Below are positions 1 through 64,000 of a stretch of DNA of 64,000 nucleotides, one piece after another. The DNA comes from a virus. Position 1 is the stretch's first letter, and the number at the start of each line of letters is the position of its first letter. The position numbers and the translations under genes are program-made. Where the stretch lies: positions 78,705-142,704 of IMG/VR virus record IMGVR_UViG_3300025009_000054, one strand, 5' to 3'. The notes under the pieces were generated by a model. That model was given only the letters and a program-made list of their open reading frames with translations. It searched no databases and was not told the origin of the DNA.

Positions 1-1940
1 CATCCGCTAGCCCTTCCCGTATTACACATGACCTCAAGCACACGCCCATCAGTATCCTTATTTACAGTAATATATATACTGCCACAGTTTCCAACCTTAA
101 ATACCGACGTGCTACCAGATAGAAGCTGTGGCCTAGTAGTAGATCTTATATCCTCCGGTGTATGGGTTTTCCCACCAGCAGACATTGGTTGATTCTCACG
201 GCAGTTATTTCTATATACTGTCATTCCTTTACACCCAGTCTCATATGCCAACTTTATAGCACCAGCGACATCTTCAACTGTGGAGTTGTTATTCATATTA
301 ATGGTTTTGCTAATGGATAGATCTATATGCTCCTGAAACGCTGCTTGCATTTTGATATGATCAGACCAATGTATATCGTGCGCACATACAAATAGCCTCT
401 TCAGGGACGACGGGAGTCCTGTAATATTTTGAATTGATCCATCATGTTTTTTTGCAATCTCACTAATTAAATCATTCGACCATATACCAGCACGTTTTGA
501 TTCATCGACAAACATGGGGTGAACTTCACTCATCTCAGTGCCATCAAGTACTGTCCTGGTATAAGCCACTGAGTACATCGGCTCTATACCGCCAGTGACA
601 CCTGCAATTATTGATAACGACCCAGTCGGTGCTACACACGTCCTAGTAGCATTACGGATAGCGTACTTACCATCGTATATACTGCCACTCCACGCTGGAA
701 ATGCACCACGTTCATTAGCCATATAAATAGATTCTTCGGTAGCAATATTTGAGATAGCCTGCATTACCATCTTACCAGTATCACGAGCTTCTTCGGAATC
801 ATATCTCAGTCCAAGTTTGAGTAGCATTTCTGCCCAGCCCATAACGCCTAACCCAATCTTGCGTGTGAGCAGCGTAGCATCTTTGATTTCTGGAAGTGGG
901 TAACAATTGACATCTATTACATTGTCGAGGAATCTTACTGCAGTTCTAACAGTAGATTCCAATATATCCATGTCTATTTTTGGCATATCATCATTAGTGA
1001 CCATTAAAGATAAGTTGATAGACCCCAAATTGCATGACTCGTTGGTTAACTGTGGCACTTCTGCACAGGGATTGCAGCCCTCTATCTCACCAAGATGTGG
1101 AGTTGGATTATATCTATTAATATTACCCCTGAATAGTATTCCAGGCTCTCCAGTTGCATGCGCATTATTAACGAGTGCATCGAATAATTGAACGGCACTA
1201 ATTGTGGTTCTATTTCCAGTTGTAGGACACACAAGGTCATATTTACTATTGGTATTGACGGCATCCATAAACGCATCATCCACTAATACGCTTATATTGA
1301 AATTTTTGAGTTTACTTAGATTACTCTTACACTTAATAAACTCAAAAATATCTGGATGGCCTATGGGCATGAGAGCCATATTGGCACCCATGCGCGCACT
1401 ACCTTGTTGCACAGCATCCGTACAAGCATTGATAGCTTCTATAAACGATATTGGTCCACCGGCCTTACCATTTGTCGATGATACCAGAGCTCCCTTTGGC
1501 CTAATATGACCAAAATTAGCTCCAACCCCTCCACCCGACTTATGAATTAAGGCAAATTGCTTGATCGTATCAAATATACCTTCCATCGAATCTGGTAATG
1601 ATAGCGTAAAACATGCCGCGAGTTGTCCATTATCTCGACCGGCATTGATTAGAGTAGGTGTGTTTGGAAGAAAATGCATATTACTCATTAGCGTGTAGAA
1701 GTCAATGGCCTGGCTTATCACATCTTCCATGGATGACCCATATTGCTTATCAGCCATAGCAATAGCAGCAGCTACACGTGCAAACATATCACGCGGACTT
1801 TCTATGCAGTTACCAGCACTATCTTTACGTAGATATCTCTTAGTAAGTAGTGTAGTAGCATTGTCGCTCAACACAGGATCTAGATCTACCTGAGCGTGTA
1901 TCTCAGCAATAATATCATAGGTGTTAAATTCGATAGGCAC
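1..1940 (-). CDS. nrdJ: Class II (adenosylcobalamin-dependent) ribonucleotide reductase, 3' end off window
   Basis: Reduces ribonucleotides to deoxyribonucleotides for phage DNA synthesis, using vitamin B12 to make the radical. It starts at GTG (1940) behind a GGAGGAAG site inside the end of the upstream lyase gene. Visible landmarks are NTPTLINAG (about residues 93-101), an active-site Cys near 110 in AACFTLSLPDS, GGGVGANFG (136-144), and the catalytic NPCAE (290-294, Cys292 and Glu294). Later come PTGSLS and the TGCKGMTVYR-type segment. The frame is open to base 1, so the C-terminal part, which should hold the redox-active cysteine tail, lies outside the window. There is no NrdB-like partner nearby, as expected for class II. 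Last gene of the metabolic operon in this window. Confidence 0.93.
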   Translation of the reverse strand, partial: MPIEFNTYDIIAEIHAQVDLDPVLSDNATTLLTKRYLRKDSAGNCIESPRDMFARVAAAIAMADKQYGSSMEDVISQAIDFYTLMSNMHFLPNTPTLINAGRDNGQLAACFTLSLPDSMEGIFDTIKQFALIHKSGGGVGANFGHIRPKGALVSSTNGKAGGPISFIEAINACTDAVQQGSARMGANMALMPIGHPDIFEFIKCKSNLSKLKNFNISVLVDDAFMDAVNTNSKYDLVCPTTGNRTTISAVQLFDALVNNAHATGEPGILFRGNINRYNPTPHLGEIEGCNPCAEVPQLTNESCNLGSINLSLMVTNDDMPKIDMDILESTVRTAVRFLDNVIDVNCYPLPEIKDATLLTRKIGLGVMGWAEMLLKLGLRYDSEEARDTGKMVMQAISNIATEESIYMANERGAFPAWSGSIYDGKYAIRNATRTCVAPTGSLSIIAGVTGGIEPMYSVAYTRTVLDGTEMSEVHPMFVDESKRAGIWSNDLISEIAKKHDGSIQNITGLPSSLKRLFVCAHDIHWSDHIKMQAAFQEHIDLSISKTINMNNNSTVEDVAGAIKLAYETGCKGMTVYRNNCRENQPMSAGGKTHTPEDIRSTTRPQLLSGSTSVFKVGNCGSIYITVNKDTDGRVLEVMCNTGRASG

Positions 1941-1942
1941 TA

Positions 1943-3196
1943 TTATCTTCCTCCAGGGTTTATTGCTCTTTTGATTCTCATAAGCGAGAACCTGTCATAT
2001 CTTATATCGAGATTATCACGATTAAACCGCATACTCTCGACCTTGGCATTATCACACCAGCCACATTCTATCGTAGACGCAGCATAATTACGACCACTAC
2101 TGTATGTGTTGCCATTAGACATATGACTACATGCTATGATATGTGATGCGAATGCTGGTATATCATCATCGGTTCCAGATGCCTTACATATGTTCTGCAT
2201 CATTTTACCCGTATCAACCCCAAGCGACGCTATCACACTATACATTGATTCAATCATGTAGAGAGTTAAATTATACGCTTCGGGATAGATCATTCTCTCA
2301 TTTGCAGAATTTGTTAAATCCCGCTCGTGCCATGTTGGGATGTTCTCCATCGCAACAACCACGTATGATCTGACCATCCTAGCGAGGGAACATATACGTT
2401 CACATAATCCTGGATTTTTACCAGACTTATGTTTCATTGACGACGACCCAGCCGCAGATTCCTTCGACACCTCATATACCTCATCAATTTCCGGACGAGC
2501 GAGGTTTCTTATCTCTGTTGCAATACGCTCTAGGGTGCTAGCTATAAGTGCTAGCTGACATATATACTTAGCATATACCGATCTATCGACGATCTGCGAC
2601 GACGCTGCCGCTGGATATAGTCCCAGTATATAGCACGCTTTCCTCTCGACATCTGGATCGAGTACATTATACGACCCAACTGGTCCAGACATCTTACCAT
2701 AATACTCGTTAGCATTGAGATCATTGATGTGTCTTGTTATATCCCATATCCAGCTAGCCAATTTGCTAGAAAATTTCATTGGTTCTGCCCACTGTCCATG
2801 CGTCCTACCAATAATTATAGCACCAGAATTATCTTTAGCACACTTCTCTATGGCATTTCTAAATTCGACCAGTGAAGACATTATCTGTGTACCACTACGC
2901 ATACACATTAGCGACATCGATGTATCCATAACATCTGATGCCGCTAGTCCATAGTATACTGGAACGCATTCTGGATATTTATCCTCTACCCATGAGATGA
3001 AACCTATCATTTCATGAACATATTCATTGATAAATGCGTTGATAACTGGTAAGTCACCACCTAATATCTCTGGTATGCATTTTTTGGTAGACAAGCCATG
3101 CGATTTAATTACAGCATTCATAACCTGTGCCCAGGTTTGGTATTTGGATAGATCACTCCAAATACCATTACATTTGGTATCGTATCGGCTAGTCAT
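1943..3196 (-). CDS. purB: Adenylosuccinate lyase, phage-encoded, altered signature loop
   Basis: Fumarase/aspartase superfamily. It cleaves fumarate from succinylo-purine nucleotides. The 417 residues match bacterial PurB along most of their length: AASDVMDTS (85-93), RTHGQWAEP with the expected catalytic His133, a KMSGPVGSYNVLDP block (168-181), and the flexible signature loop GSSSMKHKSGKNPG (250-263). Canonical PurB has SS(A/S)MPHKRNP here. This copy has Pro to Lys and two extra residues (Ser-Gly). WHERD follows at 289-293. It lies four genes from dNTP and replication functions and in the same operon as the PurZ-like gene at 19.4-20.6 kb. I infer that its substrate may be the succino-2-aminoadenine deoxynucleotide made by PurZ. 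Ordinary adenylosuccinate lyase activity is the alternative. Confidence 0.88.
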   Translation of the reverse strand: MTSRYDTKCNGIWSDLSKYQTWAQVMNAVIKSHGLSTKKCIPEILGGDLPVINAFINEYVHEMIGFISWVEDKYPECVPVYYGLAASDVMDTSMSLMCMRSGTQIMSSLVEFRNAIEKCAKDNSGAIIIGRTHGQWAEPMKFSSKLASWIWDITRHINDLNANEYYGKMSGPVGSYNVLDPDVERKACYILGLYPAAASSQIVDRSVYAKYICQLALIASTLERIATEIRNLARPEIDEVYEVSKESAAGSSSMKHKSGKNPGLCERICSLARMVRSYVVVAMENIPTWHERDLTNSANERMIYPEAYNLTLYMIESMYSVIASLGVDTGKMMQNICKASGTDDDIPAFASHIIACSHMSNGNTYSSGRNYAASTIECGWCDNAKVESMRFNRDNLDIRYDRFSLMRIKRAINPGGR

Positions 3197-3198
3197 TA

Positions 3199-4044
3199 TT
3201 AGCCCTCCACACGCACTAACATCTTAATATCGGTAATACCCTTAACACCTTCTAAATAAGCAAACCCATCATTTATTGACATTAATCGATATCTAGTAGT
3301 ACCATGCAACATACGAACTACATCTCCATCATGCAACTCTACACCATGCGCGTCATCATTTTTACCTGGTGTCACTGGCACGTTACTGATTATAGGAACG
3401 TTAGTACTCCTAAGCAGAGTTGATATACCATCTTCCTCAATGCGACCCCACAAACCGCGCAGTACCAGTATCGATATAATCGCATAGTTCGACATGTCGC
3501 CCATGGTTTCAATTACGCTCTCTCCACCATCATCGAGTTTGTTCTGAAGAATATTGCGCATGCGGCATGTCTTATCATGCATTCGGCTGTGAATGCCAGT
3601 AACACCAACGTCAGATAGGTTCTCATTACTGTATTTTCGACCACGCTCAACCATAATGGATAAGTTGCGATCACACATTTTCTTAACCTGCTGATCTACC
3701 TGCGCTGCATCCATATAGATTAGATTGTCCTCATCGAATAATCCTGACGATGCTACTAGCTGTCCAACAACTCCATATACCGCGATTCGCTTAAATATGT
3801 CTATGGCAGCGCAGCAAGCTTCACGACTAATCTCACTACCAGTATATACACACGGCTTTAGGTTGTCAATATCACCCATACCGACGAGCACTCCAGCGTC
3901 TAACCATAACATCTGACACGATGCCAGTATTCCATCTACCCCTATCCTGCTAACGACTGACATTGAACGTGGTGTATCGGTTAGCATGTTGATCGCAGCA
4001 GCCCCAATACTGTCTACTTCTGTACTAAGTATCGATATTTTCAC
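3199..4044 (-). CDS. DUF1599-like (nucleotide-modification-associated) protein
   Basis: A 281-residue protein. I choose GTG at 4044 because GGAGG stands 7 bases upstream and the longer frame (to 4089) would run back into the primase gene. The middle part has the pattern GRKYS...GVTGIHSRMHDKTCRMRN followed by GESVIETMGDMSNYAIISILVLRGLW. This resembles DUF1599, a domain linked by comparative genomics to phage nucleotide modification and dNTP metabolism. The first 120 residues carry several Cys and a LWLDAGVLVGMGDID stretch that I cannot assign. The C-terminal 60 residues look like a small beta domain. It sits between primase and adenylosuccinate lyase, so a role in nucleotide metabolism is likely but unproven. 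Confidence 0.6.
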   Translation of the reverse strand: MKISILSTEVDSIGAAAINMLTDTPRSMSVVSRIGVDGILASCQMLWLDAGVLVGMGDIDNLKPCVYTGSEISREACCAAIDIFKRIAVYGVVGQLVASSGLFDEDNLIYMDAAQVDQQVKKMCDRNLSIMVERGRKYSNENLSDVGVTGIHSRMHDKTCRMRNILQNKLDDGGESVIETMGDMSNYAIISILVLRGLWGRIEEDGISTLLRSTNVPIISNVPVTPGKNDDAHGVELHDGDVVRMLHGTTRYRLMSINDGFAYLEGVKGITDIKMLVRVEG

Positions 4045-4045
4045 A

Positions 4046-6742
4046 TTACGCCTCCACACTCTCTTGACTACCAGATGGCATCCCACCACCTAGCGTCGGC
4101 TGACCATCGGATGGCTCAAACCACGAAGTCGTTTCGCCATCCCATACTGCATGGACGATACCTTCTCTGCCACCTCTATTCTTACTAATATTAATTATAT
4201 GTCTGCCATACTTAAATCCAATCTCATTTATGATCTTCTCAGGTTTCTTCTGTGGAATCATGAATGTATCGCAGTCAGCCCATATCTTCTTCGATCCACC
4301 AACATGCTCGGCACCTATCGGATTAAATTCTCTCTTTTGATCCATCATGCCAATAGCTGATGCCGATAACTGTGCGGCACACACAGCAGCTATATCTAAA
4401 TTTCCTGCCATATTTTTAATACCGGTGGATACATCTCTATACTCTGCCCATAGTTCACCTGAGGAATGCGACTCGCTTCCGAGTAGCTGTATGTAATCTA
4501 TAAAGACGGCAGATATATCGTATTTCAGTTTATACAAATGGGTGATAGCTGAAACAGCCTGAATTGATGCACCGTACTTTGTTTCAATAAATATGGGCAT
4601 TTGGCTTATGGCATATGCAGCATCTTTAACCATATCGAGTTCTAACTGAGTTAGATACCCGTACTGCATGGCGTTTATGGTCACACGCTGTCCAAACATT
4701 ATCCATATGAGCATTGAGTATAACCTAGTCATAACGTCACCATCTTCCATCTCCATGTTGACGAAGAGGACAGGTGCACCCTGTAATGCCATGACAAGTG
4801 CTATCTTTAGCATAAGCGCACTCTTGCCTTGTCCAGGCAATGCTCCTATGACGATATACTTCTGTTTCCTGATACCGCCAAGTGTAAGCGATAATGCTGG
4901 GAATTGTGGTCTAAGGTCAAATCCTGGTAACGTGCCTGGATTTGCCACCTGGTTTATGATGAACCTCGTAGTCCTATCGACCAGAGCAATCCTATTGTGT
5001 TCTCCATCACCATCAGATGACCCTCTAACAGCGATGGCAACTACGTCACCGCTTATCTTAGATACTATTTCATCAGATGATATCGACGCGTCAATACACA
5101 TCGACATTGTACCAGTCATTTTTTCATATAGGGTACGTCTCTTATACCTATCGATAATTATATCTAAGCACGACTGCCAATCCTCATACGACGCACTAAA
5201 TACAGCATCGACATTCGTTTGAGATACCAAATTGCCTTTACCAGACGCAACTATATTAGAGTGTACGACATGGGCAGTAGGTACTCCGGCCTTGGCACGT
5301 TCTTCTACGATCGCGCTAAATATGAATTTATTTGAGAATACATAGAAGCAGTCCTCTGTCAGCGACGATACACACTGTGCATATATCTGCTCATTACCAG
5401 CCATAGCCGATAATATTTTATTTTCGGACGTCGCATCAGATAATACTGACGTATCATATATTCCAGACGATACGCATGCAGTAATTGTTTGCTGATCGAT
5501 TCCTACGGCATCAGATATGCATTTACACGCTATTGCTTTGTTAAGTGGACTCAATGTATGGACTCTAGAGCGTACCTTGTTTATGAGCATATGTACATCA
5601 AGCACGTTGTCTACTACTGTATCAAGCATAGACTGTTCTATATAGTATTGAGCAAAATGCGTTGCATTGTTGAGCTTATCATCAATTGACGCAATACCAT
5701 GAGTATTTATGACGTCATCTGGGTCTAGTCCTGGTGGCAATGTTACGATATCTAATATCATGCCATCATCTATACTAAGCTGTGATACTAAATTATATAG
5801 ACCTTTTCTGCCACCAGCATCACCATCCCACATTAGCGAAATTCTAGATGCGCCATATTGTTTAGCAGTCATAACCTGTTCTGGCGATAGGTTGACGTTC
5901 ATAACTCCAACTGTAGATAGCCTATTACATGAATGCATGCGCATCACATCGAAAAATCCCTCTACAGCAATGAGCCGACCACTCTCTCTTATATGCTTTC
6001 GAGCTCTATGCATACCATATAACGGTGATGCAATCGGGTATACAGGAGAATTCCTACTGGTACCAGCCCATTTATCCTTTGATGGCGTCATAGCTCTACC
6101 ACGAAAGAATACTATATCACCCTCAGCATCATGTATCGGGAATATCAACCTCCCACCGAATAGATTATCGTTTGTGAGCTCTAACCTATCAATGGTAATA
6201 TCATCAACACCAGCACTACGCATGGCTACGATAAGGTCATGGGCATGCTCCGTATATCCTAAATTGAAGTCGTCCTGTGTCTGAGACGGAATCTGCCTCA
6301 CATCAGTAACATACTCAACTATCTTTTTATTCTGAAGGTACATCTGGTGCATTACGTCAGCGGCCATACCATTGATTCCGCACAAATAGTCATGCCACTG
6401 TTCCTCTATGGTAGGCTCTCTAAGATAATCTTTGATATCTATATTAAAATCGACACTAAATTGTTCAACAGCTTCTATGAACGTCAATCCTAGATATGCT
6501 TGAATAAATCGTATAACATCTTTTCCATGCTTATCGGAACAGCTACCGAAGCATTTCCATATTTGTTTACGATCGCTTACTACGAAACTAGGGTCATTAT
6601 CAGCGTGGAATGGACAACAGCACCTACTTACGGATCCTGCCTTCTCTAAGACTATATATCTACCAATTGCATCTGATAGTGGAACAGCATTTGATATGAA
6701 CTGGATTAGACCTTGTGGGTCACGAACTCTTAATTTTCCCAT
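4046..6742 (-). CDS. Fused primase-helicase (T7 gp4-like architecture)
   Basis: Makes RNA primers and unwinds DNA at the phage replication fork. The 898 residues hold an N-terminal CHC2-type zinc finger (CPFH at 43-46, Cys64, Cys68), then a DnaG-like TOPRIM core (LIAVEGFFDV about 257-266 with Glu261; MWDGDAG with Asp306 and Asp308). After a long linker comes a RecA-fold DnaB-family helicase domain with Walker A GALPGQGKS (633-641), NMEMED (662-667) and the Walker B-like VFIDYIQLL near 760. The C-terminal SKNRGG segment matches the DnaB arginine-finger region. Starts at ATG after AGGGG. Its last codons overlap the ribosome site of the next gene. Confidence 0.93.
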   Translation of the reverse strand: MGKLRVRDPQGLIQFISNAVPLSDAIGRYIVLEKAGSVSRCCCPFHADNDPSFVVSDRKQIWKCFGSCSDKHGKDVIRFIQAYLGLTFIEAVEQFSVDFNIDIKDYLREPTIEEQWHDYLCGINGMAADVMHQMYLQNKKIVEYVTDVRQIPSQTQDDFNLGYTEHAHDLIVAMRSAGVDDITIDRLELTNDNLFGGRLIFPIHDAEGDIVFFRGRAMTPSKDKWAGTSRNSPVYPIASPLYGMHRARKHIRESGRLIAVEGFFDVMRMHSCNRLSTVGVMNVNLSPEQVMTAKQYGASRISLMWDGDAGGRKGLYNLVSQLSIDDGMILDIVTLPPGLDPDDVINTHGIASIDDKLNNATHFAQYYIEQSMLDTVVDNVLDVHMLINKVRSRVHTLSPLNKAIACKCISDAVGIDQQTITACVSSGIYDTSVLSDATSENKILSAMAGNEQIYAQCVSSLTEDCFYVFSNKFIFSAIVEERAKAGVPTAHVVHSNIVASGKGNLVSQTNVDAVFSASYEDWQSCLDIIIDRYKRRTLYEKMTGTMSMCIDASISSDEIVSKISGDVVAIAVRGSSDGDGEHNRIALVDRTTRFIINQVANPGTLPGFDLRPQFPALSLTLGGIRKQKYIVIGALPGQGKSALMLKIALVMALQGAPVLFVNMEMEDGDVMTRLYSMLIWIMFGQRVTINAMQYGYLTQLELDMVKDAAYAISQMPIFIETKYGASIQAVSAITHLYKLKYDISAVFIDYIQLLGSESHSSGELWAEYRDVSTGIKNMAGNLDIAAVCAAQLSASAIGMMDQKREFNPIGAEHVGGSKKIWADCDTFMIPQKKPEKIINEIGFKYGRHIINISKNRGGREGIVHAVWDGETTSWFEPSDGQPTLGGGMPSGSQESVEA

Positions 6743-6751
6743 TTATTGCCC

Positions 6752-7363
6752 CTACATATTTGTTAATGAGAACGCTTTTTGTATGTCACTCTTAATAGCA
6801 TCGCGCAGAAACTTGAACTGCTTATATTCAGCCATACGATGCAAATACGACTGATGGAACGTTGGTACTAGTATAGCTGATCCCCACTCAAACTTGATCT
6901 GATTTGTGGTGCCACGTACGGCAGTCATACTCGATGGTCTTTTACCAACGACACTATGGTACGCAGACACACCAAGCGTCATTATAACTGTCGGTCTTAT
7001 TATATCTAATTGCTGCGATAGGTAGGTAGAGCAGCTTACAGACTCCTCCTTATTTGGATCACAGTCAGTGTCTCCATCGTGGGGTCTACATAGTACGGTA
7101 TTGGTAATAAATACATGCTCATCATCTATACCTAGCTCCGTAAGTATCTCATTAAATATGTCACCACCAGGTCCAGCGAGTATATTACCACTAGTTACTT
7201 CCTCGGCACCTGGACACAATCCTATAATTACAAGCTTACTGTGTATTGATCCACGTGGCATTACTGGTACTGGAGACAGTGCCCTAAGTGGGCACTCGTT
7301 ACAGTCCTGCATTTGTCCTACTAGATTTAGAAATTTTACTGTGTCCGGTCTATAACCTTCCAT
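6752..7363 (-). CDS. Uracil-DNA glycosylase, family 4-like
   Basis: Base-excision enzyme that removes uracil from DNA. About 203 residues from the ATG at 7363, chosen over GTG 7369 because GGAGG then lies 7 bases upstream. It shows the N-terminal CNECPL pair of cysteines expected for a 4Fe-4S cluster and motif A-like GLCPGAEEVTSGNILAGPGG. Further cysteines (TVLCRP and VSC) come next, then the distal HQSYL in the place of the family HPS motif. Family 4/5 enzymes of this size are common in large phages. It sits just upstream of the primase, so repair coupled to replication is likely. Which UDG subfamily it belongs to, and whether it recognises bases other than uracil, cannot be told. Confidence 0.85.
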   Translation of the reverse strand: MEGYRPDTVKFLNLVGQMQDCNECPLRALSPVPVMPRGSIHSKLVIIGLCPGAEEVTSGNILAGPGGDIFNEILTELGIDDEHVFITNTVLCRPHDGDTDCDPNKEESVSCSTYLSQQLDIIRPTVIMTLGVSAYHSVVGKRPSSMTAVRGTTNQIKFEWGSAILVPTFHQSYLHRMAEYKQFKFLRDAIKSDIQKAFSLTNM

Positions 7364-7365
7364 TA

Positions 7366-7671
7366 TCACCCCTCCACAGTCTTTTTAATATATAATCCAG
7401 GCAACCTACGCGCATCACCATCAAAACTAGTATTGATAGCATATGGCTTACGATACCATGGTTTATACATGAGGCTGACGCCAACACTACCACCACCAGA
7501 GGGTGCATCAATATGTATAGCTATTGGTAGACACGACGCCAGGACAGTCTGCACTAGCTGTATTAGCACATCAGTATGTACATCATATGCTATGTCGATG
7601 GAGTTTGATTCGGTACTATCACAATTCTCGATTTCCTTACTAAAGTCTGAGATAATTTCATCTATTGTCAT
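7366..7671 (-). CDS. Small hypothetical protein
   Basis: 101 residues, ATG at 7671 behind AGGAG. The start overlaps the end of the upstream gene by 14 bases and the stop abuts the glycosylase ribosome site, so it is translated as part of the same run. An acidic N-terminal helix-forming stretch is followed by a mixed hydrophobic segment and a PSGGGSVGVSLMYKPW loop. I recognise no family. No signal peptide or membrane span. Confidence 0.7.
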   Translation of the reverse strand: MTIDEIISDFSKEIENCDSTESNSIDIAYDVHTDVLIQLVQTVLASCLPIAIHIDAPSGGGSVGVSLMYKPWYRKPYAINTSFDGDARRLPGLYIKKTVEG

Positions 7672-8308
7672 TGTTCACTCCTAATCCCATCATCATATCC
7701 CATTCATACATATTCTTGTTAGCATTAACTTTCTCGCATTGTACACCTGGGACAGCGATATTAATCGTTCTCTTCATAACATTAGCTGTTGCATGCTCAG
7801 CACTAGCCTTATCGCTAGCAATACTAGTAAAGTCTGACTGCAATACACGCAAGGCATATGTAATATGTCTGGCTCCAGCAGATATAGATTGCTCGATAGC
7901 GTACGATATCTGCTCATTCGATGGCTTCATAGTAAACATTTGCCAGAGTGATGTAAATTGCGATGAATCGAAATCCGACATCATCAGGTTTGTGGTTATT
8001 GAGTTATATATATTCTGAAATTCTTCATTATATATGACATCTGAGTATCTAGCATTATTCTTGAGGTAGTTCACTAATCCTGGGTAGAAATACACTATTC
8101 CAGTGGCGACTTTATCAATACTCTTTGGGGTTGACCATTTCGACATCAATTCCATTACGGCTTTGACAGGATAGTTATACGCCATCAAATCAGCATGACA
8201 CAAATCTACAGGGGTGCACTGAGCGGTCACCCCTGTAGACTCACATATACTTCTATGATGCGCAATAAGCGTCCTTCCACCGTATGTCATTGGACGCTCA
8301 CTAATCAT
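7658..8308 (-). CDS. Hypothetical protein with a perfect inverted repeat in its 5' coding region
   Basis: 216 residues, ATG at 8308 with GGAGGAATAA directly upstream, so the start is secure. Mostly helical composition with few charged clusters. No catalytic motif or metal site is recognisable. Codons about 23-34 contain an 11-bp perfect inverted repeat (8207-8239) that could fold in the mRNA. Placed between replication accessory genes, function unknown. Confidence 0.7.
   Translation of the reverse strand: MISERPMTYGGRTLIAHHRSICESTGVTAQCTPVDLCHADLMAYNYPVKAVMELMSKWSTPKSIDKVATGIVYFYPGLVNYLKNNARYSDVIYNEEFQNIYNSITTNLMMSDFDSSQFTSLWQMFTMKPSNEQISYAIEQSISAGARHITYALRVLQSDFTSIASDKASAEHATANVMKRTINIAVPGVQCEKVNANKNMYEWDMMMGLGVNNDNR
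8207..8239. repeat. Perfect 11-bp inverted repeat inside a coding region
   Basis: Arms CTACAGGGGTG (8207-8217) and CACCCCTGTAG (8229-8239) flank an 11-base loop. Unlike the other hairpins in the window it is not in a gap but about 70-100 bases after a start codon. It may be an mRNA hairpin or a protein-binding palindrome. Confidence 0.6.
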
Positions 8309-8683
8309 TTATTCCTCCACACCACCATCGACTATCTGGACAGGTGGTACTGTATCATTGGATTCTTCAGATTTTGCATTACTACATGCGCACTGATGAC
8401 CTCCATCATCTACTGCCATAACAGCCTGGAGCAGTCCTAGCGTCTGTCTCTCGGTAATTGGTGCAGATGCCATCATCTTCCCATACTCAACAAGACCCAT
8501 CTGCAGCATAGTATCTGCGCCGAATGGTACGTACTCATATCTAGGCTGGTGAGTATCTGGGTCAACTTTCACACCAATGAGTACAAATGCAGCATATCCA
8601 GCATCACGCGCAAACCTCTTAATCGGATCCTCTCCTACGATCGGTATATTTCCACCGATAGGGATTCCTCTACCACTTGACAT
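8309..8683 (-). CDS. Hypothetical protein
   Basis: 124 residues, ATG at 8683 preceded by AGGAGGAGAATTAA. The next gene's ATG (8308) follows its stop at once. The N-terminus is Gly/Ile/Pro-rich (IPIGGNIPIVGEDPIKRFAR), followed by a short beta-rich stretch and a C-terminal acidic tail with a CACS pair. No family recognised. Confidence 0.7.
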   Translation of the reverse strand: MSSGRGIPIGGNIPIVGEDPIKRFARDAGYAAFVLIGVKVDPDTHQPRYEYVPFGADTMLQMGLVEYGKMMASAPITERQTLGLLQAVMAVDDGGHQCACSNAKSEESNDTVPPVQIVDGGVEE

Positions 8684-8730
8684 TTAATTCTCCTCCTATG
8701 TTGTATATAAATCTAAAGACAGGTGACATT

Positions 8731-9444
8731 CTAAGCAGATTTGATCATGCGGCCAATGATCATCGGTTGTCCGACTGAAGGTACGACAACTTCCCACACA
8801 TATTCGGCTCCAATAAGATTGAGCTTCTTTACTCCAAACTTGATATTACCGTTCATATCTACTTTTGAATGCTTAGTTCTATGCACATACGACGAATCAC
8901 ACTGAGAGTGTGAACCTACGATAGTAACACTATTTTTATAAAACATAGCCCACGCTATCTGTCCAATATCAAATACTTTATTCGTGACCATTACCGGTAT
9001 TGTTAATACTCCATCATTACCGGCTACACTATGCCATCCATCATTATGCCTCTTCGTAGTATTTGGTCCTCTACTGCGTCTAGGCTTCTTGGGTGCTATC
9101 GAATTCGGAATGGTCGCTGGTGATGAGCAATACATCGCAAGTCCTAAAGACGGGTTCTCTTCTACTATCATTCCACCTGGATGATCAGCCACACTCTTGC
9201 CAATCGGATGATATACAAGTACCCCAATGTCAGTACCAGACATATTACCCATAGTCTGCAAATAATCTTTGGTCATCTCGCCATTATTCCACATAGATAT
9301 AACAATCGGTCTAACATCACTATGTGGAGCCCATAGCCCATCACCACGTACCTTTATAGTAACGTCGTAGGCGGTAAACACTATTCCGCTTGAAACATAG
9401 TCAACTACTGTATCCCTTATTGCAACCTCTAATGATGCGTTCAT
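8731..9444 (-). CDS. Hypothetical protein with basic central linker
   Basis: 237 residues from ATG at 9444, selected because GGAGGG lies 8 bases upstream and the previous gene stops at 9446. The middle holds a basic segment (APKKPRRSRGPNTTKRHND) of the kind that contacts nucleic acid, between two mixed alpha/beta halves. It directly follows the PARP-like gene and could be co-expressed with it, but I recognise no domain. Confidence 0.65.
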   Translation of the reverse strand: MNASLEVAIRDTVVDYVSSGIVFTAYDVTIKVRGDGLWAPHSDVRPIVISMWNNGEMTKDYLQTMGNMSGTDIGVLVYHPIGKSVADHPGGMIVEENPSLGLAMYCSSPATIPNSIAPKKPRRSRGPNTTKRHNDGWHSVAGNDGVLTIPVMVTNKVFDIGQIAWAMFYKNSVTIVGSHSQCDSSYVHRTKHSKVDMNGNIKFGVKKLNLIGAEYVWEVVVPSVGQPMIIGRMIKSA

Positions 9445-9445
9445 A

Positions 9446-10717
9446 TTATCTCCCTCCATCTGTGAACTCAATCAGGTATTTTGGATTTATCTGATCAGTT
9501 CTATACACAATCCACTCATTGTTCATTACTCCAGACTTATTTGCTTTCGCAAAAGTGGAGTCATGCCCACTCTTTGGTAGATTCTCGCCATAGTTATTTG
9601 GTACGTAATATTTGCCCATTGCCACATCACAAAGGAACATATAGCATGAGCTACTTCTAGTACCAGACCAATACCCATCTGAGTAATTCAACGCTTTGGT
9701 TGATTGGTCTGATGTATATATGCCATTGCCAAACATACGCCCAGTACAATATGGAGCATTACTTGGTGGGATAATAAAACCTTTTTGCATAATACTTAAT
9801 AGATTTCCAGACCTAGTACCATGCCATCCATCCCATATATTAGGTAGATTTGCTCCATAATTGGCAAAAGCATTCGACATGGATGCTATCTCAACCTTAA
9901 ATACCTTATGTGGACGAAGTCTAGAGCTTGAATGCATACTTTGTTGGGTAGATACATAGAGCTTTGTTATACGATCGATAACACTCTTGTCAGTAACTAA
10001 ACTTAATGATACCTCAAATAATTTTGGCTCTTCATTAGGTTCATTACCACTAGATACTACCATCTGAACAGATGACTCAAGAGAATCTAAAATACTATTT
10101 TGCTTTTGAATAGCATCAATATTTGGATATAGGTACTTAAGATTGGGTTTCCTCATACCTATATTCTGTGGGATAAGTTGTAGGTACTCGTTAACAGAAT
10201 CTATGAACGAAGGTGATTCATAATCATTGACTATCACATATTTACTTATACTATCAAGTAATAATCTGGCACATGAAATAGCCTCTGCCGTAACTACTCC
10301 AAGCGGTGTAGAATATGTGCCACGGCTTTCATCGTACTGTATTGTGGTATTGGAGAGGATGTTATGTCGATTTACACTGACAAGATACGAAACCAAATCT
10401 CTGGTTTCGTTATTATCTGTTTGTATCTGTCCTGTTGCCACTTGCGCCAGTCTTCCTGACGTAACTGTTTTACCGCTCTCCGTAGAGGTACCCCGTATAG
10501 TTTGCGTCGCCTTGTAACCATGGGATCCCTTCTCAATGACCTTTTGGTCATAGAAACCTTTGCCATGGCCAATGACTTTTCTTTGGCCACTATATCCGAC
10601 ACGGCCCCAGTGAGTTTCTACTGCACCGTCGTCATATAAATAAATAGACCAAAACTTATTATTGTTTTCACTAACATCTGCCTTATTAAAATGACGCTCT
10701 TCCACTATATTTGCCAT
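9446..10717 (-). CDS. PARP1-like poly(ADP-ribose) polymerase (WGR + regulatory + ART domains)
   Basis: Predicted NAD+-dependent ADP-ribosyltransferase. The 423 residues follow the order of eukaryotic DNA-dependent PARPs. A WGR domain comes first (KFWSIYLYDDG...HWGRVGYSGQ, WGR at 37-39). A helical regulatory domain follows (TPLG about 137-140, LIPQNIGMRKPNL about 181-193). The catalytic ART domain is last, with the full H-Y-E triad: His299 in GWHGTRS, Tyr334 in GNGIYTSD and Glu401 in NNEWIVY. The last residues, NPKYLIEF, match the family end. No zinc fingers or BRCT domain are present. ATG start behind CGGAG. The WGR and helical domains of PARP1 couple DNA-end binding to activity, so I infer activation by DNA damage or DNA ends. 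Target unknown: host defence, host enzymes, or phage DNA ends. Confidence 0.92.
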   Translation of the reverse strand: MANIVEERHFNKADVSENNNKFWSIYLYDDGAVETHWGRVGYSGQRKVIGHGKGFYDQKVIEKGSHGYKATQTIRGTSTESGKTVTSGRLAQVATGQIQTDNNETRDLVSYLVSVNRHNILSNTTIQYDESRGTYSTPLGVVTAEAISCARLLLDSISKYVIVNDYESPSFIDSVNEYLQLIPQNIGMRKPNLKYLYPNIDAIQKQNSILDSLESSVQMVVSSGNEPNEEPKLFEVSLSLVTDKSVIDRITKLYVSTQQSMHSSSRLRPHKVFKVEIASMSNAFANYGANLPNIWDGWHGTRSGNLLSIMQKGFIIPPSNAPYCTGRMFGNGIYTSDQSTKALNYSDGYWSGTRSSSCYMFLCDVAMGKYYVPNNYGENLPKSGHDSTFAKANKSGVMNNEWIVYRTDQINPKYLIEFTDGGR

Positions 10718-10814
10718 ACCGATAACTCCGTTTCCGCCCCTACAGGGCTACATGAGTTGTACATCGAACAAGCTAATTGCGTGATCACTATAAAACGGAT
10801 ATGCCCAAAGAAGT

Positions 10815-11204
10815 CTATGTCAAGCTTGACTCTAAAGCATGCTTATCATCCTGAGCAGATGTAGAGCCAGCTCCCATACCACCCTTGTCTGGATCACTAG
10901 CCCAATCACGCTTAAATACCTCTGTTGATACTTCGGTAATCGCGTCCTGCAAATCTATGCCCTCGGCACTACAATACCCAGCTAGAAATACTATAACATC
11001 AGCAACAGCGTCTCTAGCCTTTGATAGATATGTCTCTCTTGTCATGCCACGTATACCCTGAACACTCTTTAGATGCGCGTGTGCTAATTCACCTATTTCC
11101 TCTACGGCTCCAAGTAGACAGTGATACGGCACTTGCTCACCAAAATTCCTATCAGACCACTCCTTTTGATTTCTCTGTAATTCTCGAAATGTTAGCTCAC
11201 TCAC
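10815..11204 (-). CDS. MazG-like nucleoside triphosphate pyrophosphohydrolase
   Basis: 129 residues from GTG at 11204. It shows the all-alpha NTP-PPase pattern: EEIGELAHAHLK (metal-binding EExxE), a short linker, then DAVADVIVFLAGYC and a VFKRDW end. The last about 25 residues are a disordered tail. The family hydrolyses dNTPs to dNMPs and PPi. In Z-genome phages a MazG-like enzyme (MazZ) turns dGTP into dGMP, the PurZ substrate. Because this phage also encodes a PurZ-like protein, that role is the leading hypothesis. General dNTP clean-up or (p)ppGpp hydrolysis are alternatives. It overlaps the helicase stop region and sits upstream of the PARP gene. Confidence 0.82.
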   Translation of the reverse strand: MSELTFRELQRNQKEWSDRNFGEQVPYHCLLGAVEEIGELAHAHLKSVQGIRGMTRETYLSKARDAVADVIVFLAGYCSAEGIDLQDAITEVSTEVFKRDWASDPDKGGMGAGSTSAQDDKHALESSLT

Positions 11205-14122
11205 AGTGATAGTACCTCATACCCTTCATCAGTCGCGTATTTTACCCTATTTCTATGATGCTTCGATAGATACCTACAATTCATATCGGCAATGTCAAGA
11301 ACAAGACCATTCTTCTTATCAGGTCTATTTGGATCTTTCCTCATGACACGACCAACACGCTGTATATACATGCCACGCTCAGCACCATCAACCACCACAA
11401 TTAAGTCTAAACTAGGAACATCAACACCCTCATTAATGAGTGTAGTTATCATGCATTTAAGCTCACGGCTCTTAAGTTTAGTAAATGCACGTTTTCTATC
11501 GCCTTTACTATCACTACTAATAAGCAAGATAGCACCAGGTATTAGGGGTAGTAAATTTTTACCATGCTCCACTTTACTAATAGCTATAGCTACAGTAGAT
11601 CCACTATCCATAGCACGTATTACACTATCGGCTATCATTTGGTTACGTTCTGCATTGTCTATAATGAGTTGTCTATAGACATCGTTATATGATATGTCAA
11701 TTTCCTTACGACATTTTGGACAATAACCTTTGTGGCCTACGAACGATGCTGAGAATTCGATTACATTACCACATTTGCCCTTACCGACCTTAGTTGGGCA
11801 TATAACCTTAATAATATTTTTAGAATGATCAAATTTCTCGCACCTGATAATGGGCGGGACCAATATTCCAGCATCTATAATCTCTTTTGGACGTGCCATA
11901 TACAGCATCCTCGGAAGAGCCGCTTCAATAAGCAGGTCTGTGTCATCGTCACGGTAAGGCGTCGCTGAGTTATGTACTAATACCCCATTAGCCACAAACG
12001 ATGGATGCCCATCCATTTCTAAATCATATACATAGTCGATACTATCAAATACTGATAGTCCAGTATCCTTGATTTGCACCTCATTAAATGAGTAGTTACT
12101 ATGGCAATATTTTGATCTTGTACCGCTACGACCATTATTCTTACCATTCATAGCATTAGTAGACCATGTTACTATATATGACGGATGTTTACCGATAATT
12201 TTCCTACCATACACAGTTCCACCATCACGTGGTCCGGATTTTGGTGATGTAGATCCCGAAACACCTATACTACGAAGCAAACACAGAATATCCATAACTA
12301 ACTTATAGGATGTCGTGGTGTAATAACACCTTTTGCGATTTCTCGATCTTTCTGCACTATGACCATCAGAATCTATTAATCCATTTAATAATTGACGTCT
12401 AGACTGATATGACCATGAAAAAAGACACTCACCTGGTATATGCTTCGTTAAATGGTTTACCTTACCAAAATACGATTGGAATATATCGACTAATATAGCA
12501 CTATTTATCTCTACCTGGGTAGATCCATCTCGTTTATCAAGTGTTAGATTACAATGTAGCCATGACATACTATTCACTTTACTGATAAATGCATCAACAT
12601 CTTCACTACATATCGAAAAACACAATTGATTTGTATCTATCCAACCATCTCCAATAAAATAGCCCATAATATATGCTAAATCTACAGTTGGAATGTACGC
12701 ATCCACCCACCCACCATGTGAATTACCAGAATAGATCCTAGTTGGTTTTGGCAATATATTTTTATGTTGTTTATATATACTTAACGACAAATAGTGTCCA
12801 TACTGACCACGATTCCTAAACCTAAACCATGCTTTTGGGTCCAAATTTAATGCTCGACGATTAGTACTCGTCAAATCAACACATACTAGGGTTCCTGAGT
12901 CATCAGCTCTATCTGACGCGTCGATCATATCAATACCACGATCACACCAATCTATTCCATCATCTCCAATTAATACATCACCAATAATCAAATCCTGGGC
13001 TGATGCTTCAGACACTATAACCTGATGTTTGGTATCTCCAATATTTCTACCACCAGGTACTATCTTATATATGGAATGATCATTCGTCGTATTTAGCCAA
13101 GTTCCGTATACACGTACACCTGGTAGCTCACTAGATGCCGGTACATGCCTAATAAAATTTTTGATAGGTTTCCATGCAAACTTATCACCAGTCCAACCAC
13201 GTGACATTATGCCCTGACCAGATACATCTATAATCTCATATCCATCAGATGTTATATGTGATGCCATGTCAGTACAAGAAGCAATATAGAAAGCATCTGC
13301 GATTTTACAATGTTGTCCAGTCCCAAAAGGACCACCAATAAGCTCTACATACGATTCGCTATGAACTGATAAACCTACGCGTACGTCGGCCTCGGAAAAG
13401 GCTCCGAAGGTATCGAAAACTGTCTGGGCTCGTAGGTGGTGCATTTCATCGCAAAACACGACTCTCGTGTTTTTAATCATATTCTTAAGGTCATTTGTCC
13501 GATAATCGTCCTTTGAACTCATGATCTTACCAATAGTCTGCAATGTCGCAACAGTCACCACATTAGGTTCAAATACAGTATCACCAACTATTCCAATACC
13601 GGTACTCGGTAAATACTCCTTAAATGATTCATATGTCTGATATAAGAGCTCTATATTATGTACCAGAAACACTGATGGAACACCCATTTCAGCTATGGCG
13701 TGAGCGGCAAGTAGTGTCTTACCAGACCCAGTAGGGAGACATATCACGCCACATTTCTTCTCAAGTATTGCTTGACACGCGGCCTTCTGATAATCTCTAG
13801 GATCTCTATTGGGTGTCCAATCGAACTTATCCTCATACCCCTTCTGAATACGATGGTCAATAATATCAATCTTAATATCTGGTCTAGCCTTAGATATAGC
13901 CCATTTTACTCTATCGACAAGTCCTGTTGGAAATTCATATGTGTCAGAGTTAAAAACTGATACAATGCCCGACATATTCTTTTGTGCCCATTTAGACCTA
14001 TGTTTAAACCCAGGATCCTTATATGAGCACACTGAGCACGCATGGCCTACAGCATTTATTGGGTCGTAATCGCACTCTTCAATAATTATTTTACTATACG
14101 CAGACCTTACATCTATTTTCAT
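11201..14122 (-). CDS. Superfamily 2 DNA helicase (UvsW/XPB-like) interrupted by an intein
   Basis: ATP-dependent DNA translocase. I start it at ATG 14122, which overlaps the preceding stop as TAATG. An upstream in-frame ATG at 14137 has only weak ribosome signals. Counting from 14122: N-terminal domain with a CSVCSYK cysteine pair, motif I CLPTGSGKT (about 128-136), motif II DEMHH (225-229), motif III SATPYRDD, then a C-terminal RecA lobe with a CPTKVGKGKCGNV...CPKC zinc-ribbon insertion, and the final QRVGRVMRKDP motif VI. A 467-residue intein lies between GL and the Ser of motif III. After splicing, a helicase of about 505 residues results. Roles of relatives include branch migration, replication restart and recombination. 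Confidence 0.92.
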   Translation of the reverse strand: MKIDVRSAYSKIIIEECDYDPINAVGHACSVCSYKDPGFKHRSKWAQKNMSGIVSVFNSDTYEFPTGLVDRVKWAISKARPDIKIDIIDHRIQKGYEDKFDWTPNRDPRDYQKAACQAILEKKCGVICLPTGSGKTLLAAHAIAEMGVPSVFLVHNIELLYQTYESFKEYLPSTGIGIVGDTVFEPNVVTVATLQTIGKIMSSKDDYRTNDLKNMIKNTRVVFCDEMHHLRAQTVFDTFGAFSEADVRVGLSVHSESYVELIGGPFGTGQHCKIADAFYIASCTDMASHITSDGYEIIDVSGQGIMSRGWTGDKFAWKPIKNFIRHVPASSELPGVRVYGTWLNTTNDHSIYKIVPGGRNIGDTKHQVIVSEASAQDLIIGDVLIGDDGIDWCDRGIDMIDASDRADDSGTLVCVDLTSTNRRALNLDPKAWFRFRNRGQYGHYLSLSIYKQHKNILPKPTRIYSGNSHGGWVDAYIPTVDLAYIMGYFIGDGWIDTNQLCFSICSEDVDAFISKVNSMSWLHCNLTLDKRDGSTQVEINSAILVDIFQSYFGKVNHLTKHIPGECLFSWSYQSRRQLLNGLIDSDGHSAERSRNRKRCYYTTTSYKLVMDILCLLRSIGVSGSTSPKSGPRDGGTVYGRKIIGKHPSYIVTWSTNAMNGKNNGRSGTRSKYCHSNYSFNEVQIKDTGLSVFDSIDYVYDLEMDGHPSFVANGVLVHNSATPYRDDDTDLLIEAALPRMLYMARPKEIIDAGILVPPIIRCEKFDHSKNIIKVICPTKVGKGKCGNVIEFSASFVGHKGYCPKCRKEIDISYNDVYRQLIIDNAERNQMIADSVIRAMDSGSTVAIAISKVEHGKNLLPLIPGAILLISSDSKGDRKRAFTKLKSRELKCMITTLINEGVDVPSLDLIVVVDGAERGMYIQRVGRVMRKDPNRPDKKNGLVLDIADMNCRYLSKHHRNRVKYATDEGYEVLSL
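11969..13369 (-). mobile_element. Intein with LAGLIDADG homing endonuclease in helicase motif III
   Basis: Protein-splicing element of 467 residues. It starts with Ser (SVHSESYVELIGG) and ends with VLVHN before the Ser of SATPYRDD, so N-terminal Ser, penultimate His, terminal Asn and +1 Ser are all in place. The centre has two LAGLIDADG helices, LAYIMGYFIGDGWID and LLNGLIDSDGHSA, each with its acidic residue. Both splicing and homing activities look intact. It disrupts the most conserved motif of the helicase, the usual choice of inteins. Confidence 0.92.
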
Positions 14123-14469
14123 TACTGGTTTCCCCATTTCTTAGAACCAGTCATTGATAGCTCTGGTTCGCGTAAACTACCGCGCCTCGACGTAACATCG
14201 TATAAAAACTTTATGGAGTGCATTACTTCTCTTAAGTAATCACGTTTTGTAATTTGATCTTTACTACCATGATCACGTACCGAATGATCAAGTCTAGACC
14301 ACAAACCAACAACATATGAGTAATATGATGGTAACACCATAAACATTTTATCTACTTCATCACCAGGCACTACTGAGGGTACAGACATTCTATGATATGG
14401 TTCTATCGATTCAAATAGTTCCTCATAGGACACGCTCTCAACATTGTACACTGATATTTCTATTGACAT
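14122..14469 (-). CDS. Hypothetical acidic protein
   Basis: 115 residues from ATG 14469, where GGAGG lies 8 bases upstream. Its stop overlaps the helicase start (TAATG). The N-terminal half is acidic (VESVSYEELFESIEP), the C-terminal half helical and basic, with DYLREVMHSIKFLYDV. No domain recognised. Tight coupling suggests co-expression with the helicase. Confidence 0.65.
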   Translation of the reverse strand: MSIEISVYNVESVSYEELFESIEPYHRMSVPSVVPGDEVDKMFMVLPSYYSYVVGLWSRLDHSVRDHGSKDQITKRDYLREVMHSIKFLYDVTSRRGSLREPELSMTGSKKWGNQ

Positions 14470-14485
14470 ATCTGTACCCTCCAAA

Positions 14486-15277
14486 TCATACGCCATATAA
14501 ATCTAGATTTATAATCGCGTTTTTATATGTAGCCTCTACTAAGTCATTTCCTGTATAGTTTCTCCCCTCTTGTAACGAAGCTATACCCATACTAGCAGTA
14601 CCACAAAATGGATCTATTATGGTCTGTCCAGGGTCTGTATATGTAAGAACTAACCTTCTACATATCTCAATTGGTAACTGGTTTAGGCCAAGACGAGGGC
14701 TCCCCTTCTTATGAAATGATCTAGATATGGTACTACATATATCGGAGATCAATCTACCACCAGGATTCCTCTTATCCTCTTTACCACCATAATCAGATAG
14801 ATACTTCTTACAATGTCTACATACTACATGGGGTTCACGTATGCGATGAAACGTCGACTCATATTCACTGAACCTATCATTCGGCATCCTACGCTTTCTA
14901 AGGACTAAGAACGCATAATGCCTAGGATATAGACCATACTTTTTGGGTCGAGCCCCACTAGGTGCATCCCAAGCTATCCAATGTGCGAACTCTATCCAAT
15001 GATTTGTGCATATCTGCGCACCAGCCATCATAGTCTCATATGGCATGTGATGTAGTATGATCCATCCACCTGGCTTCACAGCAACAGCAGCATCTTCAAC
15101 CCAACGATAGAGTTTTGATAAGTATATCCCATTATCTATACTGTCATTGACACTATCACCATACTGTACGTCTAAATTGAATGGTGGATCAAGAAATACC
15201 ATATCTGGCCTATTATTGCGACTAAGGATTGACTTTATAAAATCGTTATATTCCTTATTATGCATTTCATACGGCAT
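14486..15277 (-). CDS. DNA N6-adenine or N4-cytosine methyltransferase, beta-type motif order
   Basis: 263 residues from ATG 15277 (AAAGGA upstream, TAATAATG junction with the previous stop). Catalytic motif IV DPPF comes first (VFLDPPFNLD near residue 27). The SAM-binding motif I DPFCGTASMG comes near the C-terminus, followed by ALQEGRNYTGNDL-like sequence. This is the circularly permuted beta order. A Cys pair CRHCKK sits in the target-recognition region. No restriction enzyme is next to it, so it is probably an orphan methyltransferase that protects phage DNA or modifies adenine. If the genome truly carries 2-aminoadenine, its substrate specificity becomes an open question. Confidence 0.85.
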   Translation of the reverse strand: MPYEMHNKEYNDFIKSILSRNNRPDMVFLDPPFNLDVQYGDSVNDSIDNGIYLSKLYRWVEDAAVAVKPGGWIILHHMPYETMMAGAQICTNHWIEFAHWIAWDAPSGARPKKYGLYPRHYAFLVLRKRRMPNDRFSEYESTFHRIREPHVVCRHCKKYLSDYGGKEDKRNPGGRLISDICSTISRSFHKKGSPRLGLNQLPIEICRRLVLTYTDPGQTIIDPFCGTASMGIASLQEGRNYTGNDLVEATYKNAIINLDLYGV

Positions 15278-15279
15278 TA

Positions 15280-15573
15280 TTAGATATCCTTTAACCATGA
15301 CATAACATCGTCAGCTATATTATCGCCACGGAATACCTTCACAATAACATCTACGTCCCAACCAAATTTCTTTATAGTCTCATTAATAACATTGTCGTGA
15401 ATATTATCATAAACTACTCCCCACATATCGCTTGGACCCATATCAACCATCGGCTTCGCTACAAAACCGATAGCCATCATCACTAACTGGTCAATCAAAT
15501 GTAAAGTCTTTTCACTTGAATCGAGCATTACTATCGATTTATTATCATCATATTTCTGTATCGTTATCTTCAT
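15280..15573 (-). CDS. Hypothetical protein
   Basis: 97 residues from ATG 15573 (GGAG six bases upstream; the in-frame codon at 15585 has none). Compact alpha/beta composition with KITIQKYDDNKSIVML at the N-terminus and an acidic C-terminal helix. No family recognised. First gene after a terminator-like structure. Confidence 0.65.
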   Translation of the reverse strand: MKITIQKYDDNKSIVMLDSSEKTLHLIDQLVMMAIGFVAKPMVDMGPSDMWGVVYDNIHDNVINETIKKFGWDVDVIVKVFRGDNIADDVMSWLKDI

Positions 15574-15594
15574 GGCATACTCCATACAAAATTA

Positions 15595-15660
15595 AAGCCG
15601 TACCCATACTATAAAGAGGAAGAGGAATGACCTCCTAACTCTACGCATTGGGTACGGCTT
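15595..15660 (-). terminator. Nested hairpin, probable transcription terminator or attenuator
   Basis: Outer arms of 12 bp (15595-15606 with 15649-15660, AAGCCGTACCCA pairing with its complement) enclose a smaller GAGG/CCTC hairpin. On the minus strand the outer stem is followed by TTAATTTTG, a short U-rich tail. It lies in the gap between the small gene at 15.7 kb and the next gene. The inner loop carries a GGAGG that would be hidden or exposed depending on folding. Confidence 0.5.
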
Positions 15661-15696
15661 CATGGTATAATAAGCTACCACACCAATATAACTAAA

Positions 15697-15843
15697 TCAT
15701 TGGTTTTCGATAAACTTAGCGTATTGCAGTATCATCGATGCAGCATTAAGTCGATCTTGATCAGATGTCGGTATTGTTCCATTAACTAATTTCTGCAGAT
15801 ATTCTATTGATTCACCAACAGCAGTAGCAAGGTTCTTATTCAT
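15697..15843 (-). CDS. Small helical protein, 48 residues
   Basis: A short gene with ATG at 15843 and GGGAG eight bases upstream. The product is MNKNLATAVGESIEYLQK onward, ending KFIENQ, and is predicted to be almost wholly helical. It fills a gap otherwise free of genes in front of the nested hairpin. No family recognised. Confidence 0.6.
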   Translation of the reverse strand: MNKNLATAVGESIEYLQKLVNGTIPTSDQDRLNAASMILQYAKFIENQ

Positions 15844-15854
15844 TCTGACACTCC

Positions 15855-16505
15855 CTACTCAGATTTATCTGTAACATATCCAGCGCGGTTTCTATGAACG
15901 CCCTCTGAACAGTTACAGTTCCAACAAAGCACTCTTAATCCTAAATTATCTGGGTATCCATTATTGCGCAACCATCGATAAAACTTCTCACCACCACGCT
16001 TACCATTAATATTAGAGTGTATAATACCATCTTTATATGAGTGGTCTATTGTTAAAAACAATAGATTAGTCTCATGACAGACTACGCATTCGCTTCCATA
16101 ATGAGATATGGCGTCGTACTTCAAACGACGTGAGTATTTCGTATAGTAATTGCTAGACTCAACTATGCCATTATGAGGACATTGCCCACTATTAATAGAT
16201 CTCCCAGAGTTACAATTCCAACACAATAATCTATAACAAGTTGGATATCCATCACGGACTATCTGACGATACAAAGCATGAGTATTTCCAGCTTCCCTAA
16301 GATGTGCTTTACCACCACCATCAATATGATCTAAAGTTAGGAAATCAATATTACTGATACCACAACATGAACATTTACCACCATAATGCTCAATAATCAA
16401 TATGCGGGCTTTCTCTCTGTATCTACGTTTTATAGATTTAATGACATCTGGATGTGACTGGCGATACTCAGCATTCATAACTTTACGCTGTTCTTTACTT
16501 ACCAT
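15855..16505 (-). CDS. Tandem HNH-type endonuclease-like protein
   Basis: 216 residues. Two homologous zinc-bearing HNH-like modules stand in tandem. The first (about 35-120) has CSCCG, LTLDHIDGGG, a long REAGNTHALYRQI helix and LLCWNCN. The second (about 130-205) has CVVCH, LTIDHSYKDG and VLCWNCN. The second lacks part of the first's DHIDGG loop and may be inactive. Such proteins are often mobile homing nucleases or packaging and repair nucleases. The ATG start overlaps the end of the upstream nuclease gene and has no clear Shine-Dalgarno sequence, suggesting translational coupling. Confidence 0.78.
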   Translation of the reverse strand: MVSKEQRKVMNAEYRQSHPDVIKSIKRRYREKARILIIEHYGGKCSCCGISNIDFLTLDHIDGGGKAHLREAGNTHALYRQIVRDGYPTCYRLLCWNCNSGRSINSGQCPHNGIVESSNYYTKYSRRLKYDAISHYGSECVVCHETNLLFLTIDHSYKDGIIHSNINGKRGGEKFYRWLRNNGYPDNLGLRVLCWNCNCSEGVHRNRAGYVTDKSE

Positions 16506-17010
16506 CTAATAGTCCAGCCATTTTACACATCGTTACCCAATCGGACATTTGCATAACAACAAATCTATTAGTATCTCCCTTGATATGAAAACCCATCCAC
16601 GGAATCTTAGGCGGGCTACACTCGCCTGCATCTCTTATTATATCGTCTAAATCTTTTCTTGGTAACACAATATTCTTCTGCACTACACTATGTGGAGTAA
16701 TATCTTTACACTCACCAAGTAATTTGTTACTAACAATATCACCTTTACCGAACTCTTTACTACTACCGGAGTATGGTACTCGATCAGAACCTGTAGCCTT
16801 AGCAAATGCTTTTTCATTTGCCTTACCACGTGCGCGGTTTCTACGGTTTCGCTTTATACGCTCAAATTTGTCAACACGTGCCTTTTCTAGTATATCGGCT
16901 TTCGCAGTATCTGTAAGCGTATCAAGCACTAACTTATATTTATCAAGAGCCTTCGTCTGTTCCGCTGGAGTTAGTATTGTGTTCTCCAGAGTCACCTTCT
17001 TTGATCTCAC
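16495..17010 (-). CDS. Holliday-junction-resolvase-like (Hjc-type) PD-(D/E)xK nuclease
   Basis: Up to 171 residues. The core has the order expected of archaeal-type resolvases: basic RNRARGKANEKAFAKATG with the first acidic residue, RVPYSGSSKEFGKGDIV, then LLGECKDI (the ECK half of the nuclease site). A basic helical N-terminus precedes it. The reading frame from GTG 17010 overlaps recA by 68 bases. A shorter start near 16.93 kb is possible and I cannot decide between them. Directly downstream of recA, it likely resolves recombination intermediates. Confidence 0.78.
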   Translation of the reverse strand: MRSKKVTLENTILTPAEQTKALDKYKLVLDTLTDTAKADILEKARVDKFERIKRNRRNRARGKANEKAFAKATGSDRVPYSGSSKEFGKGDIVSNKLLGECKDITPHSVVQKNIVLPRKDLDDIIRDAGECSPPKIPWMGFHIKGDTNRFVVMQMSDWVTMCKMAGLLDGK

Positions 17011-17989
17011 TTGGCATACCAGCTTTCTGTCTTACAACGGCTATTAAATCCATAATATGCTGACAAAACACTGGATCTGATCTTAACGCAACATCTATAG
17101 CCTTCTTACCATTCCACTTTTTGTCAGTGTTAGCAAGGTAAAACCACGACGACACTTGCGTTATAATATTAAGCGAGATTGCCTCTTCGATTAGATTACC
17201 AATTATATCTATACCAGAATCAAATCTAAAGTCATACTCACCCTTGCCATACGGTGGAGCAACTGATGATTTCTCAACAATAACTCTAACTCTGTGACCT
17301 ACAACATCATCGCCCAATTTGATCTGTTCAAGTCTTTTTAGTTCTAGTCTAAGCGATGCCCAGAATTTGAGAGCCCTTCCACCGGCTGTATCTTCATTTT
17401 TACCGAACATAACCATTGGCTTAGAACGCTTCTGGTTGATAAATACTACTATACACTTCTTTTCGGCAACCTTCGGACCAATCTTCCTTAGTGCCTCAGC
17501 CATAAGTTTCGAAGTTGGTGCGATGTGGGTATCACCAATATCACCCTTAGCTTCATCTTCTGTTACAAGAGCAGCTACACTATCTAGAACGATAAAATCG
17601 AAAATATCCGCATCGATAGCATCTTCAAGTATCTGTAATGCCTCTTCACCAACCATCGGACGTGCATATACAAGTCGATCCGGATCCATTCCTAGCATCA
17701 ATGCGAATGCACCCCAGAATCTACGTTCCATATCTATCCACAGAACGTTACCACAAACATTTTTCTGTATAGACGCACCCCATACCATAGCTAAAGCTGA
17801 TTTTCCGACAGCCTCATCTCCAAATATCTCTACAATAATGCCACGCGGTGCACCACCAAGCTTGATAGCTTTATCGAGTGCTGGTATTCCTGTGGATATA
17901 ACTTCTCCAGGTGGTGGGACCTCTGTACCAACTCTACCTGGGTGTTTTTTACTCTGGGATGTTATAAAATCAGTAAGGGGACCTGCCAT
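16943..17989 (-). CDS. recA: RecA/UvsX-family recombinase
   Basis: 348 residues. Strand-exchange protein that coats ssDNA and pairs homologous duplexes. Walker A is GDEAVGKSA (57-65), Walker B-like FIVLDSVAAL, then FINQKRSKPMVMFG and TAGGRALKFWASLRLEL, typical for RecA. The C-terminal tail is acidic and Gly/Ser-rich. The annotated ATG is preceded by GGAGG at a rather long spacing of about 12. Neighbours are an ssDNA-binding protein upstream and a resolvase-like nuclease downstream, forming a recombination module. Confidence 0.94.
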   Translation of the reverse strand: MAGPLTDFITSQSKKHPGRVGTEVPPPGEVISTGIPALDKAIKLGGAPRGIIVEIFGDEAVGKSALAMVWGASIQKNVCGNVLWIDMERRFWGAFALMLGMDPDRLVYARPMVGEEALQILEDAIDADIFDFIVLDSVAALVTEDEAKGDIGDTHIAPTSKLMAEALRKIGPKVAEKKCIVVFINQKRSKPMVMFGKNEDTAGGRALKFWASLRLELKRLEQIKLGDDVVGHRVRVIVEKSSVAPPYGKGEYDFRFDSGIDIIGNLIEEAISLNIITQVSSWFYLANTDKKWNGKKAIDVALRSDPVFCQHIMDLIAVVRQKAGMPSEIKEGDSGEHNTNSSGTDEGS

Positions 17990-18017
17990 GTTGGGGGATT
18001 ACCTCCGATATTAATGG

Positions 18018-18051
18018 ATGTGGGGGTACCACATGCACCGGCACCCCACAT
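18018..18051 (-). other. Hairpin between ssDNA-binding protein and recA
   Basis: Arms ATGTGGGG (18018-18025) and CCCCACAT (18044-18051). No U-tract follows on the minus strand, so it is not a standard terminator. RNA processing or stability is a possible role. Confidence 0.4.
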
Positions 18052-18070
18052 TCCCGCGTCTGACTAGTCG

Positions 18071-19297
18071 TTAAGCTACAATGCTAGTTAGCTTAGTATC
18101 AAGCAATCTTAGCTCTTCAACCGTAAGCATATTGATATCGGCTGTTCTTCCATTGCTAGCATCCTTGATGTAAGACGCCAGCTCTGCAAAATTACTGCCA
18201 GTATCAAGTTTACGAAGCTTATCAGCAACTGCAGTACCGATTACTACCCTCTCATCAACCGGTGCCTGAGGAGGATGAACGGTTGCTGTCGGTACAGACG
18301 TCATGTTGACAAGTGCCATATCAAACGCACTCTTTAGCAGGCCAGCAGGAAGACCTGTACTGAACTCTGTCGCGTACTGTCGGTCCATTGACACTATATC
18401 CCCGACCGTCTTCCCAGGGTACTTTCCCGTTGGGCATACAATAGCTACCGCCTCATTCGGGTTTATCCTGATTTCTGATGGTCCAGGAGTGCCCATATCA
18501 CCAACTGGTCCGGACTGACCAAACTGGCCGTTAGGCATCGCAGGTGGTGGTCCGTAGGACTGCATTGGCATCGGAGCAGGTGCCCCGAACTGCTGTCCTG
18601 GTTGTGGTGCACCGAACTGCTGTGGCTGTCCGTATGACTGCATCGGAGCCGGTGCACCGAACTGCTGTGGCTGTTGTGTTTGCATACCGAACTGCTGTGG
18701 GGGAGCAGCCATTCCACCCATATTACCAACTGGCATATTAAGCTGTTGGATTAGCATTTGAATCTGTTCCATGCTTTTAGCCTGGAGTTCATCTACGGCA
18801 TCAATATCAATGAGGTCTGCTTCATTGAACTGAATCGGAGCCTGATTAGCCATAGGAATGACAGTATACTGTCCACCTTTAGCCTGTGGCCTTGTGATAA
18901 TGAAATCCACACAGGACACATCTTTATTATACGCTGTGTAAATAGCACCAATCGGATTCCAAATCTGCGTACCACCAACAAGAACCTTATGCTCAGGTTT
19001 AGGTGTATCGAGGACTAGCACGTTACATGCATGTCTCATTGCAGAAGGAAATCTCTGTCTATTCACGCACATTGGGCAAAGACCCTGGCCAAGGCACTTC
19101 TCGTAGCCTCTCCACTGTCCCCTACCATTTTCACCTTGTGGGTTATATTCATACAGCGAATGACCCCACCAGCTACACAGGTCACCAAACTTCGGATGGC
19201 CTGGTACAAAGAGCAATCTCACTCTATGAGACTCTCCAGCTTTGAATTGCAGAAGCTTACCGCTCCCACCGACTCCGTTTACGTCATTAAAAGACAT
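18071..19297 (-). CDS. Single-stranded DNA-binding protein (gp32-like) with QFGAP-rich linker
   Basis: 408 residues from ATG 19297 (GGGAG upstream). The N-terminal half, RVRLLFVPGHPKFGDLCSWWGHS followed by CLGQGLCPMCVNR, resembles phage gp32-type ssDNA-binding proteins with a Cys/His metal site. A low-complexity segment (about 190-270) repeats PQQFGAP/QSYGQP units. A second folded part follows (CPTGKYPGKTVGDIVSMDRQYATEF), and a helical C-terminal end. The last part recalls domains seen after ssDNA-binding folds in exonuclease-associated proteins. Lies directly upstream of recA and downstream of the PurZ-like gene. The ssDNA-binding role is inferred from pattern and context. Confidence 0.65.
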   Translation of the reverse strand: MSFNDVNGVGGSGKLLQFKAGESHRVRLLFVPGHPKFGDLCSWWGHSLYEYNPQGENGRGQWRGYEKCLGQGLCPMCVNRQRFPSAMRHACNVLVLDTPKPEHKVLVGGTQIWNPIGAIYTAYNKDVSCVDFIITRPQAKGGQYTVIPMANQAPIQFNEADLIDIDAVDELQAKSMEQIQMLIQQLNMPVGNMGGMAAPPQQFGMQTQQPQQFGAPAPMQSYGQPQQFGAPQPGQQFGAPAPMPMQSYGPPPAMPNGQFGQSGPVGDMGTPGPSEIRINPNEAVAIVCPTGKYPGKTVGDIVSMDRQYATEFSTGLPAGLLKSAFDMALVNMTSVPTATVHPPQAPVDERVVIGTAVADKLRKLDTGSNFAELASYIKDASNGRTADINMLTVEELRLLDTKLTSIVA

Positions 19298-19351
19298 TCG
19301 TAATCTCCCTTCAGGAATTTGAATTTTGTCTGAACTATGTATAAACCCAGA

Positions 19352-19379
19352 GCCAACGAACATGCAAACCGACGTTGGC
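19352..19379 (-). other. Hairpin downstream of the purZ-like gene
   Basis: Arms GCCAACG (19352-19358) and CGTTGGC (19373-19379), 14-base loop, just after the synthetase stop. No run of U follows on the minus strand. It may slow or process the transcript rather than end it. Confidence 0.4.
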
Positions 19380-19389
19380 CCCGTAGATA

Positions 19390-20592
19390 TCAGTACTTGC
19401 TTTGATAGGCCGGTTCGAAGTCCCTCTTATATCCAGGCTTCGATGATGATTCAGGCGATAGTATGCCGGATTTGAATGCAAACTCTCTAAGTTTACCTGG
19501 ATGCATAGTGATTATATGTTCTGGGCGTGGACCCGTACTTAGCCACCCAATAGAATCAAATAAATCATATTCTGCAGCGAATTTGGCCACCCATTCTTTA
19601 CTAACCTGGGACAGACCTTCCCAAGCATTTTTACCATAGTCAATCGCGGCGATATAATCTATGAACGTGACCATTATCGATCCTGGTCGATTAATAGCAA
19701 GGGCTTTTCTAAACAATTTAGGACTAATCTCACCAACTCTTCTAACTCTCTTCGTAACAGTCGTCATTTCAATAACAGGCTTAGACGATCCACTACGAGT
19801 CTGAATTTCTTCCCACGTGAGTTCCTGAACATTCTCGTCTTCATACCCAAATGGTCCACTGTTGCCAGCAACCCTAATTGGATATGTTCTCATAACACCA
19901 TATATACTACGTACGGACATTGGTGATAGTCCAGCTTCTGCAAGCCAGTTTGCTGCGTTTGTATCTCTGGACGTAGTTTTTGGATATAAACCATGGTACA
20001 TCGATAAAGCCATTCCCTGAGTTCCTTCGAGCATAACGGGAAATCCATTGTTTACCATATTATTGAGTATCATGCATGTATCGCCGATGTAGGGTTTAAG
20101 ATAACTCACATCTTTGGCTAAGGTCACATCACCCTGCCTTTTAATCCTATCAATGAGAGCCGCACCACACCCTTCACGTGTACTACCAATAGCTTCGAAC
20201 AGATCTTTACTACCATCTTTTCCATGCTCAGCATCAATATGTTTCTGCTCAATCAGAATGGCATTTGGATCAATGACGAGTCTACCATCATCCCATACCT
20301 TTTCTTCCTTCAGCCAACCGATTTCCCGATCTAGTACGGTTGGAATAATCATAGCACCAGCACCAATTACGAGCTGTGCTTTTGGTGCCGCTATAGACCC
20401 GCATGGAATGGTTTGAAAAGCAAGCTTCTTCTTTCCATCTTTACTATAGACATAATGGCCAGCATTCGGCGATCCTGTACGCACTAAAGCACCATTATTA
20501 TATTGCCCAGCAATATGTTCACACAATTTTCCTTTTGCTTCAGAACCAAATGCGAGTCCGACGACGATATCTACGCACCTATTAGTGATCAT
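19390..20592 (-). CDS. purZ: PurZ-like succino-aminodeoxyadenylate synthetase (PurA family)
   Basis: 400 residues. In the known pathway PurZ joins dGMP and aspartate to form N6-succino-2-amino-dAMP, the precursor of the Z base that replaces adenine. The fold is clearly adenylosuccinate synthetase: NAGH (49-52), IGSTREGCGAA, EGTQGMALSMYHG, TSRDTNAANW, and TKRVRRVGE near residue 290. The first loop reads GLAFGSEAKGK, so Ser17 replaces the catalytic Asp of PurA GDEGKGK. That is the hallmark substitution reported for PurZ. At about 400 residues it is shorter than bacterial PurA (about 430). ATG start with GGAGG nine bases upstream. It lies in the same operon as RecA, the MazG-like enzyme and PurB. 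An unusual PurA is the alternative. Confidence 0.88.
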   Translation of the reverse strand: MITNRCVDIVVGLAFGSEAKGKLCEHIAGQYNNGALVRTGSPNAGHYVYSKDGKKKLAFQTIPCGSIAAPKAQLVIGAGAMIIPTVLDREIGWLKEEKVWDDGRLVIDPNAILIEQKHIDAEHGKDGSKDLFEAIGSTREGCGAALIDRIKRQGDVTLAKDVSYLKPYIGDTCMILNNMVNNGFPVMLEGTQGMALSMYHGLYPKTTSRDTNAANWLAEAGLSPMSVRSIYGVMRTYPIRVAGNSGPFGYEDENVQELTWEEIQTRSGSSKPVIEMTTVTKRVRRVGEISPKLFRKALAINRPGSIMVTFIDYIAAIDYGKNAWEGLSQVSKEWVAKFAAEYDLFDSIGWLSTGPRPEHIITMHPGKLREFAFKSGILSPESSSKPGYKRDFEPAYQSKY

Positions 20593-20608
20593 ACTAACTA
20601 TCCTCCTA

Positions 20609-20878
20609 TTAACGTCTTACGGGATCTGACATACGACGTGGTACTTCCCTATCACCACCAGTCTTATTTACTTTAGTAATCTTTACCTCTGCAGAGGCAA
20701 TTAATTCAAGCTGCTCCTCATCAAAAAACGAAGTATCTACTGGTACTCCATCTTTAAGTTCTTGAGATTGAACACCCATCCGAACGCACTTATTGAGATA
20801 TTCAGATCTCACTGTGACTATACCAGTAAACCCAGTAATAATATCTCTTACTTTATCGCCTAATCCAATTCTCGACAT
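20609..20878 (-). CDS. Small conserved phage protein, KOW/SH3-like
   Basis: 89 residues from ATG 20878 (GGAGGATAAT upstream). The pattern GLGDKVRDIITGFTGIVTVRSEYLNKCVRMGVQSQELKDG, then FFDEEQLELI, is one I have seen in many phage hypothetical proteins and looks like a small SH3/KOW-type beta barrel. A basic, disordered C-terminal tail follows. Function unknown. Confidence 0.65.
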   Translation of the reverse strand: MSRIGLGDKVRDIITGFTGIVTVRSEYLNKCVRMGVQSQELKDGVPVDTSFFDEEQLELIASAEVKITKVNKTGGDREVPRRMSDPVRR

Positions 20879-20958
20879 ATTATCCTCCTCGCCAATCACA
20901 TCAAAATTATAAATATCAATATCGCAGAACGTCTAAGAAGACCTATACTCACGGACAA

Positions 20959-21588
20959 TCATTTCTTCTTTTTAGGTATTGTAAATGCTCCTGGCTTATT
21001 ACCTCCAGTCTGTGAGAACTTATTCGATAGCGATAATGCAACTATTTTTGCACCAGGGTACTGTTCTTTATATTGGGCGCACTTCGTGGCGTGTACAGCA
21101 TTTAGATGAGTGACGAGTGATTTGCCTTTAAATCCGCATATCTGGCATACCACTTCATCGCCAGAAGCCTCAGGTATAACAGTGTTACTATCAACTTTAT
21201 GAATAATTTCCACAGGTAATTCAATACTACCCCTACATAACGCAAACACAGACTTAATAGTCTCCCTAGCCCATTTACCATCATTAGTTTTACCGGATAC
21301 ATTTGCTAGATCATTTACACTTTCTATTAAGCTTGAGCTCGATCCATCAGAGTATATGAATCCACAAAATTTGCCAGGCTCCATAACCCTTGGATGGATC
21401 ATATGAACTCCTTTACGTATCCACGGCACGCCTCTAGGAGATACATTCCATTCTGTATCTATTTCTTTCTTCCATCCAGAGCCGGTATGGAATGGACATG
21501 GTTTGACATTTTCAGATACCGTACACCAAAAACAACCAGGTTCAGCACATTGTATTTTTGTCTTGCCTTCAGCAATATCATAACTCAT
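20959..21588 (-). CDS. Zinc-finger protein with MucR-like C2H2 module
   Basis: 209 residues, ATG behind TGAGG. The N-terminus has a Cys/His cluster (CAEPGCFWC...CPFH) and the C-terminal part a CQICGFKGKSLVTHLNAVH finger followed by CAQYKEQYPGAKI. That matches the MucR/Ros type in which the finger is followed by a Y...YP helix. A second protein with the same module lies at 57.1 kb. DNA binding is likely. The basic PKKKK end supports this. Directly downstream of the sigma-like gene, it may be a regulator. Confidence 0.7.
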   Translation of the reverse strand: MSYDIAEGKTKIQCAEPGCFWCTVSENVKPCPFHTGSGWKKEIDTEWNVSPRGVPWIRKGVHMIHPRVMEPGKFCGFIYSDGSSSSLIESVNDLANVSGKTNDGKWARETIKSVFALCRGSIELPVEIIHKVDSNTVIPEASGDEVVCQICGFKGKSLVTHLNAVHATKCAQYKEQYPGAKIVALSLSNKFSQTGGNKPGAFTIPKKKK

Positions 21589-21600
21589 AGTGATACCTCA

Positions 21601-22755
21601 TCATTTATTCTCATAACGAGCGTACGCTCTATTAAAATCTTTTAAACCTACAATTTGTAACCATTCATCGTGAAAGAAGTCTAGTGCTGCTCTAAATCCA
21701 CGGTTTTTATATGTATTTACTGCGGTACGTGAAATATCAAGCTTAGTTGCTATATCTGCAGGGCATAGTCCTTCTATGAGTAATGACATTACATCCTTTA
21801 CACGTCCATGTAATGTCATTATGAATTTATCACTTTCCATACCATCAAGGATATTAGCTACCCAATGATCAGTATCAACGCATTGAGTCATATCCTCCGC
21901 TATCGAACGTGATGAATCACTATCATCACCGTGGAGATTATCAGATGTTGATGTTTCTATGGTACTTACATGGGTGGAACCACACGATCTACATACTGGC
22001 TTACGGCCAACAGTCAGACGTTTTACACGCGTCAATAGATGTCTATGGATTCCCCATCGATCTGGAAGGTATAGATGGTACATTGATTCGATGTGAGTGC
22101 GTTTCATTCTCTCTGCATACTGGATTTCAGCATCTTCCTCAGTTATTCCAGCAAGCATCATGCGGTTGATTATAAAACCTTTATAAGTGGTGCAATCTTC
22201 AACTATCATGTCTATGTACGCTCGATAGTCCTTCATGCAATAAAAGAATCTATTAAGACTCTTTGCAGTTCTACATGCGGGTTCGTCATTATGATGTGTA
22301 CGAGCGGGAACAGTCTTCTTTATCATCGCCCCTTTATCATCAGCAATAAATGTCGATACGCAATAGTTACATTCATTGTATGGGTGTGGGCATGAATACA
22401 TATTACCAGTATATGTAATCCGTTGTCTATGGCTACATTCGCGGCATATCTGTTCAGTACCAGCCTTTATCTTTACCCCAATATCAAACGCAAGAAATCT
22501 ACTTCTAGCCTGTGATATTAAGTATTTTACTGGGTCACCACGATCAAGATTAACTGTTGGTAATACTTCGAGTACGCGTTCTAAGAATAATGGTCTTAGA
22601 TCATCACTATCAATAATTCTATTCCTACCAACATATCTGGCAGTAATACCTGGCGCTATATCCCTATCGACTTCTCGTATGAAATCATTGAGATAGGAAC
22701 TGTTCGTCGGGATTGACTGCTGTGCACGAGCAATTGCTTCCCTGGTTATAGGCAC
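21601..22755 (-). CDS. Sigma-70-family-like transcription factor with zinc ribbons
   Basis: 384 residues from GTG 22755. The first about 95 residues are helical with an RSRFLAFDIG segment as in region-2-like sigma helices. Next come a zinc-ribbon-like cluster (CRECSHRQR...CPHPYNECNYC), a helical middle, and a second CRSCG pair. The C-terminus is a sigma region-4-like helix-turn-helix, LHGRVKDVMSLLIEGLCPADIATKLDISRTAVNTYKNRG. Such layouts occur in phage late or middle sigma factors. A GGCACC-N17-CGTCTG element lies 50-80 bases upstream, and two near-identical elements head other operons, so I infer it directs a phage regulon and its own expression. Confidence 0.7.
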   Translation of the reverse strand: MPITREAIARAQQSIPTNSSYLNDFIREVDRDIAPGITARYVGRNRIIDSDDLRPLFLERVLEVLPTVNLDRGDPVKYLISQARSRFLAFDIGVKIKAGTEQICRECSHRQRITYTGNMYSCPHPYNECNYCVSTFIADDKGAMIKKTVPARTHHNDEPACRTAKSLNRFFYCMKDYRAYIDMIVEDCTTYKGFIINRMMLAGITEEDAEIQYAERMKRTHIESMYHLYLPDRWGIHRHLLTRVKRLTVGRKPVCRSCGSTHVSTIETSTSDNLHGDDSDSSRSIAEDMTQCVDTDHWVANILDGMESDKFIMTLHGRVKDVMSLLIEGLCPADIATKLDISRTAVNTYKNRGFRAALDFFHDEWLQIVGLKDFNRAYARYENK

Positions 22756-23058
22756 CTAGATTATCCTCCTATTCAAATGTGAGACTTCTTCCGCCTCCAA
22801 AAGTGCAGACGTGCATAGATTCGTGAGTGGTGCCAATCTGTGCTTAAGTTTGTGACGATTGTATATTTAAATACCAACTGACTCCGATGGCACTTCAGAT
22901 TGCTGTAGTAGTTCGCAGTAAAGAGGAGTAAGCGCGGTCCGGAATCATTCTATCTATATCAATAAGATTTAACTCAGATATCTAATACTCATCACTTTAT
23001 TTGATATATTGTCTTTCGACAGGCACATTTCCCAATAAGAACGGGACCGATAAAAGAT
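22756..23058. other. Intergenic region of about 300 bases upstream of the sigma-like gene
   Basis: No convincing gene on either strand. It holds the conserved promoter-like element at 22806-22834 near the sigma-like start. The upstream half is AT-rich. A possible long-range CGGTCC/GGACCG pairing and an AAAGAGGAGT stretch recall the 40.4-40.5 kb gap. Confidence 0.5.
22806..22834 (-). promoter_or_regulatory. Putative phage promoter, copy 1 (sigma-like gene and metabolic operon)
   Basis: On the minus strand GGCACC, 17 bases, CGTCTG, then CACTTTTGGAGG. The two blocks and the spacing recur at 40.4 and 61.8 kb. The form resembles ECF-type promoters with a -10 like CGTCTA. About 50 bases upstream of the GTG start. 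Confidence 0.6.
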
Positions 23059-23547
23059 TTAATCTGAACACAAAATGGGGCTTGCTAAGATCATCTTCGC
23101 AACTTTCTCAGATTTCATCATGATATCTCGTATATCTTCAACTGCTGATTCACACGTACTAGCATTAATAATCTCTATTCCACTATGTATTGCGACCGGT
23201 ATAAATGATCTGTTGATGGCAGATATAGACATTTTAAAAGTACCAAAGTTATGTCCATCTCTCCAATCCCACTCAGTAAGCCCACCGACGGCACCACAAA
23301 TATGCATGAATGGTCTATGTAATTCTACTATTACATGTTCCAATAGATGTGGGACCATACCACATGACAATTCTTCAATTACAAGTAAATTATCATCATT
23401 AATACACCTGTGTCCGCCAATATTTGGGATGGCGGACACAATATTACTTATCATTCCACAGTAATAGGATACATTCAACGGTGGATCCATAATAACATCA
23501 AACATAAAATCATTATTGTATTTTGATATCGGTCCTATTACTATCAT
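23059..23547 (-). CDS. Stand-alone protein resembling the cyanophycin synthetase N-domain, HxxEH motif
   Basis: 162 residues, its ATG overlapping the upstream stop by ATGA. The central part SCGMVPHLLEHVIVELH with AVGGLTEWDW and GTFKMSISAINRSF aligns by eye with the CphA N-terminal domain (GHIVEHVALELQ...GFGRTRE...GIYQVVFEY). In some CphA enzymes that domain hides a zinc peptidase site with HxxEH. Here HLLEH keeps both His and the Glu. There is no ATP-grasp or ligase domain. It follows a glycosyltransferase, so a role in altering surface polymers or peptides is possible. The assignment rests on pattern recognition and needs a profile search. Confidence 0.5.
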   Translation of the reverse strand: MIVIGPISKYNNDFMFDVIMDPPLNVSYYCGMISNIVSAIPNIGGHRCINDDNLLVIEELSCGMVPHLLEHVIVELHRPFMHICGAVGGLTEWDWRDGHNFGTFKMSISAINRSFIPVAIHSGIEIINASTCESAVEDIRDIMMKSEKVAKMILASPILCSD

Positions 23548-24773
23548 ATATTAATAATACCTGGAGGTCTATGGCCATCTTTCATTGATATGAGGTGTGC
23601 GTAGACATATGGTGTTTTATTCTCTATATGCCAATCACTAGGAAATCCAGTATATAACCTCATAGATTGAAATCTAACTGGTGTGTTTATGTATTTAGCT
23701 TGGTTTTTATTTGTGTAGTATAGAAATGAGTTTTCATTCCAAAAAGAACAATGCGTAGGGTCTTGAAATGCACCTCTACCATCTGTTGATGGTGTCATTG
23801 ATAGAAGATAGCCACCTGGTACTAATACTCTATATATCTCCTCCATAGTAAATATAGGATCTTTTAAGTGTTCAAATATGTCGTGGGCTCTTATAACTCC
23901 AACTGAATTATCTTCAAATGGCCATTTAGTATTAAGATCGGCAATGGTATCGGCACCTTCGAGATCAACACTATTCCATCCATTTGGGCAATCAAACCTT
24001 CCACCAAGGTCTAGTTTTAACAATCCGTGACTATTAGACCACTGTTCACATAGACTGTAGATATATTTATCATAGATTCGCATGACATTATTTTGTATTT
24101 CGCTATTATTTTGTAGCCATACATTGTCGCCATGAATTCTATACAAATATAGACATTTATCTATATGGTAGAACATAGTTGCAGAATAGGTTCTTGACAT
24201 GAGCTCTTGATCATCTAGAACTCTCATATCAGAATTATGCCCACCGACCGCCCAATAAATATCTGATCTCCAAGCGCGTAAATGATTGGGTGCAAACCAT
24301 ATTCTACTAACTGATGATGGAGTTGCATCAAAGGCCACCACTTCATCAACTATATGGCCTTTAAAGTACGTATCGTTACGGTATCGCCATCCATATTCCT
24401 CGCTATACCTATCTACGCTTTTGATATTTCCTTGAAAATTTGCACAATTTGAATACACAAACCCTACATTACTATCACGTTCAAATGCAAGTATAACTTC
24501 AGATATTGCATTAGGCATTAGTAAGTCATCATGGTCAACTTCTAATAATATATCTCCAGAACAATATTCACAAGCTGTGTGCTTTAGTGCACCGACATAT
24601 GGAATATGATTATTAATGATGATAGGTTTGATTCTATCATCATTAAAATCTATCACCTTCGCTCCACCATTATAAAGAATTACCCACTCATAAAATGGTT
24701 GATCTTTAATACTATCATACAATTGACACAAATATCTAGTGTCATGAGTTGGCGTAAAAATTGATACTTTCAT
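23544..24773 (-). CDS. GT2 glycosyltransferase fused to a class I SAM-dependent methyltransferase
   Basis: 409 residues. The N-terminal 220 residues are a GT-A fold: KVSIFTPTHDTRYLCQLYDSI, a DxD-like EVDHDD near 80, and WRSDIYWAVGG plus VLDDQELMSR acceptor-loop motifs. The C-terminal part is a methyltransferase-11-like domain: LLKLDLGGRFDC, NSVDLEGADTIADL, PFEDNSVGVIRAHDIFEHL and EEIYRVLVPGGYLLSMTPS. The product might decorate tail fibres, the capsid, or host surface sugar, with methylation capping the sugar. It sits just downstream of the collagen-like fibre cassette, so fibre glycosylation is a reasonable guess. Confidence 0.83.
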   Translation of the reverse strand: MKVSIFTPTHDTRYLCQLYDSIKDQPFYEWVILYNGGAKVIDFNDDRIKPIIINNHIPYVGALKHTACEYCSGDILLEVDHDDLLMPNAISEVILAFERDSNVGFVYSNCANFQGNIKSVDRYSEEYGWRYRNDTYFKGHIVDEVVAFDATPSSVSRIWFAPNHLRAWRSDIYWAVGGHNSDMRVLDDQELMSRTYSATMFYHIDKCLYLYRIHGDNVWLQNNSEIQNNVMRIYDKYIYSLCEQWSNSHGLLKLDLGGRFDCPNGWNSVDLEGADTIADLNTKWPFEDNSVGVIRAHDIFEHLKDPIFTMEEIYRVLVPGGYLLSMTPSTDGRGAFQDPTHCSFWNENSFLYYTNKNQAKYINTPVRFQSMRLYTGFPSDWHIENKTPYVYAHLISMKDGHRPPGIINI

Positions 24774-24827
24774 AAAATCCTCCGATAGGATTATAAGATC
24801 TCAAATAGCAGTAAGCCAATTGAATAA

Positions 24828-25082
24828 CTACTCCGCTATTGTCTGGAATTCTTCACAAGCATGTATACATGCTTGTTCAACTTCTTCTTCAGTTAGATAA
24901 TTACCAGCAGGTATCACTATATCATATTCTCTAATTGGTTGATGATTGCCTATAGCAGTTTCATCTGCATATCCATTAAGATGCACATTGAGCGTATTAC
25001 TGATAAAGTCAGGCGTTATTAACCCTATTTTCCATACAGTAGCGTCTATTCCAAAGTTTGTTGCAAGTGTTTTTTGTATCAT
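24828..25082 (-). CDS. Small protein of the fibre cassette
   Basis: 84 residues, ATG behind AAAGGA. Mixed N-terminal part (TVWKIGLITPDFISNTLNVHLNGYADE) and an acidic C-terminal helix (LTEEEVEQACIHACEEF). Placed directly after the fibre proteins, it may be a fibre chaperone or tail accessory. No family recognised. Confidence 0.6.
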   Translation of the reverse strand: MIQKTLATNFGIDATVWKIGLITPDFISNTLNVHLNGYADETAIGNHQPIREYDIVIPAGNYLTEEEVEQACIHACEEFQTIAE

Positions 25083-25094
25083 AATTATTGTCCT

Positions 25095-25781
25095 TTATAT
25101 TAGATATGCTTGAACTGTTGGCGTTGCGGCTGAACCTGCCGCGTTAAAAGCAACTGTATAACTGTAAGTATAATAACCAATATTATTGCCATAGTTAATT
25201 ACCTCATTTTTTACACCAGTTGCACCCGCCGCCGCTTGAACCTCATAATTAGTGGTTAAAGCGCGTCCTAAAATAGCCGCAGTACCGAGTAAAGTCTCAC
25301 CTGCTGGCACTGAGTCTATTGTCCAAGCGCCAAGTCCTTGTACAAAAGTAAACGCAGTTAATACTAAACTATCTGCTGTAATTGCAGTTAAAGAAGGTGC
25401 TGGAACTGTTTGTGGTGAAGTCGCCGCCCATATGCTTTGTCCTGCATCTTTAATAAATGCTGGTTCACCTGTATTTTTACGGAATGCACCAAGCACACCT
25501 ATCAGAACCCCAGTTGGTAGCCCAGTCCATGTATAGGATGTTGGTTCACTAGCCCCCGCTAACTTCCAGTAAACTCTAAAATAATTAGAATTTGTTGTAT
25601 TAGCCTCTACATTCTGCCAACCTGTCATATTCATTGCATCTAATACAGCCGTAGCAGACGCATTTAAAAATAACACCATTAAGTCACCTTGTATTGTATT
25701 GGTTGGTTTTGAAATACTATAACTAGTGACTGTTGGTGGGGCTTTTAAGCCCGTTGTTGCAGTTCTTATTGTCCAAGACAT
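25095..25781 (-). CDS. Beta-rich fibre-tip or receptor-binding-like protein
   Basis: 228 residues, ATG behind AAGGA. Thr/Ala/Gly-rich, almost certainly beta sandwich, with WTIRTATTGLKAPPTVTS at the start and YWKLAGASEPTSYTWTGLPTG. This type of domain occurs as stand-alone tail proteins in phages and their prophages. No signal peptide. Following two collagen-like fibres, a role in adsorption is likely. Confidence 0.6.
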   Translation of the reverse strand: MSWTIRTATTGLKAPPTVTSYSISKPTNTIQGDLMVLFLNASATAVLDAMNMTGWQNVEANTTNSNYFRVYWKLAGASEPTSYTWTGLPTGVLIGVLGAFRKNTGEPAFIKDAGQSIWAATSPQTVPAPSLTAITADSLVLTAFTFVQGLGAWTIDSVPAGETLLGTAAILGRALTTNYEVQAAAGATGVKNEVINYGNNIGYYTYSYTVAFNAAGSAATPTVQAYLI

Positions 25782-25793
25782 AATATTTTATCC

Positions 25794-27146
25794 TTAACTA
25801 ATTATCATAATAAGTCCTACCACTACACTTGTAACTGTAGACGAACTATCAACAATAAATTCAAGCACATCCCCTGCCGATACAGCGATTGATAACCCAG
25901 TTGCTTCATTTTTTTGTGCAGTAGACAATGTAGGTTTACCACTTGCAAATAATGTGGCATTTGTCGGATAACCAGCATACGTCGAAGCGTGAACATCCAC
26001 AACTATACTTCCGCTTTGATCTGCAAATATAGTCCAACCAGTAATAGTACCAGCATAAGGTATACTAATAAAACCCTTACTACCTGTGGTAATTGCTACA
26101 CCACCGCCATTAATAACATATGGAACACCTCTAATTTGCATATTATCAGTCGGCGTGTAGGTTGTTCCGTCAGTACCAGCGACGCCTTGTATTCCCTGTT
26201 CTCCTTGTATACCTTGAATACCCTGTTCTCCTTGAATACCCTGTTCTCCTTGTGGTCCTTGTGGTGCTGAGAATTCTAACCAATTAGTAGGGTCTTCTTT
26301 AGGTGCATTGATATCTTCGTTTATTATATTCTGACAAAAGTATATACTATTAATGCCAGTAAAGTCAGATGATTCCGCCAATACATAATCACCAACAACA
26401 TATGAATCACCGTATACCCATTCACCTTTATATATAAGCGATTCTCCATCTACGCCTTGTATGCCCTGCTCACCTTGTATACCCTGTATACCAGTATCGC
26501 CTTTCGCACCTCTCGGTGCGCTAAATTCTAACCAATTTGTAGAGTCTTCTTTCGGTGCAACAATATCGTTAATTAAAATATCTTGGCAAAAGTATATTGA
26601 ATTATAACCAAGAGCGGTAGAAGATTCGGCAATTACATAATCACCAGAATCATAGTCACTGCCTGATAGCCATTCACCTTTATATATGAGTGATTGCCCA
26701 TCTGCTCCAGCCGCTCCAGCCGCTCCAGGTTCACCAGGTACTCCAGCCGCTCCAGGCTCCCCAGGTACTCCAGGTACTCCAGCCGCTCCTTGTGACAATG
26801 GTACCAAGTAAATAGAATCACCAATAATTAGTGTGTTACCTGTTGGTATAGAGATATTATTACAAATACAATATCTATCACTTCCATTCGCAACAGCAAC
26901 ATACACTACGACAGAATCAGTATCTAGATTAACAATTTTTACATCCTTAATCATTCTAACTGTACCAGCCACAGGTGTTGTTGCTGCAACCACTTCTGTT
27001 GCATTATTCAATGTGCCATAAATACTGCCAGGTGTAAACCCACTTGCATTATTATCACCATATGTTGTTGAAAATTGGGGTTGATTTTCTGACACATTAC
27101 CACCCAATTTTATCACTAATGTATTGCCATGAATTAAATTAATCAA
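25794..27146 (-). CDS. Collagen-like tail fibre with two repeated binding-like modules
   Basis: 450 residues, TTG start with AGGA seven bases upstream. The N-terminal head (about 1-115) is followed by alternating collagen-like Gly-X-Y stretches and two copies of a module of about 75 residues. Each copy starts SLIYKGEW, contains GDYV(I/L)AESS and NSIYFCQ, and ends NWLEFSAP. The modules resemble the YKGxW...YxxGDxV pattern of carbohydrate-binding domains. A beta-rich C-terminal domain (about 330-450) ends the chain. It is probably a trimeric fibre that contacts the host surface. Confidence 0.8.
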   Translation of the reverse strand: MINLIHGNTLVIKLGGNVSENQPQFSTTYGDNNASGFTPGSIYGTLNNATEVVAATTPVAGTVRMIKDVKIVNLDTDSVVVYVAVANGSDRYCICNNISIPTGNTLIIGDSIYLVPLSQGAAGVPGVPGEPGAAGVPGEPGAAGAAGADGQSLIYKGEWLSGSDYDSGDYVIAESSTALGYNSIYFCQDILINDIVAPKEDSTNWLEFSAPRGAKGDTGIQGIQGEQGIQGVDGESLIYKGEWVYGDSYVVGDYVLAESSDFTGINSIYFCQNIINEDINAPKEDPTNWLEFSAPQGPQGEQGIQGEQGIQGIQGEQGIQGVAGTDGTTYTPTDNMQIRGVPYVINGGGVAITTGSKGFISIPYAGTITGWTIFADQSGSIVVDVHASTYAGYPTNATLFASGKPTLSTAQKNEATGLSIAVSAGDVLEFIVDSSSTVTSVVVGLIMIIS

Positions 27147-27176
27147 TGTATTATCCTAATCTAATTTTCTATATGG

Positions 27177-29009
27177 TTATAAAAACCACGCAAGAGCAGA
27201 TATGCCATTTGTAATGCCCTGTGTACCTTGATACCCTTGATATCCTTGTACCCCTTGATATCCTTGCACACCACGCAATCCCTGATAGCCCTGATTACCT
27301 TGTACACCCTGGTAGCCCTGATTACCTTGTACACCCTGGTAGCCCTGATTACCAGTTTCTCCCTGCTGACCAATAACACCTTGGTCACCCTGTACACCTT
27401 GGTCACCCTGTACACCTTGGGGGCCATTAGGCTCACCCTGCGGACCCTGTATTGAATCACCCTGAAATCCCTGATCACCTTGTGTTCCCTGATCACCTTG
27501 TGTTCCCTGAAATCCCTGATCACCTTGTGTGCCCTGAAATCCCTGATCACCTTGTAGTCCAACATACCCCTGGTCGCCTTGTGCACCCTGGTCGCCTTGT
27601 GCACCCTGGTCGCCTTGATCACCTTGTGCACCTTGGGGGCCATTAGGCTCACCCTGCGGACCCTGAGGTCCAATCCCACCAAAGTCTCCTTGTACGCCCT
27701 GGCTACCTTGTACGCCCTGGCTACCTTGGTATCCATTATTACCTTGTACACCCTGTACACCTTGATTGCCCTGTACACCTTGATCACCCTGAAATCCCTG
27801 AAATCCCTGATCACCCTGAAATCCCTGATCACCCTGAAATCCCTGAGGACCACCAGGATCACCTTGTAAACCCTGAGGACCACCAGGATCACCTTGTAAA
27901 CCCTGAGGACCTTGAGGACCATCGATGCCTTGATACCCCTGGTCACCATTTATACCTTGGGGTCCACTTGTCCCTTGTGGACCCTGGACACCATCGTTTC
28001 CTTGTGGACCCTGGACACCATCATTTCCTTGAACTCCAATACTACCCTGTACACCCTGTGGACCACCGTACGCACCCTGGTATCCCTGAAGTCCACGTAC
28101 ACCCTGGTATCCCTGTGCACCTTGATATCCCTGGTACCCTTGGTATCCACGCACACCTTGTGTACCCTGTGTACCTTGTGTACCCTGTGTACCTTGTTCG
28201 CCTTGTCCACCACGAAGTCCTATGCCAGTATCACCCTGAGCACCCTGAGGACCTTGTATTCCCTGTGGAGTGGCATTTTTAAATAATTTCAGTGTACCAT
28301 CATATACAAGTGATTGACCATTTGTAGGCGTGGTCACCTGAATTCCAGCTAACGTAGTGATATTGATAGACTTGGGAACAATCTTGTCAGTTGTAATAGT
28401 ATTAGCAGCAATCTTAGATCCAGTAACTGTCAAATCTGATAGATGCCATCCATATACTGAACCAGGTGGATGGTCAATAATCGATTTTCGTCTATGTGAT
28501 ACCATACCACGCGTATAATTAATATTGGGAACTGAATCCTCAACACTATTAAACGCTACCATATTTGATGTCGCTACAGCTTTTGCTAGTAATACACACC
28601 CAGGCACAACATTGCCGGTATTATTTGTATATCCTAACCAATCCCCATTAGTAGTAGAAGATTGTGTAGAACTCTCAACTATCTTGGCATATAGATACGT
28701 AGTGGTACTTAATGGTATTTCCCATCCGTCTCTTTCTACAGAATTATATATGTATACACCATCAGCTATAGCATCTAGCGATTGTATACGTATTTTCATC
28801 GCGGTACCATCACTATTGCCACCAAAATATAAATTACCCATGGCGATGATAGCACTGGAGCTAGATGTAAAATTACACATACTCCTTATCGATAGAGATA
28901 AGTGCGAGTCTATAATTTTCGATATTCTTTGTTCTTCAGACTCACTACTAAGGTCACCATTAGACCAAATTGGAATTTTTAGTTTTAATGTTTTATTACT
29001 ATATGACAT
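27177..29009 (-). CDS. Long collagen-like tail fibre
   Basis: About 610 residues from ATG 29009, which overlaps the previous stop as TAATG. The N-terminal about 245 residues are a folded, probably virion-attached part ([11 protein letters not shown]-type beta strands). About 355 residues of uninterrupted Gly-X-Y repeats follow, mostly GYQG, GPQG, GVQG and GDQG, then a short hydrophobic end. Gln in the third position is typical of phage and bacterial collagen-like proteins. The reading frame is intact through the whole repeat. Role: fibre, likely trimeric. Confidence 0.82.
27204..28272 (-). repeat. Collagen-like Gly-X-Y coding repeat
   Basis: Tandem 9-base-period repeats with local higher-order copies of 27 to 36 bases, coding the collagen-like rod of the fibre. 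Such repeats change length by recombination. They produce long false frames on both strands, which are not genes. Confidence 0.85.
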
Positions 29010-29257
29010 TATGGACCACACACCTCTCCACTATTGCCACAGATCGCTATGCCACAGATCGCTATGCCAGTACCGGTACCAGGCAATATATCCACTGGGA
29101 TTGGTACAAAAAATAATTGTGAATTGATAGCCGTAATATCATCATTATGAGATTGACTAATACTAGTAGTAGAATCAGTATCAAGCGACACGGATTTATT
29201 TACGATATCTATCATACTATCTATGCGTCTTTTTTCATATATTTTAAAGATACGCAT
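29009..29257 (-). CDS. Small tail-cassette protein with Gly/Cys-rich end
   Basis: 82 residues, ATG six bases after the previous stop. Polar N-terminal part and a repeated [11 protein letters not shown] near the C-terminus, encoded by a tandem 15-base repeat (about 29037-29067). No family recognised. Overlaps the long fibre start, so translation is probably coupled. Confidence 0.55.
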
Positions 29258-29262
29258 GAAGA

Positions 29263-29427
29263 TTAGCTACTTCCCTTAAAATATGTCTGAGAATTCGCAG
29301 CGGTCATTTTTTTGCCATATGTACGGTTTATGGTGGTACATAGGTCAGTACGATGCCCAATAGTACCGTTAATAACCTCATTAGCCTGTTTACTATATTT
29401 TTTCTCATAAATCTTATACTGTCTCAT
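29263..29427 (-). CDS. Small basic protein, 54 residues
   Basis: ATG at 29427 with AGGAG six bases upstream, so the gene is well supported despite its size. The product (MRQYKIYEKKYSKQANEV onward, ending YFKGSS) is basic and helical. It fills the gap between a large tail gene and the fibre genes. Function unknown. Confidence 0.6.
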   Translation of the reverse strand: MRQYKIYEKKYSKQANEVINGTIGHRTDLCTTINRTYGKKMTAANSQTYFKGSS

Positions 29428-29436
29428 GTCGCACTC

Positions 29437-31848
29437 CTAATATATGGGATCATACGAATATATGGGGTCAACCCATTCGCCATCAATACTGTGCGTATAT
29501 TCTTTAGATTCAGCATTAGATAAATCGTACGATATGCTAATGATGCGGAATCTAGGATCACTAATTACACTTCCTATACCATCATATGCACCATTAGTAA
29601 TTGGTGTATCTATGCGGGCAATGTAATACGGAAAGTACACACCGCCAATTATGGAGAGTCCAGTCATAGGTCTTGGCCTAGTGGCACGCGAGAAGATATT
29701 GTGTGCTATATTACTAGTAATCTCTGGTGATATAAATTGCACATTTTTCATTATGTGCCACCTATACCACGGCATATAATTAGATACTGATGCATCCGAT
29801 AAATTCGCCTTCACTATAGACATAATAGGAGTGATGTGCTGGAAATCCAATCCTTGTACCATTATTGCATTTTTAACAAAACTGGTTGGATATTTTACCG
29901 TTATTGATTTAAGTAGCTCAGTATAATCAGTAACGGCATCCTCAGTTAGTGTACAATCGTACGCATTTGAATTTGTATTATCCCTATATAGCGGATTAGT
30001 ATCATCCTCAGGTGACTGATATATGAGATTGCCCCAATTATTTATAAACATCCATGACATGCTCCATGTGCGGATTTGTTGCATGCAATCATAAATAGGA
30101 ACTGAGTCTTCAAATTTGTACATTGGGTTATCAGTCCACGACATACTCGGAAGTATTTTATGATTACATTTCCCAATAGAGCATAATGAGTCAACTACGC
30201 CGTAGTGATCGCGTATCGTAGCATACTGACCAGTTACCTGGTCTTGCCATGCTAATAAGCCTGGTGCTAAATCTGATGGATCATCTTGGCACCCAGCATG
30301 ATATCCAAGTTGCAATATAGCCCACAACTCGCATGTTCCATCGAGTGGTGGTATAGCTATAGCTGGTGTGTCACGCAGTATCGCCGCAGCATCAAGTAAT
30401 TGCCAAGAAACATCGGCAGTAGAGTCATTATGTGTATATTCTGGCTCCCAAATCCAACCAGTATAGATACGCACAGTGTCATATCCTGCATATTCGCCGG
30501 TATCTTCATCAACAAAATGCCATCCAGCGTCTACATATATACGCTTTGCACCAGATAGTCCAGTAAATTTACCATCAGGGTTTTGATTACTAAATGTTAT
30601 TGTACCATTATATCCTTCGGTATCAGCCCTAATATTTAGACTTGTAACATCAGCGCCACTAAGTGATGGAAGCTCTGGCCATTCTATATCAATAAATTCA
30701 GGACCTTTATGTAGGTTTACTCCCCAAAACACCGGACTATATATACCAGATGTTGACATGCCCATATCCACTTGATAGTATACACAGGTTTTATCTCCAA
30801 CCATCGCATTTGTACCACTAGCTGAAAAAGTACCATCGCAATTAGATGAGTACACACCCCAGTCTGCATTCATATCAAAGTCTGATTGAGAAAAGTCATG
30901 TGGTATATATGGTGATAAGATTTGTCCACCAGTAACAAATCTTATAGGTAATAGTGCTATCATGGCGTCAGTGTTATACAGTTCAATTATCAATTTATAT
31001 GGTACGCTACTATTGATAGCTGGATAATCTAATCCGTCCTCAATAGCGGGGTACATATTATTTGTATTCCAATTATAATCAGTGCACTTATGGAACCACG
31101 TCGATTCCCTACTATGATCAAGACCATTTGATATCTCTATAGTATCCCATAGCGTACGAACCACTAATGTGTCGGTAATACCAACATTAAACATATCGGA
31201 TGGACCAACACTGACTTGATCGTATATACCAGTATCTCCATTAAACTGGAATAATGACGGTGCCTTTGTTTGGTATAATCCAATGCACCATTCGGATACT
31301 CCTCCGAAATATACATACACTACTGTGTTATCGGGATCTACACCACGCTGTGGCACAAATCTTTTAATCGACAATGCAAACCATTCACCCTCTTGAATAG
31401 TATAATCTGTGGATATATACCTATATCTATTACTGGATAGGGCATCATCATTAGTATCAGACGATATTATATGAGCGAATTGTGCACCATCACCAATAAC
31501 ACTTTTCCACGTACCATCACCATCCCATATAACAGTATCATCAGCATCAGCATTTGATGGTAAATCTATACCGCTAAATGTGTTGTCATATCCGTGTATA
31601 TACGATCTGAGATGCATACCACCAGTAATCGGATCATACTCAAAATCGCGTGTCATGTCTTTGTCGTTACAACTATCAAAGTATGCATTGTCATACGACA
31701 CAAAGAAGCCACCATCATCGCGACCTATAGATAGGCCATTCCATATGGATCCGGCAGCATCGTGCCTACTCATACCATTTCGGATGCATGCCTGTGCTGG
31801 ATTAGCCCAACCGACATCAACGCATGGAAGAGAACGTACTATACTCAT
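29437..31848 (-). CDS. Large tail protein, tail-tip/hub candidate
   Basis: 803 residues, start behind GGAG. Beta-rich throughout, rich in Asp, Trp and Tyr. The central part has ADVTSLNIRADTEGYNGTITFSNQNPDG and later WMFINNWGNLIYQSP, which recall tail hub proteins that follow the tape measure. Order in the module (tape measure, 1423-residue protein, this protein, fibres) fits a distal tail or hub role. No enzymatic motif seen. Confidence 0.6.
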   Translation of the reverse strand: MSIVRSLPCVDVGWANPAQACIRNGMSRHDAAGSIWNGLSIGRDDGGFFVSYDNAYFDSCNDKDMTRDFEYDPITGGMHLRSYIHGYDNTFSGIDLPSNADADDTVIWDGDGTWKSVIGDGAQFAHIISSDTNDDALSSNRYRYISTDYTIQEGEWFALSIKRFVPQRGVDPDNTVVYVYFGGVSEWCIGLYQTKAPSLFQFNGDTGIYDQVSVGPSDMFNVGITDTLVVRTLWDTIEISNGLDHSRESTWFHKCTDYNWNTNNMYPAIEDGLDYPAINSSVPYKLIIELYNTDAMIALLPIRFVTGGQILSPYIPHDFSQSDFDMNADWGVYSSNCDGTFSASGTNAMVGDKTCVYYQVDMGMSTSGIYSPVFWGVNLHKGPEFIDIEWPELPSLSGADVTSLNIRADTEGYNGTITFSNQNPDGKFTGLSGAKRIYVDAGWHFVDEDTGEYAGYDTVRIYTGWIWEPEYTHNDSTADVSWQLLDAAAILRDTPAIAIPPLDGTCELWAILQLGYHAGCQDDPSDLAPGLLAWQDQVTGQYATIRDHYGVVDSLCSIGKCNHKILPSMSWTDNPMYKFEDSVPIYDCMQQIRTWSMSWMFINNWGNLIYQSPEDDTNPLYRDNTNSNAYDCTLTEDAVTDYTELLKSITVKYPTSFVKNAIMVQGLDFQHITPIMSIVKANLSDASVSNYMPWYRWHIMKNVQFISPEITSNIAHNIFSRATRPRPMTGLSIIGGVYFPYYIARIDTPITNGAYDGIGSVISDPRFRIISISYDLSNAESKEYTHSIDGEWVDPIYSYDPIY

Positions 31849-31851
31849 ATC

Positions 31852-34800
31852 TTATGTACTCCATGAACTACCATTAGTGGAAATGCTAACGTGTGGAATT
31901 CCTTTATCATCATAGTAGGCAACAGATATTGTATTTGATGGTAATATCTGTATAGAAGGTGAGTGCATCATGGTTGGAGTGTGAACTTTACTATTAATAT
32001 TTACACCATATTCACTACGTGGCATATCCACGTACCATACCGTATTATCACTTCTAATAACATCAGCAATATGTATCGATCCACTATTAGTATCGACGGC
32101 AATATCAGGTGCAAGATCTGTTGTGCCAATTAGTACAGGTGTACTCCACGTAACACCACAGTCAGTACTGATAATTTTGTATAAATCGTGTGGAGCTTTA
32201 TTTACAACTTTTGCATATACAGCAATTATGACATTTTCTTTAGAATTATACCATAGTGATGGTTTATGTTTAGGTATATCACCACTCACTAAGGTTAGGT
32301 TATCAATACCATTGGCCATATTGTGATCAGAAATAGAAATGGTGCCCCAATACAGTTGATAAGTACTCTTACTGTATAGCATTAGCCCAATCTTAGCTCG
32401 ATCAGGTATATATACTGCACTAACACTATCGTACCCTTCGCACAATACCTTCTTATTAGTATTACGCCAAGTTGTTATGTTGTGGGAAGTATTATATGAA
32501 TATATCACTTCTCTGGTATCATAGTCTACGTATATTAGGCATTTACCGTTAGACCTATCAATCATAATATTTGGGGATATATACCTACTAGTATCAGCTA
32601 TGGTTGTATCTTCCTCTATTTTATCATGATCATCAATAATACATACAGATAGTCCGTCATCTTGATTGATGTAATATAACTCATTACGTCCATTAATCCT
32701 AACATGATCAATAGACATTCCTGACAATCTAGGTCTAAAGTTAATAACCATCCTAGTATTGTGCCTATCGAAGTGAGCTAATGGTTGTACAATTCTACCA
32801 TTACAGCTAATGCCATATGCTGCTGGTATCCTATCAAATTCATACTGCCCAGAGTTAAACGTTTCAGTATTACCAACACTACTACTATAATGTACTCCTG
32901 AGTAGTATGTGAGGGATTCACTAGTGTCTGGATTATATAGTCCCATATTCGGATCGTATAGAAAATCGTCAAATGCATCATCTGGGTACACTGGAATAAA
33001 GAAGTTACTCCAATTATCTACTGATATACCACTGATACTCTCAACAAACAATCCGCTACTAAATGATGGTGTAAGTACGCTTCCATCATCCATGTTTACG
33101 CCATTGTCGTATGCGTGCCCATATATCTTACCCTGTGCAACGCGTGTGAAGTAGAACTTTAATACCCCACCTGTAGATATGCCATCACCATATAATGCAT
33201 GGGCAGTTGCCGATGAGTATTTTGGTCTTACATACACACTCATACTTGTATCTATGGAAGCATCATGTGGCCCCATGCACATTTCAACCGGTGCAATATA
33301 GTTTGCGTTATCATATGAGATTGGATAACTATCATAGTAACTACCTAAAGCTTCTTCAGGATACGATCCATTTGATGGGTTAATATCAAATGACGATATT
33401 GGTAGTGTTGTTATGTTTTCAATACTACGTATATCATAATCATCAAAGGTTACTATGCCACTATATGGTATATAATATGAAACGGGATCATAATTAATGC
33501 CATCGCCATAGTCATTTCGATCAAGATATGTAATCGCGTACACACCAGATGTATCGGGTATATATGTATGAAAATCCCACCAATTTCTACCATCAACACA
33601 GACTGATATTGTAGGCATTGGCACCACGTCTCTACTACCGATAATATATTTATTAATATCAAAATCATCAAATTCTGTGGATATCGGATATGCCACACCG
33701 CTGACATCCACAGGTGCATTATTGTAATTATCGTTGTAATGGTATACACCGGACGAATCGATATTACTACAACCAGCAATGACGACATTATTATTCGACA
33801 CGGTACTACCAGTACCATTAACGTACTTACTAATATCACCAGTAGATTTAGCCACCATTGACTTAAAAGTATATTCCATGCCTGGGATGAGCCCATCGAA
33901 GAATATGCCGCTTATATGTCCAATACCCCACGACCATCGTAGGTAATCACCAGGCCAATTCTGATCATGCAGATTATTTGATACTGGAGCATCTTCCACA
34001 TATCTATTTAAAGGTCTAATTTGCTCAATCAATGATGTTATATAGTCAATATCATCTGGAGGATTTGATGGCATATACGTATCTATATTAATACCACTAC
34101 CACTAAATTCTAGATACCATGCCTTTGGTGTGTCTCCAGTACATAGTACTGGAGCATGCGCTTCATATATTGTACCACCACCATCAACTGGAAAATTATA
34201 CACATCGCCATTTATCGATGAGTAATATGTATAATATGGGTGATATTCTGTTGAATTAACCCATTTCATTTTCTCTTTATTATCAACTAGTGGTGGCCAT
34301 TTATATTTTAATCCAACATCAGTAGTTGATAACACACATGACGCCCCATCAGTAGCATCAACATCTAACTGCCACCATCTATGTGGTGGCATATATGTGG
34401 GGTCGAAAGTTCTATGTATTGACCCATGTGGACCAACATCATGCACATACAGACCACTACTTGTATAATCAACTACACAGTCAACACCTGACCATCCAGT
34501 TGAGAAATCTTCGATTGTAATATCACTAGTATCAACTTCGAGGTCGTACATGTGGAATGATTTAGGATACGATAGAAGTACGTCCTTATTTGACGGCATG
34601 TTATCAAATTGTTCAGGATTTAGAAGTTTTAATCCGTACGTATGTTTCCCTAGTGGTTCATAAACACCATTTTTTAACACACACCACCCTGGCTTATGTT
34701 CCCAACTATAGTCAACTTGATCAACATCGTTAGGGAATACACCATCATATCTGTATGTATCATCATCTTCACGATATACTAAGAATCCTGGTGTTACTGA

Positions 34801-36123
34801 TAACGTACGACCCTGATAATTTGGTCTTTTATCTACGTGTATTTGGAAATATGGTTCCGGAGTAAACACTGGAGATATATTACCACGCCAGTGTTTACTA
34901 TCAAAAATATCAATGTAATGTGGTGTAGCTTCCGGTGTACTACCATCTATATTCTTAAGGTCACCAATATATTGATACGACGGTGGTGGGGTTACTGGCC
35001 ATTTAAGATTTATACCAATTCCATTATGTTCAATATTGGTCCTTACAAAACGACTGTATTGGTACCAACCAGTACCCGTTTGCGTTCCATTTATCTTGTC
35101 CCACGATATATATTGGCGTGGTATATCCTGAGCATATGCTTCACAAGAAATGACACCATCAATGACTCTAGCATTACTATCCATGCCAGCCATTTCGTAT
35201 GTCTTACCAGCAGTATTCCATGAAACATTAGATGATGAGAAGTTAGCCGTAGCACTACTACCATAATTTCCGAGGTAATCATCAATATCTATGGTTATGG
35301 TCTCACCACCGATTATAAATCTATATAAATGTGTTTCAGCAAAATCACCGATTGGTATATAATCTAGATTTGGTGGAGGGTCACCAATTGGAAGACCTGG
35401 ACCATAAAAAGTTGGACCATCTCCATCGCTATTGACTTTATGAACATATGGTTCTCTATATATACCATTTACGTAGAAACAGAACGACACTCCTTGACCA
35501 CAATCTACCCCTATATCTACTTTTGGTGTTAAAATACTAGTAACATCCACAAATGGATTTACACTGGATCCACCGATATCCTTGAGCTTTGGCCCACTCA
35601 TAGTTAATATATATTTAGTAACACCACTTCCAAATGCAACATGTATCGGAATACCAATCGTAGCGTTGCTATTATATTCAGACCAGCTAATATAATTTAT
35701 AACTAGATCTTGCCAGTCTTTTAGTGCTGTCCAATATGAACCATAACCATCAGTAATCTCTGCTATATATTTATTAGGAAATGATATTGTACATGATTCA
35801 TATATAGTGCCTCCACCACCACTACCGTATAATGCCCTAGTATCCTCATCTAATCTTTTTTTATCATGATCACTTAGTCCATTGTAATATAAGTAATGTT
35901 CATAACTAGTATGTATGCTCAGGTAGTTTGTATTTATTACCGAGCTATATAATGAGTTTAGTAGGTTACAATTAAGGTATCCCCTACCACCAATACCACG
36001 CGTTACCCTACATACTATACCATGGCCAGCATCATAATAAGTTATTGTTTTATTTGGTGAGTAACTAGTATTAAATTCATAGCTGAACATAGAGCCTGTG
36101 CGCCCAGTTTCAAAATACGGCAT
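31852..36123 (-). CDS. Very large tail protein with C-terminal Asp-box (sialidase-like) segment
   Basis: 1423 residues. Its ATG overlaps the tape-measure stop (TAATG). The protein is Tyr/Ser/Gly/Asp-rich and beta-dominated. The C-terminal about 250 residues show beta-propeller-like repeats, including an Asp-box (STDCGVTWS, the S-x-D-x-G-x-T-W form) and degenerate relatives (ISTNGSSW). Asp-boxes occur in sialidases and other propeller proteins, and I do not see catalytic Arg triads. It is probably the central tail tip or receptor-binding protein. Confidence 0.6.
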   Translation of the reverse strand: MPYFETGRTGSMFSYEFNTSYSPNKTITYYDAGHGIVCRVTRGIGGRGYLNCNLLNSLYSSVINTNYLSIHTSYEHYLYYNGLSDHDKKRLDEDTRALYGSGGGGTIYESCTISFPNKYIAEITDGYGSYWTALKDWQDLVINYISWSEYNSNATIGIPIHVAFGSGVTKYILTMSGPKLKDIGGSSVNPFVDVTSILTPKVDIGVDCGQGVSFCFYVNGIYREPYVHKVNSDGDGPTFYGPGLPIGDPPPNLDYIPIGDFAETHLYRFIIGGETITIDIDDYLGNYGSSATANFSSSNVSWNTAGKTYEMAGMDSNARVIDGVISCEAYAQDIPRQYISWDKINGTQTGTGWYQYSRFVRTNIEHNGIGINLKWPVTPPPSYQYIGDLKNIDGSTPEATPHYIDIFDSKHWRGNISPVFTPEPYFQIHVDKRPNYQGRTLSVTPGFLVYREDDDTYRYDGVFPNDVDQVDYSWEHKPGWCVLKNGVYEPLGKHTYGLKLLNPEQFDNMPSNKDVLLSYPKSFHMYDLEVDTSDITIEDFSTGWSGVDCVVDYTSSGLYVHDVGPHGSIHRTFDPTYMPPHRWWQLDVDATDGASCVLSTTDVGLKYKWPPLVDNKEKMKWVNSTEYHPYYTYYSSINGDVYNFPVDGGGTIYEAHAPVLCTGDTPKAWYLEFSGSGINIDTYMPSNPPDDIDYITSLIEQIRPLNRYVEDAPVSNNLHDQNWPGDYLRWSWGIGHISGIFFDGLIPGMEYTFKSMVAKSTGDISKYVNGTGSTVSNNNVVIAGCSNIDSSGVYHYNDNYNNAPVDVSGVAYPISTEFDDFDINKYIIGSRDVVPMPTISVCVDGRNWWDFHTYIPDTSGVYAITYLDRNDYGDGINYDPVSYYIPYSGIVTFDDYDIRSIENITTLPISSFDINPSNGSYPEEALGSYYDSYPISYDNANYIAPVEMCMGPHDASIDTSMSVYVRPKYSSATAHALYGDGISTGGVLKFYFTRVAQGKIYGHAYDNGVNMDDGSVLTPSFSSGLFVESISGISVDNWSNFFIPVYPDDAFDDFLYDPNMGLYNPDTSESLTYYSGVHYSSSVGNTETFNSGQYEFDRIPAAYGISCNGRIVQPLAHFDRHNTRMVINFRPRLSGMSIDHVRINGRNELYYINQDDGLSVCIIDDHDKIEEDTTIADTSRYISPNIMIDRSNGKCLIYVDYDTREVIYSYNTSHNITTWRNTNKKVLCEGYDSVSAVYIPDRAKIGLMLYSKSTYQLYWGTISISDHNMANGIDNLTLVSGDIPKHKPSLWYNSKENVIIAVYAKVVNKAPHDLYKIISTDCGVTWSTPVLIGTTDLAPDIAVDTNSGSIHIADVIRSDNTVWYVDMPRSEYGVNINSKVHTPTMMHSPSIQILPSNTISVAYYDDKGIPHVSISTNGSSWST

Positions 36124-39100
36124 TACACTGTCCCACCTGCCACTTGATACCAGTAGGCTTTCATAGCCTCACTATCGAGTGTAAGCTTGCCAACCTTTTG
36201 GGAGCCTATCTGAACGTCTATGGAATTTGACCCAGATGGCATATGCTGTTGTGTATTACTAGATTGCCGACCTACCGGTGCAAGTTGCATCTGTAATTCG
36301 CCACCTTGATTTCTAATATTCTGCATTTCTTGAAAATCAGGTGTAGGCAGCGTTATTATAGTCTGAACATCGGGTTCATTGTAGGTATATCCACTATTAC
36401 GGTTATCACTTATTTCCTGAGACCCAGGTACCGACGACGGTATAGGCGCAGATTCAGTAGGAATAACATTGTTTATGTCCTGACCAAACATGTCATTAGC
36501 GGTATCTGTAGAGTATGCGGTGTTTCCAGGCTGTACATAACCATTAATGCCCCACGCTTGTCCTACAACGTCTCTAAATTTATCGACACCTTCTTTAAAC
36601 CTGTCAGCAGAATTCTTCTCTATATTTGCTGTAGATGCTTGTCCACTCAATAAATACTTAAACGAATCATTGAGTGTATCTGTTACTCCATTATCCTTCA
36701 TCATGCTAACAGCTTTATCATAGAAACCCTTGTGCATAGATGTGTATGAGCCGATACCTCCGCCATATTCATCCCTAGATTGTTTGTATGGGTAGAATCC
36801 GGAACCTAACATCTGCCAGTTAGACGCACCAACTGGCATAGTATATGTTCCACCATCAAGCTGCATACCTTGTTCGGTTATCATAGATGCCCACGATTGT
36901 CGAACATAATCTATTTGATTGTATAGACCCTCATATTCCCCACGAAGTTCCTTAACCCTATCTCGCCATTGCGATGACCCCTTTGCACCATTCTGCTCCA
37001 TCTCTTTCATGACATTCATGATCATGTGCATACGGCGATTCGTATCATCGATCTGTTCATACAGAATTGGCATCTGTTCGGTTGCTGGTCTATGTTGAAT
37101 TTGCATCACTCTAAGTTGAGTTTGTCTAAATTCAGATATATTCCGTTCAACATCCATATTATTTTGATATCGGAGGGCAATCTTTTGTCTCTCTATTCTG
37201 ATAAGGTCCTGCTCACCAGCATATATCTGCTGTCTGAGTGCAAATTCCTCAGCAGCAGTATGCACTTGTGATTTCATTACCTCAAGCTTCTCTTTATTAT
37301 TCTTAAGATCACGAGTAGTTAATGATACACCCTCATCAATCATGTCGATTTGCTTGCGTATATCGACACCAAATATTTCCGATGTACTAATGCGTTCCTG
37401 CAAAAGACCCTTCTCAAATCCAATCTTTTGCGAACGCATCTCATATGGCACGAGAGCAATACGAGCCTTTAGCTCAGCTTCCTCTCTATCTATCTGCAAT
37501 AATCTTTGCTTAAACTGAAATACTTCCTGAATACTGTATCCATACTCTTTCCAGTTCTTAATACGATCTTGAAGATCATTACGCTCTATTTGATTTATCG
37601 CTGACTGTTCCTTACCGTATTTAACGATATCTTGCCATGGTGCTGGTCCTTTACCGGAACCGTAATCTTCAAACGCTTTACCCCAGTCACGTGGGGCATT
37701 TTCAGATTTCCATTGTTTATATTGAGCCTCAGCACGTGGAAACTCAACCTTTTCAGTCATTTTCTGTTCGCGCTCAAGATTACGAATTTCCTTACCAAGT
37801 TGCACAATGTTCATGGACGTATGCATAATACGAGTATTCATCTCCATAAGTCCTTGAACGTCATCTGGACTTAATTTATGGGCTTCCTCACGCAGTAATG
37901 CAAGTTGTTGTTTTGCAATCTTAACCGAGGCAGATAAAGCATCGGATTGACCCTTCCAATCCCCACCAATGGTGCGCTCTCCACCAGGAATAGCCCATTT
38001 CATCTTGTAATCACCTTCGCCAACTTCACCTTTACCTGGCATACCAAGTTGAAATGTGCCACCACCGCGTCTAGCCATATCATACATAGAAGAAGCTACT
38101 TCAGATTGATTTTGTAATGTTGGGTATAGAATAGTTTTAAGGTTTTGTATCCATTCGACCATCATACGAGATTTATCAAAACCTTCTATGCTAATACGGT
38201 TGCCCCTTTTATTCATTTCTGCTACTGCAGCTTTATCATCCATTTGAATAGAATTGAATGATTTTTCATAATTCTTAATATCCGCACCAGCGATAGTTTT
38301 TTTCATGCGGTCAGCTACGGCTTTTAGGAGTTCAGGATCTTTATCACCTACCATTTTTAGTGGCACAGGTTGAAAATCTCCAGGTTGAGTGCGCCTGAAC
38401 CCAGGTTGAGGACGATCCTTACTAATACGCTCTCTTTCTTCTTCTGTTATTTGATGTTTAACCGATTCATATCGCGCCTTAAAATCGTTAGTTTTACTAG
38501 AATAGCTATCTCTTTCAATCTCACGAAATTTCTCAATTTGCGATTTGTACCACTCAAATTGTCCTTGTGGATCTTTTGGCATTGGCTTACTACCCAATTC
38601 ATTCAATTGGGCATATTTGTGAGCTATTCCCTGTTTAAATTCTTTTAATGCATCGCCAGCAGCTTTAGTTTGACTTCTAAAACTAACTATTCCGGCTATT
38701 AGCCCGCTAATAGCCCCAATAAGTAACCCCCAATATCCAGTGAACGAAAATGCTAGCGCTGTTGTTGTACCAACACCTACACCAACAGCAATAGCGCCAC
38801 CAACAGATGGCTTTTGTTTCTCTCTGGCATTTTGCATAACATATGAATTTGCCATATATGTAGCAAACCCAGCTAGTAATGCAGGACCCATTGACCTCAT
38901 AAATTGAGCTCCAGACTCACCCCTAGTCATACCGGTACCTAAGCGTCCACCAAACATGGTAAATGGGTCATTTGGATTTCGTATTGCAAAAAGCCCTCTC
39001 ATGCTACCTAATGCGACCCCAAGTTGTCCTGGTACTAATAATCCTGGTAAGGCTGACAATGCTGGTGCCATCCCAACTCTTCTTGCAGCCATAAGTCCAG

Positions 39101-39944
39101 CGGCAGTCATGCCACCATATGCTAATAAATGCCCACCACCTGTACCTACCCCACCACCAAGTTTACTAGAGAGTTGCCCGATTGCGACACCAACATTACG
39201 CATGTCACCCAAAAATGTAGTTATTGTCTTCTGCCATGCAAGTGACATGTCTATAATCGCATCATTGAAATCACGCTTTACTGACATCTGAAAATCTTGG
39301 AATTCACGTAGTTTCTTAAATTCAGGATCATCAACTTTTACTTTTGCTTCATTAAACCTACGGACCAATACAGCAGTTTCATAGTTGTATTGACGCATTA
39401 CTGATATGAAGTCCTGTCCACTCATGGCTCTTTTACCAGTAAATACGTCTTGCATTGTAGGCATTTGCTCAATAAGTTTATTGAACTGACCCATCATTTG
39501 TGGAGCTTGATCTCTGAATACATACGCCATTTTATTCATATAGTCGTCAAGGTCTTTATTATTAAGACTTCTGACATTAAGACGTACTCCAGCCACAGAT
39601 CTGGATAGCCCGTCAAGCATAGATATGATATCTGCACGTGGTATATTCATTGATTTTGATAGACTTACGACATTAACTTTAAGTCTATCGACTTCTTGTG
39701 CACTGATATGTAGGTTTTTCGACAAATTGTAGAGGCTTACTGTATATGATAGTACGCTTGCTTGCATAGCACCAAAATTAAGCGCACTTCCCATTTCACC
39801 TGACATGCCTTTTGCAGCGTCTGATACTGCATGCATAGATGTAGCTATACCAAGAACACTATCTGCCAGTATAGCACCAGGGCTAGCACCGGCACCAGCT
39901 AAAAGAGCTGCGCCAGCTAAATTTTCTCCTATGATGTTTGCCAT
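36123..39944 (-). CDS. Tape measure protein
   Basis: 1273 residues, ATG behind GAGAGG. It sets tail length and probably helps DNA entry. The N-terminal third has a glycine-rich hydrophobic start and several helices. Residues about 385-425 form a Gly/Ala-rich membrane-like segment (GVGTTTALAFSF...GLLIGAISGLIAGI). A long charged coiled-coil region (about 450-1010) follows, and the C-terminus is disordered. By the usual 1.5 angstrom per residue this predicts a tail near 190 nm (inference). It follows the chaperone and holin-like genes, the standard siphovirus order. Confidence 0.9.
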   Translation of the reverse strand: MANIIGENLAGAALLAGAGASPGAILADSVLGIATSMHAVSDAAKGMSGEMGSALNFGAMQASVLSYTVSLYNLSKNLHISAQEVDRLKVNVVSLSKSMNIPRADIISMLDGLSRSVAGVRLNVRSLNNKDLDDYMNKMAYVFRDQAPQMMGQFNKLIEQMPTMQDVFTGKRAMSGQDFISVMRQYNYETAVLVRRFNEAKVKVDDPEFKKLREFQDFQMSVKRDFNDAIIDMSLAWQKTITTFLGDMRNVGVAIGQLSSKLGGGVGTGGGHLLAYGGMTAAGLMAARRVGMAPALSALPGLLVPGQLGVALGSMRGLFAIRNPNDPFTMFGGRLGTGMTRGESGAQFMRSMGPALLAGFATYMANSYVMQNAREKQKPSVGGAIAVGVGVGTTTALAFSFTGYWGLLIGAISGLIAGIVSFRSQTKAAGDALKEFKQGIAHKYAQLNELGSKPMPKDPQGQFEWYKSQIEKFREIERDSYSSKTNDFKARYESVKHQITEEERERISKDRPQPGFRRTQPGDFQPVPLKMVGDKDPELLKAVADRMKKTIAGADIKNYEKSFNSIQMDDKAAVAEMNKRGNRISIEGFDKSRMMVEWIQNLKTILYPTLQNQSEVASSMYDMARRGGGTFQLGMPGKGEVGEGDYKMKWAIPGGERTIGGDWKGQSDALSASVKIAKQQLALLREEAHKLSPDDVQGLMEMNTRIMHTSMNIVQLGKEIRNLEREQKMTEKVEFPRAEAQYKQWKSENAPRDWGKAFEDYGSGKGPAPWQDIVKYGKEQSAINQIERNDLQDRIKNWKEYGYSIQEVFQFKQRLLQIDREEAELKARIALVPYEMRSQKIGFEKGLLQERISTSEIFGVDIRKQIDMIDEGVSLTTRDLKNNKEKLEVMKSQVHTAAEEFALRQQIYAGEQDLIRIERQKIALRYQNNMDVERNISEFRQTQLRVMQIQHRPATEQMPILYEQIDDTNRRMHMIMNVMKEMEQNGAKGSSQWRDRVKELRGEYEGLYNQIDYVRQSWASMITEQGMQLDGGTYTMPVGASNWQMLGSGFYPYKQSRDEYGGGIGSYTSMHKGFYDKAVSMMKDNGVTDTLNDSFKYLLSGQASTANIEKNSADRFKEGVDKFRDVVGQAWGINGYVQPGNTAYSTDTANDMFGQDINNVIPTESAPIPSSVPGSQEISDNRNSGYTYNEPDVQTIITLPTPDFQEMQNIRNQGGELQMQLAPVGRQSSNTQQHMPSGSNSIDVQIGSQKVGKLTLDSEAMKAYWYQVAGGTV

Positions 39945-40024
39945 GATGGTATACCTCTCGAAGTGTAATCTATGAATATAATAGGTGTAATGTTGGGGAG
40001 TGTTTACTACTAATGTACGAAAGT

Positions 40025-40360
40025 CTAATACACACTACCTGGAGCATCAATGATTGCCTGTCCAGTCGATATTAGCCAATGGATAATAAGTAAGAATATA
40101 ATTACCAATATGATCTCAAAGAATGTCTGCGTGAGACAGCATCCACATCCACACCCAGTACCAGAATCTTCATTAGATGGATATCCATGGACGGTCTGAT
40201 TAGGCTCTTCATGATATGGGTTATGGTATTCCTTCCCATACATACCATCTGGAGGATCAATACCTGGATGATCGCGCATCCACTTGTCTACGGCTTTTTC
40301 TTGATCTCTCCTATAGCTATCTTTTAATAGTTTTGCTGGTATCAATGGCCACCACCACAT
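40025..40360 (-). CDS. Small membrane protein with Cys-rich patch
   Basis: 111 residues from ATG 40360 (GAGAGG upstream; the in-frame GTG at 40369 would touch that site). The N-terminus is MWWWPLIPAKLL, the middle polar, then SGTGCGCGCC just before a strong transmembrane helix (FFEIILVIIFLLIIHWLI). The cysteines beside the membrane could be acylated or redox-active. It is the first gene after promoter copy 2 and stands before the tape measure. It may be a lysis or tail-membrane protein. Confidence 0.65.
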   Translation of the reverse strand: MWWWPLIPAKLLKDSYRRDQEKAVDKWMRDHPGIDPPDGMYGKEYHNPYHEEPNQTVHGYPSNEDSGTGCGCGCCLTQTFFEIILVIIFLLIIHWLISTGQAIIDAPGSVY

Positions 40361-40405
40361 AATGTACACCTCTCACGTCAAAGTGATATTCCTACCTCAA
40401 AAGTG

Positions 40406-40434
40406 TAGACGCACGAAAAGGGATAGATGGTGTC
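40406..40434 (-). promoter_or_regulatory. Putative phage promoter, copy 2 (tape measure and tail operon)
   Basis: Minus strand GACACC, 17 bases, CGTCTA, then CACTTTTGAGG. Same spacing as copies 1 and 3. About 50-75 bases before the start of the small membrane protein gene. Confidence 0.6.
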
Positions 40435-40461
40435 AACATGGTTTCTACAATGGCCGAGACG

Positions 40462-40505
40462 ACCGTTCCCGCCCAAAGAGGAGTGCCTCTTTTATCAAGA
40501 ACGGT
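40462..40505. terminator. Compound hairpin in the gap after the holin-like gene
   Basis: Outer arms ACCGTTC (40462-40468) and GAACGGT (40499-40505) enclose an inner stem AAAGAGG (40475-40481) with CCTCTTT (40486-40492). On the minus strand no U-tract follows the outer stem, so termination is uncertain. It sits directly upstream of promoter copy 2 and may insulate the two operons. Confidence 0.4.
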
Positions 40506-40546
40506 TTATAAGACCCATGGGGCTTTTGGAATAACAAGAAACGCGT

Positions 40547-40939
40547 TTACGGACCAGGTTTGCCTTTAATAATATCGACAATACTACTGGATTGCTGTAT
40601 CATGTGTGTCGCCAGTTGTTGCCATGTCCAATACCACCCGCCGAATGCAAATGCTATTGTCGCGGCAACAACTGTCCAAAATTTCGAATTGAGGATTTTT
40701 ACCTGAATTTTAAGTCCTTTAATACTACCTTCGCAATCAGCAATTCTACTATCACCACTATCGGCATGCCATAATTGTTTATCGGCACGTGACATAAAAT
40801 CCTGACATTGTCCACATCTACTAAGTAATGGTCCTATACTACTACTCATATATGTAACAGTTTCAGTAAGAGCGTCGATTTTAGCACCTAAAACTGCAAT
40901 ATCAACTTTCTCAGATTGATCGTCTCTAGGTGCAGCCAC
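40547..40939 (-). CDS. Single-span membrane protein, holin or XhlA-like candidate
   Basis: About 130 residues from GTG 40939 (GGAGG five bases upstream; the longer start overlaps this site). Cytoplasmic coiled-coil-like part (KVDIAVLGAKIDALTETVTYMSSSI) with a CGQC pair, a second helix, then one membrane span FWTVVAATIAFAFGGWYW and a short polar tail. This resembles XhlA-type lysis accessory proteins, but position between tail chaperones and tape measure is also compatible with a tail role. Confidence 0.5.
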   Translation of the reverse strand: MAAPRDDQSEKVDIAVLGAKIDALTETVTYMSSSIGPLLSRCGQCQDFMSRADKQLWHADSGDSRIADCEGSIKGLKIQVKILNSKFWTVVAATIAFAFGGWYWTWQQLATHMIQQSSSIVDIIKGKPGP

Positions 40940-41017
40940 GGCATCCTCCACTAATTACTATACTAACTAAGCGCCTGGTACTGAGCGGCACTCAGCAATA
41001 TAGTAGTTGGAGACGCA

Positions 41018-41518
41018 TTACGACAGCACTTTCTCATCGTATGTCTGAAGTATTTTTGCAAGGATAGCAGTAGGGAGGCTACGTCTTATATTCTTGACTG
41101 TAGATGCATCTAGCTGTTCCACTTCAAACAAGGTAACAAGCTTGAGAGGCATGTCGATTGTCCAGTCTTTGAGCAAATACTTGATCTTTGCAAATCTGAC
41201 ACTTGAAGGATCATGGTAGTATCCAAGTATGGGATTATTCACTATCGATTCCTGACTAATAAGTGCATCGAGCTCAGCGTTAGTAGCTACCATCTTAGCT
41301 TCTTCACGTGTATAATCAGACGGTACAAATTGTATATTCAGATCGTCAGTAGATTCTGTACCTTCATCTTTATTATTTGGTGTATATCGCTGCACAAACG
41401 ACTCATATTCCTCAAGAGATAGTACACTCGATCTTGTATGGTCTTCATTCACAGCAACATATATGACTATAGGAATGCGCTTATTGGTATCTACTCTATA
41501 TTTAGAAAGATTTGACAT
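41018..41518 (-). CDS. Paralogue of the tail assembly chaperone (G-like)
   Basis: 166 residues, ATG with AAAGGAG upstream. The C-terminal half, NPILGYYHDP...KIKYLLKDW...LDASTVKNIRRSLP, parallels the neighbouring G-like protein (NPILRKHNKYKYLLRGWSI...LDLTFVRDSI). This suggests gene duplication. It lies between the frameshifted chaperone and the tape measure. It may bind tape measure protein as a second chaperone. No frameshift site is seen at its end. Confidence 0.6.
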   Translation of the reverse strand: MSNLSKYRVDTNKRIPIVIYVAVNEDHTRSSVLSLEEYESFVQRYTPNNKDEGTESTDDLNIQFVPSDYTREEAKMVATNAELDALISQESIVNNPILGYYHDPSSVRFAKIKYLLKDWTIDMPLKLVTLFEVEQLDASTVKNIRRSLPTAILAKILQTYDEKVLS

Positions 41519-41533
41519 GACTAAGATTCTCCT

Positions 41534-41800
41534 TTACGAAAATGGACAGCCTGACCCACTATTTGGGTTTAGCTCTCTACGTATTTGTAGTGCGAGTAAT
41601 ATGCGTTCTACTTTCTGTGGATCCATATTATGAAAGTCAGCCCAGGAGATACCCAGATCTTTCCATAGTATTCTAGCTATCTCGAACTCATACAATTCTA
41701 ATATGTCAGCACTCATATCAACGATGCCACTATTCTTGCGATTACTATAAAACCCTGCGGCATACTTCTTAAATGAGCGATGACGATCTCCTGGGCTTAT
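41534..41800 (-). CDS. T-part of tail assembly chaperone, read through a -1 frameshift
   Basis: 88 codons (ISPGDRHRSFKKYAAGF onward, ending PNSGSGCPFS) in the -1 frame relative to the G-like gene, open directly from the slip site. An internal ATG at 41716 has no Shine-Dalgarno sequence, so I do not treat it as a separate gene. The G-T fusion would be about 252 residues. In lambda and many siphoviruses the minority G-T product coats the tape measure during tail assembly, and the position here is the expected one. Confidence 0.78.
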   Translation of the reverse strand: MSPGDRHRSFKKYAAGFYSNRKNSGIVDMSADILELYEFEIARILWKDLGISWADFHNMDPQKVERILLALQIRRELNPNSGSGCPFS

Positions 41801-42291
41801 TTTTTTGGGTTTGGTTTGTCGAGATCAGAATCGCGCATACCTAGTTCCAATACCATATCAGCTTTATCAATAAACGCATCAAGTATGATGGGGTCTATAG
41901 CATGTGGACCATTTATACTATCACGCACAAATGTTAGGTCTAACTGAGTTCCTTCGGGATTAAGCTTTACATTAATCGGCGACCCATCATCCTCTGTGAT
42001 ACTCCAACCGCGCAGTAGGTATTTGTACTTATTATGCTTCCTAAGTATAGGATTAATGTAGTGGGTGCCACTAGTCCTATCAAACAATGTTGACTGCATA
42101 TCTATTTCTAGTTTTGTTTGATAGTCCCAATGTAAAAACTCAGCCCATTCAGTAACTATCTGCGATTGATCATATCCACGCGATAGTAGATCATGCTTAT
42201 GTGATTCACTACGTATAATTGATATGCCGCTTTTTGTCTGAAGAACATCTATGTTAACGCGGAATGTATCACCTTGCTTCCTATATCCCAT
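41797..42291 (-). CDS. Tail assembly chaperone G-like protein
   Basis: About 164 residues from ATG 42291 (GGGAGG upstream at 11; the longer GTG start collides with that site). Middle part FRVNIDVLQTKSGISI and TKLEIDMQSTLFDR beta strands, then a helical C-terminus ending DLDKPNPKK. The last two Lys codons form the slippery A AAA AAA just before the TAA. It is preceded by two tail-tube-like genes and followed by the T frame and tape measure, as in lambda G/T. Confidence 0.8.
   Translation of the reverse strand: MGYRKQGDTFRVNIDVLQTKSGISIIRSESHKHDLLSRGYDQSQIVTEWAEFLHWDYQTKLEIDMQSTLFDRTSGTHYINPILRKHNKYKYLLRGWSITEDDGSPINVKLNPEGTQLDLTFVRDSINGPHAIDPIILDAFIDKADMVLELGMRDSDLDKPNPKK
41800..41806 (-). 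promoter_or_regulatory. Programmed -1 ribosomal frameshift slippery heptamer
   Basis: A AAA AAA in the zero-frame phase X XXY YYZ, followed at once by the TAA stop of the G frame. The -1 frame is open for 88 codons beyond it. CCC precedes the A run, giving a further alternative slip. Confidence 0.8.
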
Positions 42292-42327
42292 AACATATAT
42301 CACCTCCCATCTTGTATTGGGAGGATA

Positions 42328-43164
42328 TTATGTTAATCCATCCCAATCACCAGTAATGACGTATATTGGTCTGTAAACATAGTCACCAACAGATGTAAAA
42401 CTAAACTTCTGCGTTATTCGATTACTATGATTATCAAGATCTGTGGGATCTTCATCCCAGATAGCAGAGTGTACTCTTAACCCTATATCATCATTATCTA
42501 TTGATTCACCTAGAAGAAAGTCAATTGATTCACTACCACGTAACTCTTGTCTTTCTATAGTTGTAATCGAACCTGAAACATCCACAGCGCCAATGCCAAC
42601 ATGACTAAATGATCTATAACCATCCCACGTATGTTTATAAACATTATTACGCTTAATAGATATAGACCACTCGGAAACGTTGTCAGTAATTATATCGCAT
42701 CCAGATACTGCTGTTCTATATGATGTTACCAATTTTTGTGGGTATGTCTGACCTATATCTGTCGGATAAGTACTATATTCCCACCCTTGAGATGATACTT
42801 GTACGTCACACGATACGTATGATCCATTGCCACAATTTATATTTACTGCGTCTATATAGCAATTGTAAAATACACGAACATCTGATACATAATCTACAGT
42901 TATATCTATTGGTTCTACCGTATTGAGGACACCATTGAGTACCTGCAAAAAATCACATGAAGCATCAGTGTCGTATATGTCATATGCGGGGATACTGATG
43001 AGGCCACCAGATGTTGATGGCCCCATCGTTACTGACGAAGAATATGAGTCCGGCACCGGCCTACGACTCAAGTTATATACGTTCGATGTATTGAGGGTAC
43101 ATCGACTCCAAGCTATAGGCAGTCCGCCGAAGCATACTCTAGATTTATATATGCCATCGGCCAT
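42328..43164 (-). CDS. Tail tube-like protein, second copy
   Basis: 278 residues, ATG behind GGAGG. Beta-rich, with SEWSISIKRN and DVSGSITTIERQEL blocks that parallel the upstream tail-tube-like protein (SGWSISLDNQ and CSGNITLINP). Size and place fit a major or minor tail tube subunit. Ser/Tyr-rich surface strands. Likely arose by duplication. Confidence 0.6.
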   Translation of the reverse strand: MADGIYKSRVCFGGLPIAWSRCTLNTSNVYNLSRRPVPDSYSSSVTMGPSTSGGLISIPAYDIYDTDASCDFLQVLNGVLNTVEPIDITVDYVSDVRVFYNCYIDAVNINCGNGSYVSCDVQVSSQGWEYSTYPTDIGQTYPQKLVTSYRTAVSGCDIITDNVSEWSISIKRNNVYKHTWDGYRSFSHVGIGAVDVSGSITTIERQELRGSESIDFLLGESIDNDDIGLRVHSAIWDEDPTDLDNHSNRITQKFSFTSVGDYVYRPIYVITGDWDGLT

Positions 43165-43182
43165 AACCTTAAACCTCCAATA

Positions 43183-44163
43183 TTACGCTGTATCTGTCCA
43201 AGTAGTAGAAGCACTGACCCTCAACAAGAATGAATCAGTAGAGCTATCTGTTTCTGGTATAAGATTATTAGCTACTTGGTATCCGAGTCTTTGCGTAATC
43301 CTAGTATTTGGCTCTGGGAGCGGCACACCATATTCACCAAACTTAACAATTGGTATGAAAATCGTACCTGGTGTACCCTTATATCCATATGTGCCACCAG
43401 AATCATCATGCCCGTAGTCGCGTATATCGTACACTGAGATTCTTATACAAGTGCCATTAGGCTTACTCTTAAAGTTACCATCAATGTATGGATTGATAAG
43501 CGTGATGTTTCCACTACACTTCTGTTGACCCATATGCAATCTCTCGCCCTGTGGATCAATTGCCGTTGCTGCTGATATGAATGTTCCCCCGATCTGATTA
43601 TCGAGGCTAATGCTCCATCCAGATACATCATCGGCAACCCAGTTTGCGTCTACAGCACTCCACACACCACTTGCCGATGTTCCGACCTCAACTAGAGTTC
43701 TCCAGAATGGAATCTGTGGCTTATCGACATATTTAGAATCGAGTGTTCCACCAGTAGAATCACCGTATGTGATTACATCTGTACTATCAACTACGCCACA
43801 TCTGATACCACAGGTAGCAGATAAACCTCCACCTGGATCCGCAGTAAGTTCAAATGTGCCTAGAGCACCGTGATACGTTTGTCTTGAAAAGCTATTATCA
43901 ATTATGATAGTCCTATTCGCTCTGCGTTCGGTTTCGGACTTGATAAATAGCTGTAGCATGTCATAGAGCATTGCACGTCCCAATATTGGGAATGTAATGT
44001 TACCCTGACGAGTGAGCCCACCTTCACTAATTCCTAAGGAAGTGGGTGACCCATTAACGTCTGGTGTAATAATATTCTGTGTCTCAGCGATAGTTTCATT
44101 AGTGTATGGATACCCAACACCATCTATCGTGACTATACCCTTGTATCCTGCTGCACCCTGCAT
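43183..44163 (-). CDS. Major tail tube-like protein
   Basis: 326 residues, ATG behind GGAGGTG. The N-terminal GYKGIVTIDGVGYPYTNETI and the later block WSISLDNQIGGTFISA...GQQKCSGNITLINPYIDG are typical of siphovirus tail tube (gpV/TP901-like) beta folds. It lies downstream of the neck genes and upstream of the chaperone. Whether this or the next gene is the main tube subunit cannot be decided here. Confidence 0.65.
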   Translation of the reverse strand: MQGAAGYKGIVTIDGVGYPYTNETIAETQNIITPDVNGSPTSLGISEGGLTRQGNITFPILGRAMLYDMLQLFIKSETERRANRTIIIDNSFSRQTYHGALGTFELTADPGGGLSATCGIRCGVVDSTDVITYGDSTGGTLDSKYVDKPQIPFWRTLVEVGTSASGVWSAVDANWVADDVSGWSISLDNQIGGTFISAATAIDPQGERLHMGQQKCSGNITLINPYIDGNFKSKPNGTCIRISVYDIRDYGHDDSGGTYGYKGTPGTIFIPIVKFGEYGVPLPEPNTRITQRLGYQVANNLIPETDSSTDSFLLRVSASTTWTDTA

Positions 44164-44227
44164 TGGTAGTCACCTCCTGAAATCGTAGATGATACTATCA
44201 TCTATTACCTATAGTAGCGTGATGTAC

Positions 44228-44725
44228 TCATGGGTCATATAATGCTGTTGGTATATCAATTTTGAACGTAGCAGTCATTGACCCAGTCCTTACTCCCTTG
44301 CCCATACGCTCGGTATAATTAATACTAAGAGGCATTTGTAAGTCCCATACGGTTAGTACGGTTGTCCCAACAGTAATCTGCAGATTAATACCACGTAAAC
44401 AAAGTGTCCTAATGGCATCTATAAATACTGCAGTCATACTCTCTAGAGTTGCTGCATCATTAGATTTAGCATTTGCCTGTATTGTATACGAATGTAATTC
44501 TGCAAACACACCAGTTGATAACCTATTTTGCTGTTCTGGACCGTGTTGCATATAGATATTGGGGAAATGCGGTGCTACCTGTGGCGCAGTATATACGACG
44601 AATTCATCACTAGTATACGCAGACAAAGCGGTATTAATAAACGTATTATTGGCATCCAATTCAAGCCATGCTTTAAAAGCATCACGTATTTTGTTTTGTA
44701 TATCGGGCGGTGGTTTTAATACCAT
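44228..44725 (-). CDS. Tail completion or terminator-like protein
   Basis: 165 residues, ATG with GAGGTG upstream. Begins with a helix (DIQNKIRDAFKAWLELDA), then beta strands including VFAELHSYTIQANAKSND and TERMGKGVRTGSMTATFKIDI. Mixed alpha/beta form and place between neck genes and tail tube match tail terminator proteins. No exact family match recognised. Confidence 0.55.
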   Translation of the reverse strand: MVLKPPPDIQNKIRDAFKAWLELDANNTFINTALSAYTSDEFVVYTAPQVAPHFPNIYMQHGPEQQNRLSTGVFAELHSYTIQANAKSNDAATLESMTAVFIDAIRTLCLRGINLQITVGTTVLTVWDLQMPLSINYTERMGKGVRTGSMTATFKIDIPTALYDP

Positions 44726-44728
44726 TTA

Positions 44729-44884
44729 TTACACCTCAGATGACAACATATCATGTACTGATTCTATGAAACTGCTGAACACCTTAATAGTCAATTTCTC
44801 ATCGGAATCTAGTATTTCAGAAACATTATTGAGATCGTCTGCCTGTACTGCTATCTTGTCTAGGATTGGTCTAACGTCTGTCAT
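44729..44884 (-). CDS. Small acidic protein, 51 residues
   Basis: ATG at 44884 with GAGGGG seven bases upstream; ends just before the terminator-like tail gene, whose ribosome site overlaps its last codons. The product starts MTDVRPILDKIAVQADDL and is acidic and helical, possibly a small neck or assembly factor. Not recognised. Confidence 0.6.
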   Translation of the reverse strand: MTDVRPILDKIAVQADDLNNVSEILDSDEKLTIKVFSSFIESVHDMLSSEV

Positions 44885-44885
44885 A

Positions 44886-44993
44886 TTACACCCCTCGTAA
44901 TTTCGTTATGACATGCCTAAATGCGTAACAAAACGACACTCCTATAATTGCAACTACTAAAATACCAAAGACAATTTTAATTACTAACATCAT
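44886..44993 (-). CDS. Small single-span membrane protein, 35 residues
   Basis: ATG at 44993 overlaps the previous stop (ATGA), GAGG eight bases upstream. The product MMLVIKIVFGILVVAIIGV is one membrane helix followed by a short basic tail (HVITKLRG). Likely coupled to the connector gene. Unusual in the middle of neck genes; function unknown. Confidence 0.55.
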   Translation of the reverse strand: MMLVIKIVFGILVVAIIGVSFCYAFRHVITKLRGV

Positions 44994-45457
44994 TTTGCTA
45001 CCTCTCCAGAGGGGCCAGCCGATGCCTGTATTGATGGTGTTACACCATGCGATCTAGCTTTTCTACGTTGTCCATCAATCACTGACTGACCGGTTATGTA
45101 TGGCAACATTATTTTGTCAAACTCACTAGCAAGGTCTACTGCGCGTTGCGACATTGCCGGATCTATTTCACCAAATATTGAACTCAATACCATCGACCCA
45201 GCTAGAATTGCGTTAGCTCTAACAATATCATAGTGATACTCAGTAGTACCATATGTATCTGTATTCCGCGATATTGTTTTACGTAAAGGTGTGAAATACA
45301 TGTGCGATAAAACGCCATTAATCCGGCCATACGCACTCTTAACATGCTTTTCAATATCAGCATCGGCTACTTCACCTTTTGCAGGGTTAGTACCAAATAC
45401 CACTATACGCCGTAGAACATCTTTCACATCCTGACTAGTACAATATAAATCACTCAC
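44990..45457 (-). CDS. Head-tail connector (gp6-like) protein
   Basis: 155 residues from GTG 45457 (GGAGGTGACATTTA upstream). Helical, with DLYCTSQDVKDVLRRI at the start and AYGRINGVLSHMYF, as in phage head-tail adaptor proteins of HK97-type systems. Found downstream of the capsid gene and upstream of the tail terminator-like gene. Confidence 0.65.
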   Translation of the reverse strand: MSDLYCTSQDVKDVLRRIVVFGTNPAKGEVADADIEKHVKSAYGRINGVLSHMYFTPLRKTISRNTDTYGTTEYHYDIVRANAILAGSMVLSSIFGEIDPAMSQRAVDLASEFDKIMLPYITGQSVIDGQRRKARSHGVTPSIQASAGPSGEVAK

Positions 45458-45484
45458 TAAATGTCACCTCCTAACGTACCAATA

Positions 45485-46639
45485 TTACGTCATAATTCCA
45501 GCGTATTGTCTCCAGTTTGTGCCAGTAACTCTACCAGGCACTCTGTACTTACCAGACGCTATGACATTAGGACTAACCAGACCTCTTCTCTTGGTTTCTT
45601 TGACCATTGCTTGAAAATCAACGTTTACCTGTGTATAAAGCGTTTGTACTAGTGGAATGGCATTGTCACCAGCCAGGATGAGCTGTGTATCCCTAAACAT
45701 TAAACCTTGTAGTATACGTCTAAGAGCTAATCTATATGCACCATATAGTATCGGAGCATCCCATGGTCCAGGTGTGGTTCCTAATGCGAAGTCCGTATAT
45801 GGTTTCTTAATATTTATCTCGTTTAATGATTGACTGATGAATTTACTAAGCGATTCATCAGTAAAGTACCTGAACGTATAATCGGCAGTAACACTACTAC
45901 CGTACGGTATACCCGACACACCAACTATGCCATTATTATAGTCAATATAATTCTTAGATGTTAAAATTATGCCATTATCGACAAAAAATTGTGGTGGTGT
46001 GTCTATACCCCAGTTTTTAAATGCAAATTTGAATAGTGAGCCACCAGTATTCATTTCAACGACACTCTCATTACTAACGTGTATGTGTTGAAATTCGAAT
46101 AAGAGGTCGTTCAATGTATCTAGTATGCCTACCATATATCTAGACACTGATAGACTATCGGATCCGAGTAAAGTATCACCATCGTACGCAGATATAGTAT
46201 AGTCGCCATCAGGAGCCGTAATCAATATCTGTCCTGAATACGATCCAAACTCGTCTGTTTCTATACTCCACGTGGACACCACAGTGGCACCCTTGAGGAG
46301 TTTTATCGAGATACTACCAATCACATATGTTCCGATAGAAATATCGACGGTGCCCCCAGATGATATATAATCCTGGTATACCTGCACTCCGTACTGGTTT
46401 ACTATTGATGCACTAAACGTTTGGGCTTTTCCACTAGATTCAAGTGGTCCGCCAGCGTTATCATATCTAGTATATATCTTGTACCAATTAGTGGGAGTAC
46501 CACTAGGATCAACGTATGACGTAACACCAGCACCTACAACATCATCGACGTCTTCATATGTGCCAAGCGAGTTGTTAGCGCGTGTTATATGATATCCATA
46601 CACACCGGACGCGGCAGTTTGTGACCACATTATATCCAT
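45485..46639 (-). CDS. Neck or decoration protein with FN3- and Ig-like domains
   Basis: 384 residues. The first about 75 residues look like fibronectin type III (YGYHITRANNSLGTYEDV...WYKIYTRYDNAGG). About 75-165 form an Ig/carboxypeptidase-regulatory-like sandwich (GSISIKLLKGATVVSTWSIETDEFGSYSG). The remaining 220 residues hold a third, alpha/beta part with LNDLLFEFQHIHVSN and a C-terminal QAMVKETKRRG helix. Located between capsid and connector. FN3 and Ig domains on phage virions often bind host surface sugars. Confidence 0.55.
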   Translation of the reverse strand: MDIMWSQTAASGVYGYHITRANNSLGTYEDVDDVVGAGVTSYVDPSGTPTNWYKIYTRYDNAGGPLESSGKAQTFSASIVNQYGVQVYQDYISSGGTVDISIGTYVIGSISIKLLKGATVVSTWSIETDEFGSYSGQILITAPDGDYTISAYDGDTLLGSDSLSVSRYMVGILDTLNDLLFEFQHIHVSNESVVEMNTGGSLFKFAFKNWGIDTPPQFFVDNGIILTSKNYIDYNNGIVGVSGIPYGSSVTADYTFRYFTDESLSKFISQSLNEINIKKPYTDFALGTTPGPWDAPILYGAYRLALRRILQGLMFRDTQLILAGDNAIPLVQTLYTQVNVDFQAMVKETKRRGLVSPNVIASGKYRVPGRVTGTNWRQYAGIMT

Positions 46640-46683
46640 GATATCACCACCTATTCAGTATCACAAACATAGTAGTATCTAAA

Positions 46684-46719
46684 CATAACAAAGGGGAAGG
46701 CATTTCTACCTTCCCCTAA
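46684..46719 (-). terminator. Rho-independent terminator after the capsid gene
   Basis: Stem AGGGGAAGG (46692-46700) with CCTTCCCCT (46709-46717), 8-base loop, followed on the minus strand by TTGTTATGTTT. Strong GC stem and U-rich tail. It follows the major capsid gene, where partial termination would set the high capsid level. Confidence 0.85.
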
Positions 46720-46766
46720 GTACCAGCCTAATAAAAGCTAGTCAATATAATAGCTAGTCGCCCAAC

Positions 46767-47678
46767 TTAGGAAAGCTGGAGGACTGATACGCCATAGTTA
46801 TTTGCGATTACAGATGCTACGTATTCGTAGAACACCCAACCGAGCAACAGGTTGTCAGGATCCTGTGCGTCCATCTGGTCCAGGTCAAGCCTGACAGCAT
46901 GTACACCAAGGAAGTCCTGCTCAGCCAAGCAGTAAACGGTCTTTGCTTCCATCTTTCGGCTCACGCGGACCTGAGCATTCCAGATGTCGCCGACGTAACC
47001 GGTCTTAATCAACTCACGCTGACTGACAGGATCAAAGTCGGTGTTAGACCATGTTCGGAATCCTCTGTAGCCATTGGCATTCATCAGAATGTTGGCAACA
47101 GGAGCATCCCACTGTTCAACTTGCGTAAATGCAGCGGCAAGCTGGGTTCTGCTCAGTGTATCACTACCGTTAGCTGTGATGGCATTTCTACCAGCAGTAG
47201 CAGTAGCGGAAGCGTACGTTGCAGTACCTTCGGTCGGTGTCAGATAGCTGTCGGTCCAGAAGATCGACTTGAGTGCGCGGAAGAACTCCACGTCCTCAGC
47301 AGCGGCCATTTCAGCGCGTGCCCTAGTCTGCTCACGATCAAGGATATTGAATCGTCTTACGGCGACTTCAAGTGCAGGGATTCGGACGTATGCAACGATC
47401 GCATAGGGAGAAGGAGTGATCCTAGTACCTTCGATCTGCTGATAAGTCGGTCCACCTCTCTTGGAGAGTACCGTAGCGTATACGTCAGGATCTTTATCAT
47501 ACCACATTGGAGCACCGGTAGGTAGTTTATCTACCCAAAGGCACTTTCTGGTAAGACCTACGTAATCCCGTCCTTTACGAATGGGTTCCATCATACTCTG
47601 ACCGATACGAGATTTACCCTGAGGGTTTCGTATCTGTCGCTCGATATAGCGATCGAGCTGCGCTCTTGACATTCTCAT
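46767..47678 (-). CDS. Major capsid protein (HK97-fold)
   Basis: 303 residues from ATG 47678, preceded by GGGGAGGTGA; GTG 47690 overlaps that site. It is the main shell subunit. The sequence AEMAAAEDVEFFRALKSIF (long spine-like helix), NILMNANGYRGFRTW and VGDIWNAQVRVSRKM (P-domain and A-domain-like blocks) fit HK97-type capsids of about 300 residues. Base use is richer in C and G at third positions than in its neighbours, a sign of high expression. Downstream of protease-scaffold and decoration genes. Confidence 0.85.
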   Translation of the reverse strand: MRMSRAQLDRYIERQIRNPQGKSRIGQSMMEPIRKGRDYVGLTRKCLWVDKLPTGAPMWYDKDPDVYATVLSKRGGPTYQQIEGTRITPSPYAIVAYVRIPALEVAVRRFNILDREQTRARAEMAAAEDVEFFRALKSIFWTDSYLTPTEGTATYASATATAGRNAITANGSDTLSRTQLAAAFTQVEQWDAPVANILMNANGYRGFRTWSNTDFDPVSQRELIKTGYVGDIWNAQVRVSRKMEAKTVYCLAEQDFLGVHAVRLDLDQMDAQDPDNLLLGWVFYEYVASVIANNYGVSVLQLS

Positions 47679-47707
47679 CTTAAGATTCACCTCCCCGTTC
47701 TAAATTA

Positions 47708-48112
47708 TTAGGATGCTATTAGTGTTGCTCCACCGAACCACCAGAAGTGCAACGGAACCGTCGCGCTTGGTGTATTGATGGCGATACCGACTACTCTATC
47801 ACCTGCTGCAGCGACCTTAAACTTACCAGTCGTTGCATCTATGCCCAGCGACCCGCCAAAGGTGAGTCCTGATACGATAACCTGATCGGTACTTCCTTCG
47901 AAGTCACCCATTACTACTGTTGCTAGACTACCAGCAACCGGTGTAACCTCAGTAACTGAGTCATCGAAGAATATACCAACCGCAAGTGCCGCGTCATCGC
48001 ACAGCGCAACGGTGTCACTTGCAACAATCTTAGCTGCCAGACCTGGCACGAATGCTGCAGTCGTAGTAGCTGCTAAGGATACCCTGTATCCACCCCGCAA
48101 TACTTTAAACAT
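47708..48112 (-). CDS. Capsid decoration or stabilisation-like protein
   Basis: 134 residues from ATG 48112 (GGAGGTGACTAAT upstream). Ala/Val/Gly/Thr-rich, beta-dominated, e.g. ALAVGIFFDDSV and VIVSGLTFGGSLGIDATTGKFKV, the composition of lambda gpD-like or DUF2190-like head proteins. Lies directly upstream of the capsid gene as usual. Confidence 0.65.
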   Translation of the reverse strand: MFKVLRGGYRVSLAATTTAAFVPGLAAKIVASDTVALCDDAALAVGIFFDDSVTEVTPVAGSLATVVMGDFEGSTDQVIVSGLTFGGSLGIDATTGKFKVAAAGDRVVGIAINTPSATVPLHFWWFGGATLIAS

Positions 48113-48149
48113 ATTAGTCACCTCCTACTAGTAATAATAGACTGAGCCA

Positions 48150-51100
48150 TTACTCGTCTGATAGATCTATTCCAGATGCCTCAAGTAATTCGTCTGACGG
48201 TGAGCTTAACTGTAGCCCTATGTCAAGCGTTTCACTATTGTCATCATTGTCTTCTGTCACGTTTTCGAAATCATCATCAACCAACATGGTATCCAACTCT
48301 ACATCGGTAATATCATTAGACTGTGCCTGACGTGAATTTCGAGATGCGCTTCTAGTTGACGGTCTACTCTCATCAATTTCTATAGGAGTGGACCACAACT
48401 GCATTTCACCACCACCGGCCATTTCATCAGCATCAGCGATAGATGTACCCATTGTATCCTGCTTAACCTGTGCGACAGCCCTCATACCATTCTTTGGAGC
48501 AGGTATGGTCTGAGACGCTGTTCTATTAGGAGCATCAGATACTGTCCTAACAAATGTCTCAAACGATTGATCATCCATAGCTAACAAATCGCTAGCTAGT
48601 CTTTTCTTATTTTCCTGTGCCTTACGTCGTGCAGTAATCTCAGGGACACCAGTAGACATCATAGATGTACCATCATCCAACATGCCCTTCTCTTCCATAG
48701 CACTAAGGACTTTTGATACACGCTTAGCTTGCATCCCCTTAGATTTCTCAACCTTGGCCTCAGATAGCATATCAAGTGCCTGTTTTACAGACTTCTGATC
48801 ACCATTGAAGAGCCCATTGACGAAATCCGCAGGAAAGATCTGTCTGTAATATGCAGCCTCGTCCTCTGATTTTGGTGCACCTACAGAGCCAACTTCTGCC
48901 TTTCGGTCCTGAAGGAATGTAGGCACTTTCTTTTTACTAACGTCGTCATCATCATCTTCCTTCTTGCCAAAAGGTGGCTTCTTACCACCAAAAGGAGGAG
49001 CCTGTTTACCACCAAAAGGAGGCTTCTTATCTTTATGTTCACTAGCCTCTTCCTTTGGTGTCTCCTTATCTTCGTGTGCCTTGCCTTCATCTTCATCAGC
49101 GTCTTCACCTTCATCAGGTTTCTCGCTCTTAATTTTAGGCTTTCCACTACCAGGCTTATCACCATCTCCGCCCTTAAGTTCGTCTATGCTATCCTGGAGA
49201 TTTTCCATAAACCCATCCATACCATCACCAGATATGCCTTGTAACCATGACTTAATTTCATCGACGGTATAATGGCCATCCTCAGCTACAAGGACAGCAA
49301 AGATACCAGAAATAAGTTCATCTAGTGGAATCTTACCGGCACCATCTTCATCACTCATTTTATCAGATGCATCAGGAGATGGATTTAATGGTTTATGATT
49401 GCCTTCTGGCATACCACCAGCACCCTTCGGTTCATCACCAAGGAGTTGCGCACCAATCTCTCTAGCAATAGCCTGTATACCACGTTCTTTTATTGCTTCT
49501 GTTACCATACCAGCATACTCATCAGAACTAAACCACTCGTAATTACCCTTAGTGTCAATGGGAAACGCATTAGACGCAGTAATCTTCATTATTGGTTTGA
49601 TGCCAGATGTGATCATCCAATGACTCTTAGAATACTGATCATTGGCAACAAACGATGCCTTAATATTACGAGCGGTGACGGTAGGTATACCCTCGCTATG
49701 AGGTTTACCCTTCTTCTCAGCATCAATAAACGATTCGGGGTCCTTACCCTCAGCAGGATACTTCGGAAGTTTCCCACTTTCCATAGCACCAGACGGAATC
49801 TTAGAACCGCTAGCATCGGAACCATCGGCAACCTCTGGAATAGTCACACTATGAGCGGCACCGGCCTTTTCAGGTTTAATAAGTCCATCAGGATCTTTTC
49901 CTTCAACCGAATAAGACGGCAATTTACCACTATCAGTGACCGCCGCACTAGGAATAGCTGCGCCAGCCGCTCTCATACCAGCTTCTACACCGGCCTGTAC
50001 TGCGGTATTCAGCATCGCCTGTACTGTAGGGATATCAATAGAGTAGGACTTACCAGGATTCTCTCCATTAATCATTGATGCAGGATCGGTATTAACTTTG
50101 GTATTCTTCATAGGATTTTCCATCGACGCACTCGGAATGGTCGTCTTAGTTAGATCAGCGTCGGTATCAGTATCATCGTTTGGAATTTCAACGGAATGGG
50201 ACTTACCAGGCTTCTCTCCACTAATCATAGAGGCAGCATCATCACTCTTATTACCAACAGGTGCCGCAGTATTGTGCAGCGATGCACTAGGTATGTCGGA
50301 CTGAGCCTTAACACCCATTGCAGCCAATCTCTCATTAACAATAGCTCGAATAGCTTCTTCGTCCGTACCAGCCACCCCACCAGCACGTCCAACGGAAGTA
50401 CCGAGTTTCGCGAGTTCCGCTTTCACTATCATATCAATTTTCTCCTCCATAGACATTTCTGGTTCTATGTGGCTAGACGTGCCACTGAGCTCAGCTTCCA
50501 GAATGCTGATTTGATTATCAAAGCTCTTTACAGCCCTTGAATCTTCACCATGTGATATAGCAAATTTAGCACGCATTGATCTCGTGCTAGCTATTTGCTG
50601 TCTTATATCTTCAACATTTGGCCTAGAAATAGTAGGAACAGTATTATCGATCTCTTCAATCTCCGACATAAGATCTCTCTCTTCTGCTACAACAGTACTA
50701 GGTCCATCAATTAGCTCTGGGTGTTGTGCAAGTAGTTTATCTAGCATGGCGAGTTTCTGTTCTACACCAGGGGGCAGTATGATAGACGACGGCGCGCTAT
50801 TGGGGTCTATCATAGACTTACCATTTAACCCCAAATTCGCGATACGCTTTGCATTAGCTACATCGTCGTTATTTACGCCACTAGACGCAACACCACCACC
50901 GACACCGTTGGACCTCTGTACTTTACTAAACGCCATTTCGTCTTCACCTGCCAATGTCATTCTATATTTCGCATCAGAGTCAGCACCCGAACCACCAACA
51001 ATCCATGATATTTCCATACCAGTAATATCACGATTATCTTCATATACCTTGGTGCCATCGCCATCCATGTCTCTACCTTTATAGTAGCGCAAACAGTCGC

Positions 51101-51638
51101 ACCAATTTTCCTCTGCCGTAGCAAGATGTCCGCACCTACCACAAAGTGACCAATCTACCCAACATCCCATACTAACATCGGTTACGGCACCCTCATCAAT
51201 TGCCCTTACTAACCATGGTGCTTTACGCTTATCAACAGCCACGAGGAAATCGACGCGTTTATCATCATGGATAGGATATGTATCTATGATCGTGCCGACC
51301 CTATTGGGATTATTCCAATCTTCTGGTATAGAATTATGATTAATATAGCTACCGCGATTGTTCCACGTTTGGTAGGTATATACCGGTAATTTATGCTGTG
51401 CTGGATCACTAGATTGAGCCATTAGAATAGATGGCCTTATCTTTAATAGCTCTTCAGCATATCTGAAGTAATCACCATTATTATTTGGTGTATCCCCATG
51501 AATACCAGTAACGATATAATACTTCATATTAGGATCGCGCTGCATTAATTGGCGTGATGCAGTCCTATTAGACTTATATATAGAGTCTAAATCAGGATTC
51601 GTATTAACTATCTCTGCACGTGCCTGTCTGTACATCAT
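48150..51638 (-). CDS. Prohead maturation protease fused to a long scaffold-like region
   Basis: 1162 residues. The first about 235 residues have the features of HK97-type prohead proteases: YINHN with His101, EGAVTDVSMGC with Ser156, and GMEISWIV near 208-214. A zinc-knuckle-like CGRCG...CDC lies between them. The rest looks like a scaffold: Ala/Glu-rich helices, four degenerate IPSA...GK.HS..IP repeats (about 445-660), a folded island (about 665-735), a highly charged Lys/Asp/Glu stretch with PPFGGK repeats (about 810-905), and an acidic end. Most phages encode protease and scaffold as separate or nested genes, so this fusion is unusually long. Probably cleaved during capsid maturation. Confidence 0.75.
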   Translation of the reverse strand: MMYRQARAEIVNTNPDLDSIYKSNRTASRQLMQRDPNMKYYIVTGIHGDTPNNNGDYFRYAEELLKIRPSILMAQSSDPAQHKLPVYTYQTWNNRGSYINHNSIPEDWNNPNRVGTIIDTYPIHDDKRVDFLVAVDKRKAPWLVRAIDEGAVTDVSMGCWVDWSLCGRCGHLATAEENWCDCLRYYKGRDMDGDGTKVYEDNRDITGMEISWIVGGSGADSDAKYRMTLAGEDEMAFSKVQRSNGVGGGVASSGVNNDDVANAKRIANLGLNGKSMIDPNSAPSSIILPPGVEQKLAMLDKLLAQHPELIDGPSTVVAEERDLMSEIEEIDNTVPTISRPNVEDIRQQIASTRSMRAKFAISHGEDSRAVKSFDNQISILEAELSGTSSHIEPEMSMEEKIDMIVKAELAKLGTSVGRAGGVAGTDEEAIRAIVNERLAAMGVKAQSDIPSASLHNTAAPVGNKSDDAASMISGEKPGKSHSVEIPNDDTDTDADLTKTTIPSASMENPMKNTKVNTDPASMINGENPGKSYSIDIPTVQAMLNTAVQAGVEAGMRAAGAAIPSAAVTDSGKLPSYSVEGKDPDGLIKPEKAGAAHSVTIPEVADGSDASGSKIPSGAMESGKLPKYPAEGKDPESFIDAEKKGKPHSEGIPTVTARNIKASFVANDQYSKSHWMITSGIKPIMKITASNAFPIDTKGNYEWFSSDEYAGMVTEAIKERGIQAIAREIGAQLLGDEPKGAGGMPEGNHKPLNPSPDASDKMSDEDGAGKIPLDELISGIFAVLVAEDGHYTVDEIKSWLQGISGDGMDGFMENLQDSIDELKGGDGDKPGSGKPKIKSEKPDEGEDADEDEGKAHEDKETPKEEASEHKDKKPPFGGKQAPPFGGKKPPFGKKEDDDDDVSKKKVPTFLQDRKAEVGSVGAPKSEDEAAYYRQIFPADFVNGLFNGDQKSVKQALDMLSEAKVEKSKGMQAKRVSKVLSAMEEKGMLDDGTSMMSTGVPEITARRKAQENKKRLASDLLAMDDQSFETFVRTVSDAPNRTASQTIPAPKNGMRAVAQVKQDTMGTSIADADEMAGGGEMQLWSTPIEIDESRPSTRSASRNSRQAQSNDITDVELDTMLVDDDFENVTEDNDDNSETLDIGLQLSSPSDELLEASGIDLSDE

Positions 51639-51651
51639 TTATTATATCCAC

Positions 51652-51834
51652 CTAACTACCAGAAGTACCAGAAGGTACATCAGTCGTATTATTAGCTCCA
51701 CAATGTGGACACCTTGGTGCTATCATTGGCATGTACTTTCCACACTTACACGGAATCTGATCACTAGCATCACGTATCATGCCTTTACTGGACGTCATAT
51801 TAGACGCTGTAACATACCTTACCATTGGCATCAT
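51652..51834 (-). CDS. Small zinc-ribbon protein
   Basis: 60 residues from ATG 51834 (AGAGGTGATA upstream). Four cysteines in CKCGKYMPMIAPRCPHCG form a clear zinc ribbon, flanked by Ser/Thr-rich tails. Between portal and protease genes. Function unknown. Confidence 0.65.
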   Translation of the reverse strand: MMPMVRYVTASNMTSSKGMIRDASDQIPCKCGKYMPMIAPRCPHCGANNTTDVPSGTSGS

Positions 51835-51867
51835 TATCACCTCTTATAGTAGTTAAGCTACTCATCA

Positions 51868-54531
51868 TTACATCGTATTGGGTAGATTCACATTACTAGT
51901 AGCCTCAGGCGGAAGACCTTCTGGCATACTTTCTATTGGCATCTCACCCATGTCCTCCGGACCAAATCCAGCCTCAGGTAGTCCCATACCACCATCTGAT
52001 GGTAGCATTGGCATATCAGGTCCTGGTGGTACGGGACCACCACCAGGAATTTTCATCGCTTTATCAAATACAGTACCCTTTTCTTTTTCAATACCCTCAA
52101 TAGCAACCTTAGGATTAATGCCAACAGATTTGAGTACCGTTGATGCAGGAATAAGTCCTTTGTCATATAATGCTTGCATTAGCTGTATTTTCTGCAAGTC
52201 ATCCCTCAAGTTTGCCTTAGACCAATGAATTTCAGGGTACCAAGGCACTCTATCTCTGCCACTAACGCGGTAACGACCCAACAATTCACTATCTACAGGT
52301 TTATATACGTTATGTATCCTAAGGATAGGACCAAAGAAATGGACTTTTAACCATTGCTCGACCTTCTTACGTAGGAATAGGTATCTATTGATTAAGACAT
52401 CCATAGCTACACTTGTTGCTGAGAATCCTGGTCCTGTTCCATCAATAAACCCTCTAGACATCAACATTCCGGCAAGGATGTTCTTTTCTATATTATCAAA
52501 TTCTGCATTCAGAGGTAGAATACGTCCTGAGTTACCGTGTATCGCCAACTTGCCATTCCTACGAGTTACAAATAGACCATTAGGAACTGTTACGCACCAT
52601 ACCTTACCATTATATTTAGTAATATTAATATCACCACTATTAACATGTGGATATTTTCCTATATCATTTTTAGTGGTCCAATATACCGCATAACAGTCGC
52701 GACGATTATCAAACCCACCTTTCTGTTCAGGTGTATATGGTTTAATAGTAGGAGCGTATCCACACTTCCACGCCAATTCCTGAATATCATCAGCTAATTT
52801 CACTGAAGTCGTCCAATATGTCCAGTAACCGGACCCACGATGATCACACCCATCACCATCACAGACAGCATCAAGAAATATCTGTATATAGCGCGGCGGT
52901 AGGTTTTTGATCCATTGTGGTACGCATTTTTTGTGCCACAGATGTCCAAAATCATCAGCAAGTTTTCTTGTTAAATCTGTATCACTACAGATTAGTCGCA
53001 CACATCTATTACCAACTTTATTGGGAGACGATACGTACTCAAAATGCGGTATTTTGGTATCAGACATTAAAGTGCGCATGTCATCTAAGACGCGAGTATT
53101 TTCATTTTGCGATATATAGAATCTGCCATCAGTGTCCGATCTAAAGTACGACGACCCCTCAGACGCAAAATATCCACCGAGTCTTAGATATTGACCAATT
53201 GTGATACTAAGGTTACCTATATCTATAGTATCACAATCAAGTTTAGTACCATGCCACTCTGCACCGACGCGGAACTTATAATCACCGCGCAACTCATCAG
53301 CACGTATTATTTCGTAGTCTGCATACTTGCGGACCCCATTTGCTCTTTTACGACGACTAACTAACATTCTATGATTCGGTGTCACCATAGTATCTACTTT
53401 ATTATCAGTGGAAAAATGGTACATATCGCCATCGTAGTCGTATATGTGTATAGCTTCAGGATTATGATATTCAATTATTCCAGTACCTTGATTTAGAGTC
53501 GCTATTTCATCATTAAGTGATAGCTCATTATAATACTTAAAGCCATCCCTAGTGAGACATTCAGTTTGATCATCATGGCAGGCACCCTCCCACTGAATGC
53601 GGAGTGCGTGATGCCACACTATTGCTTGATTTGGTTGTGTCCATGATGCCTCAAGTGCATCTTTAAATGAGTTAAGCTCTTCCTGATCTGCAGGCTCACC
53701 AGCTTCACCAATCATGTAGAACTCTTTTGGTGTTACGTGGCGATCTGCAATAGCGTATTGAGCTTCTCTCAATTTCTCCCTGTACATTAATAATTTGAAA
53801 CACGCGAGAAGTAATGGAGTTCCACGTTCATTATGAACATTGCCCATACTCTTAACGTGCGATGCACATATTGGGTCGAGGGGCATCGGTTCGTCTCGCA
53901 TGACGTAATATATCACATCTTCTGGCATATTACGATATATTTCGCCAGTGTTGGGATCATTAGGACCATTCGCTACAATACGTTTAGTAATAGGGTCTGG
54001 CAGTTTATTAATCCTTTTCGATGCAAGACCATGTGCCATTGGTAGCGAGAATACATCTACATAATCTGGATCTAAACATATGAATTTGTCCCACATTGTA
54101 GGATTGTCTGGATCGTCCAGTATGCCAAATGGGAAAAATTCGCCAACTGTCCAGTATTCAAGCACAGCATCCATTAGAAAATCGAATATTTCTGCCCTAT
54201 CAATCATTTCCTGGCATAATGCTTGTATAGCCGGATCTTCGTGTTCTACATATATATCTGATAACGGAAATTCAGTATGTAGAGTAAGAGCAGCTCTAAC
54301 AATTGGCTCTGAATCAAAGAAATATCTGCACCATGCATTTATCTTCCTTCGATCTTTTGGCACCTCCATAGTACTCATTTCCCAAAATGGGTTGAAATAC
54401 TGTTGGGTCATAAGGTCTACAGATCCGCCAGCGCTGCGTTTCATATTATTACGTGCGCCATCACTCATTGGAATGCCATTTAAGGCATTCGTGAACTCAT
54501 TATTCAGATTGGAGGTGATTAACCTACCCAT
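51868..54531 (-). CDS. Portal protein interrupted by an intein
   Basis: 887 residues before splicing, ATG with GGAGG close upstream. Portal dodecamers form the DNA gate of the head. The N-terminal part (FNPFWEMSTMEVPKDRRKINAWCRYFF...EPIVRAALTLHTEFPL), the central KLLMYREKLREAQYAIADRH helix, and the C-terminal VEQWLKVHFFGPI...RVPWYPEIHW block suit large-phage portals. The Met/Pro/Gly-rich end is disordered. A 350-residue intein interrupts it after EGA. The spliced protein would have about 537 residues. Place at the head of the capsid module supports the assignment. Confidence 0.82.
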   Translation of the reverse strand: MGRLITSNLNNEFTNALNGIPMSDGARNNMKRSAGGSVDLMTQQYFNPFWEMSTMEVPKDRRKINAWCRYFFDSEPIVRAALTLHTEFPLSDIYVEHEDPAIQALCQEMIDRAEIFDFLMDAVLEYWTVGEFFPFGILDDPDNPTMWDKFICLDPDYVDVFSLPMAHGLASKRINKLPDPITKRIVANGPNDPNTGEIYRNMPEDVIYYVMRDEPMPLDPICASHVKSMGNVHNERGTPLLLACFKLLMYREKLREAQYAIADRHVTPKEFYMIGEAGEPADQEELNSFKDALEASWTQPNQAIVWHHALRIQWEGACHDDQTECLTRDGFKYYNELSLNDEIATLNQGTGIIEYHNPEAIHIYDYDGDMYHFSTDNKVDTMVTPNHRMLVSRRKRANGVRKYADYEIIRADELRGDYKFRVGAEWHGTKLDCDTIDIGNLSITIGQYLRLGGYFASEGSSYFRSDTDGRFYISQNENTRVLDDMRTLMSDTKIPHFEYVSSPNKVGNRCVRLICSDTDLTRKLADDFGHLWHKKCVPQWIKNLPPRYIQIFLDAVCDGDGCDHRGSGYWTYWTTSVKLADDIQELAWKCGYAPTIKPYTPEQKGGFDNRRDCYAVYWTTKNDIGKYPHVNSGDINITKYNGKVWCVTVPNGLFVTRRNGKLAIHGNSGRILPLNAEFDNIEKNILAGMLMSRGFIDGTGPGFSATSVAMDVLINRYLFLRKKVEQWLKVHFFGPILRIHNVYKPVDSELLGRYRVSGRDRVPWYPEIHWSKANLRDDLQKIQLMQALYDKGLIPASTVLKSVGINPKVAIEGIEKEKGTVFDKAMKIPGGGPVPPGPDMPMLPSDGGMGLPEAGFGPEDMGEMPIESMPEGLPPEATSNVNLPNTM
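52531..53580 (-). mobile_element. Intein with LAGLIDADG-type endonuclease in the portal gene
   Basis: 350 residues starting at Cys318 (CHDDQTECLTRDGFKYYNEL) and ending LAIHGN before Ser668 (SGRILPLN). Block A, a TPNHRMLV block B (His for the N-splice), and terminal Asn with downstream Ser are present. Endonuclease helices are QYLRLGGYFASEGS and IQIFLDAVCDGDG. The penultimate residue is Gly with His one before, a slight variation. Confidence 0.88.
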
Positions 54532-54549
54532 AGTACCTCCGATGTACGC

Positions 54550-55914
54550 TTACATTTGCGATTGTGGATTTTGCGGATTTGGTTCAGGGTTAACAATACT
54601 CATAACTCTATCGTTAGTCTCATCTGCTACAACAGTTGATATCTCATCAACGACACGTTCAATGAGTTTTTTCATACTCTCATCAGAGAGATTCGTACGC
54701 CAAATAGATTTAGTGACTTGCTTAACAATATCTTCAAGCTGGTTCATATTGTTTTCAACTTCACCACGTCTATCATCATCACCACCAATATTATCATCTT
54801 GTTCGGGTGTACGCTGCGGCATGTTTTCTATTGGCATTTGCGGTGGTGCAGGACTAGGTGGTTGCCCTGGTCCAGGTTGCAGTCCTGGTGGAGGCATTTG
54901 CGGACCACCAGCGGGACCTAGATTGGGACGCGCTCCTTGTGGAGGCGGAACCATCTGTGCAGAAACTGGCCTATTAGTGATGGAACGTGTTGACATTGTA
55001 CGTACTGCTAGTGCTTTTCTATTAGTAAGAGTACCGGTTGAATCACACTCTCCATATCTTCCCTTTTTGTCATAAATCTTCACTACACTATCTTCCTTAA
55101 CCCATACGATACTCGCTGGCTTGTCGATCAATACTCTATACTCTTTACCACCAGTACTATACTCACGCATCGCAAGTATAGTACCCATTGTGACTTTACC
55201 TTGATATATCACTTTTACTCTAGTTGTACCATGATCAACATTGGCATCTCCATTGGCTGCAGATTTCTCCATGCCATTACCAGACATCTCTTGTATTGCT
55301 GACTGTGCATCTTGTAATGATGCATACTTACCATTAAGGATGCTAGGTGGGTCAGATACAGTATCCATGATGTAGTGCCCATTATCGGTATCTATCACAC
55401 CGAATGGCATACCATCGTAATATTTACCGAATGACATACGTGCTGTACGACTATCTGGATCCTCTTTCGTAATACTACCAACAACGTTACGTGCCTCTAG
55501 TGGAGAGCTATATCCATGTCCTATATATTGTGGTGGATCCTGGCTAGTGTCTATTACCCAAGATGCGCCAGTTCGAATATTGTGTATGATGGCATATGGT
55601 GGTACGCTATCTATACTAGCAAAATTATACGCACCAGCACGTCTATATGCTCCATGAGATATTGGTGCGTAAACACCAACAGTCACTAGTGACTGTTGTA
55701 TATCATGCCACTGTCTAATAGGTACATTGTGTTCAATGAGGTACTCTTCAAGAACCGATCCAGGTTGATTTCCAGTGAGCTGCGCAATAGCAACAACTTC
55801 ATGAGCATGATCACATGATGTAACAACCATGGAATGCTCCGCTTGTTCTATATGCATCGCTTTTTTCACAAACGATGCAACACTATTCATACCCCTACTG
55901 ATCGCATTAAACAT
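54550..55914 (-). CDS. Proline-rich virion protein with duplicated domain
   Basis: 454 residues, ATG behind GGAGGG. First gene of the head module in the window. After an N-terminal helix, two related blocks follow: PYAIIHNIRTGASWVIDTSQDPPQYI and PFGVIDTDNGHYIMDTVSDPPSIL. Then a beta-rich RVKVIYQGKVTMGTILAMREY domain, a Pro/Gly/Gln-rich linker (about 325-375) and a helical C-terminus. It could be a portal-associated or internal head protein. No terminase motif. Confidence 0.6.
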   Translation of the reverse strand: MFNAISRGMNSVASFVKKAMHIEQAEHSMVVTSCDHAHEVVAIAQLTGNQPGSVLEEYLIEHNVPIRQWHDIQQSLVTVGVYAPISHGAYRRAGAYNFASIDSVPPYAIIHNIRTGASWVIDTSQDPPQYIGHGYSSPLEARNVVGSITKEDPDSRTARMSFGKYYDGMPFGVIDTDNGHYIMDTVSDPPSILNGKYASLQDAQSAIQEMSGNGMEKSAANGDANVDHGTTRVKVIYQGKVTMGTILAMREYSTGGKEYRVLIDKPASIVWVKEDSVVKIYDKKGRYGECDSTGTLTNRKALAVRTMSTRSITNRPVSAQMVPPPQGARPNLGPAGGPQMPPPGLQPGPGQPPSPAPPQMPIENMPQRTPEQDDNIGGDDDRRGEVENNMNQLEDIVKQVTKSIWRTNLSDESMKKLIERVVDEISTVVADETNDRVMSIVNPEPNPQNPQSQM

Positions 55915-56033
55915 GCGGACCCTCCATATGAGAAAATTACCGCCTCAGCATGTGTTCACTTATACCGCACAGGGCAGCACACCAATATAATAGTCGAACA
56001 TACTCATTACAGGCGTTTGCCCTACTATGCATA

Positions 56034-56061
56034 TTGGATTATAAATCGATTATGTTATATT
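56034..56061 (+). promoter_or_regulatory. Possible sigma-70-like promoter for the plus-strand gene
   Basis: TTGGAT (weak -35), 16 bases, TATATT (-10), about 35 bases before the plus-strand ATG. The -10 match is good and the -35 poor. The only plus-strand gene must have its own promoter nearby. Confidence 0.35.
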
Positions 56062-56096
56062 GATAAATGGGATAAAGATTAGGGAGGACTGTAGAG

Positions 56097-56693
56097 ATGA
56101 ATGGTTCTGATATTATATATAAGCCTATGACAGAGGTTATGGTACACATAGCACAAACAGAAGTAGCTCCAGACACCATGCCTGATGACCAATTTTATGA
56201 TTGGTTTGCGGGTATTAGCTCTGGTGAGGCGACTTTTTATTCACGTATGAAGGAACTGCCATCCGGCAATACCACCGTTTACAATGAATTTAAAATAACG
56301 CTCCGTGTCGACGACAAACCACTCCTTGATACAATACAAAGACGACTTGGTGTTGGGATGGTACATAGAGTGAAGGCGTATGGTGGTGCTAAAGCCCAGG
56401 CAAGTTTTAGAGTCATAGATAAGCATCAGCAGTTTTATGTATTGGTACCAATATTTGACGAACACCAACTAGAGTCTAAAAAGGAAAGAGACTATGAGGT
56501 ATGGCGAGAGATTGTCCATATCTCAGTTACCTCTGACCCCACGGAGCATGCTGAGGAACTAGCCGAATTAGTACGCAAACTCCGTGAGGGTAGAGAGAAG
56601 TTCATTAATGAGAAATCTTACGGAATAGATCCAGAGGAATCAGTCCAATCCGTGGACACGGCTCCGGCACTTACGGCAGACAAGGATCGTTAA
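56097..56693 (+). CDS. Free-standing LAGLIDADG homing endonuclease
   Basis: 198 residues, ATG behind GGGAGG, the only gene on the plus strand. One LAGLIDADG helix, FYDWFAGISSGEATFYSR, with the catalytic acidic residue kept as Glu. The usual family pattern follows: FKITLRVDDKPLLDTIQRRLGVG, ASFRVIDKHQ and VPIFDEHQL. A single-motif protein should act as a dimer like I-CreI. It lies between the head module and the lysis/nucleotide genes and converges with the next gene by about 54 bases, so it looks like a recent insertion. Confidence 0.85.
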   Translation: MNGSDIIYKPMTEVMVHIAQTEVAPDTMPDDQFYDWFAGISSGEATFYSRMKELPSGNTTVYNEFKITLRVDDKPLLDTIQRRLGVGMVHRVKAYGGAKAQASFRVIDKHQQFYVLVPIFDEHQLESKKERDYEVWREIVHISVTSDPTEHAEELAELVRKLREGREKFINEKSYGIDPEESVQSVDTAPALTADKDR

Positions 56694-57110
56694 TTTATCT
56701 ACATCTTCTGATTGACAGGCTGGGCATATCAATTTTTGTTCAGCCTGTCTAGCGTTCTCCTCATTTATGGCGATCTGTGCAGTATTACCACTAAATACAG
56801 GCTCACCGCACTGTCTATGTTTAGCTCTAATAAGTTCCTTCAGTTCTTGGACATTATCGGATTCTTCTATGTTTGCAGTCCACTCGCTCAAATCATGCTC
56901 AAATTGAGCATTAATATTATCCAGTATATCATCGGTAATTCTAGGTCCATACATGTCAGCGATAATATCTATTAACGGCTTTGGGACATCTATGCAAAAT
57001 TTATTTTGCATATACTCTATACCAGGTATCAATCCCATTTCAGAAAATATATGGGCTACGTACCTCTGAGCATTCTTCGATGTTATCAAGTAAAGATCAC
57101 GGTTTGGCAC
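56640..57110 (-). CDS. Hypothetical protein with C-terminal zinc ribbon
   Basis: About 156 residues. I start it at GTG 57110, seven bases after AAGGAG; ATG 57131 lacks a ribosome site. N-terminal DLYLITSKNAQRYVAHIFSEMGL, a helical middle, and CPACQSEDVDKLTILVCRKC as a zinc ribbon at the end. Its last 54 bases overlap the end of the convergent homing endonuclease gene. Function unknown. Confidence 0.65.
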   Translation of the reverse strand: MPNRDLYLITSKNAQRYVAHIFSEMGLIPGIEYMQNKFCIDVPKPLIDIIADMYGPRITDDILDNINAQFEHDLSEWTANIEESDNVQELKELIRAKHRQCGEPVFSGNTAQIAINEENARQAEQKLICPACQSEDVDKLTILVCRKCRSRVHGLD

Positions 57111-57303
57111 TGGGCTTCTCCTTCCAGACATTTCTAAGTGATGGTGCTATACCTGGTCCATACTGATCTTCATATTCAGATAGAGACATTCCATCATGTA
57201 CTATAGTGATATGGCTAATAAGACTATTTGCAGAGTAGTCTATACCATCATTAGCACAAATGCGGCATGTTACAGCATCGTCACGCAGTTTCTTCTGTGT
57301 CAT
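57097..57303 (-). CDS. MucR-like zinc-finger protein
   Basis: 68 residues from ATG 57303 (GTGAGG six bases upstream). Finger CRICANDG...SLISHITIVHDGMSLSEYEDQYG follows the MucR/Ros plan, as does the protein at 20.96 kb. Probably binds DNA. Sits behind the terminator at 57.35 kb and may therefore have its own promoter. Confidence 0.65.
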   Translation of the reverse strand: MTQKKLRDDAVTCRICANDGIDYSANSLISHITIVHDGMSLSEYEDQYGPGIAPSLRNVWKEKPSAKP

Positions 57304-57341
57304 ATATATCCTCACTAACATTTCTATATCTACTAAGAACA

Positions 57342-57372
57342 ACAGCTCTCCATAAGTAGCATGGAGAGCTGT
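57342..57372 (-). terminator. Rho-independent terminator after the endolysin gene
   Basis: Perfect 12-bp stem ACAGCTCTCCAT with ATGGAGAGCTGT and a 7-base loop, followed on the minus strand by TGTTCTT. Good GC content and a U-rich end. Confidence 0.75.
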
Positions 57373-57400
57373 AAACCGCACTTAATATGGAATTCTAATA

Positions 57401-57868
57401 CTATATGATCCTCATAAATTTATGATGGTCAGGAACGTAAACGCGAGTATTACTACAAACCTCACGTCCTTCGCGGCTCCCGTTACTATTAGAATTACCC
57501 TCTATTGAGACAAATCTTGTTCCCTTAACACTCTCAACAAATCCGATATGAGCATACCTCTTAAGTTCCTTGCTCCACACGAAGAAGATTTTACCAGCTT
57601 CAGGAGTATTACTGATGTAACCCCTATTTTCTGCCCAATTATAAAGACCCTGAACATATCCTGTCTTTGGTAATATTGACTTTGTTTTGAGTTCACCTGC
57701 TGCCTGGTGCACCTTATATAAGACAAATGCACAACACCATGGGGCTGGTGTGAATATATTCACAAATTTTAGGTACACTGATACCCATTTACCCCAATTC
57801 GGTTTTTCCTCGCGCACACCTATAGATTGTTTCGCACGTTCGATTGTAAGTGCTGAAAGTTTATCCAT
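57401..57868 (-). CDS. CHAP-domain endolysin
   Basis: 155 residues from ATG 57868 (GGAGGTGCTTCC upstream; the longer frame overlaps this). Amidase/peptidase that degrades peptidoglycan at lysis or entry. It holds a CHAP-like core: Cys in PAPWCCAFVLYKVHQAAG, His in YAHIGFVES, and an acidic/Asn residue in SIEGNSNSNGSREG. No separate wall-binding domain or signal peptide, so it needs a holin or export by other means. Lysis is the likely role; a virion-associated hydrolase is possible. Confidence 0.82.
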   Translation of the reverse strand: MDKLSALTIERAKQSIGVREEKPNWGKWVSVYLKFVNIFTPAPWCCAFVLYKVHQAAGELKTKSILPKTGYVQGLYNWAENRGYISNTPEAGKIFFVWSKELKRYAHIGFVESVKGTRFVSIEGNSNSNGSREGREVCSNTRVYVPDHHKFMRII

Positions 57869-57956
57869 GGAAGCACCTCCTAGTGATATAGTAGTGGTGT
57901 TTTGATGGAGGATGGTATGTATGGGGCCAATCCTGGTTGGGCTACTTATTAAGGGG

Positions 57957-57991
57957 CTGGTGGCGCAATGTGGTATGCATTGCGCCACCAG
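57957..57991 (-). terminator. Strong 14-bp hairpin after the ligase gene
   Basis: Perfect arms CTGGTGGCGCAATG (57957-57970) and CATTGCGCCACCAG (57978-57991), 7-base loop, directly after the ligase stop. No clear U-tract on either side. Termination is likely only with a factor, or it protects the mRNA end. Confidence 0.5.
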
Positions 57992-57996
57992 TGTAT

Positions 57997-59172
57997 CTAT
58001 AGTATATCTCGTTCAGGTCTAACAGCAACACCTACCGCAAATTGAGGGATACCGTCTTTAGTAAGGTCTTGATATCTCACCGTAAGCCACTTACCGACAT
58101 AGTTATCGGAGTGTGCGCGGAAATCGTGCCATATTCTTTGTCTTTCGGTGAGTTCACCCTCAGGATTCACGGTAAATGTGACGCCCGATGTAGTCATGCA
58201 GACGTACATGGCACACTCGGCGTGACTTCCAGTACCGTTCGTCACATCGATTATCCTAAACTCACCATCTTTAAAGTCCTTAAGTTTCTGGAGCTCTGCC
58301 ACACGATGGCCGAATTTATATTGCCCATCATATGACCGAATGATAGTACCCTCGAATCCCCACTTGGTAAACCGTGAGTGATACATCATGACGTCAGCTT
58401 CATCTTGACAGAGGTATGTTGGTACACGTCGAATACTACCTGGTGCTACAATACTGGCAAACATGTTATCGAGCCGTATATTACGTTGATAAAATGGATC
58501 ATTTTCATCCATAGTATCAAATATCCAGTACTGTAGGTTACTACTAGCGTACTCACTATCGTCAGGGTAGTACTTACTGATTGCGTGAGACGTATCCTGC
58601 AATAGTCTAAACTTTGGTATTGGGTCATTCTCTGTACCGCGAACCGTCAATAATAATTCACCATCGGTAGGAGCACCACCAAGTATATGTGCTTTCATCG
58701 GTATATGCTGTACAACCTCTGGTATGTGTGGTAGACCAGTCCTTGTCCACCAATCATCACCATCAGTACCAGCTCGTTCACCGTTCAGCTTAGGTTGTGC
58801 CCAACATGGGTATTTTACACGATGTTTTGCATCGGTAAACTTGAGAGCCTTCATAGCTAGCGGTTTACCGGAATATACTTCGCCTTCACCAACGTAGCTC
58901 TCATCACGTTTCTTTTTCATACGTGAGTTCATTTCAGATAATGCCTGATCATGCGGTGTTGTCTCATTAGCCTTACCAATATTCTTTGGTATCGCCATTT
59001 TAGGTATACTCGATACCATCTTCGAATATCCAACACCACCAGAAAGTTCTGACCAAGTAGTTGTGGTCACGTAACAGTTCTCACCATCAGTAACCACCTG
59101 ACCCATCCAATATTGATTAAGACCACTCACGTTCTTCTTATGCAGGATTGGTGTTTCATTCAGGATCTGCAT
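57997..59172 (-). CDS. ATP-dependent DNA ligase with WGR-like N-terminal domain
   Basis: 391 residues from ATG 59172 (GGAGG upstream). It seals nicks in DNA through a lysyl-AMP intermediate. Nucleotidyltransferase motifs are AQPKLNGERAG (motif I, active Lys about 128), TDGELLL (motif III), WGFEGTIIRS (motif IV), and LQKLKDFKDGEFRIID (motif V). An OB-fold region with VGKWLTVRYQDLTKDGIP follows. The first about 65 residues (YWMGQVVTDGENCYVTTTTWSELSGGVGYSK) look like a WGR-type domain, which is also present in this phage's PARP. Overlaps the ndk gene by 17 bases. Confidence 0.88.
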   Translation of the reverse strand: MQILNETPILHKKNVSGLNQYWMGQVVTDGENCYVTTTTWSELSGGVGYSKMVSSIPKMAIPKNIGKANETTPHDQALSEMNSRMKKKRDESYVGEGEVYSGKPLAMKALKFTDAKHRVKYPCWAQPKLNGERAGTDGDDWWTRTGLPHIPEVVQHIPMKAHILGGAPTDGELLLTVRGTENDPIPKFRLLQDTSHAISKYYPDDSEYASSNLQYWIFDTMDENDPFYQRNIRLDNMFASIVAPGSIRRVPTYLCQDEADVMMYHSRFTKWGFEGTIIRSYDGQYKFGHRVAELQKLKDFKDGEFRIIDVTNGTGSHAECAMYVCMTTSGVTFTVNPEGELTERQRIWHDFRAHSDNYVGKWLTVRYQDLTKDGIPQFAVGVAVRPERDIL

Positions 59173-59740
59173 CACTACCTCCAATATCCTCTGTACCAAC
59201 AGGCACGTTGATCTCCTGCTCGTCCACTTCTAATTCATCGGAGAACATTCTGAGCATTTGCCCAAGTCTTATTACAGCATCAAGGTGTGGAAACCATATA
59301 TTTAATTCACGATCAGCCGATTCAACAGAATCTGATGCGTGAATTAAATTTTTTGGCAACTCGCCACCAAAATCCCCACGAATTGTACCCTTTTCCGCTT
59401 TAGACGGATCCTTGTTACCTATCATATCGCGTACCACCTGTACGCAATTCTCGCCCTCGACTGCCAATAGGAGTAATGCACCGGACATCATATGATCTAT
59501 GTTACGCTGGTAGAAATCTTTACCCTCATGCTCAGCGTAGAGTTCTTTCAGAGCTTTTAGTATTTTGCCATTTTCATCGTGTGTGGGGTCTATCATGGCA
59601 TAGTGCAGACACCCTATACCAGCATTTTTGAATCGATCCATAATTTGATCTGCAGTACATGGATCGATTCCAGCCTTGATATCTTCATTACTTCTCTCTA
59701 ACGCGTCCGGTTTTAGTATTATTAACGTTCTCTGAATCAC
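59156..59740 (-). CDS. ndk: Nucleoside diphosphate kinase
   Basis: 194 residues from GTG 59740 (AAGGAG upstream). Moves the gamma-phosphate between NTPs and (d)NDPs. The active-site block KNLIHASDSVESADRELNIWF carries phospho-acceptor His134. TLIILKPDALER is the standard start. A C-terminal tail of about 35 acidic residues is extra. Rare in phages. In this genome it would supply dNTPs, and possibly dZTP from dZDP, at the end of the PurZ pathway. Clustered with dCMP deaminase and ligase. Confidence 0.92.
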   Translation of the reverse strand: MIQRTLIILKPDALERSNEDIKAGIDPCTADQIMDRFKNAGIGCLHYAMIDPTHDENGKILKALKELYAEHEGKDFYQRNIDHMMSGALLLLAVEGENCVQVVRDMIGNKDPSKAEKGTIRGDFGGELPKNLIHASDSVESADRELNIWFPHLDAVIRLGQMLRMFSDELEVDEQEINVPVGTEDIGGSDADPE

Positions 59741-59764
59741 TGACTTCTCCTTATATTTATTATA

Positions 59765-60226
59765 CTACACAGGCTCTATATCGTCGTCTAGTACTACTAT
59801 CTCTAGATTAGACATCTTCATTAGCTCTACCGAGAATTCGTCTGGGTATGGATTCCAATACACCAGTCTCGATATTCCGGCATTTATCATAAGTCGTAAG
59901 CACATGGAACACGGCTGTCCGTTGACATAAAGAGTCGCCCCTTTTATCGAAATACCATGCAATGCCGCTTGAGCGATAGCATTCGTCTCCGCGTGTACTG
60001 CCATACACATCTCTTGACGTGTTCCAGAGACAATTCCAAGGTCATTACGCATGCACCCATGTTCATCGCAATTCTTGAATCCAACTGGTGAGCCGTTATA
60101 TCCGGTACATAGTATACGGCGATCCTTAACTATGACAGCTCCGAAGTGGTGACGTTTACAAGTTGATCTACTTGCAACTACCTCAACAATATTACGGAAA
60201 TAATTGTCAAATGATGGTCTTTGCAT
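59765..60226 (-). CDS. dCMP deaminase
   Basis: 153 residues from ATG 60226 (GGAGGCATA upstream). Zinc deaminase that turns dCMP into dUMP for thymidylate synthesis. The catalytic zinc site is VHAETNAI (His and Glu) and PCSMC. RHHFGAVIVKDRRILCTGYNGSPVG and the CDEHGC structural site are typical. dUMP supply may explain the uracil-DNA glycosylase elsewhere in the window. Confidence 0.93.
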   Translation of the reverse strand: MQRPSFDNYFRNIVEVVASRSTCKRHHFGAVIVKDRRILCTGYNGSPVGFKNCDEHGCMRNDLGIVSGTRQEMCMAVHAETNAIAQAALHGISIKGATLYVNGQPCSMCLRLMINAGISRLVYWNPYPDEFSVELMKMSNLEIVVLDDDIEPV

Positions 60227-60267
60227 TATGCCTCCTGTTTGATGTGGACTGCTAAATGTGGTGTGCA

Positions 60268-60328
60268 TGAGCGTGGGTGATAGGCCCCACGCTCACTGTG
60301 GCACAATGCTCGGAAACTCATCCGAGCA
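60268..60328 (-). other. Two tandem hairpins between genes
   Basis: Stems TGAGCGTGGG/CCCACGCTCA (60268-60277 and 60286-60295) and TGCTCGGA/TCCGAGCA (60307-60314 and 60321-60328). They follow the small Cys-rich gene on the minus strand. No U-tract, so possibly RNA processing or protection rather than termination. Confidence 0.45.
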
Positions 60329-60364
60329 ATCTATCGAAATATTGTATCCTATCATACGACGCAG

Positions 60365-60556
60365 CTACTTAATACTAATAGAAGCTTTATAACTTCGGCA
60401 CTTACCATTTGGGCTCATTGCCTTATTACCACGTACACGCTCCGGATTCGTATACACGTGGCATTGGCATTGTTTGTCATCGTCGCAATATACCTTATCG
60501 CAGGTGCTACACTCAGTAGGCCATGTGTCGGGTATAACGATCTTATCTGCTGTCAT
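60365..60556 (-). CDS. Small Cys-rich protein
   Basis: 63 residues from ATG 60556 (GGAAGG upstream). Seven cysteines, including CSTCDKVYCDDDKQCQCHVY and GKCRSY, probably bind one or two metals. Function unknown. Sits between coiled-coil protein and dCMP deaminase. Confidence 0.6.
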   Translation of the reverse strand: MTADKIVIPDTWPTECSTCDKVYCDDDKQCQCHVYTNPERVRGNKAMSPNGKCRSYKASISIK

Positions 60557-60624
60557 TGATATTCCTTCCATAAACTGTGGTGTGGAACCATAGGTAACTA
60601 GTCCCACACCACCATACATTACTA

Positions 60625-61689
60625 CTACTTTTTAGCCTTGATATTGAGGATGTCAGCCAGTATGTTTTTAGCTTCTGCTGTCACCTCTTGGATTTGACCA
60701 TGTCTAACTCCAGCAGTTTGGAGTGCTGCTTGCATCAAGCTATCGTATTTATATCCCAAATTTGGGTGTATAACCTCTAGGAGTGGTATAAGACTAGACT
60801 CAACGAATGTCTTAGTCCTGCTTACCTTGTCCTGAAGGTGCAATGCTTCATCTTCATATAGGTCGCGCTCTTCCTTAAGGGTAGATACCTGATGCTGTAG
60901 ACTTGACACCTTATGTCTCATTATGATGAGCTCGTCACGATACTCATTGCGCTCAATCTCTAGTGGTCCATAGTTAACGATAACTTCACCAGCATTCTGG
61001 AATGCTTCACCCAGTGCCTTCATCGCAGCCTCAGATGCCGATTTACGTATTTCTTGCATTGTAGATGTTACGCCATCACGTATTTCTTTGACAATAGACG
61101 CAACATCTACGATTGGAGCTATTGGTATAGGGATCTTAAGTTCATCCAAGTAATCATCTTCCATCTCAGGGATAACCATGTCGTCACTTACGATAACCGC
61201 AAACTCTTCTGTAGTTGCGGCTTCTTCTTGTATAGATTCCACTATGCTACTAACGATAACCTCTGGCGATTCTGATTCAACGACGTCTACAGGTAATTCC
61301 TGTTCGACAATAGTATCCTCAACAACAACTGGTGTTGTATCATTAAGGTTCTTCGCTTTCTTCATGTCATCTAATACAGCCTTAACACGCGCCACATCAT
61401 CATGGAACGCCTCTGTCGGTCCGTACTTGTTGAGCATATATGTACCGCTGGTACGACCCACTGGTCGCTGTATGACAGCAATAATTCTGTTTCTCTCTAG
61501 TTCATTCAGTATAGGCTCGTAATCGCTACCCAAATGAGCGTCTGTGGCCATCCTCTTGATGCTCGTTCTGAATGGATCGCCTATCGACTTTCCCATCTTA
61601 CGCATTTCATCTGTGAATGCCGCGTGTAGTCGATCGACTTGATCCATACGAAAGTCCATCGCTCTTTTTGCCTTTTGAGTTTCTGTCAT
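60625..61689 (-). CDS. Coiled-coil protein with N-terminal winged-helix-like part
   Basis: 354 residues, ATG with GGAGG nine bases upstream. First about 95 residues resemble a winged helix (PILNELERNRIIAVIQRPVGRTSGTYMLNKYG). A long acidic, probably disordered stretch follows (about 115-215), then a coiled coil (ERNEYRDELIIMRHKVSSLQHQVSTLKEERDLYEDEALHLQDKV) and a helical end. First gene behind promoter copy 3. A second start (ATG 61703-61705 in another frame) follows its own GGAGG, possibly a leader peptide. DNA-binding or structural role uncertain. Confidence 0.65.
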   Translation of the reverse strand: MTETQKAKRAMDFRMDQVDRLHAAFTDEMRKMGKSIGDPFRTSIKRMATDAHLGSDYEPILNELERNRIIAVIQRPVGRTSGTYMLNKYGPTEAFHDDVARVKAVLDDMKKAKNLNDTTPVVVEDTIVEQELPVDVVESESPEVIVSSIVESIQEEAATTEEFAVIVSDDMVIPEMEDDYLDELKIPIPIAPIVDVASIVKEIRDGVTSTMQEIRKSASEAAMKALGEAFQNAGEVIVNYGPLEIERNEYRDELIIMRHKVSSLQHQVSTLKEERDLYEDEALHLQDKVSRTKTFVESSLIPLLEVIHPNLGYKYDSLMQAALQTAGVRHGQIQEVTAEAKNILADILNIKAKK

Positions 61690-61756
61690 TGTACCACGCC
61701 TCCATCTTGTAATATCCTCCTATCAAGGAGAAGAGCATGTTCGCCCCTCAAGAGTG

Positions 61757-61785
61757 TAGACGCGTGAAGAGAGCTGAGCGGTGCC
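61757..61785 (-). promoter_or_regulatory. Putative phage promoter, copy 3 (nucleotide/lysis operon)
   Basis: Minus strand GGCACC, 17 bases, CGTCTA, CACTCTTGAGG. About 70-95 bases before the coiled-coil protein gene. Same pattern as copies 1 and 2. Confidence 0.6.
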
Positions 61786-61799
61786 GATTCTGGCAGAGT

Positions 61800-62729
61800 C
61801 TATTCGGAAGAACCTACCGTAGTTTTACTACCGTCCCATGGCATATTTACCCAGCAGCTAATTCGATTATTTGGGTCTACCATAAGCCTTGCAACAATAT
61901 CGCAGAATTCATTCCATAATGGCATATTTTCTGCAACCGCACCATCTACGATAGCGTTCCAGGTTACAGTACCAAAATCTTCCATATTATGGTAAGTATT
62001 TTCGTAACACTTCTTTATGAAGCCTACACTAGTGTCTCGTTCTACTTTCAGTTCATCGATAATGGCACCATACTTAGTAGATATATTTCTTATTGATGCT
62101 AGGTACCGTTGGTACTGAACCGAGGAATCACCAGATTTCTTACTATTTTCATAGCGAGTACTAGCAGAATTCATAAGTCTATTTTTCACGCCAATAGCTT
62201 TATTAATCTTAGTATCGATATGTCTGATCTTAGTGCTACTGGCAATATCTTTACTAATAGCACTTTCAATATTTTCGAGCCAATTCAGTTTAGCGCATTT
62301 TATACTACGACCTATATCAGAGGTGGTCCTACTGCGTATATTCGACATATGTATATATTTGGCATACGCCTCGTCTAGTTCCTTTCGTTCAGATCTGCTA
62401 AGTTTTTCATATCTAAACATACTCAAAACACTATGGCTACAATGCTGCCCATTGTTTCTTACCCATTCAAGAGTCTTTTCTATCGTGGAGAAAAGATTTT
62501 CATAGTATGCCGTGACCATATCATTTTCTTCCTGGTCTAATATGAACTCACTCCCTTCTAATCTCCATGATCTAACGATTAGTGAATACTGTATTTTCGC
62601 ACCAGCATCAGGTTTTAGTCCAAGTCTCGAAAGTATATCGTCGTGTGACGACATATGCGGAAATGTTACAATGCGATCATTAGAATGACTCTCTCTGAGT
62701 AGGATTATATTGCAATTACCAGAACACAT
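61800..62729 (-). CDS. Hypothetical helical protein
   Basis: 309 residues, ATG behind AAAGGAG. Cys-rich start (CSGNCN), an N-terminal alpha/beta piece, then long helices (LSRSERKELDEAYAKYIHMS, RHIDTKINKAIGVKNRLMNSA) and a Trp-rich end. No domain recognised. Its stop is just before promoter copy 3. Confidence 0.6.
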   Translation of the reverse strand: MCSGNCNIILLRESHSNDRIVTFPHMSSHDDILSRLGLKPDAGAKIQYSLIVRSWRLEGSEFILDQEENDMVTAYYENLFSTIEKTLEWVRNNGQHCSHSVLSMFRYEKLSRSERKELDEAYAKYIHMSNIRSRTTSDIGRSIKCAKLNWLENIESAISKDIASSTKIRHIDTKINKAIGVKNRLMNSASTRYENSKKSGDSSVQYQRYLASIRNISTKYGAIIDELKVERDTSVGFIKKCYENTYHNMEDFGTVTWNAIVDGAVAENMPLWNEFCDIVARLMVDPNNRISCWVNMPWDGSKTTVGSSE

Positions 62730-62796
62730 ATTTACTCCTTTCGTATATATTGTGGCTGAACGGTAAATTCAGCCACAATTTACCTAAAAGAATGCA

Positions 62797-63153
62797 TTAC
62801 GCATCATCGATACTAGGTAGCTCATCGATGTCTTCGATTAGACCACTATGTATTTCGTGGTGATGACTATCGATGTCATCGTCGACTTCAATCGTAGGAT
62901 TAGATCTCTGTCTCTTTCTATGACTTACTCTCTCCACACTTGCGCCATCATCGACTTTATACCACGGTCGTATCTGATATGTAAGTGGATTCTCTAAATC
63001 AGTGTCCCTCATGCGGATAATATCGCATGGTCCACTATACATAACAACGCAGCGAGAGTCGATTTTGGCGTACGACATGCTACACTTACATCTACGCTGT
63101 CTATCATTGATAGAGACGATATCCTTACACGATCTACACCTAAGCAGGTACAA
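62797..63153 (-). CDS. Small zinc-ribbon-like protein with acidic tail
   Basis: 118 residues from TTG 63153 (GGAGGGTAATCA upstream). Cysteines in CRSCKDIVSINDRQRRCKCS suggest a zinc ribbon. Then a beta stretch, basic RHRKRQR-type segment and a His/Asp/Glu-rich tail. Function unknown. Follows the AAA+ gene immediately. Confidence 0.55.
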   Translation of the reverse strand: MYLLRCRSCKDIVSINDRQRRCKCSMSYAKIDSRCVVMYSGPCDIIRMRDTDLENPLTYQIRPWYKVDDGASVERVSHRKRQRSNPTIEVDDDIDSHHHEIHSGLIEDIDELPSIDDA

Positions 63154-63156
63154 TGA

Positions 63157-64000
63157 TTACCCTCCTGATTTACGCTGCAATATGCACGCTTGGTTAATGG
63201 CACGCCTATTTGCTAGCTTTGTAATAGACTCCGTTAAATGTCTACCGATTAATACGTAGTCAGTGCCATCTGCCTGGTTTTTCTTATACAAGATCTGGTC
63301 TGCTGTGATAACTATCTCCCTAATCATCGACCCACTCGGTTCGCACAAGAGCTTATGTGCGAGTTCCGATGCATTCTTCAAGTCCATGAATGATATATCA
63401 TTCTGTTCTGGGAGATTTTTCTTGAGTATCATTGCAATAGCTTCTGGCGATGGCTGATCGAACGGACATATGAGGTCGAACCTGCCTGGTCTATCGCCAA
63501 GGGCAGCATCTAGCATACCATTCTCATTTGTTGTGGCAACCGTGATAATATCGATATTATCATCGACACCATCGAGTTGGTTGAGAAGTTCGCCAAGGAT
63601 AGCGTCCTTGGCTGACGCGTTCATATTACGCTTGCTTCCAATAAGGTCAAGGTCCTCAACTACCACCATGGTTGGAGCAAGTTGTCTTGCTAGATCGTAC
63701 GTAAACCTGACAGCATCTGGACCGTGGCTAGTTATATCTGGAGTTAATATGATTACTGTCCATGGGTATGCGTGGGTAAGTATAGTTGATGTAAGGGTTT
63801 TGCCAGTACCAGGTTTACCAACCAGCATCACCCCTCTTTTTCTCGGTAATCCCTTGGACTTAAGTTCATCGCTTCTCTCGATTACACTAACCGTATTGAG
63901 GATGATATCGTCGCGCATTGGTGTGGGTAATATTACATTATCCCATGTCATATCGCGTGGCTCTATGAACACAGGTTGCAGACCGTACCTACCGTACGTG
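63157..64000 (-). CDS. AAA+ ATPase, FtsH/proteasomal-ATPase-like, 5' end off window
   Basis: The frame stays open to base 64000, so its start lies outside; the GTG at 63972 has no good ribosome site. AAA core: MLVGKPGTGKT (Walker A), MVVVEDLDLIG (Walker B), TVATTNENGMLDAALGDRPGRFD (sensor 1 and arginine finger) and a helical lid. Such proteins remodel or unfold proteins or act in phage replication. No protease domain follows. Specific substrate unknown. Confidence 0.85.
   Translation of the reverse strand, partial: TYGRYGLQPVFIEPRDMTWDNVILPTPMRDDIILNTVSVIERSDELKSKGLPRKRGVMLVGKPGTGKTLTSTILTHAYPWTVIILTPDITSHGPDAVRFTYDLARQLAPTMVVVEDLDLIGSKRNMNASAKDAILGELLNQLDGVDDNIDIITVATTNENGMLDAALGDRPGRFDLICPFDQPSPEAIAMILKKNLPEQNDISFMDLKNASELAHKLLCEPSGSMIREIVITADQILYKKNQADGTDYVLIGRHLTESITKLANRRAINQACILQRKSGG

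What the first reader, a model, noticed from the sequence alone, without database searches (positions are those of the whole stretch)
9446..10717. Complete PARP1-like enzyme (WGR, regulatory helical domain, H-Y-E ART) in a phage
All three functional domains are recognisable, including TPLG and LIPQ...GMKKP-type blocks of the regulatory domain and the intact triad His299, Tyr334, Glu401. Known phage ADP-ribosyltransferases such as T4 Alt and ModA are of another type. A DNA-dependent PARP in a phage could sense DNA ends, consume NAD+, or modify host defence proteins.
Basis: partly seen in the sequence, partly recalled or inferred. Interest (0 to 1): 0.85.

Follow-up and report, generated by a model that had tools for sequence, protein, structure and literature searches.

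The report
PARP-type enzyme in a phage
This phage carries a complete, apparently intact relative of the human DNA-break sensor PARP; such phage genes were already known from sequence, and the new clue is that they tend to sit beside a conserved DNA-binding gene or beside nucleic-acid ligases, which suggests a job at broken DNA rather than a toxin.

Summary
On the minus strand, 9446-10717 encodes 423 aa with WGR, PARP regulatory (HD) and H-Y-E ADP-ribosyltransferase (ART) domains. AlphaFold2 models it well (pLDDT 89.5), and it superposes over its whole length on human PARP1 bound to a DNA break (Z 27.9, 375 residues). H299, Y334, E401 and the WGR Gly-Arg are conserved in all 62 phage and 62 genome sequences aligned.

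The kind is not new. PARPs were reported in phages in 2014, 2021 and 2022, and a Klebsiella phage record already annotates all three domains. It lacks PARP1's zinc fingers and BRCT, so it is a PARP2/3-sized enzyme.

What I add is context. The next gene (ATG at 9444, just past the PARP stop) encodes a predicted winged-helix plus MraZ/AbrB-like protein. It has relatives in 16 other phage PARP loci, in 13 of them directly downstream. Nucleic-acid ligases are enriched within 1.5 kb of phage PARP genes. The window gene lies among RecA/UvsX, uracil-DNA glycosylase, helicase and primase genes.

Best reading: a DNA-end-activated ADP-ribosyltransferase of the phage's own replication and repair module. 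Activity, chain length and targets are untested.

The parts
9446..10717 (-). PARP gene, 423 aa, start ATG at 10717, stop TAA at 9448-9446
10490..10696 (-). WGR domain, about residues 8-76; W37-G38-R39 match PARP1 W589-G590-R591
   Evidence: Pfam WGR 3.3e-8; second search 36.5 bits; G38 and R39 invariant in 62 phage and 62 genome sequences; residue map
10049..10453 (-). Helical regulatory domain (HD / PARP_reg), about residues 89-223, with TPLG and LIPQNIGMRKP blocks; core L139, L154, L210, L213 match PARP1 L698, L713, L765, L768
   Evidence: Pfam PARP_reg 1.1e-4, below cut-off; AF2 helices 89-97, 103-123, 144-162, 169-181, 193-196, 200-223; residue map
9464..9976 (-). ART catalytic domain, residues 248-418; triad H299, Y334, E401; also M328, K341, Y345; A342 stands where PARP1 has S904
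   Evidence: Pfam PARP 2.6e-26
8731..9444 (-). Partner gene, 237 aa from ATG at 9444 (1 bp after the PARP stop, with a likely ribosome-binding site GGAGGGAG inside the PARP end): predicted winged helix (1-82) and MraZ/AbrB-like double domain (135-237)
   Evidence: sequence; AF2 and fold search; MazE/AbrB Pfam hits in relatives; conserved next to PARP
57997..59199 (-). The phage's ATP-dependent DNA ligase, 47 kb away; its relatives lie next to PARP in other phages; N-terminal region possibly WGR-like
   Evidence: Pfam DNA_ligase_A_M 6.2e-9 and OB 3.8e-9; hhalign probability 63% to the PARP WGR profile

Best explanation
The gene encodes an active, DNA-break-activated ADP-ribosyltransferase of the PARP1/2/3 clade that serves the phage's own DNA replication and repair module. 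The WGR domain docks on DNA ends or nicks; this relaxes the HD, which otherwise blocks NAD+ binding; the H-Y-E ART domain then transfers ADP-ribose, possibly as chains, to itself and to proteins or DNA ends at the break. The modification would hold or release repair factors such as ligase. The downstream winged-helix/MraZ-like protein is probably a DNA-bound partner: a substrate, a positioning factor or the regulator of the pair. Shown here: domains, predicted fold, conserved residues, purifying selection in relatives, conserved gene neighbours. Inferred from characterised PARPs: DNA dependence and allostery. Not shown: activity, chain length, targets, phenotype.
For: Full-length structural match to PARP1 on a DNA break. 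All key WGR, HD-core and active-site residues conserved except S904; H299 and E401 lie outside the patterns used to find relatives, so their conservation is not circular. dN/dS 0.06-0.33 in six pairs of phage relatives. In the window: family-4 uracil-DNA glycosylase, DnaG-DnaB fusion, XPB/RadD-like helicase and UvsX/RecA within about 8 kb. Ligases in phage PARP flanks: 20 of 31 within 1.5 kb, expected 6.6, naive p 2e-7, with families confirmed by Pfam on representatives. Orders such as Rnl2-PARP-partner-DNA ligase (L020, L023), DNA ligase-Macro-PARP (L055) and PARP-ligase-partner (L008). Partner immediately downstream in 13 of 16 other phage loci, naive p 1e-7 for proximity, with only two locus pairs over 60% PARP identity. 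In 50,697 phage records the only partner found lies beside a PARP. A macrodomain or ADP-ribosylglycohydrolase neighbour in some. A bacterial relative, Herpetosiphon PARP, was active with activated DNA and inhibited by a PARP1 inhibitor, as cited in PMC5966428.
Against: No activity data. The window's own ligase is 47 kb from the PARP gene. Repair genes cluster in phage genomes anyway, and related loci are not independent: counted by lineage the ligase excess is much weaker. No macrodomain, NADAR, ADP-ribosylglycohydrolase or Nudix gene was found in the 142.7-kb record, so reversal would rely on the host; the PARG search was uninformative, and the record may be incomplete. A342 replaces the nicotinamide-contacting S904. 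PARP3-type enzymes with the same triad make only mono-ADP-ribose (own knowledge).
Confidence: 0.6

Rival explanations
1. [quoted passage not shown]
For: Iyer 2021 and 2022 propose host hijacking for phage ARTs in general. Neighbours of some relatives are RNA ligases and Nudix hydrolases, which fit conflict over RNA and NAD+.
Against: About 44% of phage ARTs lie in contexts suggesting packaging into the head, whereas this gene sits in the replication and repair cluster. WGR and HD are retained, which a free protein modifier does not need.
Confidence: 0.2
2. Counter-defence: the enzyme competes at DNA ends or for NAD+, or modifies host nucleases, to blunt DNA-end-sensing or NAD+-dependent defence systems.
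For: Phage NAD+ biology is strongly tied to defence (PMC9503650). RNA ligases beside relatives can repair damage done by defence nucleases.
Against: No PADLOC match for the PARP and no recognised anti-defence neighbour. A PARP would deplete NAD+, which helps NADase defences rather than countering them.
Confidence: 0.1
3. Toxin-antitoxin-like or superinfection-exclusion pair: the PARP is a DNA-triggered NAD+ consumer restrained by the downstream AbrB/MazE-like protein.
For: The downstream gene has MazE/AbrB-like domains in relatives, is tightly coupled and conserved.
Against: The partner is large with a winged helix and fits a DNA-binding regulator. Many phage PARPs lack it and have ligase or macrodomain neighbours instead. 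Structurally the C-terminus matches MraZ, a transcription factor.
Confidence: 0.07

Closest known systems
Human PARP1/2/3 (clade 1, ARTD1-3)
   Same: WGR-HD-ART order, fold over the whole length (4dqy_C Z 27.9; PARP2 6x0m Z 25.4), H-Y-E triad, WGR Trp-Gly-Arg, HD leucine core.
   Different: No zinc fingers or BRCT and almost nothing before the WGR; S904 replaced by Ala; short acceptor-site loop; about 22-24% identity.
Phage PARPs: Xanthomonas phage XacN1 BBA65562.1, Klebsiella phages 05F01, FBKp34 (QQV91759.1), KP13-16, Stenotrophomonas RAS14/CM1, Cellulophaga phi4:1
   Same: Full-length homologues at 25-36% identity; FBKp34 annotated with WGR, regulatory and catalytic domains.
   Different: Different neighbours: nrdD region in Klebsiella phages, DNA ligase in phi4:1; no winged-helix/MraZ-like partner detected in these records.
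Bacterial WGR-PARPs (Herpetosiphon, C. difficile CD160; PMC5966428)
   Same: WGR-PARP_reg-PARP layout; Herpetosiphon enzyme active with DNA, as cited there. The nearest relatives of the window protein are Armatimonadota genes L067 (54%) and L068 (49%).
   Different: Bacterial genes; in many the PARP_reg is not detected by Pfam.
T4 Alt, ModA, ModB
   Same: Phage NAD+-dependent ADP-ribosyltransferases.
   Different: R-S-E clade, not H-Y-E; act on host RNA polymerase and other host proteins (own knowledge).

Membership tests
Clade 1 PARP (PARP1/2/3 type) | ART domain with H-Y-E triad | tested here: met
   H299, Y334, E401; invariant in 124 aligned proteins including the window's
Clade 1 PARP (PARP1/2/3 type) | WGR domain with Trp/Tyr-Gly-Arg | tested here: met
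Clade 1 PARP (PARP1/2/3 type) | Helical regulatory domain before the ART | tested here: met
   Pfam below cut-off but AF2 helices and full-length alignment to PARP1
Clade 1 PARP (PARP1/2/3 type) | Activity stimulated by DNA ends | not testable with these tools
   needs purified protein
Clade 1 PARP (PARP1/2/3 type) | Makes poly- rather than mono-ADP-ribose | not testable with these tools
   the triad is shared by PARP1/2 (poly) and PARP3 (mono; own knowledge)
PARP1 proper | Zn1-Zn2-Zn3-BRCT upstream of WGR | tested here: not met
   WGR match starts at residue 8 of 423
Phage PARP family PHROG_23333 | Full-length profile match | tested here: met
   6.5e-56 over residues 17-418
T4 Alt/Mod (R-S-E ARTs) | Match to an Alt or Mod family | tested here: not met
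   Pfam gives only PARP, WGR and PARP_reg; PHROGs give the PARP family and one large unannotated family (3e-6); H-Y-E residues
Known anti-phage defence protein | PADLOC model match | tested here: not met
   no match at E <= 0.01
MraZ/AbrB family (partner gene) | Swapped-hairpin AbrB-like domain | tested here: inconclusive
   structure match to MraZ Z 7.8, 95-96 residues; Pfam MazE/AbrB hits in relatives, none in the window copy

The most novel reading that the evidence does not exclude
Large phages carry a dedicated ADP-ribosylation module for nucleic-acid breaks: a DNA-end-activated PARP coupled to a winged-helix/MraZ-like DNA-binding partner and, in many lineages, to DNA or RNA ligases and ADP-ribose erasers. 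It would be a prokaryotic-virus counterpart of eukaryotic PARP-directed break repair, with the partner as a new PARP cofactor or substrate.
Probability: 0.3. Interest if true: 0.8.

Novelty: new member of a known kind. Interest (0 to 1): 0.45.

Why it matters
Phage PARPs have been listed for a decade, but I found no experiment on one in the papers searched. This copy is complete, modelled with good confidence, and has a conserved, translationally coupled partner, so DNA-dependent ADP-ribosylation in a phage becomes directly testable with two small proteins. If the module reading holds, PARP-directed break repair also operates in viruses of prokaryotes, and phages become candidate vehicles for moving PARP genes between lineages: the tree mixes phage and bacterial PARPs.

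Tried and rejected
Single-protein scan of viral contigs found nothing; the alignment-based scan found 57 loci. Partner alignment A3 was too diverse to scan with; subset A5 gave 6 contigs: four are PARP-first loci, and the two others both carry a PARP, although one of these contigs was also already a PARP locus (L022). Single-protein partner scans added nothing. Macro, NADAR, ADP-ribosylglycohydrolase and Nudix were searched in the record and not found; the PARG search is uninformative because no control rang. The WGR-like N-terminus of the ligase is only suggestive (hhalign 63%), and the Pfam WGR model finds only the PARP in this record. A 'macrodomain' downstream of the partner in L063 came from an iterated profile and had no Pfam support, so it is not relied on. 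More distant partner hits (L038, L051, L052, L054, L057, L063) come from profile iteration and were left out of the count of 16.

Full report
CHECK. The finding's interval holds one 423-aa ORF, on the minus strand; it is not open on the plus strand. Pfam finds WGR, PARP_reg (weak, below its curated cut-off) and PARP catalytic domains in order, and a phage protein family covers it nearly end to end. The record is a 142.7-kb IMG/VR virus contig with portal, head-protease and UvsX-type recombinase genes.

STRUCTURE. With an alignment of 60 relatives AlphaFold2 gives pLDDT 89.5 and pTM 0.82. Foldseek's best hits are PARP1 and PARP2 bound to DNA breaks; the second aligner superposes residues 1-421 on PARP1 WGR-HD-ART at Z 27.9, rmsd 3.5 A, 375 residues. 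The residue map gives W589/R591 to W37/R39; E688 to D129; L698, L713, L765, L768 to L139, L154, L210, L213; H862, M890, Y896, K903, Y907, E988 to H299, M328, Y334, K341, Y345, E401. S904 is A342 here and in some relatives. The donor-loop block has low confidence (64). There are no zinc fingers and no BRCT, so by layout this is a PARP2/3-sized enzyme, not PARP1 itself.

RELATIVES. Twenty phage records match by tblastn, eleven over at least 80% of the query, all under 60% identity. Scans gave 57 viral and 66 genome loci. The triad, WGR Gly-Arg, K341 and Y345 are invariant in 62 phage and 62 genome sequences. The search patterns covered the NNNK block and the Tyr-to-Lys block, so conservation of Y334 and K341 is partly built in; that of H299, G38-R39 and E401 is not. 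Close pairs have dN/dS 0.06-0.33, so the family is under purifying selection. In a FastTree tree the window protein lies in a mostly phage group (41 phage, 11 genome rows); its nearest relatives are Armatimonadota genes, 54% and 49% identical. L068 sits among what by eye are chromosomal genes (SecD-, RecJ- and branched-chain transporter-like), so the gene has probably moved between bacteria and phages; an Armatimonadota host is a guess.

CONTEXT IN THE WINDOW. From 4 to 18 kb the main ORFs are all on the minus strand: DnaG-DnaB fusion, family-4 uracil-DNA glycosylase, three unknowns, the partner gene, PARP, MazG-like, XPB/RadD-like helicase with an intein, methyltransferase, UvsX/RecA. This is a replication and repair block.

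PARTNER. The PARP stop TAA is followed after one base by ATG (9444) of a 237-aa gene whose likely ribosome-binding site lies in the PARP end. AlphaFold2 (pLDDT 76) gives a confident winged helix at 1-82, a disordered linker and a beta-rich end at 135-237. The end matches MraZ, a double AbrB-type domain, at Z 7.8-7.9 over 95-96 residues, and the start matches Fur/PadR winged helices at Z about 8. These Z values are near the background of such searches, but the AbrB/MazE assignment is supported independently by MazE and AbrB-like Pfam hits in relatives. Sixteen other phage PARP loci have a relative of this gene; in thirteen it is immediately downstream on the same strand within 1.5 kb. Among 50,697 phage records the only one with a detectable partner (LR756511) also has PARP and DNA ligase beside it. 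Of six contigs found partner-first, four were the seeds; the other two both carry a PARP, one about 14 kb away and one about 1.3 kb away in a cluster with an ADP-ribosylglycohydrolase. I found no description of this pair in the papers searched.

LIGASES AND ERASERS. In the flanks of phage PARPs 31 nucleic-acid ligases were found, 20 within 1.5 kb against 6.6 expected from territory. The p-value of 2e-7 is naive: loci are related, about eight lineages carry the close ligases, and phage repair genes cluster anyway. Pfam on representatives confirms ATP-dependent DNA ligases, T4 Rnl1- and Rnl2-type RNA ligases, Nudix, and the macrodomain (L061) of the group in which that gene lies 11-13 bp upstream of PARP. 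The window's own DNA ligase is at 57997-59199, far from PARP. No eraser was found in this record.

MECHANISM. By homology to PARP1/2 the WGR binds DNA ends, the HD gates NAD+ entry and the ART transfers ADP-ribose; Herpetosiphon PARP is reported to be active with DNA (cited in PMC5966428). I commit to a DNA-break-activated ADP-ribosyltransferase in the phage repair module (0.6). Predicted fold, residues and neighbours are shown; DNA dependence, polymer length, targets and the partner's role are inferred.

KNOWN OR NEW. Perina 2014 named PARPs in Cellulophaga phage phi4:1 and Aeromonas phage Aeh1 (PMC4245714). Iyer 2021 listed the XacN1 PARP (PMC7824862; record). Iyer 2022 counts PARPs among the commonest viral ARTs (PMC9503650). 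Klebsiella phage FBKp34 is annotated with all three domains. So this is a new member of a known kind; the partner linkage and ligase association are, as far as I could check, new observations that need independent sampling.

Noticed in passing
window 19390-20592 -, 1943-3196 -, 10815-11204 -: Adenylosuccinate-synthetase-like gene scoring 214.7 bits on PurZ (cut-off 300) and 257.4 on PRK04293 (cut-off 368), plus PurB-like and MazG-like genes: possible base-modification (2-aminoadenine-type) or purine pathway.
   Followed up: partly
window 51868-54531 - and 11201-14137 -: Portal gene whose portal match is split, with matches to thymidylate synthase, PhoH and ribonucleotide reductase families between, and a helicase with an intein C-terminal splicing motif: two likely inteins.
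   Followed up: partly
window 57997-59199 -: ATP-dependent DNA ligase whose N-terminal region, shared by ligases near PARPs in other phages, resembles a WGR domain (hhalign probability 63%); PARP and ligase may share a DNA-end-binding module.
   Followed up: partly
window 4046-6742 -: Primase and replicative helicase fused in one 898-aa protein (DnaG 10-405, DnaB 437-874).
   Followed up: no
window 15855-16505 -: 216-aa protein that by eye contains two HNH-like cysteine-rich repeats, perhaps a homing-type nuclease.
   Followed up: no
L140 1044-6036: Phage contig (436 kb) with a 550-aa PARP, a 199-aa protein (phosphoesterase-like by eye, no Pfam match), the winged-helix/MraZ-like partner and an ADP-ribosylglycohydrolase (2.4e-49) in one cluster.
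   Followed up: partly
L055, L056, L058, L060: Macrodomain gene 11-13 bp upstream of a phage PARP, preceded by an ATP- or NAD-type DNA ligase: a writer-eraser-ligase order.
   Followed up: partly
L067 and L110: The same Armatimonadaceae genome (YX3bin16) has two PARPs, 54% and 27% identical to the window protein; the second has a partner-type gene downstream.
   Followed up: partly

What the first reader, a model, noticed from the sequence alone, without database searches (positions are those of the whole stretch)
19390..20592. PurZ-like synthetase with the Asp-to-Ser hallmark: probable Z-genome phage
The first loop reads GLAFGSEAKGK with Ser17 where PurA has the catalytic Asp of GDEGKGK. All other PurA landmarks are kept. 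This exchange is reported for PurZ, which acts on dGMP to start 2-aminoadenine synthesis. The genome may therefore replace adenine with Z. The polymerase and DatZ are not in the window, so full substitution is not shown.
Basis: partly seen in the sequence, partly recalled or inferred. Interest (0 to 1): 0.9.

Follow-up and report, generated by a model that had tools for sequence, protein, structure and literature searches.

The report
Third PurZ lineage with bacterial-type replicase
A large uncultured virus of bacteria carries a gene set that probably swaps the DNA letter A for its relative Z, and it pairs that set with a bacterial-type DNA copying enzyme instead of the special one described in nearly all known Z viruses.

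Summary
Window 19390-20592 (-) encodes a 400-residue adenylosuccinate-synthetase homologue with Ser17 in place of the PurA catalytic Asp. It falls outside all Asp-bearing PurA, but in neither named subgroup: with seven IMG/VR proteins it forms a third supported clade (99/97), apart from PurZ and PurZ0. I read the rest of the 142.7-kb record. Instead there is the PurZ0-type partner: a dUTPase whose thirty best phage matches are all from PurZ0-type actinophages, behind a deoxyribosyltransferase-like domain that looks circularly permuted. The record also has a PurB-like lyase, a MazG-like phosphohydrolase and a DnaE (family C) replicase. Of 48 PurZ-bearing records, 10 have DnaE, 23 PolA and 5 PolB, without overlap; all 10 DnaE records have a dUTPase. 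One isolated member, Bacillus phage vB_BpsS-140, was reported uncut by DraI although its genome has 21 DraI sites; EcoRI did cut it. Best reading: a large-phage variant of the 2-aminoadenine system, with dATP removal replacing polymerase choice. Z in the DNA, and full replacement, are not shown. A viral PurA/PurB pair for ordinary AMP is the main enzymatic rival.

The parts
19390..20592 (-). PurZ-like succinoaminodeoxyadenylate synthetase, 400 aa
   Evidence: Pfam PF00709 8.9e-48; NCBIfam PurZ NF038379 214.7 bits, below its cut-off of 300; tree; AlphaFold model pLDDT 90.8, best PDB fold matches Pyrococcus PurA, phiVC8 PurZ, PurZ0
20542..20544 (-). Ser17 codon replacing the PurA catalytic Asp
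   Evidence: alignment with E. coli PurA Asp13 and S-2L Ser23
1943..3196 (-). PurB-like adenylosuccinate lyase, 417 aa
   Evidence: Pfam Lyase_1 1.1e-28; phmmer to Hiyaa PurB 1.5e-47; best phage hits include Streptomyces PurZ0-type phages
10815..11204 (-). MazG/PRA-PH-like phosphohydrolase, 129 aa, candidate MazZ counterpart
   Evidence: PF01503 3.4e-4, phrog_715 2.2e-6, MazZ profile 2.6e-7; guanine-contact Asp60 of S-2L MazZ not kept, so specificity unknown
3199..4089 (-). DUF1599/Nmad1-like protein, 296 aa, possible second nucleotide phosphohydrolase
   Evidence: weak PF07659 0.0036, phrog_1485 6.4e-12
1..1940 (-). ribonucleotide reductase large subunit (gene runs on to record position 78386, outside the window)
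   Evidence: phrog_84 6.4e-157
4046..6742 (-). DnaG-type primase / DnaB-type helicase, 898 aa
   Evidence: phrog_6444 7.5e-57 and phrog_19 1.6e-48
11201..14137 (-). UvsW-like helicase interrupted by a LAGLIDADG intein
   Evidence: PF04851, PF14528, PF14890; phrog_16
16495..17010 (-). Holliday-junction resolvase-like protein
   Evidence: phrog_2002 1.1e-9
16943..17989 (-). RecA/UvsX-like recombinase
   Evidence: PF00154 8.4e-65
18071..19363 (-). 430-aa protein between recA and purZ; same position and size in relatives G001 and G004 (homology not shown)

Best explanation
The record is most of a large tailed phage that makes 2-aminoadenine (Z) for its DNA. Proposed pathway: the phage ribonucleotide reductase supplies deoxynucleotides; a MazG-like enzyme and/or the DutZ-like dUTPase turns dGTP into dGMP and dATP into dAMP; PurZ condenses dGMP with aspartate, probably using GTP; the phage PurB-like lyase releases dZMP; host kinases make dZTP. 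The DnaE replicase need not discriminate: with dATP removed by the DutZ-like protein and its fused deoxyribosyltransferase-like domain, dZTP is the main partner for template T. Shown by sequence: the Ser-type synthetase in a third clade, the PurB-like gene, the fused dUTPase nearest to DutZ, the DnaE replicase, and no detectable DatZ or PolA in this record. Inferred: each substrate, the direction of flux, and Z in the DNA.
For: Ser17 and Thr277 plus the insertion after Val241, three PurZ features (PMC8342488). Tree of 43: all Asp-PurA on one side (98/96), target in a Ser-type clade (99/97) (116-row tree). dUTPase of the same record: its thirty best phage matches are all PurZ0-type phages such as Hiyaa, Arthrobacter phages and Wayne; every PurZ0 phage in PMC12884076 has dutZ and 85 of 98 dmtZ. 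The two closest relatives (112 and 178 kb) have an adjacent deoxyribosyltransferase-like gene overlapping the dUTPase gene, beside the primase and ribonucleotide reductase genes. Four other clade members carry a DatZ-like HD protein, near purZ in three of them. PurB matches those of Hiyaa-type phages. Polymerase sets A/B/C over 48 records are disjoint, and a dUTPase is in 10 of 10 DnaE records. vB_BpsS-140 (PurZ, DnaE, dUTPase, deoxyribosyltransferase-like gene) was reported uncut by DraI (PMC6483233) although its genome has 21 DraI sites.
Against: No wet-lab data on this phage. PurZ scores below the NCBIfam PurZ cut-off (214.7 of 300) and is as close to Pyrococcus PurA (36%) as to PurZ0 (35%). 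Arg282 (E. coli Arg303, which contacts the IMP 2'-hydroxyl) and Asp312 (E. coli Asp333) are PurA-like. No DatZ or PolA. The MazG-like enzyme lacks the guanine-contact Asp of MazZ. An N6/N4 DNA methyltransferase nearby hints that some adenine may remain. EcoRI cut vB_BpsS-140 DNA, which argues against full replacement there, and that phage's PurZ lies in the PurZ clade, not the target's.
Confidence: 0.68

Rival explanations
1. The synthetase and the PurB-like lyase together are a viral purA-purB pair that makes ordinary AMP from IMP during infection; the Ser is a tolerated change and the DNA holds normal adenine.
For: Phage has both synthetase and lyase. Arg282 and Asp312 are PurA-like. Best solved-structure match is Pyrococcus PurA. 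An N6/N4-type DNA methyltransferase is encoded.
Against: The replaced residue is the catalytic Asp of PurA. The protein is excluded from Asp-PurA at 98/96. The DutZ-like and DatZ-like partners in the clade fit Z-DNA and not AMP synthesis. PurZ0 phages of the Hiyaa type also carry PurB.
Confidence: 0.15
2. PurZ works on dGMP, but replacement is partial or slight, because the DnaE replicase does not choose Z and dATP removal is incomplete; Z then serves as patchy protection of A-bearing sites.
For: No DpoZ-type PolA, no DatZ, adenine-type methyltransferase kept, DnaE enzymes of PurZ phages not one clade, so no sign of a shared Z-selective replicase. vB_BpsS-140: DraI blocked but EcoRI cuts (PMC6483233).
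Against: S-2L reaches full replacement with a non-selective PrimPol plus dATP removal (PMC8065100, PMC8342488). The target has a DutZ-like protein that could remove dATP.
Confidence: 0.3
3. The gene is a decayed or chance remnant without function.
For: Only that the protein is divergent.
Against: Open 400-aa frame with a good ribosome-binding site, conserved substrate residues, seven relatives in a clade sharing Ser and a shared gene neighbourhood.
Confidence: 0.02

Closest known systems
PurZ0 system of actinophages (Arthrobacter Wayne, Gordonia Ghobes, Streptomyces Hiyaa; PDB 7vf6)
   Same: Ser-type synthetase with the PurA-type Asp (Asp312) at the cofactor site; dUTPase nearest to DutZ; deoxyribosyltransferase-like domain fused to the dUTPase; PurB-like lyase as in Hiyaa
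   Different: 33-35% identity; separate clade at 99/97; DnaE instead of PolA; the fused domain looks circularly permuted; record of at least 142.7 kb
PurZ system of phiVC8, S-2L and SH-Ab 15497
   Same: Ser, Thr277 and insertion after Val241; MazG-like enzyme; DatZ-like protein in four clade relatives
   Different: no DatZ or PolA in this record; Asp312 in place of Asn/Gln at the cofactor site; separate clade
Bacillus phage vB_BpsS-140 (MH884512, DSM 29700)
   Same: PurZ, DnaE, dUTPase, deoxyribosyltransferase-like gene, RecA, resolvase-like gene, UvsW-like helicase and primase-helicase shared
   Different: its PurZ lies in the PurZ clade; 55-kb siphovirus; no match to the target's PurB
Archaeal-type PurA (Pyrococcus horikoshii, 5k7x)
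   Same: fold, length class, most active-site residues, 36% identity
   Different: Asp instead of Ser, Gly instead of Thr277, shorter loop after Val241; other side of the tree

Membership tests
PurZ/PurZ0 (2-aminoadenylosuccinate synthetase) | Ser at the PurA catalytic Asp | tested here: met
   Ser17
PurZ/PurZ0 (2-aminoadenylosuccinate synthetase) | Thr (S-2L T273) in the aspartate loop and an insertion after the ribose-side Val | tested here: met
   Thr277; AGNSG insertion after Val241
PurZ/PurZ0 (2-aminoadenylosuccinate synthetase) | loss of the Arg303 contact to the 2'-hydroxyl | tested here: inconclusive
   Arg282 kept at that column, Lys in phiVC8, Wayne and Hiyaa; loop shape differs
PurZ/PurZ0 (2-aminoadenylosuccinate synthetase) | falls outside Asp-PurA in a tree | tested here: met
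   PurA one side at 98/96; target in a separate Ser clade 99/97
PurZ/PurZ0 (2-aminoadenylosuccinate synthetase) | inside the named PurZ or PurZ0 subgroup | tested here: not met
   third clade
PurZ/PurZ0 (2-aminoadenylosuccinate synthetase) | NCBIfam NF038379 cut-off | tested here: not met
   214.7 bits, cut-off 300
PurZ/PurZ0 (2-aminoadenylosuccinate synthetase) | uses dGMP and makes dSMP | not testable with these tools
   needs an enzyme assay
Z-genome phage, PurZ type | DatZ | tested here: not met
   no hit in this record; four clade relatives hit; record may be a fragment
Z-genome phage, PurZ type | PolA-type DpoZ | tested here: not met
   PF00476 no match; DnaE instead
Z-genome phage, PurZ0 type | DutZ | tested here: met
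   dUTPase domain at record 76346-77239, thirty best phage matches all PurZ0-type phages; activity untested
Z-genome phage, PurZ0 type | DmtZ (deoxyribosyltransferase with Tyr/Asn/Glu triad), often fused to DutZ | tested here: inconclusive
   residues 1-92 score 12.8 bits to a DmtZ-like profile, best of 200 shuffles 7.5; triad found only in permuted order; AlphaFold without alignment failed
Z-genome phage | dZ in virion DNA | not testable with these tools
   LC-MS needed

The most novel reading that the evidence does not exclude
A third, large-phage lineage of Z-DNA biosynthesis in which a family C (bacterial-type) replicase copies a Z genome, selectivity is set by nucleotide-pool control alone, dZMP is completed by a phage PurB, and the dAMP-handling domain is a circularly permuted deoxyribosyltransferase fused to DutZ.
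Probability: 0.4. Interest if true: 0.8.

Novelty: new variant of a known kind. Interest (0 to 1): 0.64.

Why it matters
PMC8342488 states that all Z phages but S-2L have a PolA, and PMC12884076, which treats the Z-phage polymerases as PolA-type DpoZ, does not mention DnaE. A DnaE replicase on a Z genome would show that the bacterial type of replicase can copy Z:T DNA, and that removing dATP is enough to set the base. The question of what decides Z over A becomes testable in a cultured phage, vB_BpsS-140, which has PurZ, DnaE and a reported DraI-resistant genome. It also extends Ser-type PurZ to virus records of up to 312 kb.

Tried and rejected
Close-relative scans of IMG/VR with the single PurZ and with the fused dUTPase found nothing. 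AlphaFold of the fused dUTPase without an alignment gave pLDDT 32 and was not used. A shared Z-selective DnaE was considered: the DnaE proteins of PurZ phages are not one clade, and eight comparator DnaE phages lack PurA/PurZ. DUF550 (MazZ-2 type) and DUF5664 were sought and not found. The dUTPase was at first aligned to Wayne in normal order; this failed at the N-terminus, and the permuted order fits better. Literature searches for PurZ with DnaE gave nothing. Absence claims rest on one linear record that may be incomplete.

Full report
Observation. The ORF at 19390-20592 (-) is real, 400 aa, with an AGGAGG ribosome-binding site. It is an adenylosuccinate synthetase homologue (PF00709 8.9e-48; phrog_1211 1.5e-67). 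Ser17 stands at E. coli PurA Asp13. Most PurA landmarks are kept, but Thr277 and the insertion after Val241 are PurZ features, whereas Arg282 and Asp312 are PurA-like. Asp312 suggests GTP as co-substrate (inference from E. coli Asp333; Wayne and Hiyaa PurZ0 also have Asp there). An AlphaFold model from 38 sequences (pLDDT 90.8) matches Pyrococcus PurA, phiVC8 PurZ and PurZ0 in the PDB.

Placement. A scan of IMG/VR with an eight-sequence PurZ alignment found 519 relatives. In a 116-row tree and a careful 43-row tree the target lies outside Asp-bearing PurA; in the careful tree all ten PurA lie together (98/96). PurZ (100/99) and PurZ0 (100/100) are recovered. The target sits in a third clade of eight (99/97) with IMG/VR loci L015, L019, L017, L060, L029, L022 and L026. 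Other Ser-type clades exist, including copies on Rhizobium and Sinorhizobium plasmids and in an Acidobacteriaceae MAG. So it is not an ordinary PurA, and it belongs to neither named PurZ subgroup. The NCBIfam PurZ model scores it at 214.7 bits, below the cut-off of 300.

The rest of the record. The window is positions 78705-142704 of a 142,704-bp linear IMG/VR record; the part outside the window was read in pieces. There is no PolA and no DatZ. The replicase is a 1053-aa DnaE with PHP, palm and finger domains, at 63026-66187, keeping a DIDIDF motif. A PurB-like lyase lies at window 1943-3196. ThyX (77715-78338) and the ribonucleotide reductase (78386-80644) lie at the window's left edge.

The DutZ partner. 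At 76346-77239, outside the window, is a 297-aa protein with a C-terminal dUTPase (PF00692 3.9e-22). Its thirty best phage matches are all PurZ0-type phages. In PMC12884076 every PurZ0 phage has dutZ, 85 of 98 have dmtZ, and 77 of those 85 are fused; DutZ and DUF5664 hydrolyse dATP and dGTP, and DmtZ removes or transfers the base of dAMP. The target's N-terminal 150 residues resemble such a deoxyribosyltransferase with its halves exchanged: the Asn and Glu of the triad lie in residues 1-60, and the Tyr motif at about residue 98. Residues 1-92 score 12.8 bits against a profile of DmtZ-like proteins, the best of 200 shuffles 7.5. This is suggestive, not proven. The two closest relatives carry the expected unpermuted gene, overlapping the dUTPase gene (PF15891 and PF05014 weak for the one tested).

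Survey. Over 48 PurZ-bearing records, DnaE is in 10, PolA in 23 and PolB in 5, with no record in two sets. A dUTPase is in all 10 DnaE records and in 10 of 23 PolA records (Fisher p 0.002; records are related, so the value is rough). In the target's clade every record tested has DnaE, except L018 (same protein as L017), which has PolB. Four clade members have a DatZ-like HD protein. The DnaE proteins are not one clade, which speaks for pool control and not a shared Z-selective replicase.

A cultured relative. Bacillus phage vB_BpsS-140 has PurZ, DnaE (PMC6375668 names it DNA polymerase III alpha), a dUTPase, a deoxyribosyltransferase-like gene and the same recA, resolvase, helicase and primase genes. 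PMC6483233 reports that DraI cut all tested phages but this one, and that EcoRI cut all. Its genome has 21 DraI and 24 EcoRI sites. [quoted passage not shown] DraI resistance therefore fits modified adenine, while EcoRI cutting argues against full replacement. Methylation or a gel artefact is not excluded.

Mechanism. Proposed: dGTP to dGMP (MazG-like and/or DutZ-like), dGMP plus Asp to dSMP (PurZ), dSMP to dZMP (PurB-like), dZMP to dZTP (host kinases), dATP removal (DutZ-like plus the fused domain), replication by DnaE. S-2L works in this way with its PrimPol (PMC8065100, PMC8342488). Genes are shown; activities and Z in the DNA are inferred.

Verdict. New variant of a known kind. The enzyme assignment is fairly secure, Z in the DNA likely, full replacement open.

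Noticed in passing
MH884512 (vB_BpsS-140), whole record; L213-L215: PMC6483233 reports its DNA uncut by DraI, alone among the phages tested, yet the sequence has 21 DraI sites; EcoRI cut it. Deposited as DSM 29700.
   Followed up: partly
L177 (Rhizobium plasmid pRLN3), L178 (Sinorhizobium plasmid pMl2), L145 (Acidobacteriaceae MAG): Ser-type synthetases grouping with virus PurZ-like proteins on conjugative plasmids and a bacterial contig; cellular or plasmid use of Z, or captured phage genes.
   Followed up: partly
G016/L034 (250 kb), G023/L050 (312 kb), G003/L018, G009/L024, G017/L035: PurZ-bearing records with PolB-type polymerases, including jumbo-size contigs.
   Followed up: partly
window 9446-10717 (-): Phage-encoded poly(ADP-ribose) polymerase with WGR and regulatory domains (PF00644 2.6e-26).
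   Followed up: no
window 11201-14137 (-): UvsW-like helicase carrying a LAGLIDADG intein.
   Followed up: no
window 14486-15298 (-): N6/N4-type DNA methyltransferase with a DPPF motif in a presumed Z phage; its target base would be worth knowing.
   Followed up: no
window 6752-7369 (-): Uracil-DNA glycosylase family protein (PF03167 1.9e-25).
   Followed up: no
record positions 29245-29691 (L003), outside the window: 148-aa HD-motif protein resembling the RelA/SpoT hydrolase type (from sequence reading only); not matched by the DatZ profile.
   Followed up: no
record positions 12479-13090, 75366-76001 and window 15855-16505: Three related small proteins, one an HNH-endonuclease match, with homologues in G001 and G004.
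   Followed up: no

Follow-up and report, generated by a model that had tools for sequence, protein, structure and literature searches.

Phage-encoded sigma factors such as T4 gp55 and SPO1 gp28/gp34 direct the host core RNA polymerase to phage promoters of the late or middle class. ECF sigma factors are encoded by phiEco32-like phages (PMC7881722); the promoters predicted for phage 7-11 are of the extended -10 type (PMC4331800), and phage ECF promoters have been described as being without a recognisable -35 (PMC5333181). CGTC at -13 to -10 is common in ECF promoters (PMC3397946), and a 17-bp spacer is optimal for ECF sigma-H (PMC6411747).

The window analysed here is a stretch of 64,000 nucleotides, positions 78705–142704 of a 142,704-base IMG/VR phage record, G000 (G000:C1:78705-142704), whose minus strand carries nearly all genes. 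Coordinates are those of the window unless given with the prefix G000 or as record coordinates. A preliminary description reported a promoter-like element with fixed spacing on the minus strand at 22806–22834, 40406–40434 and 61757–61785, and reading the sequence revealed all three sites as described. We propose that this element is probably the promoter of the phage's own regulon, read by host core RNA polymerase together with the ECF-type sigma domain of g113, a pairing that we infer from sequence.

Twenty-three copies of a two-block element

A search of the window returned exactly these three sites, in agreement with the earlier remark that no other copy was visible, and the whole-genome search that had been suggested, run on the record, added 20 sites outside the window. 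The 23 copies share the consensus ATTGGCACC[A/G]-N16-CGTCTACACTCTTGGAGG. An exact pattern search of the record yields 11 copies and none on the opposite strand, a search with up to three mismatches yields 13, and a looser tolerance about two dozen; the control pattern, read backwards, has no match in the record. In record coordinates, GGCACC starts at 675, 9152, 9565, 9654, 11290, 11885, 12420, 13559, 13641, 13723, 14314, 14613, 15740, 16945, 18208, 19558, 24729, 40105, 41611, 50385, 101538, 119138 and 140489. Sites 13559/13641/13723 and 9565/9654 are arranged in tandem, and site 41611, ahead of g110, was found later than the other 22. The contig may be incomplete, because the ORF behind site 675 runs off its end.

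A weight matrix of 44 columns, built from 22 copies, separates the sites from the remaining sequence. The full scan of the record identified 23 places at 27.6 to 59.7 bits, with a next-best score of -5.9 on the sites' strand and a best score of 1.7 bits on the other strand, and leave-one-out scores of the sites range from 14.7 to 57.3 bits. No score in 20 first-order Markov genomes exceeded 3.5 bits; together with the backwards-read control, this led us to reject a chance origin. The mean pairwise identity between sites is 70% for TTGGCACCR and 98% for CGTCTACACT, and drops to the random level outside the blocks (26% in the flanks, 28% downstream). A dispersed repeat or mobile element was rejected on the identity of the flanks, and the conserved blocks within random surroundings indicate that the sites are independently maintained and are not recent or dispersed-repeat copies.

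All 23 sites are intergenic and lie on the coding strand; occurrence at random places inside genes, which the preliminary description had named as evidence against a promoter, was thus not observed. One-by-one inspection of 22 sites placed them between genes, mostly just after a stop codon, and the gene calls that overlap sites are ORFs without an SD or have starts called too far upstream. An SD-preceded start codon follows 10–135 nt downstream of the predicted +1. Five small Ros/MucR-like C2H2 zinc-finger paralogs (g024, g036, g043, g044 and g049, at 9.2–19.5 kb; family matches below cut-off) sit in operons headed by the element.

The copies could alternatively be conserved elements of mRNA leaders or of mRNA processing, as a potential hairpin is found closely downstream of most sites. 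Its propensity (mean z -1.1) is, however, barely above that of the phage's other leaders (-0.7), RNAalifold found no consensus pair across sites, and a 17-base gap that is constant in length and variable in sequence agrees with DNA helical phasing. An RNA element, without conserved structure and with hairpins only slightly above other leaders, was rejected and is the least probable of all the readings considered.

Genes of other kinds were noted elsewhere in the record. A Gad1-like anti-Gabija protein is encoded at G000:35926-36858 (PF25705, E 2e-67), and several genes of the gene sets at 60–101 kb and 102–142 kb contain LAGLIDADG domains, making homing endonucleases or inteins likely.

Predicted promoter anatomy and the three window sites

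The preliminary description gave the blocks as (G/A)GCACC-like or GACACC, a gap of 17 bases and CGTCT(A/G). These forms hold, with the correction that the conserved second block is CGTCTACACT, longer than a hexamer. In that original frame, and on the minus strand, site 1 (22834-22806 and on) is GGCACC-N17-CGTCTG-CACTTTTGGAGG, site 2 (40434-40406) is GACACC-N17-CGTCTA-CACTTTTGAGG, and site 3 (61785-61757) is GGCACC-N17-CGTCTA-CACTCTTGAGG. The predicted promoter at site 1 (22802..22836, minus strand) consists of a -35 block TTGGCACC (22836-22829), a 17-bp spacer and a -10/discriminator CGTCTGCACT (22811-22802); its predicted +1 is the G at 22798, with the start codon 43 nt further, in the intergenic region 22756-23058. 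Predicted promoter 2 (40402..40436, minus strand) contains TTGACACC (40436-40429), a 17-bp spacer and CGTCTACACT (40411-40402), with a predicted +1 at G 40398 in the intergenic region 40361-40546. Predicted promoter 3 (61753..61787, minus strand) contains TCGGCACC (61787-61780), a 17-bp spacer and CGTCTACACT (61762-61753), with a predicted +1 at G 61749 in the intergenic region 61690-61799.

SD-preceded starts lie behind the three sites at 22755 (GTG), 40360 (ATG) and 61689 (ATG), respectively 51, 46 and 68 bases from the end of the -10 hexamer. According to the ORF list, the first gene behind site 1 is g174 (21601..22755, minus strand, 384 aa), and behind site 2 it is g186 (40025..40360, minus strand, 111 aa), which is followed by a tail module with long ORFs at 36123-39944, 31852-36123 and 29437-31848; tail-fibre and tail PHROG matches account for two members each of the gene set that holds this module. 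Site 3 precedes g213 (60625..61689, minus strand, 354 aa), for which no family was found. Two members of the gene set match PF01391, as collagen-repeat tail proteins whose place is probably 25797-29009. A long gap between minus-strand genes at 55915-56639 holds the sole plus-strand ORF that is both of good length and preceded by an SD (56097-56693, 198 aa).

Two features expected of an ECF promoter are found throughout. CGTC, the -10 hallmark, is invariant in 23 of 23 sites, and the spacer, expected to be rigid at 16–17 bp, measures 17 in every one; when spacers of 12–22 were tested, the best -35 match also fell at 17 in all sites. A third feature, an AAC-bearing -35, is missing: the consensus is GGCACC, with CAC, CCC or CGC where AAC is expected, which lowers but does not exclude ECF membership, because AAC is typical and not defining. 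Numbering CGTC as -13 to -10 by the Tt-RpoE1 promoter (PMC3397946) places the predicted +1 10 nt past CGTC, at a purine in all 22 tallied sites (G in 17, A in 5). At three sites (14613, 12420 and 11885), a GGAGG stands directly before the start codon and is able to serve as SD, and site 14613 has a second, later start that is also SD-preceded; at the other sites, a further SD comes after the initial GGAGG. The likeness to ECF-sigma promoters that the preliminary description had suggested is supported by where the sites lie and how they are oriented, by their invariant spacing and CGTC -10, and by the phage's ECF-type domain with DXXR, and the element would act as an ECF-type promoter in vivo.

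Such promoters need not be read by a phage factor, as CGTC ECF promoters are common in bacteria (PMC3397946) and a host ECF sigma could serve. However, 84,980 bacterial and archaeal genomes give one exact match, about the chance number, and a host regulon was rejected given that this single match lies within a 346-aa ORF. An ECF domain is encoded by the phage itself, and the ten-base second block is conserved far beyond the need of host ECF promoters; reading by a host ECF sigma is distinctly unlikely. The same nearly invariant block, with the conserved initial transcribed sequence, recalls the promoters of phage RNA polymerases and would suit an overlooked enzyme, for example of the single-subunit kind; the T7-type family search ran without a working positive control. 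Against such a polymerase, the layout, two blocks 17 bp apart, is of the sigma type, no RNA polymerase family appears among the Pfam matches listed (for one gene set, the best 25 of 54), and a search of the record for a multisubunit RNA polymerase beta subunit, in which controls were detected, gave no match. We regard this reading as highly improbable.

The g113 sigma domain and a proposed transcription programme

The preferred reader of the 23 sites is g113 (G000:41982-44444, 820 aa), whose residues about 513–700 form the only clear ECF-type sigma domain identified by Pfam and NCBIfam. The sigma-70 region 2 is of the ECF type and above the curated cut-off (PF04542, E 3e-15, 48.5 vs 24 bits), TIGR02937 sigma70-ECF scores 56.2 bits against a cut-off of 42.9, and the best solved-structure matches are to ECF sigma-H/sigma-E. 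Region 2.4 is KKDYLRKQ and includes DXXR (DYLR). The D of this motif recognises -12G of CGTC in Tt-RpoE1 (PMC3397946); E. coli sigma-E has N where g113 has this D. Residues about 660–740 (MPEHHRDAWLMY...MVADALGM...) appear by eye to be region 4-like with an insertion and have no family match, and an SH3-like tail, also seen by eye, closes the protein. With 820 aa, about 500 of them before the sigma domain, g113 exceeds the two-domain ECF sigma of about 190 aa, a typical size and not a strict definition. It adjoins head/packaging genes and the rest of the protein is of no assigned function, an unusual setting for a regulator.

Directly upstream of g114-g113 lies a sigma-70-type promoter of g114, TGGTATAAT (G000:44977-45006), with TTGACA-N18-TATAAT and an extended -10 TGG. 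It is the only 12/12 sigma-70 match in the record, where a Markov model expects 0.15 per strand. Site 50385 precedes g117-g116-g115, which continue into g114-g113, so feedback is possible. Among the head-module proteins, the tetrapeptide RTA[QS] recurs in g115, g117 and g120 (record coordinates 45063-47963, 49159-50286 and 52434-54041) and in g200 (window 48150-51638), and may be a maturation-protease site; KTAP occurs once in g113. An ART-PolyVal ADP-ribosyltransferase domain is encoded at G000:54061-55032, beside the terminase cluster.

In the programme that we propose, host sigma-A polymerase would transcribe g114-g113 from the TTGACA-N18-TATAAT promoter, presumably early in infection. The g113 ECF domain would then displace sigma-A and open the 23 CGTC promoters, each composed of a -35 block (A)TTGGCACC, 17 bp, a -10/discriminator CGTCTACACT and a CTTG/A whose purine is the predicted +1; transcripts would begin with GGAGG. 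These promoters would head small-gene operons, the Ros/MucR-like genes, the head operon g117-g113, as feedback, and the tail module.

Several findings count against the assignment to g113. The AAC usual in ECF promoters is missing from the -35; region 4, the expected -35 reader, has no family match and is apparently interrupted by an insertion; the sigma domain sits, as noted, in a setting unusual for a regulator; and the phage encodes two further sigma-like proteins, g126 and the weak candidate g174. Either of these could be the reader instead. The 255-aa g126 (G000:57815-58582), with an N-terminal zinc ribbon, has weak matches to sigma families of phages (phrog_351, E 2.5e-7; phrog_1025, E 7e-5) and a match to a protein of Bacillus phage vB_BpsS-140 that is annotated as a sigma-70 factor (26%, E 4e-6). 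The C-terminal HTH of g174 weakly resembles sigma-70 region 4 or LuxR (PF08281, E 0.0024; PF00196, E 1e-4; both below curated cut-off), and no relative of g174 was found among phage records. The combination of CGTC and a rigid 17-bp spacer is nevertheless ECF-like, and g113 has the only ECF-type domain with DXXR; by eye and without alignment, no DXXR is seen at the corresponding place in g126, and g174 has its own gene behind one of the sites. Reading by g126 or g174 is therefore unlikely. Speculatively, if real sigmas, the two would add later steps to a cascade. A fuller scheme, which we put forward as doubtful, is a phage sigma relay leading from a consensus host promoter to a large head-module protein with a fused ECF sigma and on to the 23 two-block promoters, one of them making sigma-like g174; virions may also carry the ECF sigma and bring it into the cell on infection.

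The conclusions on sigma and promoter rest on one genome, G000. In viral_contigs, no close relative was found for g113, terminase, g200 or DNA polymerase III alpha. In a terminase alignment with phage G, the highest identity to a relative was about 31%; among 12 such relatives tested, sequence comparison detected no g113 and the motif did not exceed control, and a relaxed motif scan of viral_contigs gave 9 single matches, none repeated within a contig. That no close relative was found showing sigma and promoter changing together also counts against the g113 model. If correct, reading by g113 would provide a near-complete, testable transcription programme from sequence alone, comprising a sigma, its promoters and the sigma's own promoter; the phage would have an ECF system whose promoter is complete in both blocks, and its sigma and promoter would make a strictly specific, orthogonal pair.

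Comparison with described sigma and promoter systems

T4 gp55 and SPO1 gp28/gp34 differ from the system proposed here in sigma type and promoter sequence, that of G000 being of the ECF type with CGTC. Bacterial CGTC-type ECF promoters, exemplified by Tt-RpoE1 (tGTTAC-N16-CGTC), share CGTC at -13 to -10, a near-fixed spacer and DXXR in region 2.4 of the sigma (PMC3397946). In contrast to the Tt-RpoE1 type, the G000 -35 is GGCACC and not an AAC-bearing block, conservation extends through ACACTCTTGGAGG to about +5, and the element would form a phage-carried regulon of 23 sites.

The phiEco32-like phages (phiEco32, 7-11 and Privateer) likewise combine a phage ECF-type sigma with a low-copy, well-conserved element ahead of genes and redirect the host core polymerase, as would be the case here (PMC4331800, PMC7881722). 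Their promoters are of the extended -10 type (TGTGATGTTATA in 7-11) with no recognisable -35 (PMC5333181), whereas the G000 element, present in 23 copies, combines CGTC with a clear -35 at a rigid spacing of 17 bp. Because its -35 block is clear and 70% identical between sites, the G000 element is not a phiEco32-type promoter. A limited literature search found no published description of such a two-block phage ECF system. Phage ECF sigma systems of the phiEco32 kind are already known, and we rate as new here the two-block promoter of the bacterial CGTC type.
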